Positions 1 to 27,491 are shown, counted from the first letter of the stretch. The stretch is 27,491 nucleotides of DNA from a virus (IMGVR_UViG_3300031974_004167:1-27491); one strand, 5' to 3'. The notes: a model not told the origin generated them from the sequence alone. Made by a program: numbers and translations.

Positions 1-1073
1 CTTGCAGGAGTTTTTGTGTAAACAGTGCTTGTAATATTTGCTGTAACACTTTCGTCAGTTGGAGCACCTTGTTCGCCAACTTCTACCTGATAGCCTGTAC
101 CAGTATCTCCGTCGTCTAATTCTATTTTAAATTGCAATCTACTTGCTGTTGAAAGAGCAGTATTAGTTCTAGCATAAATTCTAAAAAAGTTATCATCATA
201 AATCTGTGATACTGGAATTCCACCTGTATTGCCGCTGGCTCTTCCGCCGCCTTGCTTTTCAAATATTTTAGTCCACGTAGTACCGCTGCCAATATTGGCT
301 CCACTATATCCTGTTCCACTTCCAGGTGCAATTGCTTCGCAAATCCAATCTGTTTGATTACGTCTACGGAAACGTACTGTGCCTGCATCACTTAGTACCT
401 GTGCCCAGTCCCAGTCTTTGGTATAAGGAGTACCTGTTGTGCCACCCGTTGCACTAGATTGAAATGCAAATTCACCGCCTGCAGCTAGATAGTAAATTAA
501 ATTATTATGACTTCCAAAATCAACTGTAACTTCGTGAGTAATAATTTTTGCTGCATCACTGCTACCACCAAATGTCGTTGTTCGAGTACTAGATGTACTT
601 ACACCGCCTGATGTTTCTAATGGTTCTAATCCTGTAAAACTTGTCGACGGAAATTCTGTGCTTGCATGATTAAATGTAAGCACAGTATCAGCAATAGTAT
701 CTAAATCTAATTTATGCTGCCAAGCAATTGCATCTCTATTAGGAATATCAACATCACTAGGATATGTTAGTTGACCTTCAAACTCAGTTGGAGAAATATC
801 AGTAGCAAGAGTACCAAAGCAATGATTATGACCTGCTTGCAAATCAAGCCATAGATCAAAATGCTGTTGTTCTGTTACAGTATCACTTACACCAGGTGTG
901 TTTCCACCTACTACATTATTACTTGAAAAATTTCTTCCATAGCCGCCAAATGTTGTAAGGGGGGTACTTAAACTGCCATAGTCGTTGTATACCGATACAT
1001 TGCCCAGCCTACCAGCAACCAATTCTCTTATTGCATTATAATGCGAAGCCAATATTGGGGTATTTACAGCCAT
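1..1073 (-). CDS. Tail/fibre-associated protein, paralogue of the neighbouring 300-residue protein (3' end cut by window edge)
   Basis: An open frame of 357 codons starts at ATG 1071-1073 and runs without a stop off the left edge, so the C-terminus is missing. The start is preceded by a GAGGA Shine-Dalgarno and, further up, by an exact sigma70-type promoter. The function is not recognised. The protein is clearly related to the upstream 300-residue protein: both begin with a YN..R/L..G helix, and later share an AAGGEF / NAGGQI segment (about residues 197-202 here), KDWDWAQVLSDAGTVRF against KNQDWQTMLSNSGQVQF (219-235), and GSGTGY. It carries a longer middle part including a GHNHC segment (81-85). 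The composition is Gly/Ser/Thr-rich and beta-type, with no signal peptide or membrane segment. By context it is a tail or fibre accessory protein at the end of the fibre cluster; this role is inferred. Confidence 0.8.
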   Translation of the reverse strand, partial: MAVNTPILASHYNAIRELVAGRLGNVSVYNDYGSLSTPLTTFGGYGRNFSSNNVVGGNTPGVSDTVTEQQHFDLWLDLQAGHNHCFGTLATDISPTEFEGQLTYPSDVDIPNRDAIAWQHKLDLDTIADTVLTFNHASTEFPSTSFTGLEPLETSGGVSTSSTRTTTFGGSSDAAKIITHEVTVDFGSHNNLIYYLAAGGEFAFQSSATGGTTGTPYTKDWDWAQVLSDAGTVRFRRRNQTDWICEAIAPGSGTGYSGANIGSGTTWTKIFEKQGGGRASGNTGGIPVSQIYDDNFFRIYARTNTALSTASRLQFKIELDDGDTGTGYQVEVGEQGAPTDESVTANITSTVYTKTPA

Positions 1074-1092
1074 TTACATTCCTCTTTTAAAT

Positions 1093-1121
1093 ATTATAAT
1101 ACAAATTATCACATTTGTCAA
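1093..1121 (-). promoter_or_regulatory. Consensus sigma70-type promoter TTGACA-N17-TATAAT
   Basis: On the minus strand a perfect -35 TTGACA (1116-1121) and a perfect -10 TATAAT (1093-1098) are separated by exactly 17 bases. The -35 box starts directly after the TGA stop (1122-1124) of the 300-residue gene. The expected start near 1086 would give a leader of about 13 bases holding the GAGGA ribosome site of the next gene. The rest of this 48-base spacer shows no hairpin. The activity is inferred from the match only. Confidence 0.7.
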
Positions 1122-2024
1122 TCATAACTCACTGGTCTTGTTATATGCAGGTGCGTCATTATTTACATATGTACCAGATGCTCTTAAATGAGAAACTGCA
1201 CTTGTAAGTATACCAGCAACGTATTCGTCAGCGCCGCCTGAACCTACATCTCTATCCCAAAACACAATATCAAATGTTATTGTACTAGAATCTTTATTTT
1301 TTGCCTGTACAAACCAATTATTTTCTGAATATGTTCCGGTTGGGTCACCTTCTTTCAAATATACAGTTTGATAACTTGATGTCAAGTCTTCATTACCTAT
1401 AGCATATCCTGTACCTGTACCAGTAGATGTTGTTGCAGCTCTACCAAACTGTACTTGTCCACTATTAGAAAGCATTGTCTGCCAGTCTTGATTTTTTGCT
1501 AAATCTGCGCTGCCTACAGCACTGATATCTAAACTTGCATCAAAGCGTATTTGTCCTCCAGCATTAAAAAATGCTCTGCGCTCATTTGCACTTGCAAAAC
1601 CTACATCTATTGTATGATTTACTTGTTGAGGAGTTGCAGTTCCGCCCCATGGCGATGCTGCTCCGTTTTTGATACTGTTTACACCTGCTGATTCTGCAGA
1701 TGCTTGCGATGGATGTATTACAAAACGATCATTTTCTAAACTGGTAATTAGAGTTTCGTAAGCACTATATAATGCCTCTGTAATTTCATCATCTGTTGTT
1801 ACTGTTGAAATTGTTGTAGGAGTAGTGCCATTTATATGAATATAAACTTTTTCAAAATCGGTGTACAATGCGTTCATATGAACAGCTTGAGCTTCTGTTT
1901 TTACTGGTTCAGAATTAGAAGATACAGTTTGATTGTATCCTTTATCTAAATTACCTATTCCTAAAAGTCCTGCAATTCTACCTTGTAATTCATTGTATCT
2001 TGCTGCTGAAATAATTTCTGGCAT
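1122..2024 (-). CDS. Conserved tail/fibre-associated protein, 300 residues
   Basis: This complete gene has ATG at 2022-2024 and GGAG seven bases upstream, so the start is well supported. I do not recognise a named function. The N-terminus (1-100) looks helical (ARYNELQGRIAGLLG, then a stretch ending in ETLITSLENDR) and is followed by a Gly/Ser/Thr-rich beta-type half. That half holds NERRAFFNAGGQIRFD (147-162), KNQDWQTMLSNSGQVQFGR (177-195) and TGTGTGY (201-207), which are matched in order in the next gene downstream. The pair therefore comes from duplication and divergence. There is no signal peptide or membrane segment. The place after three fibre genes and the late-promoter-like box in front suggest a late virion protein attached to the tail; this is an inference. 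A chaperone for fibre assembly is an alternative. Confidence 0.85.
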   Translation of the reverse strand: MPEIISAARYNELQGRIAGLLGIGNLDKGYNQTVSSNSEPVKTEAQAVHMNALYTDFEKVYIHINGTTPTTISTVTTDDEITEALYSAYETLITSLENDRFVIHPSQASAESAGVNSIKNGAASPWGGTATPQQVNHTIDVGFASANERRAFFNAGGQIRFDASLDISAVGSADLAKNQDWQTMLSNSGQVQFGRAATTSTGTGTGYAIGNEDLTSSYQTVYLKEGDPTGTYSENNWFVQAKNKDSSTITFDIVFWDRDVGSGGADEYVAGILTSAVSHLRASGTYVNNDAPAYNKTSEL

Positions 2025-2042
2025 ATGTGATCTCCATTACTG

Positions 2043-2050
2043 TACTTATA
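2043..2050 (-). promoter_or_regulatory. Late-promoter-like box TATAAGTA
   Basis: TATAAGTA differs by one base from the T4 late consensus TATAAATA. It overlaps the TAA stop (2046-2048) of the 506-residue gene and lies 18 bases before the ATG of the 300-residue gene. It continues into CAGTAA, giving a 13-base match with one or two differences to the boxes at 8122-8135 and 25801-25814. Confidence 0.5.
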
Positions 2051-3566
2051 CTTTCAGCACACACTCAACTAATTTTTCACCCTCGTCTAGATTTGTTTCT
2101 AATGCTATTCCAACTAGTGCTCTAGTTGCTGTTGTTGTACATACACCATTTTCCCAAGCATATACAGGCGTGCCTTTTTCAATAACACCTGTACATCTCA
2201 CCGGAACACGACCTTTTAAGGCAATAGCCTGCCCGTCAATATCGGCATTCATTAAATATGCTGGATATTCGCTAATAACACCAATTGCTAAATCACTAGA
2301 TCTTGCTGGTCTTGTTTCTGCACTAACATCTGCTTCTTCTACAAATCTTTGTGCAGATACCGCCATTACAGTACCTACAGGGTGTTCTTCTTCTGTAGTA
2401 TATTTTTCTGCTAAGTCTGCATATTGTGCTTTTGTAGCAGTACCATTAAAGAATCTTGCTGTAAGATCTGCATTTGCATCTCTAATTGCTACAGTATTTG
2501 CACTTGCTGCTGTGCTTGCACTACGTCCTGTACCTGCTACATCTACAGTAGTTGCTTTTGTTGCTGTACCGCTGAATAAAGTTGCATGTATTTCAGCAAA
2601 TCTTTCGCTAGAACTACCAATGTTATATACCCCATCTGCTTCAGGATATAAACCTTTTATTTCTCCTGCAACATTCCTTACGCTAACAATAGGTGTTGGA
2701 TCTTCACCTGATTGACTTGCTTCAAAAACAATTTTTGGTCCTTTGTTTTCAAATTTAGCTTGGTTATCAGATTCGATTTTAATTCTTAAATCATTACTAT
2801 CACCTACAGTAAATCCTGCATCACCAAAAGTAATAGAATCCGATTTTTTTAGATAATCACTATATAATGTTCCGCCTAATCTAAGTGCATCATTAGCTGT
2901 GCCCCAGATAATTGGTTCATTGTTTGATGCACTGATGTAATCGCCTAAGTTATTTTGTGTCAACCCTGTAGCACTGTTTACCAGTGTCATACCACGTTTG
3001 ATTAAACTAAAACCAGTTAAAGCTGGAACACCATCAGGTTGTAAATTTGCAAGGGTAAATTCTTCATTTGAAATAACATAAACAGATACGTCATTTATTA
3101 GTGCAACAATAATTGTTTTTTCGTTTTCGGCATTATCTAAAACGTTTACACTAAGCATTTGTGTTGTACCGCTACCAGCACTTTGAGGACCAACAAGAAT
3201 AAATTCTCCAGCAGCAGTTTTACCGTACAATTGGTTGCTAGAACTACTCCACCATAGATCGCCTTCGTCTAACCCAATTGGTTCAGTTGCACTAACTTCA
3301 GTACCACCTGCTGTTTTCCAAGCACTGCCTGTATAAAATTTTAGTTTTGTAGTGCTTGCATCGTACCAAACTTGCCCGTCAATTGCTTTAACTGGAGCAG
3401 TTGTACCACTAAAATTTTCTAACAAATGAAGATAGTTTTCGTTTTGAACTTCACCATATCCACTATAATTTCTACCTACAAATTTAATATCTGTAGTTTG
3501 ATCAATTGTACCATCTTCTACAACAGTAAGTTGTGTACCGTTAAATCTATTTACAATATATGCCAT
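2046..3566 (-). CDS. Tail fibre protein, third member of the shared-N-terminus trio (506 residues)
   Basis: The N-terminal module (about 1-127) is shared with the 673- and 627-residue neighbours: NENYLHLLENF (42-52), GQVWYD (64-69), a second GDLWW segment (102-106) and LVGP (124-127). Such a common N-terminus is normally the part that docks a fibre to the virion. The middle carries the fibre motif YNIGSSSERFAEIHATLFSG (314-333), which is also present in the 673-residue protein. The C-terminus (about 397-506) is a separate compact beta domain with IGVISEYPAYLMN (428-440) and GRVPV (452-456), of a type I recall from tail fibres of marine T4-like phages. No collar domain or catalytic motif is visible. 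The ATG at 3564-3566 has an AGGA ribosome site nine bases upstream. Fibre is a confident call; the receptor is unknown. Confidence 0.87.
   Translation of the reverse strand: MAYIVNRFNGTQLTVVEDGTIDQTTDIKFVGRNYSGYGEVQNENYLHLLENFSGTTAPVKAIDGQVWYDASTTKLKFYTGSAWKTAGGTEVSATEPIGLDEGDLWWSSSSNQLYGKTAAGEFILVGPQSAGSGTTQMLSVNVLDNAENEKTIIVALINDVSVYVISNEEFTLANLQPDGVPALTGFSLIKRGMTLVNSATGLTQNNLGDYISASNNEPIIWGTANDALRLGGTLYSDYLKKSDSITFGDAGFTVGDSNDLRIKIESDNQAKFENKGPKIVFEASQSGEDPTPIVSVRNVAGEIKGLYPEADGVYNIGSSSERFAEIHATLFSGTATKATTVDVAGTGRSASTAASANTVAIRDANADLTARFFNGTATKAQYADLAEKYTTEEEHPVGTVMAVSAQRFVEEADVSAETRPARSSDLAIGVISEYPAYLMNADIDGQAIALKGRVPVRCTGVIEKGTPVYAWENGVCTTTATRALVGIALETNLDEGEKLVECVLKV
3183..3566 (-). repeat. 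Shared fibre N-terminal module, copy 3
   Basis: This is residues 1-128 of the 506-residue fibre. The module is defined by NEN(F/Y)-x3-LENF, GQ(L/V)WYD, a second GD(L/I)W and a closing LVGP, in the same order and at almost the same spacing as in the copies at 5098-5481 and 7107-7502. It is a protein-level repeat; the DNA has diverged. Confidence 0.8.
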
Positions 3567-3588
3567 TATTGTTGTTCCTCGCTTATGT

Positions 3589-3596
3589 TATTTATC
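3589..3596 (-). promoter_or_regulatory. Late-type promoter box GATAAATA
   Basis: GATAAATA matches the T4 late consensus TATAAATA at seven of eight positions. It lies in the 31-base spacer between the stop of the 627-residue gene (3598-3600) and the ATG of the 506-residue gene, 22 bases before that ATG, with the ribosome site between them. Confidence 0.6.
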
Positions 3597-3597
3597 G

Positions 3598-5481
3598 TTA
3601 TACTGCTGATGTGCTGATTACACCTGTGTTTACGTCCCAAAGGCCACTTGATATTGTAATAGTAATTACACGCCTTGTAACTGTAAGATTCACTGTTGCT
3701 GTAGGATCACTAATTGCGAAGTCTCCAACAACATTTATGTTTTGTACACCGGCGCTGTCAACTGGTACAAGTGTTTTAGCTATTCCGCTTTGTACATCAA
3801 TTGGATCAGTTGTTGCTTCATAATAGTATGCATGAATTTTTGCAGTCGTTCCATTTCTTTCTGTAGCAGGCGGTGATATTTCTGCTAACATTGTTGCAAT
3901 TTTTACAACCAAAGCATCATCACAAGTTCCGTCGCCATATGCTCCAGGATTGTATGTAGTTCCAAGTCCTGTAATATCTACACCCATTACAATTGGTGTT
4001 GATGTCACTGCTTCATCTACATATTTTTTGTGTGCTACATCATTATCATCTGCTGGCTCTAAAACGTTTTTAATTCTTTTTGGATTTGTCAATTCAATAT
4101 CATCAACGCTGGTAATTTGTAAACCGCCAGTTGTTGATATCGTGTCTTCAGTAATTGTCATTGTATCAGTAGTTGCGCCAACTTGAAGTTGTATCAATTT
4201 GCCTACAGTTGTTAAACTACTGTTTACAACACTTGTACCTAATGTATCTAATGATAATACATCGGCTGTACCAATATGATAAGAGTGGTATACCGAATCT
4301 AGTGCAATACCGTGGCTGCTTGTCCAAAGATCAGTTCCAGTACGGAATGACCATTCTTTATCATCGCCACTAACTCTAATAACTATACCTGCAGGTCCAT
4401 ATAAACTTTCTAACCCTGCTAAATCTGCTTCACTGATAAGTGTACTATCATCTTGTATTGCAAGTTCTATTCTATGATCTTCAACACGTAATTTTGCAAC
4501 ATCTAAACTTACACTATCACCTTCTACTAAAATGTTTCCTGTAACACGCAAATCGCCAGCAATATCAACTGTATAAGCAGGTAATGTACTTTGGAAAAAA
4601 CCAACACGTTTTTCACTTGCATCAAAATAAACACTCTGTGCAATATCATTACTACCATTAAATGCAATTTTAAAATCTTGATTTGTTTTTTGCATTTTAA
4701 GATTAGTGATTGCACCATCCTGTCTAATATTTAAATCAAAATCGTCACCTAAGAAAAGGCCGTTATCATCTTTTATACTAATACTACCTGTTGTAGTACT
4801 ATTATTGTTAGAACTTAGAAAACTACTTTGATCATATACATTGCCAAAATCGTCAATAAGTTGCTTTGCACTATTTGCAGATCCTAAAAATGTATATGTG
4901 CTAAATCCTGAATTTATATTAAAACCAACTTTTAAATCTGTAAAACCTGGAATACTAGGAAAAGGAGTAAAGTTGTCTTTTGTTTCAATAGCAACTAAAC
5001 TTCCATTTATATATTTTTTAATAACTGTTTTGTTTTGTCCTAGGGTATCTTTTATAGTTTCTACTATATCACCTGTTCGTGATTGTGTTTTACTATATTG
5101 TGGTCCAACCAAAATTGTTTCTGTGCCATTCCAAAAATACACCTGGTCTTTACTACCGTCAATCCATATATCGCCTTCAATAAGTTCATCTGGCTGTGTA
5201 GAACTATAAATTGTACTATCTGTACTTCTAAATGTAATACCGTCATAAACTTTTAATCTTTGTGTAGCCCTATCGTACCACAGTTGCCCTTCGATTGGCT
5301 TGTTAGGCGCAGTAGTGTTTGAAAAATTTTCAAGCATTTTGATAAAGTTTTCATTTATACTTTCACCAAAGCCTTGATAATTTTTACCTATAAGATTTAT
5401 ATCTGCGGATGTAGTATCTAATCTGCCATCTACAAGTTCTACTAATAATGATCCGTCTGTCTTATTTAATTTATAGGCCAT
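3598..5481 (-). CDS. Tail fibre protein, second member of the shared-N-terminus trio (627 residues)
   Basis: The first 128 residues carry the shared module: INENFIKMLENF (42-53), GQLWYD (65-70), GDIW (103-106) and LVGP (124-127). Similarity to the 673-residue protein continues to about residue 210. The middle has typical fibre features: DIAGDLRVTGNILVEGDSVS (306-325), LRVEDHRIELA (331-341), and DVAHKKYVDEA (481-491), the A-x-K-x-YVD pattern often seen just before a fibre tip domain. The C-terminal domain (about 497-627), presumably the tip, is unrelated to those of the two sister proteins and I do not recognise it. The ATG overlaps the preceding TAA by one base (TAATG), and a GGAGTAA ribosome site lies inside the end of the upstream gene, so translation is probably coupled. 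It is likely a homotrimeric receptor-binding or accessory fibre. Confidence 0.87.
   Translation of the reverse strand: MAYKLNKTDGSLLVELVDGRLDTTSADINLIGKNYQGFGESINENFIKMLENFSNTTAPNKPIEGQLWYDRATQRLKVYDGITFRSTDSTIYSSTQPDELIEGDIWIDGSKDQVYFWNGTETILVGPQYSKTQSRTGDIVETIKDTLGQNKTVIKKYINGSLVAIETKDNFTPFPSIPGFTDLKVGFNINSGFSTYTFLGSANSAKQLIDDFGNVYDQSSFLSSNNNSTTTGSISIKDDNGLFLGDDFDLNIRQDGAITNLKMQKTNQDFKIAFNGSNDIAQSVYFDASEKRVGFFQSTLPAYTVDIAGDLRVTGNILVEGDSVSLDVAKLRVEDHRIELAIQDDSTLISEADLAGLESLYGPAGIVIRVSGDDKEWSFRTGTDLWTSSHGIALDSVYHSYHIGTADVLSLDTLGTSVVNSSLTTVGKLIQLQVGATTDTMTITEDTISTTGGLQITSVDDIELTNPKRIKNVLEPADDNDVAHKKYVDEAVTSTPIVMGVDITGLGTTYNPGAYGDGTCDDALVVKIATMLAEISPPATERNGTTAKIHAYYYEATTDPIDVQSGIAKTLVPVDSAGVQNINVVGDFAISDPTATVNLTVTRRVITITISSGLWDVNTGVISTSAV
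5098..5481 (-). repeat. Shared fibre N-terminal module, copy 2
   Basis: Residues 1-128 of the 627-residue fibre carry the same ordered motifs (NENF, LENF, GQLWYD, GDIW, LVGP) as the two sister fibres. Confidence 0.8.
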
Positions 5482-7502
5482 TATGCTGTTACTCCGTGAT
5501 ATATAATAAAGTTCAATGCTAAGAACGGGTTCACAACATTCATAGGCAAGTTTTGTAAGTCAACAACTCCGCCACTGGTTTCTAGTCTTGTACCAACACC
5601 GGATGTATCGCCGTTGTTTGGAACACTATCTGTTCCAGTATATGTTGCTGTGCTGGCCGCATAGTATTGATTGCCGTCGCCATCCTCAAAATCATGTTTG
5701 TGTTCAGGCAAGTTTTCTTGCTGAATAGTTACTTCTGTGCTACCGCCTATACTACCTAAGTTTCCTGTTGAGATTGCATTAGCAGATAACGATCTACCAG
5801 ACAAACTATTGTCTGTTGACATCAATGGCAGTTGCCCTCGTAAATCTGGAATTTTAAAAAATCCTGCTGTTGTAGGATTTCCATAATACCATGTGCTGCT
5901 ATTTGCAGGATCAAATCCAATAGCATTTGCCAAATCTAAGTATGTAGTCCTATCGTATTCTTCGCCATCACATATAAACCAACCTGTTGGAGCAACAGGG
6001 CCGCCGTACATGATAATTGTCCCAACTGGCATTGTATCAATGCTGCCAATTAGCTGTGCAGGAGTAGCTTTAGCTAAAACTCCACCTTGATTTACAAGTA
6101 ATTCATCTGTTGTGCGATTGATACTGCTTGCTGCTGTTTGATCGCTAATTATTGCAGGAGCAGCCTGTGTACCAAAAGTTTTTGTGCTACCGCCAGTTTG
6201 TCCATCAAATACAAAACTACTGCTGGTAATTTGTCCTGTCATAGAAAATGTAGTTGTACTGTTTAGTTTAGCTGTACTACCTGCTGTACCACTTACATTA
6301 CCTGTGACATTACCTGTTAAATTTCCAGTGATTCTATTTGCATACAATGTGTCAAAAGGCAAAACACTTGTACCGATATTTCTAGTATTTGCAATGTCTG
6401 GCAATATATTTGCCATTGTAATGTTTCCGTCGATTACTGCATTACCGCCTACATTTATATTTTTTGCAACACCAATTCCGCCAGCAACTCTCAATGCTCC
6501 TGTAGTAGGATTATTACTTTCGGTCGTTCCGTTTACTATTACTGAACTGTCTGTTTTGATGTTGCCTACAACATCTAAACTTTCTGTAGGATTTAAGTTG
6601 TTTACACCTATATTTGTGTTACTCTTTACCCTTAAAGGAACAACAAATGTACCATTATTATTTACACGCATATCTAAAGGTGCACCTGGTATAGTATTTT
6701 CTATAATACCATTGTTGCCTTCAACTAAAACACTTATTGTTTTTGCATTGCCAACTTCAATACCTTGGTTATTTTTAATTTGTAATTTTTCTGTTACCTG
6801 GTTAACAATATTATTACGCATAAAGTTTGCGGCAGGAATAGTTGCACCGCTTATCAACAGATTTTCAGCTAAATCTGCTGTTCCATTAAATTTTGCTGTA
6901 CTTAAACTTTTGTTGAAATTTATACCGACTTTAAACGGTGTTGTGCTACTATATCCTGCAAAAGGTGTTTTAGGAGAAAATTCTGTTCTTGTATAAATTG
7001 TTACAGGAATATCTTCAATATAATTTATTATTACTGTTCTAGTTACACTTGCTGTGTCAACAATTTCTTCAACCAAAGCACCACTTTTATTTCCATCGCT
7101 GTAGTTTGGTCCAACAAGTAACCAGCCGCTTCCTGTATACAAATACAACTGACTAGTGCTAGTGTTTACCCATAGATCACCTTTTACACTGTTTGCAAGT
7201 TCTGGCTCAAAACTGCCTTTTTTAAGACCTCCAGCAGCAACCCAATTTGTACCATCATAAATTTTTAATTGATCGACATCTTGTGTAGTATCGTACCATA
7301 GTTGCCCTTCAACTGGATCTGAAGGCGGACTTGCATTTGCAAAGTTTTCTAGCAAATGTAGGAAATTTTCATTTACACTTTGTCCATAGTCTGTGGTAAG
7401 CCTACCAGGTAATTTCATACTTGTTTCTGTATTGATACTGCTATCTTCTACTGTAACATTACCTTTGTTAGCCTCGTCAGTGAACGGAATATTATATGGC
7501 AT
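5481..7502 (-). CDS. Tail fibre protein with C-terminal phage tail collar domain (673 residues)
   Basis: The shared N-terminal module covers about residues 1-132 (NENFLHLLENF 44-54, GQLWYD 66-71, GDLW 108-111, LVGP 129-132). A long repetitive beta-type shaft follows, including ESLDVVGNIKTDSSVIVNG (307-325), RNIGTSVLPFDTLYA (374-388) and NLTGNVTGNVSG (394-405). The C-terminus is a recognisable tail collar domain (Pfam Phage tail collar type): MPVGTIIMYGGPVAPTGWFI (491-510) then FKIPDLRGQLPL (549-560). The LPEHKHD element (598-604) is the H-x-H type that in T4 gp12 and relatives binds metal in the trimer. This makes it the closest thing here to a short-tail-fibre protein, although it is not simply gp12. 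The ATG overlaps the previous TAA (TAATG), with GGAGG nine bases before it. Being first of the trio, it may be the ancestral copy; that is speculation. Confidence 0.92.
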   Translation of the reverse strand: MPYNIPFTDEANKGNVTVEDSSINTETSMKLPGRLTTDYGQSVNENFLHLLENFANASPPSDPVEGQLWYDTTQDVDQLKIYDGTNWVAAGGLKKGSFEPELANSVKGDLWVNTSTSQLYLYTGSGWLLVGPNYSDGNKSGALVEEIVDTASVTRTVIINYIEDIPVTIYTRTEFSPKTPFAGYSSTTPFKVGINFNKSLSTAKFNGTADLAENLLISGATIPAANFMRNNIVNQVTEKLQIKNNQGIEVGNAKTISVLVEGNNGIIENTIPGAPLDMRVNNNGTFVVPLRVKSNTNIGVNNLNPTESLDVVGNIKTDSSVIVNGTTESNNPTTGALRVAGGIGVAKNINVGGNAVIDGNITMANILPDIANTRNIGTSVLPFDTLYANRITGNLTGNVTGNVSGTAGSTAKLNSTTTFSMTGQITSSSFVFDGQTGGSTKTFGTQAAPAIISDQTAASSINRTTDELLVNQGGVLAKATPAQLIGSIDTMPVGTIIMYGGPVAPTGWFICDGEEYDRTTYLDLANAIGFDPANSSTWYYGNPTTAGFFKIPDLRGQLPLMSTDNSLSGRSLSANAISTGNLGSIGGSTEVTIQQENLPEHKHDFEDGDGNQYYAASTATYTGTDSVPNNGDTSGVGTRLETSGGVVDLQNLPMNVVNPFLALNFIIYHGVTA
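7107..7502 (-). repeat. Shared fibre N-terminal module, copy 1
   Basis: Residues 1-132 of the collar-domain fibre carry the same ordered motifs (NENF, LENF, GQLWYD, GDLW, LVGP) as the copies in the next two genes. Confidence 0.8.
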
Positions 7503-8104
7503 TATGTATTACCTCCACTCAAACTTTGTACTCTTACAGTATAATCAATTTGAATAAGTCTGTTTAATGATTTTTGAACTGGATGAAAAATAACATGTGT
7601 AAGCAAGCGTCCTGTACCACTTGGCGAATATCCAACTAGCCCAAGCTCGTCAAAAACAAATTGTTGCTCAGTATCAGCAGCAGTATCAAAAGCGTCTTGT
7701 CCGTCGGGTTCACCATAATCGAGCAATGCACTTACAACAATATCAGTATAATTTGTACCAGTTACATGACGTGTTTCTATTTTATTACGCTGCGGGTCTA
7801 CGTTATTGACGGAACGGTCATCAACAACCTTTGTGTAAGTTTGATTATACAAACTTGCATTTGTACCAGTACTGTTTGGTGTTAGGTATGTAATAATACC
7901 TGTAGGATCAACACTAGTGCCGCCATTTCCAAACGCCATTTCATAGATAAAACCTTCGCCAGCATTACCTAAACTTTCAGCAAGGCTAATACTCATATTT
8001 TCATAATGAATAGCATTACGTTTGTTTACAAATACATGTCCAGAATCTGGATTGTGTATTTTTATATGTCCTTCAATGTGTACACCACTTTGTTCATTAA
8101 TCAT
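7502..8104 (-). CDS. Conserved virion structural protein, 200 residues, function not recognised
   Basis: This complete gene has a single in-frame ATG at 8102-8104 and a weak CGGAA ribosome site upstream. The sequence has a well-ordered, conserved-looking N-terminus: HIEGHIKIHNPDSGHVFVNK (9-28), RNAIHYENMSISLAESL (29-45) and EMAFGNGGTS (55-64). The C-terminus has LLTHVIFHPV (167-176) and a closing beta strand (LIQIDYTVRVQSL, 183-195). It is short and acidic, without signal peptide, membrane segment or catalytic motif. I recall similar proteins next to the giant baseplate protein in marine T4-like phages, but cannot confirm that here. Its place between giant wedge protein and fibres suggests an adaptor joining fibres to the baseplate edge, comparable in position to T4 gp8-gp9. 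That role is inferred from position only. Confidence 0.8.
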   Translation of the reverse strand: MINEQSGVHIEGHIKIHNPDSGHVFVNKRNAIHYENMSISLAESLGNAGEGFIYEMAFGNGGTSVDPTGIITYLTPNSTGTNASLYNQTYTKVVDDRSVNNVDPQRNKIETRHVTGTNYTDIVVSALLDYGEPDGQDAFDTAADTEQQFVFDELGLVGYSPSGTGRLLTHVIFHPVQKSLNRLIQIDYTVRVQSLSGGNT

Positions 8105-8121
8105 ATTTTTATTCCGTTCCT

Positions 8122-8135
8122 ATACTGTATTTATC
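8122..8135 (-). promoter_or_regulatory. Late-type promoter box GATAAATA with CAGTAT extension
   Basis: GATAAATA (8128-8135) overlaps the TAA stop (8131-8133) of the giant gene and continues into CAGTAT. The 13 bases after the first G are identical to those at the gp25 promoter (25801-25813). It lies 23 bases before the ATG of the 200-residue gene, so it probably drives that gene and the fibres in late infection. Confidence 0.62.
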
Positions 8136-11100
8136 GTGGTAGCGATATTGTTTTGTCTGTTATAAATTTGCAGATTTGATTTTCACTATCTGCAATAGTT
8201 TTACCTGGTTCTGTCCAAACTCTGCCTGTTTTTCTTACAACTTCTACTATTCCTCCATCTGCTGGAGCACGAATGTAATCTGCTAAAATTATTGCAACTC
8301 TAGTTTCCGAACCCCATTGAATAGTTTCCATTGTAAATTCTGGAGCAATTGTTACATCTGCTTCTGGCGAGTCTTGATCAACTGTAGGATCAAATGTAGT
8401 AATACTATCTTTACGTAATTTGGTACCTAAGAAATAAACATCAAATTCATTTACACTAGTAGGTGTCCAATCCAACAAGAATTGTTTTGTACTGCTATCA
8501 CCAATAAATTTGGTACTATGAATTTCATCTTTGTAAGGAATATTTTCTTCAATGCCTTGACCAATTACTTTTGTATTCACTGGATAAGATTCTTTTATTC
8601 CTGTTCCTAATGTACCTCTGCGTATTTGTCTTAAAATATTACCATCAACTGCAAAATATTCAATGCGCTCTTTATCTATATAAACCACTCCAGGCAATCC
8701 TATTGCTCTGTTAGGAGATTGAATTCCTGTTGCATCTTTTAATTGAATTGTTTGATCATAATAATTCAATGGTTGCTGCAATTCATATTCATTATCATTA
8801 TTTAGACGCTTGTAATGATATCTGCCAATAATATCTTTGAATATTCTAAATCCAAATTTTGGTTTACTAGTAGGTGCAGCAAATTGTAAGACATCAATTT
8901 TATCGTTTGGTAAAACTTTTTCATAAAGTTGTATACCGTCTTTTTTATCTACAATTTTATAATCTTTCTGCGGTACAAGTATAATACCATTTTTAAACAC
9001 CCAGACATAATTTGCACTAATTGCAGGTTGCTGTAATTTTACGTAACCTGTAGACAATAAGTTTTTATCAATGTATTCTTGTGAGCCTTCTGGTGCTTGG
9101 TTTGTATTCCATACAACGTCATAACTGTTTCTTTCAAACTCATTTATGTCGTGATTACTAAATGTATAAATGTTTACTGTTTCCCATGCTTCTGGTGCTT
9201 CTAACAAACACAGTGTATTTGTTTCAGTTAGTTTTACATCTAATAATTTTAGGTTTGCTGTGCTGTCATCATTTAAAATCATTTCAGGTGTGTCATCGAT
9301 ACTTTTCAGTTGGAATAGATCTCTTACATAACCTTGTAATTCTACAACAGCATCAACACCATCGTATCTAAAACTTTCAACTTTTGCATTTACAATTGTA
9401 CTATCATCAGTTAGTCTAAATGATACATTAGAATTTTGCGGAATAGTTTCAATTGCACTTCCATTTTCAACAGTAACAGTAGTATTAAAGAAGAAATATT
9501 CTGCATCTCTAATAATAAAGATTTCTAGTTTATCACCTGGCAATCCAATGTTGTTTGACAATATTTCAACACGACCATTCAATGGATCATAGTTCCAATT
9601 TATATCTTCTAGTATTTCTCCGTTGATGTATACAATAACATCACTGCTGTTTACCAATGTTGTATCTTCAAACTGCCATGCATCAATATCATAATCACGT
9701 TGTACAGTCATTATATAGGATTTTCTGTATCCTGGATTTAAGAATCTAGATCCTTTGCTTCTTTGTACGAGTATGTTATGCGAATATGGTTTTTTAACAA
9801 ACGGTACTGCTACATCATTCTCAAATCTGTGTACAGTGTTATCTCCGTCAACAATCATAGTTTTATCAATAACCATTTCACTAAATTGATTTATTTTATC
9901 ACTGTATACAGTATAACCAATTATTGTGCCTGCTTCTGGTGCAGTTGGAAATTCTAAAACGCCAAATCCTGCTGCGTTAGTATCGTATCCATACTGTGTA
10001 GCCGGCTCTTGTTTTACACCATTTAAGGTAACAAATGTGCTTTGATCAGTTGTAAATCTTATAGGCAATTCTAATGTACGTGAGCCGCCTGTTGCTACTA
10101 TATTGTCACTGTCAATAATGTCAACACCGTTTGCTCCAATACTTAGAATACTTAAATTTTTACCTGCATCAATTACACTACTATCAGCTAGACTAATAAA
10201 TTTACCTTCGTAATCTACATTTAAATCACTGTGTGCTACAACTTCACCATCTATAGTAACAATTATTGTATTTTGTGTTTGAGGAAATAAATCAAATCCC
10301 CACTCAAGTGTTACTCCATCTGTTATATAATTTCTAACTGAAATAATACCTTGTCCTTGACTTACACGATTGTAAATTGTCATATCTAGTGTATCTAAAA
10401 CTTGTCCAGGAACTTGTTCTTCAGGCCCTTTACTTGTAGTTTCAGTAACAAATCCGTCGCCGTCTACAGCAATTTCACCCGGATCGATACCCAAAGCAGA
10501 TGTATTTTCAAAACTACCGCCTTGTAAACTTACATCAAATGCTGTGCTTTCAGGAGTAAACGATCCGTCACTTGTGCTCTTACGTACAACGACAACATCG
10601 TCTTGCTGTGTAACAATTACATCACTGTCTAAGAAAACAGATTTTGTTATACCATCGCCTACCGGAGATACCATTTTAGCATTTGGATTTACACCAGGAG
10701 CAGGGTAGCTAGGATCATCTATTCTTACGTTGTTTAAATATACGTTATAAATAACACCTGCTTCGAGTTCTTTTTCTAATTCGACAATTTGAGTACTGCC
10801 ATCTAACACAATAATTTCATCTTCGTTTGCTGTATCAAATGTATCAAAATCTACACCAAAGCCTTGTAAATCCCAGCCTAAACTTTCGCCAAAGCCAATG
10901 CTGTCCATTTGAACGCCACCGTAATCAATACCATCCATCAACTGAGCAAGATCTTTACCTGGCATACCAGTTGTTGGGTTATAGAAGAAATTGATTCTAT
11001 CTGCTGCTGTAAGTAATTCGGTTGATTTTTTATAATTTATTACAACTTCAGCATTGTTAGCTGGAGCATTTGTAAATGTAATTCTTCCTGTATATCTTTC

Positions 11101-14100
11101 AAAACTACGTGTTTTGTCTAATTCATTAGAAATACTAAAATCGCTTATAAGCTGGTCAACTCCATCAACAGTAATAGAAATATCTGCACTACGTGTACTT
11201 GCTGGCCATTTAAGATTAAATTCTGTCAATCCGCCATTGCCTAAGAATGTTTCTGTTTCATCTAATGTAGTAAACAAGTAATTGCCAGAAACCCTATCGA
11301 ATTTCATACGCATGTGTGTATTGCGCACAAGGTTGTTTCCGATAATTGCATACACAATTGCTTCTTCGCCATCTTCTGCTAAACTACCATTGATTGTTAC
11401 AGTAGGAGTGTTGAAATATTTTGCACCTGTGGTGTTTACTTCGATGTAACTGATACTATCTCCGCCTAAGTAAGCTAAACCTTCTAAAGTAGGGCCACCG
11501 CCTCCACTTACAGTAACATTTGCTGTATTGGTATATCCACTACCGCCACTGTAAATTACAAATTCTTTAATTTCAAAACCAACGTTGTCATACCAGTTAC
11601 GTTTTGGATATGTAAGAACATCAGCATCAACATTTACCAATTGATTATTTACAAATTTTATTGCCTCAGGAACTACTGTACCTAATTCTGGATCATAGCT
11701 TGGAGGCAAATCAAAGTCTGTTACATTAGTTTGTGTTGGTTCAATTTTTTCATATGCACTGATATATTCACGTACTTTTGCACTGAAAGGTTTTACTTCA
11801 TTTATATACTCTTGATAATTAGGAAGATTATCATTTTGGTATGTAATTTTTTGTTCAAGTTCACCAACATTGTGTTTTGCAGTTACAAAACTAGACTTGA
11901 AAATCCAATCAACATCAATTTGTTCACTGATAGCATACCGAATGCTACTAAAGAATAACTTATTCCATTCAACTTCAAGCTGATCTACAAATAAATTTTC
12001 TTCAATTGTTTTTAGAATAATTCTAATTTCTTCGCTAGGCTCTCTATCGTAAAAACTAGTATCGTAAATAAGTTTGTCATATCCAGTAGTATCACTCTGG
12101 TACAATTGACTACTAAATTGTATTGTACCATTTTGTCTACCAATAGATTTATAATTTACAGTATAATCTACATTTGGTTGATTGTCAATCTTTTCTAATA
12201 ATAACCATCCGCCTGTGCCAATTGTTTCAATTTTTACTACACTGCCAATTCTGTCTGGTGTACCTTCTAATGCATATGCACCTGGTATAATAAAGTTTAT
12301 AGCAGTTTCTGCATTATATCCTTCAGCATACCAGTCTTTGTATTCCCAATAAAGAGATACATCATAATCCTGTATTTGATTTCTAAACCATTCGCCGGTG
12401 CTGCTGATCCAATTGTATATTGCCCAGAAGCCGCCTATGTCACTGTCATTTTTTACTAGAACACTAAATGGACGTACAATCAATACTGTATTATCTAAAT
12501 AATTTTTACCACTGTTTACAATTTCTACACTTGTAATTTGTCCTAAATTATTGATATATGTTTTAATTTCTGCATCTGTTCCTGTACCTTCAATGGTTAC
12601 AGTTGGGCCGTGTCTTGTTGAACCACCGTTGTAGTTACTGTCAACATATCCTCTGCCAGGATTAGTAATTGCAACTTCTGTGATACGTCCATCTACTATA
12701 GTTGGAGTAAGAACAGCCTGTTCAATTTTTGCTGTACCAATAAATCTCAGCAGCGATTCGCTTTCAATTTCTTTGTCCCAATGGTTAGAAAATTTAGAAG
12801 GCAATGGATCAACTTGCATCAATGGTGAAATATCAAATTCATCTACTACAACATATTCAGTAAGAATACCGTTTACTCTTTCAATAATTTGTTTTAGAGC
12901 CTCTTTACGGTTTACAAACATACTCTGATTTGGTTCATTTAAAATACCAAAACGTCTAGCAATACTAACTCTTGTATCAGGCAATTGAATATTTTGCTCA
13001 TTGTAACCTACCAAACTGTCTACCCATTTGTCAACTATATCTTTATTAGGTTTGCTACTTGCTAAACCTTCAGTTAGCAATTGATATTCACTATGAATAT
13101 TTTGTATTTGTTCATCAGTTGTATAATAATCAATGTGCAATACTGTGTCTTTGTCTTTTATAAGATTTCTAACATTGTGTAACGCAAAGTTTTTACTATC
13201 AAATAGATTTACAAATCTATATCCTTGACTTGCTGGATCTCTAATTAAATTTTCTACATCCAAAGCACTAATTTTTCTACCATATGTGTTAGGTAGTGTT
13301 GTTTTAGATTTAACCCAGAAATAGTATTTGCTAGACGCTGCACCAGTGATTGGATCATATGAATTTTGTATTGAATATGTATCATCTCCATATAAACTTA
13401 AACCACTTATACCTTCTGATAACCCTTCAGTTGTGTCTGCAATTGTATCCCATTCACTTGGCAAGTAATCACTTTCCACCCATTCATAAACATCTACATC
13501 AAATCCCGGAATAATTTGGTTCCAGTTATTAGTTTTGTATTGTATATCTCCTTGATAAGGATTGTACCATTTTACGGTGTTTAGATTCCACCAAAGTTTT
13601 CCTACATAGTTTGTAGACCAGACATCTTTATCTCCAGTATCTGTTGAACCTGTGTTATACACTGCTGGATCATAGTATAATTTAAAACTTAGTTCTTGCT
13701 CTGCTGGGCCTGCAATACGTCCTTGAATAGGATCAATATAATCTATATAACTAATAAGATCTTTAGTTTTTGTATCATATAACCAGACACCTTTGATTTT
13801 ACTTAGATCAACAAATGGATTTACACTACTGTTTATTGTCCATGCGTTTGCATTTATATTAGCTCTATAATCTTGTATAATGCCTTTGTTATTTGTACTA
13901 TCACCTAGTATAATTGTAAGATCCTGTGCTGGCGCTACAAGATAAAGATGATTTCTATTCAAATATCCAAACGCATTTTTTGAACCTGTAATATCTGTGT
14001 CTGAATATAATTTTTCTGCATATACCAATTGATTGCTAATGTCTTCGAATATATAAATTTGTCTGTTGTCTTCAACAGTATCTACAATACTGGTAGCTGC

Positions 14101-17100
14101 ATTATCAAATATTGTTGCGCCATTGTCAAATGTTACAAATGATTCTGTATCTCCACGCTCACTAGTAATTGCAAGACGTGAATCGTCCAAGTCTACATAA
14201 ACACCAAAACGATTGTTTTTCTCTCCGTCTGGAGAAAATAATTCTTGGTCTAATACAAATTGCTGATTTGATAATTTATAAACATATACTTTACCATTTA
14301 AAATACCATTTTCGTTAGAATTAGGAGCGCCAATTGCAAGTTTATTTCCTACACTGTTTAAAGACACACTATTGCCAAAATACTCGTCATCAACTGGACT
14401 GTCAATATTTTGAGCAAAGACATATCTATCATTTTCTTTTCTATAAATTGCAACTCTATATTCGTCGCCTGATAATACACCTGACAGTGCAACGACTTCG
14501 CCATTTGCACTTATATCAAATGTAACACCTACATCAGTAGCTAAACCAAAACCGCTACTATCCTCATTATATAAATCAGTTGTATCGCTTAAATCGCTTG
14601 TTAAATATCCTGTGTAATCTACAAATGTATCTAACAAAGTCCATAAACTTGTATCAAAAGGATTTCCAGGAAACACGGTTTGATTTGCTTGATACAAATT
14701 GCCTTCGTAATATACAATTTCATTTTCTATATATTTTGCAATAGTTTGCCATTCGCCTCTATAATTTGAATCTATATTATAAGCATATTCCTCAATGTCA
14801 TCTTTTCCGCCATTGTTTATAATATAAACTCTACCATTATCAGCTAAACTTCTCACGAATAAACTATGATCAAAATCTCCAGGAGAGACTGATTTAATAC
14901 CTAATCCAAATTTTTCATTATTGCCCGGAGCACTACTACAAATTATATCAATAAGTTCAAAGCTATTATCAATCAGCTTTTTATAGATATAAACTACGCC
15001 TTGTTCTGTATATCCTAAATCAGTAGCAGCAGGATCTGCTTTAATAATATTTACACGCTGCCAATCCTGGCTTTCTAAATTGATCGTACTACTTTCAACT
15101 GTTACAGTTCTAAGTGCTTGCCATAGTACACCTTTGCTGCTTACAATATCACCTTGATCGTATTCTTGTAATGGATCAAGAGCGCCTTTATATCTAGATT
15201 TTACATTACTTGCAGTAGGTGCACCTACATATAAGTATTGACCATTTGGAGTTAAAGATACGCTACTACCAAAATCGCCACCAGTATGATATTGAGGCAA
15301 GGGTAACAAAGTTTGTTTGATAGTAAATGGAAGAGCATCGCTTGCTCTTGTGTAAATGTAAACTTTACCATCATCCAAGTCAGGTGTACCAACAGCCATT
15401 ATAGTGTTATTGTAACTTGCAGATACGCTTCTACCAAATTCATTACTGCTTTCTTCTGGCGCTGTAATGTTTTGTAATTTAGTGCGAATTATTTTATTAT
15501 CAAATACAGCACTAACACCGTCGCCGATGTCATCTATCCAAAGTCTGTCTTGATTTAAGTCGTATGCTTTTAAAATAGAATTAGAATCTTTTGGTTGATT
15601 AAATCTACGAGATTTAAATTCAGTAACAATGCCTAGTGTACTATCTTCAACGTTGATTATACTTTCACTAATAGGGTTATCTGTTTCGATTTCAATGTTG
15701 GGTTGCGTGATAGAACTATCATTATTTTCTATAATGTTTCTTTGCACATTTGTTACTAACCAGAAACCATCAATGTCTGGATGAATGTTATTCACACCAA
15801 TAATAGAATCTTCTGCAAAATTTATAGGTTTATTGAAATACATTTTAAAACCTAAATCAGTGCTTTCTACTCTAGTAACTGCAATATCTGCAAGCACATG
15901 TCTATATACATTCCAACTTGTTCCATCTGTAGGAACCCATACATAAGAACCTATATCAACAGAAGCAATATCAACTGTTAGAATATCTTCAATTACTTTT
16001 GCTAAGAAATCAATTTGTTCTAATTTTACATATCCTGCTGTTTTTGTATATTCATTTACCGCATTTAATGTAGGCAAAAATCCTGTGTCATAATTTGACG
16101 GAGCAATAAGAACATCAGATCTAGGATATTGATATACTAGGTCAGTTCTTGTTTGATCGATTTGATTTACTAGTTGTAATGTCTGAGGTTCTATTCTAAA
16201 TTGTTTTTCATCTAATTTAAATTCTACTTCATCAAAACTAGTAAGTGCGCCGTACTGGCCGACCCTAATTGCCCATTCTTCGAATAATTCAACACTGTCT
16301 TTATTAGCACTACCTAACTTATCGAAAAGTTTTGTAATACTATTCGCAGTACCTTTATCTTGTATAAATCCTTGATAGAATTTATATTGGCTTACATCGT
16401 CTTGAATAATATTAGACAAATAATTACGTTTTTGATAACCTATTAAATGTTGCGCAAGACGCTGCTGTTCTGCGTCAAAGTTATCAGTATCTAAATCATA
16501 AAAGTCAGCAAATTGATTTGCACGATAATCCCAGTTAGGTTGTAATTTATTTTCAGGCTTTTCTGGCAAACGTGACCATAAATCAAAATCAAAGTTTTCA
16601 GTACCGCTGTGTGTAAACTGAGCAGCATAATAAAATTCTTTGAATTTAACCAATTCGCCAACTGTGTAATCTTTATATGATTCCCATTCTGTAATACGAG
16701 CATCATCATATAGGAAACCTGGAATATTTAAACTACCGTTCCATTCGTCAGTTCTATATCCAACAACTTTTAAACGCTGCTGTCTATAACCAGTGTTTAA
16801 ACTATAGATTGTATCATTAAATACTGTTATATTATCTATGAACACAACATGTTCTTTTTGTATTAGTGGTAATTTAATTAAAAAGATTCCATCCTCAGAA
16901 GAAGTCAACTGAAAATTGTTTATGTTGTCTCTGTACACATTAAAGAATGCTCTATTTAATTTTTTATTGTTTTGATTTAGTATTGGATAATTGTAGAAAC
17001 TATCAAACACATCATCAACAACATAATATTCTTTAGAAAATAAAATATTATTTGCTGCTGGACTCAATGTAATAATACTGCTTGATGCCCAATTTTGTGT

Positions 17101-20100
17101 TGTCCAGAACATAAATTCTTTTGCTGCTAATTTCCAATTTTCAATAGCTTCGGTTTGTTTATTGAAATAATCAAATACAAAGCCTTCATCTATCATGTGC
17201 TTTTCGTAACCTAACAAAAAGTCAACAACTGTTTGTACATCTGGAAAAATTGTGCCATAATCTAATTGAGAAGGTAATCTTTCATATCTTTTTCTAAACT
17301 TGACATTTACACCGCCTATTTCAGGTAATCTTGGAAGTTTAGTATATTTGGTATCGTCAAAAATATCTGTAGATGTATGGTTTACCTTAGCTCTATAATA
17401 CACATCATTGTATTGAACAATTTTTCCAGCAATATAGGTTTTGTTTTCGCTCCACGTTGCAAAACTTTCACTTATACCACCTACATTTACATTAGGATCA
17501 TTTGCAGATTCGATAGCTTTGTAATATGTAAAATACGGCGAGGCTACATCATAGCCAGAAATTTTAAAACCTCTGCCTGTTTTTTCTACAATAACACCAC
17601 TGTAAGTAACAACTTTTTGCGGAGCACTGGTTCTAAATGTTAAATTATAGTTTTCAAAAGGTACAAATACATTACCTTGATTTAAAGGTGTTTTACTGTC
17701 TAAAACTAATTTTAATTTGTCTTTGTTTGCAAAACCTGCAAGTTTAAATCCTAATTTATTTTTAATATTTGTAATATTAGATATGTATTTGCTATATGTA
17801 AACTCATTGTTTAAACTAATATACTCAGAAATATAATTTACTAAGCCGCCTGCGATGTTTCCATTTATTTTTGGAAACACAATGTCTTTGGTAGTAATTC
17901 TTTTATCGGTATCTTTGTAAACAAAATTACCTGCTATATTTCTTACCACACGTGATCTATCATACCCTATACCAATAGTGTGTGCAGGACGTAATAGCAC
18001 CATTGCTACTAATAATGCAAATGGATAATCACTGCTGCGTCTCCATGCAGTTTCTTCAGGTGCATGGTCGCCAAATTTAAAAGGAATATTTCTTTGTATA
18101 GAATAACTGAAGTTTTGAGCAAATCCGCTTTCTAAAGGAGATAGTAACTGTCCATTTTCATTTACCGGAATATGGCTTAGGAGTTTGCTTCTAATATATT
18201 TGCTTTTTATAACAACTGGCTTACCTGGTTCTCTAACAGCACCATTTTGCAAATCTGTCCATAGTATCAAGTTGTTGCTTGTATAAGGAGCAGGACCATA
18301 AACACTTTCCCACCATGTAGGCTGCGATGCAAATCCTAACATCTCCCAAGGATGTGTATGAGGACGATCTGTATCAAATGCTTCAATATAAACACCTCTC
18401 CAAAATCCTGGCAGATTTTGATTATTTAAATTTACAGACCTACTATAGTTATATGTGAAACTAGCGTCTAATCTATTGAAACTATTGTCGGTATAATCAT
18501 TTATTTTTGCAACATCCAACCATTTTACAAAATCTGTAATAATAATATTGTCAATATTGCTTTTTGAGATTTTTGTATCTCTATTCAATCCGCCAACAAT
18601 ATCGTGAATATCAAATATGTTTGTATCATATTCAATTTTAAGATTATTGTAAATTCTTTTTTCTAATTCTAATATTAAATCATCACGATAATCATCATAG
18701 GCAATCATCATACTGCCATCATGTCCGCGAATAACATTCAATGGACCAGTGTTAGGAATTACATCTCCGTTTTCATCATATTGTACTTGATATGTTGTAT
18801 CTAAAAACTTTTCAGGTTTGAATGCAGGATACAATCCAATTTTAGTTGGTGTAGGAGGAATAAAACTTCCTTCTGTATTTGCATACTCTTGAATTTTGAT
18901 AACATCGCCGGTTTCAAACTCTTTAAGAATTGTAACAAATCCTGTATCAGAAAAAGTATAATCATAACCGTGTATCAGTTGTTTGTCGTTTATATAAACG
19001 TATACGGCTGTGTTACTAATCTCATTTTTTAGAAATACTTTGCTTAGAGCATATGTTTTTAAACGATTGTCTAAAACATTATATTCAATTTCTACACTAC
19101 CGCCAGTACCTGCCATATCTGTGCTGTAAAAATTCATTGTTTGAACTTTGTCTGCATTTAGTGTATTAAAAATATAATCTACATGTTCTTTTACTGTACC
19201 TTCAAAAAAATCATCTGTAGCAATTTGTATAAATTGTCTTTTAAACTTTTGATATTCATTTGAAGCAAATCTAAGAGATTTAATAACATTAGCATCTTTT
19301 GATACTAAATTATACATAGATAAATTGATAGGTCCACTATGTTGAATAAACTTTCTGCCGTATTCTGCTACGTAACCTAAATCTCTTAAATTACTTACAC
19401 CAGGCTGTACACCCTGAAAACCATCCAGTTCGCTAATCAATCCTTCTACATGATCGTTTACTTCGCCTAATGTAAATTCAGAGATGTTACTGTTTAACGG
19501 ATTTCTTTCTAAGTTATAAGGTATTTCATAATAACCATTTGCATTCTTATCTGCATTACTATGTGTTTTTATAACAACGATATCGGTAAATTCTAAATTG
19601 TTTGTAAACACAATCTTTTTAACATTATTTTCATTTTGTAATGTATAATCAATACCCTGTGTTTTAAATAAACTGTTTACATAAACTTTAACTTTTAAGT
19701 CAGTTAAATTGCCGCTATTGTTATAAACATCGATAGGAAAATTATTTGTAAATTCAGACCCTGTAAATTTTCTAACTACCGATTGTTGTGATTTAACTGT
19801 TGCTTTTTTCCATGCATTTACAAATTCGTCTTTTTGATTTTTGTATTTCTTTAAGAATAAGGTATCGCTAGAAATCTTTACAAAATCATTATTTACTTTA
19901 TAGTTGTATGTTTTGTTCAATAAAGGAAAATCGAAAACAATGTCGCCTATGTTTACAAAGTTTTTGTATGTAAGAGGAAATCCTAATTCGTTGTCAACAG
20001 CACCTTCGCCTACACGATAATTAAAAATTCTGTTTCCAACAAATTCTGTGCTATCATAAATGGTGCTATCACCTATACTGTTTCCTTCGTTGTCAAACAA

Positions 20101-21849
20101 GTCAAATTTTGGAGATTGATTCAATCCTGATTTATCTTGTGCCTTGTTCCATTGTGTACCATCATACCAATACATACAACCAGCATTTACATCACCATCT
20201 AATATTAAAATTGTTTCATTTTCTAAAGGCACACTATCAGCAGTTTCAACTAAACTAATCTGTAAATTGTTATTATGTGTAATGAAGTTTACTTGATAAA
20301 TTTTGCCGTTGACAAGACTATCTGGATCTGCTGTAAACAAAACACGCATACCATCTGCTAAATCAACGCCATCAACATTATAACCTACACTGCCTTCTAT
20401 TGTGCTAAAAACATCAGGTGTAAAGGTATCAACTAGATCAACTGCTGCTTTTGCATTATTACCATGATTGAACAAACGCAAGTCTGGTTCAAATTCTATA
20501 ATAGGTCTACGTGCTCTTAAATCTTCAAAAATTTCTATTGGCTGATTATTGATTTCTGCAGATTTTTCAATTACACTACGGTGTGTCCATCTGTTATATC
20601 TACTCCATGGATTTTTACTTTTATCTCTACGATTTATACAGACATAGTCCTTTGTGCCTGCAAAACTTTTTGCATCACCAAATGGTACACGGTCAAAAGG
20701 ATTTATATCAAAAGGTACTTGTGTATCTTGTGTGAAAATTGCAGGAACTTGTAAATCTTTTACTGCAATCAATTCAATGCTTTCGCCTACACCTTCGATA
20801 TAATATAAACCTTGTGCATAAGATTCGGGCGTCACATTGCCTTGAAAATAGATTTTCATACCATTTGAAAACTCCCAGCCATCGGCTGTTTTATAAGTTT
20901 TCTTGCCAATAATTTCTTCTTCTACATCAATTGCTGTTGCTTCTTCAATATCAAATAAATTTAATGCGCCGCTGACATTTATATCGTTTTGACTGATATA
21001 ATACAAATTATTAGGAGCATTTGTAGGAACAGTAAATTCTAAAATACCTTTTTCTACAAACCCTTCACTAACATAATCTTCTCTAAATATTACAGTATCA
21101 TCATATTGTTCTGTAATTTCTACACCTTCTAAATACAAATTTTCTGCATATTCTGTGCTGTCTGCATATGGAATATTTTTTAATCTGCTTAGTGCAATAC
21201 CAAAAGGATGTCCAGGCGTGTCTACTTCAAATCTGTATGTTTGACCTCTATATAGTTTGAGTGTTTTATTACGAGTTACACCATCTGGTGAAAATACAAA
21301 TGCAGTATCTCCGCCATCAACCTCTGTTGTAACTTTGTATGTACTAACAACATCAATGCCTGTACCTCTTACAGGAACTTCTTGTGGACCATTTGGTAAC
21401 CAATAGTATTCACGGAAGTTTGTAAACTTGTCAAAATCAATGTGTGGGTTCCAAGCATAAAATTCTTGTGCAAACAATTGATCATGGTTTTTTGTACTAC
21501 CGCCAAATGCTTCAATTTGTCCAAGCAGATCAACATAATCTGCGTTAAATTCTACATTACCAATGTTGTCTTCAATAATAGTATAAGGTTCTAATTGATA
21601 ATCTTCACGTTGTTTGTTTACGTCAGAAATATAATTATCTTCAACAACTGCTGCTTTGGCTTCTCTGCTACCAACAAATCCATTTAATTTTTCAACAACA
21701 CCAGGCGATGTAAGTTGATCTAATGTACTACCAATAAATTTCTTGTTGGTATCGGTACGAAAATATCTTGGTAATAATGAAGATGTAGTTCTTTTACTAT
21801 CATTACGTCCTGGAACAGGATATTCGTTTTGATTGTCTTCGTATGCCAT
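8131..21849 (-). CDS. Giant modular baseplate/virion structural protein, 4572 residues
   Basis: One uninterrupted frame of 13.7 kb follows gp6 in a TAATG overlap, with AAGGA upstream. The N-terminus (1-160; SLLPRYFRTDTNKKFIGSTL at 24-43, then FREYYWLPNGP) matches a family I recall from marine T4-like phages. Visible modules by residue: cupredoxin-like fold 195-300 without copper ligands; hairpin adhesin modules about 690-770 and 925-990; a conserved RGHDGS block (1041-1046) and a Trp/Pro/His-rich block (1159-1190); CBM5/12-like modules at 1465-1506, 1721-1763, 2222-2268 and 2366-2407; seven FG-GAP-like blades 2138-2640; two GxGY repeats (3053-3127, 3425-3505); and a run of beta-rich modules to the C-terminus. 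The position equals T4 gene 7 (gp7 has 1032 residues), so a wedge role is inferred. It has no enzyme motif, signal peptide or membrane span that I can see. Probably it joins baseplate scaffold and glycan binding. Confidence 0.9.
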   Translation of the reverse strand: MAYEDNQNEYPVPGRNDSKRTTSSLLPRYFRTDTNKKFIGSTLDQLTSPGVVEKLNGFVGSREAKAAVVEDNYISDVNKQREDYQLEPYTIIEDNIGNVEFNADYVDLLGQIEAFGGSTKNHDQLFAQEFYAWNPHIDFDKFTNFREYYWLPNGPQEVPVRGTGIDVVSTYKVTTEVDGGDTAFVFSPDGVTRNKTLKLYRGQTYRFEVDTPGHPFGIALSRLKNIPYADSTEYAENLYLEGVEITEQYDDTVIFREDYVSEGFVEKGILEFTVPTNAPNNLYYISQNDINVSGALNLFDIEEATAIDVEEEIIGKKTYKTADGWEFSNGMKIYFQGNVTPESYAQGLYYIEGVGESIELIAVKDLQVPAIFTQDTQVPFDINPFDRVPFGDAKSFAGTKDYVCINRRDKSKNPWSRYNRWTHRSVIEKSAEINNQPIEIFEDLRARRPIIEFEPDLRLFNHGNNAKAAVDLVDTFTPDVFSTIEGSVGYNVDGVDLADGMRVLFTADPDSLVNGKIYQVNFITHNNNLQISLVETADSVPLENETILILDGDVNAGCMYWYDGTQWNKAQDKSGLNQSPKFDLFDNEGNSIGDSTIYDSTEFVGNRIFNYRVGEGAVDNELGFPLTYKNFVNIGDIVFDFPLLNKTYNYKVNNDFVKISSDTLFLKKYKNQKDEFVNAWKKATVKSQQSVVRKFTGSEFTNNFPIDVYNNSGNLTDLKVKVYVNSLFKTQGIDYTLQNENNVKKIVFTNNLEFTDIVVIKTHSNADKNANGYYEIPYNLERNPLNSNISEFTLGEVNDHVEGLISELDGFQGVQPGVSNLRDLGYVAEYGRKFIQHSGPINLSMYNLVSKDANVIKSLRFASNEYQKFKRQFIQIATDDFFEGTVKEHVDYIFNTLNADKVQTMNFYSTDMAGTGGSVEIEYNVLDNRLKTYALSKVFLKNEISNTAVYVYINDKQLIHGYDYTFSDTGFVTILKEFETGDVIKIQEYANTEGSFIPPTPTKIGLYPAFKPEKFLDTTYQVQYDENGDVIPNTGPLNVIRGHDGSMMIAYDDYRDDLILELEKRIYNNLKIEYDTNIFDIHDIVGGLNRDTKISKSNIDNIIITDFVKWLDVAKINDYTDNSFNRLDASFTYNYSRSVNLNNQNLPGFWRGVYIEAFDTDRPHTHPWEMLGFASQPTWWESVYGPAPYTSNNLILWTDLQNGAVREPGKPVVIKSKYIRSKLLSHIPVNENGQLLSPLESGFAQNFSYSIQRNIPFKFGDHAPEETAWRRSSDYPFALLVAMVLLRPAHTIGIGYDRSRVVRNIAGNFVYKDTDKRITTKDIVFPKINGNIAGGLVNYISEYISLNNEFTYSKYISNITNIKNKLGFKLAGFANKDKLKLVLDSKTPLNQGNVFVPFENYNLTFRTSAPQKVVTYSGVIVEKTGRGFKISGYDVASPYFTYYKAIESANDPNVNVGGISESFATWSENKTYIAGKIVQYNDVYYRAKVNHTSTDIFDDTKYTKLPRLPEIGGVNVKFRKRYERLPSQLDYGTIFPDVQTVVDFLLGYEKHMIDEGFVFDYFNKQTEAIENWKLAAKEFMFWTTQNWASSSIITLSPAANNILFSKEYYVVDDVFDSFYNYPILNQNNKKLNRAFFNVYRDNINNFQLTSSEDGIFLIKLPLIQKEHVVFIDNITVFNDTIYSLNTGYRQQRLKVVGYRTDEWNGSLNIPGFLYDDARITEWESYKDYTVGELVKFKEFYYAAQFTHSGTENFDFDLWSRLPEKPENKLQPNWDYRANQFADFYDLDTDNFDAEQQRLAQHLIGYQKRNYLSNIIQDDVSQYKFYQGFIQDKGTANSITKLFDKLGSANKDSVELFEEWAIRVGQYGALTSFDEVEFKLDEKQFRIEPQTLQLVNQIDQTRTDLVYQYPRSDVLIAPSNYDTGFLPTLNAVNEYTKTAGYVKLEQIDFLAKVIEDILTVDIASVDIGSYVWVPTDGTSWNVYRHVLADIAVTRVESTDLGFKMYFNKPINFAEDSIIGVNNIHPDIDGFWLVTNVQRNIIENNDSSITQPNIEIETDNPISESIINVEDSTLGIVTEFKSRRFNQPKDSNSILKAYDLNQDRLWIDDIGDGVSAVFDNKIIRTKLQNITAPEESSNEFGRSVSASYNNTIMAVGTPDLDDGKVYIYTRASDALPFTIKQTLLPLPQYHTGGDFGSSVSLTPNGQYLYVGAPTASNVKSRYKGALDPLQEYDQGDIVSSKGVLWQALRTVTVESSTINLESQDWQRVNIIKADPAATDLGYTEQGVVYIYKKLIDNSFELIDIICSSAPGNNEKFGLGIKSVSPGDFDHSLFVRSLADNGRVYIINNGGKDDIEEYAYNIDSNYRGEWQTIAKYIENEIVYYEGNLYQANQTVFPGNPFDTSLWTLLDTFVDYTGYLTSDLSDTTDLYNEDSSGFGLATDVGVTFDISANGEVVALSGVLSGDEYRVAIYRKENDRYVFAQNIDSPVDDEYFGNSVSLNSVGNKLAIGAPNSNENGILNGKVYVYKLSNQQFVLDQELFSPDGEKNNRFGVYVDLDDSRLAITSERGDTESFVTFDNGATIFDNAATSIVDTVEDNRQIYIFEDISNQLVYAEKLYSDTDITGSKNAFGYLNRNHLYLVAPAQDLTIILGDSTNNKGIIQDYRANINANAWTINSSVNPFVDLSKIKGVWLYDTKTKDLISYIDYIDPIQGRIAGPAEQELSFKLYYDPAVYNTGSTDTGDKDVWSTNYVGKLWWNLNTVKWYNPYQGDIQYKTNNWNQIIPGFDVDVYEWVESDYLPSEWDTIADTTEGLSEGISGLSLYGDDTYSIQNSYDPITGAASSKYYFWVKSKTTLPNTYGRKISALDVENLIRDPASQGYRFVNLFDSKNFALHNVRNLIKDKDTVLHIDYYTTDEQIQNIHSEYQLLTEGLASSKPNKDIVDKWVDSLVGYNEQNIQLPDTRVSIARRFGILNEPNQSMFVNRKEALKQIIERVNGILTEYVVVDEFDISPLMQVDPLPSKFSNHWDKEIESESLLRFIGTAKIEQAVLTPTIVDGRITEVAITNPGRGYVDSNYNGGSTRHGPTVTIEGTGTDAEIKTYINNLGQITSVEIVNSGKNYLDNTVLIVRPFSVLVKNDSDIGGFWAIYNWISSTGEWFRNQIQDYDVSLYWEYKDWYAEGYNAETAINFIIPGAYALEGTPDRIGSVVKIETIGTGGWLLLEKIDNQPNVDYTVNYKSIGRQNGTIQFSSQLYQSDTTGYDKLIYDTSFYDREPSEEIRIILKTIEENLFVDQLEVEWNKLFFSSIRYAISEQIDVDWIFKSSFVTAKHNVGELEQKITYQNDNLPNYQEYINEVKPFSAKVREYISAYEKIEPTQTNVTDFDLPPSYDPELGTVVPEAIKFVNNQLVNVDADVLTYPKRNWYDNVGFEIKEFVIYSGGSGYTNTANVTVSGGGGPTLEGLAYLGGDSISYIEVNTTGAKYFNTPTVTINGSLAEDGEEAIVYAIIGNNLVRNTHMRMKFDRVSGNYLFTTLDETETFLGNGGLTEFNLKWPASTRSADISITVDGVDQLISDFSISNELDKTRSFERYTGRITFTNAPANNAEVVINYKKSTELLTAADRINFFYNPTTGMPGKDLAQLMDGIDYGGVQMDSIGFGESLGWDLQGFGVDFDTFDTANEDEIIVLDGSTQIVELEKELEAGVIYNVYLNNVRIDDPSYPAPGVNPNAKMVSPVGDGITKSVFLDSDVIVTQQDDVVVVRKSTSDGSFTPESTAFDVSLQGGSFENTSALGIDPGEIAVDGDGFVTETTSKGPEEQVPGQVLDTLDMTIYNRVSQGQGIISVRNYITDGVTLEWGFDLFPQTQNTIIVTIDGEVVAHSDLNVDYEGKFISLADSSVIDAGKNLSILSIGANGVDIIDSDNIVATGGSRTLELPIRFTTDQSTFVTLNGVKQEPATQYGYDTNAAGFGVLEFPTAPEAGTIIGYTVYSDKINQFSEMVIDKTMIVDGDNTVHRFENDVAVPFVKKPYSHNILVQRSKGSRFLNPGYRKSYIMTVQRDYDIDAWQFEDTTLVNSSDVIVYINGEILEDINWNYDPLNGRVEILSNNIGLPGDKLEIFIIRDAEYFFFNTTVTVENGSAIETIPQNSNVSFRLTDDSTIVNAKVESFRYDGVDAVVELQGYVRDLFQLKSIDDTPEMILNDDSTANLKLLDVKLTETNTLCLLEAPEAWETVNIYTFSNHDINEFERNSYDVVWNTNQAPEGSQEYIDKNLLSTGYVKLQQPAISANYVWVFKNGIILVPQKDYKIVDKKDGIQLYEKVLPNDKIDVLQFAAPTSKPKFGFRIFKDIIGRYHYKRLNNDNEYELQQPLNYYDQTIQLKDATGIQSPNRAIGLPGVVYIDKERIEYFAVDGNILRQIRRGTLGTGIKESYPVNTKVIGQGIEENIPYKDEIHSTKFIGDSSTKQFLLDWTPTSVNEFDVYFLGTKLRKDSITTFDPTVDQDSPEADVTIAPEFTMETIQWGSETRVAIILADYIRAPADGGIVEVVRKTGRVWTEPGKTIADSENQICKFITDKTISLPR
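8134..11262 (-). repeat. Giant protein C-terminal array of beta-rich adhesin-like modules
   Basis: Residues about 3530-4572. A pattern recurs: G(D/N)G/S-x-T-x-x-F-x-L, then a strand such as ISITVDGVDQ, TIIVTIDGEVV, TFVTLNGVKQ, VIVYINGEIL, YVWVFKNGII or FDVYFLGTKL, then a hairpin and a strand ending in (A/P)-x-N/G-x-V-x-I. At least six copies can be seen by eye (start near 3535, 3840, 3920, 4060, 4280 and 4448), and two further copies lie near residues 690 and 925. Such tandem beta-sandwich or hairpin modules are usual in adhesins and fibre shafts. Confidence 0.55.
11335..11577 (-). repeat. GxGY repeat module, copy 2 (giant protein residues 3425-3505)
   Basis: The block reads EIKEFVIYSGGSGYTNTANV, a V-x-V-S-G-G-G turn, then a second half with ISYIEVNTTGAKYFNTPTVT. 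Each half follows the scheme I-x-x-(V/I)-x-(V/I)-x3-G-x-x-Y, a turn, then (P/N)-x-V-x-(I/V). The same scheme appears at 12469-12693. Confidence 0.6.
12469..12693 (-). repeat. GxGY repeat module, copy 1 (giant protein residues 3053-3127)
   Basis: This block has GRITEVAITNPGRGYVDSNY, then GPTVTIEGTG, then the second half GQITSVEIVNSGKNYLDNTV. It has the same two-half layout as 11335-11577. Such GxGY...P-x-V-x-I repeats are common in large phage structural proteins and adhesins. Confidence 0.6.
14629..14754 (-). other. CBM5/12-like module 4, between propeller blades 3 and 4
   Basis: Giant protein residues 2366-2407: EWQTIAKYIENEIVYYEGNL, then YQANQ, P-x-x-x-P-x-D and a closing W-x-x-L. This follows the scheme W-x5-Y-x3-x-x-V-x-Y-x-x-x-x-Y-x-A-x(10-18)-W/Y-x-x-L of small chitin/cellulose-binding modules. 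Confidence 0.55.
15046..15186 (-). other. CBM5/12-like module 3, inserted inside propeller blade 2
   Basis: Giant protein residues 2222-2268: LDPLQEYDQGDIVSSKGVLW, QALRT, then the closing DWQRV. It lies between the VGAP strand and the GVVYIY strand of one blade, so it is an insertion into a propeller loop. The first Trp of the scheme is replaced by Leu. Confidence 0.5.
16561..16689 (-). other. CBM5/12-like module 2
   Basis: Giant protein residues 1721-1763: EWESYKDYTVGELVKFKEFY, YAAQF, then the closing LWSRLP. It is a close match to the W...Y..G..V.....YY.A.......W..LP scheme and to module 1. Confidence 0.6.
17332..17457 (-). other. CBM5/12-like module 1
   Basis: Giant protein residues 1465-1506: TWSENKTYIAGKIVQYNDVY, YRAKVNH, then the closing KYTKLP. 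It follows the same scheme as module 2 at 16561-16689, including G-x-x-V, YY-x-A and the closing aromatic-x-x-LP. Confidence 0.6.
20950..21267 (-). other. Cupredoxin-like domain of the giant protein without copper ligands
   Basis: Residues about 195-300 read KLYRGQTYRFEVDTPGHPFG (198-217), a long insert, then LEFTVPTNAPNNLYYIS (270-286) followed by NVSGALN. This is the strand pattern of plastocyanin-type domains (G-x-x-Y-x-F, GHPF, then LYYxC..H..M-x-G). The positions of the ligand Cys, His and Met are filled by Ser, Asn and Ser, so copper binding is unlikely even though GHPF keeps one His. Confidence 0.5.
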
Positions 21850-24800
21850 TAGTAATCATTTCCTTCGGTAATAATATTTGTATTTGTAGGTGAACTTTGA
21901 ATGCCTGTGTTTAACACATCATCACTTGTAATCACAGTTCCAGTTGCTTTTAAACGTGCAGCAGTAATACTATCAATCACTTCTACGTCATCTACATTTG
22001 CTGCATTTACAAAAATTTCATCGTTTTCACAAACTATTTCATACAAGCTGCCAAACACTTGTGTTTCGCTTTTTGGTACAAGAACTATACTTGCTGCATC
22101 TGGAGATACTTGCGTCATTACATATGCTGCTAATTCACTAAAATAAAATGTTTCTCCAAAATCCCAATTTTCTAAACTAAAGTATTGATTTATTGCATCA
22201 ATTACTCTTGATTTGATATCATTGTCGTTTACAACTCTGCCTGTATTTTTTACAATTTTAATTGTTGCTTGTAAATCATCTTCTGCTAAATTACCAAACA
22301 GTGGTTTGTATTTTACAGGATGATAAATCAATTCGTCTGATATACTTTTAATTTTTTTAATATCTTGTCCATAATTCAAATATAGAGCATCACTGCTTGG
22401 CGGTAATGGTTTTTCAACTAAATCACCTTTTAGATATTTTCTAAATTCAATATCGTATGTTTTTTCAAGCAAATATAAATCGATAATATTACTGCTACTT
22501 GGATCTATTCTGCGATTTTCTGCTGCGGCATGTTTATAATTAAATCTTAAATTGTCTCTACCTTTGTAAGCACGCCAATTTATATCTAATTCTAAACCAG
22601 TCATTGTTGCATTTATTTTTTTAAACACATCTTTACTGCTTATATAAAAAACTTCATCACCTGTATAGTTACTAAATGCACCTATAGCACCTTCTGTATT
22701 TTTTACTAAAATATTATTATTTTCCGCATTTGCATATTCATAAGTTTCTACATCATTCTTTAAAACTTTTTTTGCAAAAACATATTTTGTATCAGGCAGA
22801 TAATCTGGAGCAACAATTTGGGTAAAAATATCAGGATCGTCAATAACACCATCTGCATCTGTATCAACAAATCCTATTTCTAATTTTTTGCTGTCTACAT
22901 AACCAGCTGCTGATCTATATGCTGAAATAACTTGCCATTTCCAATCTTGTGTAAAATTAGTCAAGTTATCTGGAATATTGTTATTACTCAAAACGTCTAT
23001 TGTGTCTGTAACAATTTTTCCTGTTTTACTATCATAAATTCTATCATTGCCATCAAAGTAAAAACGTATTTGCTCATCGCTTTCAAAAACATATCTTAGT
23101 CCTCTGTGAGTAACAGTATATGTTTCGCCATTTGTTTCAAACAAGAAAATCCAACTACTATCCTGATTAGTACCTGTTGCATCGCCTGCACGACCTGTGC
23201 TAAAATCACCTGTTTTATCAAGGTTAGTACTTGTAATAACTTTCCAATTTGATGTTTCTACATCATAACGCAATCCAAATGTTTTATAGCTAAATGTTTG
23301 ATCAACCATTTGAGATAATGTATCTGCTACAATACCTAGATTTAGCACAGAAATAATTTCAGCTATTTGTGCACCTTCTGGTATATTTTCATTTAAAATA
23401 ACTGGGCCTAAATCACTGTCAATATCTTGCACTGTTCCATTTTCAAATACACTTACTACTTTTGTCCAAACATAGGTTTTATCTCCTAGTTTATTTGGTG
23501 TACCAGAAACTAAATTATTTTTCTTATCAAAATAATGTCCACTTGGCGCAATAAATTTAATTAAACTTCCAGGTGAAACAAATCGCATAATACTTGCTGT
23601 AAAACTGCTTACTGCGACAGGAATGTTAAATTGGTCTTGGAATATTCCTGAACTTTGATTTGTATCATTTGTAGTTGGCTTCCAAGTAAAGTTTAAATCT
23701 TCTACACTGGTATTTCTATCAAAATATTTGTAATAGAAATTTTTAGTTTGTGTATGTTTGATGATTTCTAAAACTTTTGAATTTATAACTGCTTCAATAT
23801 CAGTTCTAGTTGTAAATCCAAAACTGAATTTTTTTGCTAAATCTTCACTGTAAATGCTACCGTCATCTCCAAACATTAGTGTGTTACTGTATTTGCCTGT
23901 TGCATCACGTAAATCATAATAACGACTAATACCACTGCTGGTTCTGTTGATAGATTTTGTTTTTATAATTTGTTGACTTACTCCTAGAGGACCAATATTG
24001 TAGTCTTCGCCTGTAATAAGTCTATTTTGTGTATAGAATGTACTAGGAGCATTTGTTTTGATACTTTCATTTGTTTCACTGCTATCTGCATTTGAAACAG
24101 GCGATTGTAAATCTAAAACTAAATTTAGTGTTTCGTTGGTTCCATTTTTACTCAAATAAGGAACCTGTATTTGAATACCTACTAAATCACTAGGATTGAT
24201 TTTGTATTGTTCGTTTGCACTGGTTCTATAATATACTTTAAAACTGCCTTTTGGTAAAGTTCCAAAAACACCGTCACTGAAAATTAAACTGATACGGTCA
24301 CTGATTCTACTCAGCACACCGTAAATGTCTCTAACGCCTTTTTCAATACTGTTATATACAATATTGTTACCTTCTACATTGCTTACCTTTGTCCAAAGAT
24401 CTTGTTCAAATCCGTTGCTGTCTAGTTTGTATAACCAAACATCAGTCTCGTTTACATTATCAGTATCAATGTTTACTGTTGTATTTGGTACTGGATTGTC
24501 AATAGCAAATACATTGTTTTTTAGAGTACCTTGTCTAAAATGGAAAAAGAATCCACTGTTTGCACTACCGGCACCTTGACCGCTGTCTCTATATAGAAAT
24601 GCAAGTTTGTTTCCAGGAAACGGTTCTTCTTCATATATAAAATTATCAGCGGTATCAATACCAGCACTGGTTATTTCAAATTTTCTACTTTTGTTATCAA
24701 CAGTTTTTGTAAAACTAAACACAGGTATATCTGTATTGGTTCCATTAAATCTATACTGCTCTGTAACTATGCCATCAACGATTGATTTTTTTACAGGACG

Positions 24801-25313
24801 TCCAAAGCGTGAATTTGCAGGCAATGCTGCATTTAAGATTTTAACAAATTGTTCGTACCAATCATTATTTGTAGCATCGTTCCACAAAACAGTTTGTCCA
24901 CTGAGGTTGTTGTTGTTTGCATCAAATACATCTTCAGTTGTACTAACACTGTCAATTTTCAACAAACCGTTAGCAGTTGTATTTCTACTTGCATTGTAAC
25001 TGATTAAACGTGCAAGGCGGAGAATGCTTTCTCTACGCTCTGCTGTTTCAATATAATTTTCTCTAGCATTTAGGTCTGTGCGGAAGGCTAGGTTTTGACC
25101 TAAAAATGCAATCAAATCAATCAGTGCAAGATATTCTCTGCTTTCAATATAATCGTTGTAATCTTCTGGATAATTTTCTCTAATATAAGAGATCATTGTT
25201 CTACGTAAATTATCAAAGTCATAACTTTGAAAATCTGCGTACTTGAAACTTTGATATATTGCTTTCCAATCTTCTGCTAATAGAAGTCGATTTTGCCTGT
25301 CTGTCGTTGACAT
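21849..25313 (-). CDS. 6: Baseplate wedge protein gp6, enlarged (1154 residues)
   Basis: T4 gp6 forms the inner iris of the baseplate wedge, where dimers link adjacent wedges and hold gp25, gp53 and gp7. The N-terminus is the textbook gp6 signature: FKYADFQSYDFDNLRRTMIS (23-42), YIRENYPEDYNDYIES (43-58), then LIDLIAFLGQNLAFRTDLNA (64-83) and REN. The C-terminal 106 residues (FGETFYFSELAAYV at 1052-1065, then an acidic tail) fit the end of the family. The protein is much longer than T4 gp6 (660 residues). The extra middle contains a DTDADGVIDDPD loop (817-828) of EF-hand or thrombospondin calcium-loop type. ATG 25311-25313 has GAGG eight bases upstream. The stop overlaps the start of the giant gene (TAATG), so the two wedge proteins are probably made together. 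Confidence 0.94.
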   Translation of the reverse strand: MSTTDRQNRLLLAEDWKAIYQSFKYADFQSYDFDNLRRTMISYIRENYPEDYNDYIESREYLALIDLIAFLGQNLAFRTDLNARENYIETAERRESILRLARLISYNASRNTTANGLLKIDSVSTTEDVFDANNNNLSGQTVLWNDATNNDWYEQFVKILNAALPANSRFGRPVKKSIVDGIVTEQYRFNGTNTDIPVFSFTKTVDNKSRKFEITSAGIDTADNFIYEEEPFPGNKLAFLYRDSGQGAGSANSGFFFHFRQGTLKNNVFAIDNPVPNTTVNIDTDNVNETDVWLYKLDSNGFEQDLWTKVSNVEGNNIVYNSIEKGVRDIYGVLSRISDRISLIFSDGVFGTLPKGSFKVYYRTSANEQYKINPSDLVGIQIQVPYLSKNGTNETLNLVLDLQSPVSNADSSETNESIKTNAPSTFYTQNRLITGEDYNIGPLGVSQQIIKTKSINRTSSGISRYYDLRDATGKYSNTLMFGDDGSIYSEDLAKKFSFGFTTRTDIEAVINSKVLEIIKHTQTKNFYYKYFDRNTSVEDLNFTWKPTTNDTNQSSGIFQDQFNIPVAVSSFTASIMRFVSPGSLIKFIAPSGHYFDKKNNLVSGTPNKLGDKTYVWTKVVSVFENGTVQDIDSDLGPVILNENIPEGAQIAEIISVLNLGIVADTLSQMVDQTFSYKTFGLRYDVETSNWKVITSTNLDKTGDFSTGRAGDATGTNQDSSWIFLFETNGETYTVTHRGLRYVFESDEQIRFYFDGNDRIYDSKTGKIVTDTIDVLSNNNIPDNLTNFTQDWKWQVISAYRSAAGYVDSKKLEIGFVDTDADGVIDDPDIFTQIVAPDYLPDTKYVFAKKVLKNDVETYEYANAENNNILVKNTEGAIGAFSNYTGDEVFYISSKDVFKKINATMTGLELDINWRAYKGRDNLRFNYKHAAAENRRIDPSSSNIIDLYLLEKTYDIEFRKYLKGDLVEKPLPPSSDALYLNYGQDIKKIKSISDELIYHPVKYKPLFGNLAEDDLQATIKIVKNTGRVVNDNDIKSRVIDAINQYFSLENWDFGETFYFSELAAYVMTQVSPDAASIVLVPKSETQVFGSLYEIVCENDEIFVNAANVDDVEVIDSITAARLKATGTVITSDDVLNTGIQSSPTNTNIITEGNDY
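22830..22865 (-). other. Calcium-loop-like motif in gp6
   Basis: This encodes DTDADGVIDDPD (gp6 residues 817-828), which follows the D-x-D-x-D-G-x-x-D-x-x-D scheme of dockerin, EF-hand and thrombospondin type 3 loops. Calcium binding is inferred from the pattern only. Confidence 0.45.
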
Positions 25314-25336
25314 ATGCCATTCCTCACTTTATAGTA

Positions 25337-25344
25337 TATTTACC
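25337..25344 (-). promoter_or_regulatory. Possible late promoter box GGTAAATA before gp6
   Basis: The 51-base spacer between gp25 and gp6 holds GGTAAATA (six of eight to TATAAATA), placed 23 bases before the gp6 ATG, the same distance as the box before the 200-residue gene. A second AT-rich box, CTATAAAG at 25327-25334, is the alternative. No hairpin terminator is visible in the spacer. Confidence 0.35.
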
Positions 25345-25364
25345 TGAAGTAATTATATGCGCAT

Positions 25365-25802
25365 TTAAAGAAGACCGTTGTTTTGGTCAAATTTTATGCG
25401 CATTGTTTCACTAATGCTGTAGGGAAGATATGTAATACTGCAATCTACTTGCAAGCCACTTTCGTAGGTATCAACTGTGACAGAATTTACATTTATACGG
25501 GGATCATAATTTATAACTTCAGTAATATCTTTGATGATAAGTTCTTTTAAATCCTCTGTAAATGGCTCAAATAGTACATCCCAAATCACAGTGCCAAATT
25601 GTGGATTTTCAAGTTTTTCGCCTTTGCGAATATGAAAATGATTTATTACATCCTGTTTGATTATTTCTAAATCAAACAAGTTAAATCCACGTGGATTGGC
25701 TACAGTACTAATACCTCTGTATTGCTTGCTGATTACAGGAGCTTCTTCTCCAGGAGAAGATATTGTTACATTTTTATAAAGTGGTTTTTCATTTGTAGCC
25801 AT
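25365..25802 (-). CDS. 25: Baseplate wedge protein gp25 (145 residues)
   Basis: gp25 is the small wedge protein that, with gp6 and gp53, forms the core bundle contacting the hub and priming sheath assembly; it is homologous to TssE of type VI secretion and W of P2. Recognisable here: a GISTVANPRGFNLFDLEIIK segment (30-49), HIRKGEKLENPQFGTVIWD (57-75), LFEPFTED (77-84), and VINYDPRINVNSVTV (96-110). The last corresponds to the NYEPRI region of T4 gp25, with DPR (100-102) in place of the usual EPR. Its length is near the 132 residues of T4 gp25, with a slightly longer N-terminus. No Shine-Dalgarno precedes the ATG at 25800-25802; a TATAAATA box lies four bases upstream instead. Identity is confident from motif order and from gp6 directly downstream. 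Confidence 0.95.
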   Translation of the reverse strand: MATNEKPLYKNVTISSPGEEAPVISKQYRGISTVANPRGFNLFDLEIIKQDVINHFHIRKGEKLENPQFGTVIWDVLFEPFTEDLKELIIKDITEVINYDPRINVNSVTVDTYESGLQVDCSITYLPYSISETMRIKFDQNNGLL

Positions 25803-25814
25803 ACTGTATTTATA
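25801..25814 (-). promoter_or_regulatory. Late promoter box TATAAATA with CAGTAT extension, abutting the gp25 start
   Basis: TATAAATA (25807-25814) is an exact T4 late consensus and contains the TAA stop (25810-25812) of the upstream gene. It continues as CAGTAT, whose last bases are the A and T of the gp25 ATG. With the usual spacing, transcription would begin at or just inside the gp25 start codon. Confidence 0.6.
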
Positions 25815-27018
25815 CCAATAATTCTTCGTAAAGATTGTTTGCTTCAGTAGTAATACTCACTAAAGTGCCATTGACTAATCTTTGAACAGGTTGAGGATTT
25901 ACTATTTCTTTTGATGTAAATCCGTACAAGTCTTTTTTCTTTACCAATTTTGTACCAAACTTTTTTGCTGCTTTTTTTGCAGCATTCGCTACATTTGCAA
26001 AAGTTTTATCACCTGTTGTTGCATAGGTTTTCTTATGACATGCATTTGCTGCACTTGCTATTGCATTACATTGTGTCACAGGATTTTCTTTAAACCTAAT
26101 ATTATTTGCAACTTGTCTGCCTACATCTTTTACAACCTTAGGTCTGTTCAATGCTTTTCCAATTAAATTTGCACCAACTTGTGCAGCAGCACCATTTACT
26201 ACATTACGCAATTCAGGAGGTAGTCCATTTATTGCGCCATTTAAATTCTTTGTAAAATTTCCTATGCCTTTTGTAAAGCCTTCAAATGCTGGTCCAATTC
26301 CTGGTATACCGCCAATAGCAGCACCTAAACCACTTGCTAGTTTTCCTGCTGCATCTCCTAATGCATTGCCTAATCCGCCCAATGCTTTTCCTATTGCACC
26401 ATCTATTGCACCTAATGCACTGCCAAGAGCACCAGTTAAACCTGTAGAACTAAGTAAGTTTTGCATTGTGCTAGGCAAACTTCCTAATAGATTGTTCAAA
26501 CCTTGTCCAACAATACTGCTCAATCCGCCTTGCAAGCCTTGTAGGAAACTATCCTTGATAGTTAAAACTTCTCCTTGAGTAGCATCTACAATTTGTGTTC
26601 TTACTGTACTAGGATTATCAGCAGATGTGGTGCCTGCATAGGTTGTTGTTGCTGTGCCTCTTTGCCCGGGTTGTCCTCCAAATGCCTGTGTAAAACCAGC
26701 AGCTAATTGATCTGGGTTTATCCAACCATCTGGTGTAAATGCTGCTGGGTTCGCAATGCCTTGTAGTGCAGCAGCGGCTTGTGCAAACTGTGGTGGAATT
26801 TGATTTTGCAGTTGAGATAATCCTGCTGAAATAACCCCTTGTGCTGCTCCTCTTATTGCTCCTTGCAACCCACCTTGTAATCCACCTTGTATTGCACCTA
26901 CAGTTGCTATAGTAGGTATAGGACTTTTTCTTGCTAGTTGATTTACTGCATCTCCTAAAACTTTATTACTTTCTCTAAGTGCTGCGTTTCTAAGTTCGCC
27001 TCCAATTGCTTGAAACAT
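25810..27018 (-). CDS. Gly/Ala-rich structural protein between gp5 and gp25, 402 residues, function unknown
   Basis: I start this gene at ATG 27016-27018, seven bases after GGAGG; a TTG one codon upstream is only four bases from GGAGG and less likely. The start overlaps the gp5 stop (TGATG). The residue numbers below count that TTG as residue 1. The protein is not recognised. Its N-terminal half contains GAIQGGLQGGLQGAIRGAAQ (42-61), a duplicated GGLQ. The middle (158-245) is a long run of glycine-zipper-like, weakly hydrophobic repeats (GALGSALGAIDGAIGKALGG, 197-216). The C-terminus is basic (NAAKKAAKKFGTKLVKKK, 346-363) with a Cys pair (318, 328). There is no PAAR motif. Glycine zippers suggest tight helix packing or membrane interaction, so a hub-associated part or an element acting at the host membrane is possible; both are inferences. 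Confidence 0.82.
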   Translation of the reverse strand: MFQAIGGELRNAALRESNKVLGDAVNQLARKSPIPTIATVGAIQGGLQGGLQGAIRGAAQGVISAGLSQLQNQIPPQFAQAAAALQGIANPAAFTPDGWINPDQLAAGFTQAFGGQPGQRGTATTTYAGTTSADNPSTVRTQIVDATQGEVLTIKDSFLQGLQGGLSSIVGQGLNNLLGSLPSTMQNLLSSTGLTGALGSALGAIDGAIGKALGGLGNALGDAAGKLASGLGAAIGGIPGIGPAFEGFTKGIGNFTKNLNGAINGLPPELRNVVNGAAAQVGANLIGKALNRPKVVKDVGRQVANNIRFKENPVTQCNAIASAANACHKKTYATTGDKTFANVANAAKKAAKKFGTKLVKKKDLYGFTSKEIVNPQPVQRLVNGTLVSITTEANNLYEELLV

Positions 27019-27027
27019 CAATCATCC
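27016..27027 (-). promoter_or_regulatory. Ribosome binding site deciding the start of the Gly/Ala-rich gene
   Basis: On the minus strand the end of the gp5 gene reads GGAGGATGATTGATG. GGAGG sits seven bases before the ATG at 27016-27018, an ordinary spacing. The TTG at 27019-27021 and the first ATG (another frame) are too close to it. The TGA stop of gp5 shares its last base with the start. Confidence 0.6.
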
Positions 27028-27491
27028 TCCGGTTTTAATTCATTCATAGGTGTCCTGTCCGTATGTACAGGACGTTCTTCCATATGTATATCTTGGCTTT
27101 CTGTTTCAACTGCTTCAGTTTTGTCTGGTGCAGTTTCTAATGGATTCCAGTTTTCATGCCCTTGCCAAGGTTCGTGTTGTGGAACACGTTGTGGAAATTT
27201 TGCTTTAATAGGTAAAACTGATTCTGTTGCTTCTGGTGCAGGTTCTGCGGCGGCTGCTGCTGGACCATTCATGTCAATACGGTTTGCTGTTTCTTTATGA
27301 TGACTAGATTTAATATTGCTTGTACCTGCGGCTGTAAGTTTCATATCTCCGCCACTATATCCGCCTACACCTGCTTTACCACTCAAATTTAAATTATTGC
27401 CTGCACTAATGTTTACATCGTTTTGTGCAGTTTCAAATAAATCATTTGTTACTAACACATGCTTGTCATTTAACACTGTGGTTTTCATGTC
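27018..27491 (-). CDS. 5: gp5-type baseplate hub/spike protein, C-terminal part (5' end cut by window edge)
   Basis: The frame is open to the right edge (an Asp codon precedes the first visible ATG), so only the C-terminal 157 or so residues are seen and the ATG at 27486-27488 is probably internal. The first 70 residues are short beta repeats (FETAQNDVNISAGNNLNLSG, later DMKLTAAGTSNIKSS) like the intertwined beta-helix needle of gp5 and VgrG proteins, ending in RIDMNGPAAAAAEP. Then comes FPQRVPQHEPWQGHENWNP, the hallmark C-terminal stretch of gp5 in T4-like phages. A long acidic, Glu/Thr/Pro-rich tail follows, without a visible needle-tip motif. The lysozyme and OB domains, if present, lie outside the window. 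The stop overlaps the next start (TGATG). The needle is expected at the centre of the baseplate and pierces the outer membrane. Confidence 0.82.
   Translation of the reverse strand, partial: DMKTTVLNDKHVLVTNDLFETAQNDVNISAGNNLNLSGKAGVGGYSGGDMKLTAAGTSNIKSSHHKETANRIDMNGPAAAAAEPAPEATESVLPIKAKFPQRVPQHEPWQGHENWNPLETAPDKTEAVETESQDIHMEERPVHTDRTPMNELKPEDD

Follow-up and report, generated by a model that had tools for sequence, protein, structure and literature searches.

Does the block of FG-initiated segments encoded in this viral DNA fold as an integrin-type beta-propeller, and what would such a domain do inside a phage baseplate protein? The window, i.e., the whole stretch of DNA analyzed here, is a viral record of 27,491 bases with a GC content of ~34%. 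On its minus strand, a gp25-like gene is followed by a gp6-like gene, a 4,572-aa open reading frame (ORF) whose gene overlaps that of the gp6-like protein by one base, and genes for tail proteins, including one with a collar domain:

25365..25802, minus strand: gp25-like baseplate wedge protein, 145 aa (phrog_261, phrog_43)
21849..25313, minus strand: gp6-like baseplate wedge protein, 1154 aa (phrog_10646, E = 1e-294; phrog_219, E = 2.7e-17)
8131..21849, minus strand: giant protein P0001, 4572 aa, which bears the predicted propeller (phrog_10938, E = 0, 1060 bits)
5481..7502, minus strand: tail fibre/collar protein, downstream of the giant gene (PF07484 Collar, E = 1.4e-11)

The order of the gp25-like, gp6-like and giant genes is that seen around T4 genes 6-7, and PHROG 10938, to which the giant protein is homologous, is annotated as "virion structural protein". 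Among its homologues, PA5oct EST35_0128 is marked ESI-MS/MS and adjoins a "baseplate wedge" gene, and CBB_236 was represented by 21 peptides in virion mass spectrometry (PMC5259590). In phAPEC6, gp245 (381.88 kDa), which from its size and gene order is probably the same giant protein, was detected with 17 unique peptides and adjoins the baseplate wedge protein gp244 (PMC7247149). By analogy with these homologues, gene order and virion mass spectrometry make it well supported that the propeller-bearing giant is a baseplate protein, as an earlier note on this DNA, made from the sequence alone, had proposed. Like T4 gp7, the giant directly follows gp6 with an overlapping start; it is, however, four times larger, and homology to gp7 found no support in a PDB profile search, in tblastn or in hhalign (E values of 0.43 and 0.29, probability 0.1-0.2%). 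"gp7 position" is therefore the most that can be said.

Seven segments starting with FG lie in the giant ORF, at residues 2138, 2193, 2314, 2434, 2491, 2548 and 2627. The earlier note had placed them at 13930-15438 without naming a strand; these coordinates correspond exactly to residues 2138-2640 on the minus strand (15438..13930), and the plus strand across the block is full of stops. The limits were slightly short as a description of the whole domain, given that probable closing strands lie upstream (~2100-2131) and the last strand extends to ~2662. FG dipeptides are clustered here, with 7 in 503 residues versus 9 in the other 4,069 (1.1 expected in the block; Poisson P(>=7) = 1.6e-4). Pfam FG-GAP_2 (PF14312) matched the block with E = 1.4e-18 and 67.2 bits, against a cut-off of 23, and it also matched relatives of the block. 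The observation that several segments keep both characteristic strands held as well: blades 1, 2 and 5 have clear V/I-G-A-P-like strands, and in blades 3, 4, 6 and 7 the sequence is degenerate (LFVRS, VALSG, LAITS and YLVAP, respectively).

To describe the fold we used a 32-sequence alignment of block relatives collected from viral contigs (alignment A4). The resulting profile, searched against all PDB sequences, matched integrin alpha-4 (3.3e-7), alpha-6 (3.4e-6) and alpha-L (0.011), while phmmer with the single block sequence against PDB returned nothing useful. AlphaFold2 with the same alignment gave a confident model (pLDDT 84.6, pTM 0.86), and a single-sequence model (pLDDT 30, pTM 0.20) was discarded. 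The modelled strand order is four per FG unit, consistent with seven four-stranded blades, and from this order we infer that blade 7 would be closed by the N-terminal strands of the domain. The assignments are as follows (model numbering + 2091 = protein residue):

13864..15549, minus strand: whole FG-GAP propeller domain, residues ~2101-2662 (AlphaFold2 strands, alignments A2/A4)
15460..15516, minus strand: N-terminal strands, residues ~2112-2130, proposed velcro for blade 7 (model strands E23-27 and E32-37)
15274..15438, minus strand: blade 1, residues 2138-2192 (FG-GAP_2, 23.3 bits); model strands 50-53, 59-64, 70-76, 85-90
14911..15273, minus strand: blade 2, residues 2193-2313, split by CBM-like module 1 (FG start, alignment, model); model strands 105-108, 114-119, 193-200, 206-212
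14551..14910, minus strand: blade 3, residues 2314-2433, with CBM-like module 2 after the third/fourth strand (FG start, model); model strands 226-230, 238-243, 249-255, 264-266
14380..14550, minus strand: blade 4, residues 2434-2490 (FG start, model); model strands 348-355, 361-368, 372-381, 384-392
14209..14379, minus strand: blade 5, residues 2491-2547, the most canonical (FG-GAP_2, 27.3 bits, E = 1.3e-7; blade HMM, 73 bits); model strands 403-406, 412-417, 428-436, 439-447
13972..14208, minus strand: blade 6, residues 2548-2626, with a long hairpin (FG-GAP_2, blade HMM, model); model strands 460-464, 467-480, 498-513, 516-524
13864..13971, minus strand: blade 7, residues 2627-2662, three strands (FG start, model); model strands 536-540, 543-552, 564-571, proposed fourth strand = N-terminal strand 32-37

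When the model was compared with PDB using Foldseek, the best 15 matches by E-value were all integrin alpha chains (top E = 8.8e-11). For 4wk2_A and 9dia_A, which are chains of propeller size, target-normalised TM scores were 0.59-0.60; query-normalised scores against integrins were only 0.45-0.48, with an rmsd of ~8-10 Å, partly because the CBM inserts sit in the query. Many of the top matches in BFVD were viral FG-GAP proteins. Structure prediction, structure search and profile search, the three checks that the earlier note had suggested, thus all came out in favor of its proposal, the last by matching integrin alpha chains in addition to FG-GAP_2. As far as the fold alone is concerned, residues ~2101-2662 almost certainly form one seven-bladed beta-propeller of the FG-GAP (integrin-alpha) type, the ring of which is probably closed.

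The likeness to the integrin alpha head (alpha-4, alpha-6, alpha-M, alpha-5) comprises seven FG-GAP-type blades, similarity at the profile level, the best fold matches in PDB and the insertion of extra domains into loops in the region of blades 2-4. Neither D.D.DG nor a relaxed variant of the DxDxDGxxD calcium loop was found in residues 2138-2640, and the 4,572-aa protein had no integrin Pfam matches, with no alpha-I/MIDAS, thigh, calf or transmembrane parts recognised. Unlike in integrins, the window propeller carries two CBM-like inserts and is embedded in a phage virion protein, its flanks being homologous to phage virion proteins. What the giant contains is an FG-GAP propeller rather than an integrin.

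The inserts belong to a set of four CBM_5/12-like modules in the giant protein, two in the propeller and two outside it:

15040..15198, minus strand: CBM_5/12-like module 1, residues 2218-2270, nested in blade 2 (PF02839; local CBM HMM, 81.7 bits)
14626..14775, minus strand: CBM_5/12-like module 2, residues 2359-2408, between blades 3 and 4 (PF02839; local HMM, 90.2 bits)
17323..17475, minus strand: CBM_5/12-like module outside the propeller, residues 1459-1509 (Pfam, local CBM HMM)
16555..16689, minus strand: CBM_5/12-like module outside the propeller, residues 1721-1765 (local CBM HMM)

The last of these was still located at 1721-1765 by the local HMM, one seed of which was misplaced (residues 1753-1802), and cultured homologues also show CBM-like matches in this region. 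The earlier note was silent on the two modules within blades 2 and 3. CBM_5_12 (PF02839) scored 30.9 bits on the propeller block, against a cut-off of 26.2, and 53 bits on the whole protein; module 2 additionally gave PDB profile matches to a tail spike (8fqc) and a tail fibre (9rkv). Chitin-binding CBM5/12 modules have a WW-type motif of exposed aromatic residues. No such motif was found in either insert (LWQALRTVTVESS and LYQANQTVFPGN), for which reason we rejected their designation as chitin-binding modules and do not regard sugar binding as established.

Module 1 interrupts blade 2 between its second and third strands. In propeller topology, the loops between second and third strands share one (top) face with the loops between blades; in integrins this face binds the ligand, and the alpha-I domain is inserted nearby. 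By analogy, both inserts in the window would lie on a common face equivalent to the ligand-binding face of integrins. Among the 19 closer relatives, conservation was 67.5% and 62.2% for the inserts versus 50.8-72.2% for the blade pieces. Among close relatives the inserts are thus conserved and not hypervariable, a pattern as compatible with a structural role as with receptor binding. The propeller region spans ~1000-1180 residues in L018-L020 and most of L065-L103, compared with 550-660; in the cases read, the difference comes from ~500 further residues at the site of module 1 in blade 2.

We then considered how widely the propeller occurs. The downstream flank matched at least 538 viral stretches, from which 80 loci were fetched, and blades were counted in relatives with an HMM built in this analysis. 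At least three blade matches were present in all 74 fetched loci with at least 1,000 aa upstream, and likewise throughout a second, more distant set of 57 loci. Altogether ~130 uncultured loci carry the propeller, a count of non-independent loci, as some come from the same or near-identical contigs and the two scans share some loci. The collection searches may leave out records that lie very close to the genome from which the window comes. Seven separate blade matches were obtained for 23 of the 57 more distant loci and for L022, and two compact relatives, L121 and L143, have seven clear FG-GAP repeats and no CBM insert. Within the group to which the window belongs, it is mainly blades 1, 2, 5 and 6 that the HMM recovers; the remaining blades are degenerate and are counted from their FG starts and from the AlphaFold2 model.

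Among cultured phages, PA5oct, Paride, SCTP-2, Atu_ph07, RaK2 and CBB encode homologues of the giant. The PHROG 10938 giants (PA5oct EST35_0128, CBB_236, RaK2 ORF070, SCTP-2 gp140) occupy the same place after the gp6-like gene and are homologous to the window giant over most of its N-terminal 1,900 residues and again downstream of the propeller, but unlike it they are without the propeller. Between flanking matches there are 104 residues in Paride versus 697 in the window, 213 in RaK2 versus 785, 240 in CBB versus 812, and 400, with no blades, in SCTP-2 versus 684. The blade HMM gave no matches in the giants of SCTP-2, Paride or Atu_ph07. Judging from these sequences, the propeller site in cultured jumbo-phage homologues appears to be either empty or occupied by unrelated sequence. 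A tblastn search for the propeller in cultured phages gave only a weak match to a separate FG-GAP protein of phage Phosso, viral contigs scanned with the SCTP-2 flank yielded no loci, and a search of the S-TIM5 genome did not place its protein H6WG31. Absence from the cultured homologues indicates that the propeller is not core to the baseplate.

What, then, might the domain do? We propose that the propeller could be a rigid platform at the periphery of the baseplate wedge, which would display CBM-like modules, and in some relatives the ~500 further residues as well, towards either the surface of the host or a partner in the tail fibre; the displayed modules may then provide a lineage-specific, accessory contact for adhesion or docking when the phage adsorbs. 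Accessory adhesion or docking is favored by the absence of the propeller from the homologues, by the spike- and fibre-type modules and by the variable inserts at one site, from which peripheral exposure and an adhesion role are inferred. Taken as a whole, a closed seven-bladed propeller serving as such a peripheral platform is the best explanation and one that we hold to be reasonably probable, while for a host-contact role of the propeller itself we see the chances as evenly balanced. The separate tail-fibre genes downstream could instead encode the receptor binders. A broader version, in which integrin-type propellers would be modular adhesion heads in widespread uncultured T4-like phages, with a conserved platform and varied modules on the ligand face forming a host-contact layer distinct from the tail fibres, is offered tentatively, as something that may well not hold.

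Alternatively, the propeller may be a structural scaffold that holds wedge proteins or the tail fibre together inside the baseplate and never meets the host. Propellers commonly serve as protein-docking platforms, the giant protein sits in a wedge gene cluster, and neither the propeller nor its inserts are hypervariable, both being conserved, all of which would agree with such a role. However, the PA5oct-type, CBB and RaK2 giants do without the domain, so it is not needed for a core baseplate, and the very different insert sizes in one blade suggest an exposed surface. We consider the scaffold role rather unlikely, although it is the chief competitor of the adhesion reading. The CBM-decorated propeller might also be a glycan-recognition or carbohydrate-active head, either lectin-like or enzymatic in the manner of glycoside-hydrolase propellers. 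The CBM_5_12 score above the Pfam cut-off, the presence of four CBM-like modules with relatives in phage spike and fibre proteins, and the GH74 propeller 6p2k among the Foldseek matches, at low TM, point in this direction; yet Pfam gives no catalytic family match, the chitin-type aromatic residues are missing from the inserts, and L121 and L143 keep the propeller without CBM inserts, which makes a glycan head improbable. A chance FG resemblance in an ordinary beta-rich tail domain, which four degenerate blades of seven and the poor single-sequence model might suggest, is hardly credible given the agreement of Pfam, PDB profile, alignment-based AlphaFold2 and Foldseek and the seven separate repeats in divergent relatives.

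Returning to the peripheral platform that we prefer, its components have precedents. FG-GAP propellers, CBM_5/12 modules and the giant virion protein were all already known, and FG-GAP proteins occur in cultured phages too. PF14312 proteins of giant viruses and uncultured Caudovirales (e.g., A0A6J5S3H5) share the repeat family and have a similar fold in BFVD; they are other proteins, however, whereas the window propeller lies within a 4,572-aa protein encoded in a baseplate gene cluster. The FG-GAP_2 proteins of two cultured jumbo phages, Sinorhizobium phage Phosso (XYS97267.1) and Agrobacterium phage Atu_ph07 ("hemagglutinin"), are encoded by separate genes rather than being the gp6-adjacent giant, and that of Phosso is a long multi-repeat array with LamG, unlike the window propeller. 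Beta-propellers are found in phage tails as well, that of phi11 being five-bladed and not of the FG-GAP type. Reports on the S. aureus phage phi11 receptor-binding protein (PMC4901313) and the SU10 nozzle (PMC9509320) describe beta-propellers in tail parts, which differ from ours in being other proteins of other tail types. In a literature search that left most subscription journals outside its reach, we found no paper describing FG-GAP propellers in phage baseplates. What is new is the combination, a seven-bladed integrin-type propeller with CBM-like inserts inside the giant of a baseplate gene cluster in a large uncultured group.

The phage group is seen here only in metagenome contigs, and its largest and least understood protein gains from this a domain that can be recognised and tested. 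Every uncultured relative sampled has the propeller, and at this site the cultured homologues lack it; it thereby marks where the baseplate protein bears an adhesion-type fold and offers a way into the question of how such phages may contact their hosts. The host marker psbA was absent from eight related contigs, for which reason no host was inferred. A T4-type gp23 capsid gene was present in six of eight large related contigs.

The propeller, the seven-bladed FG-GAP domain of the giant protein, carries a second graft site in relatives from viral contigs. At L055:8066-10018 and similar loci (e.g., L048 and L057), an additional insert of approximately 70-100 residues lies between blades 1 and 2 and matches Pfam E1_FCCH (E=4.6e-8 in L055). 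Separately, about 26 additional residues were observed inside blade 6 in L016 and L017, which are otherwise ~74% identical relatives.

In the homologous giant protein of the cultured phage Atu_ph07, the corresponding central region of ~1500 residues (residues ~1700-3100) contains many glycine repeats (GxGY...P.V), and a search of this region with our blade HMM returned no blade hits. The glycine-repeat stretch is a different filling of the same region. The genome of Sinorhizobium phage Phosso (PV764938.1), a cultured jumbo phage, has 42 FG-GAP_2 matches in approximately four proteins, one of which is a 3.7-kaa array with LamG-type domains close to its end.

Three consecutive tail proteins are encoded downstream of the giant gene, with an N-terminal stretch in common:

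2046-3566, minus strand, tail protein
3598-5481, minus strand, tail protein
5481-7502, minus strand, tail fibre/collar protein

Their N-terminal ~90 residues are related, with phrog_15511 and phrog_14394 matching all three, and may represent a common attachment module.
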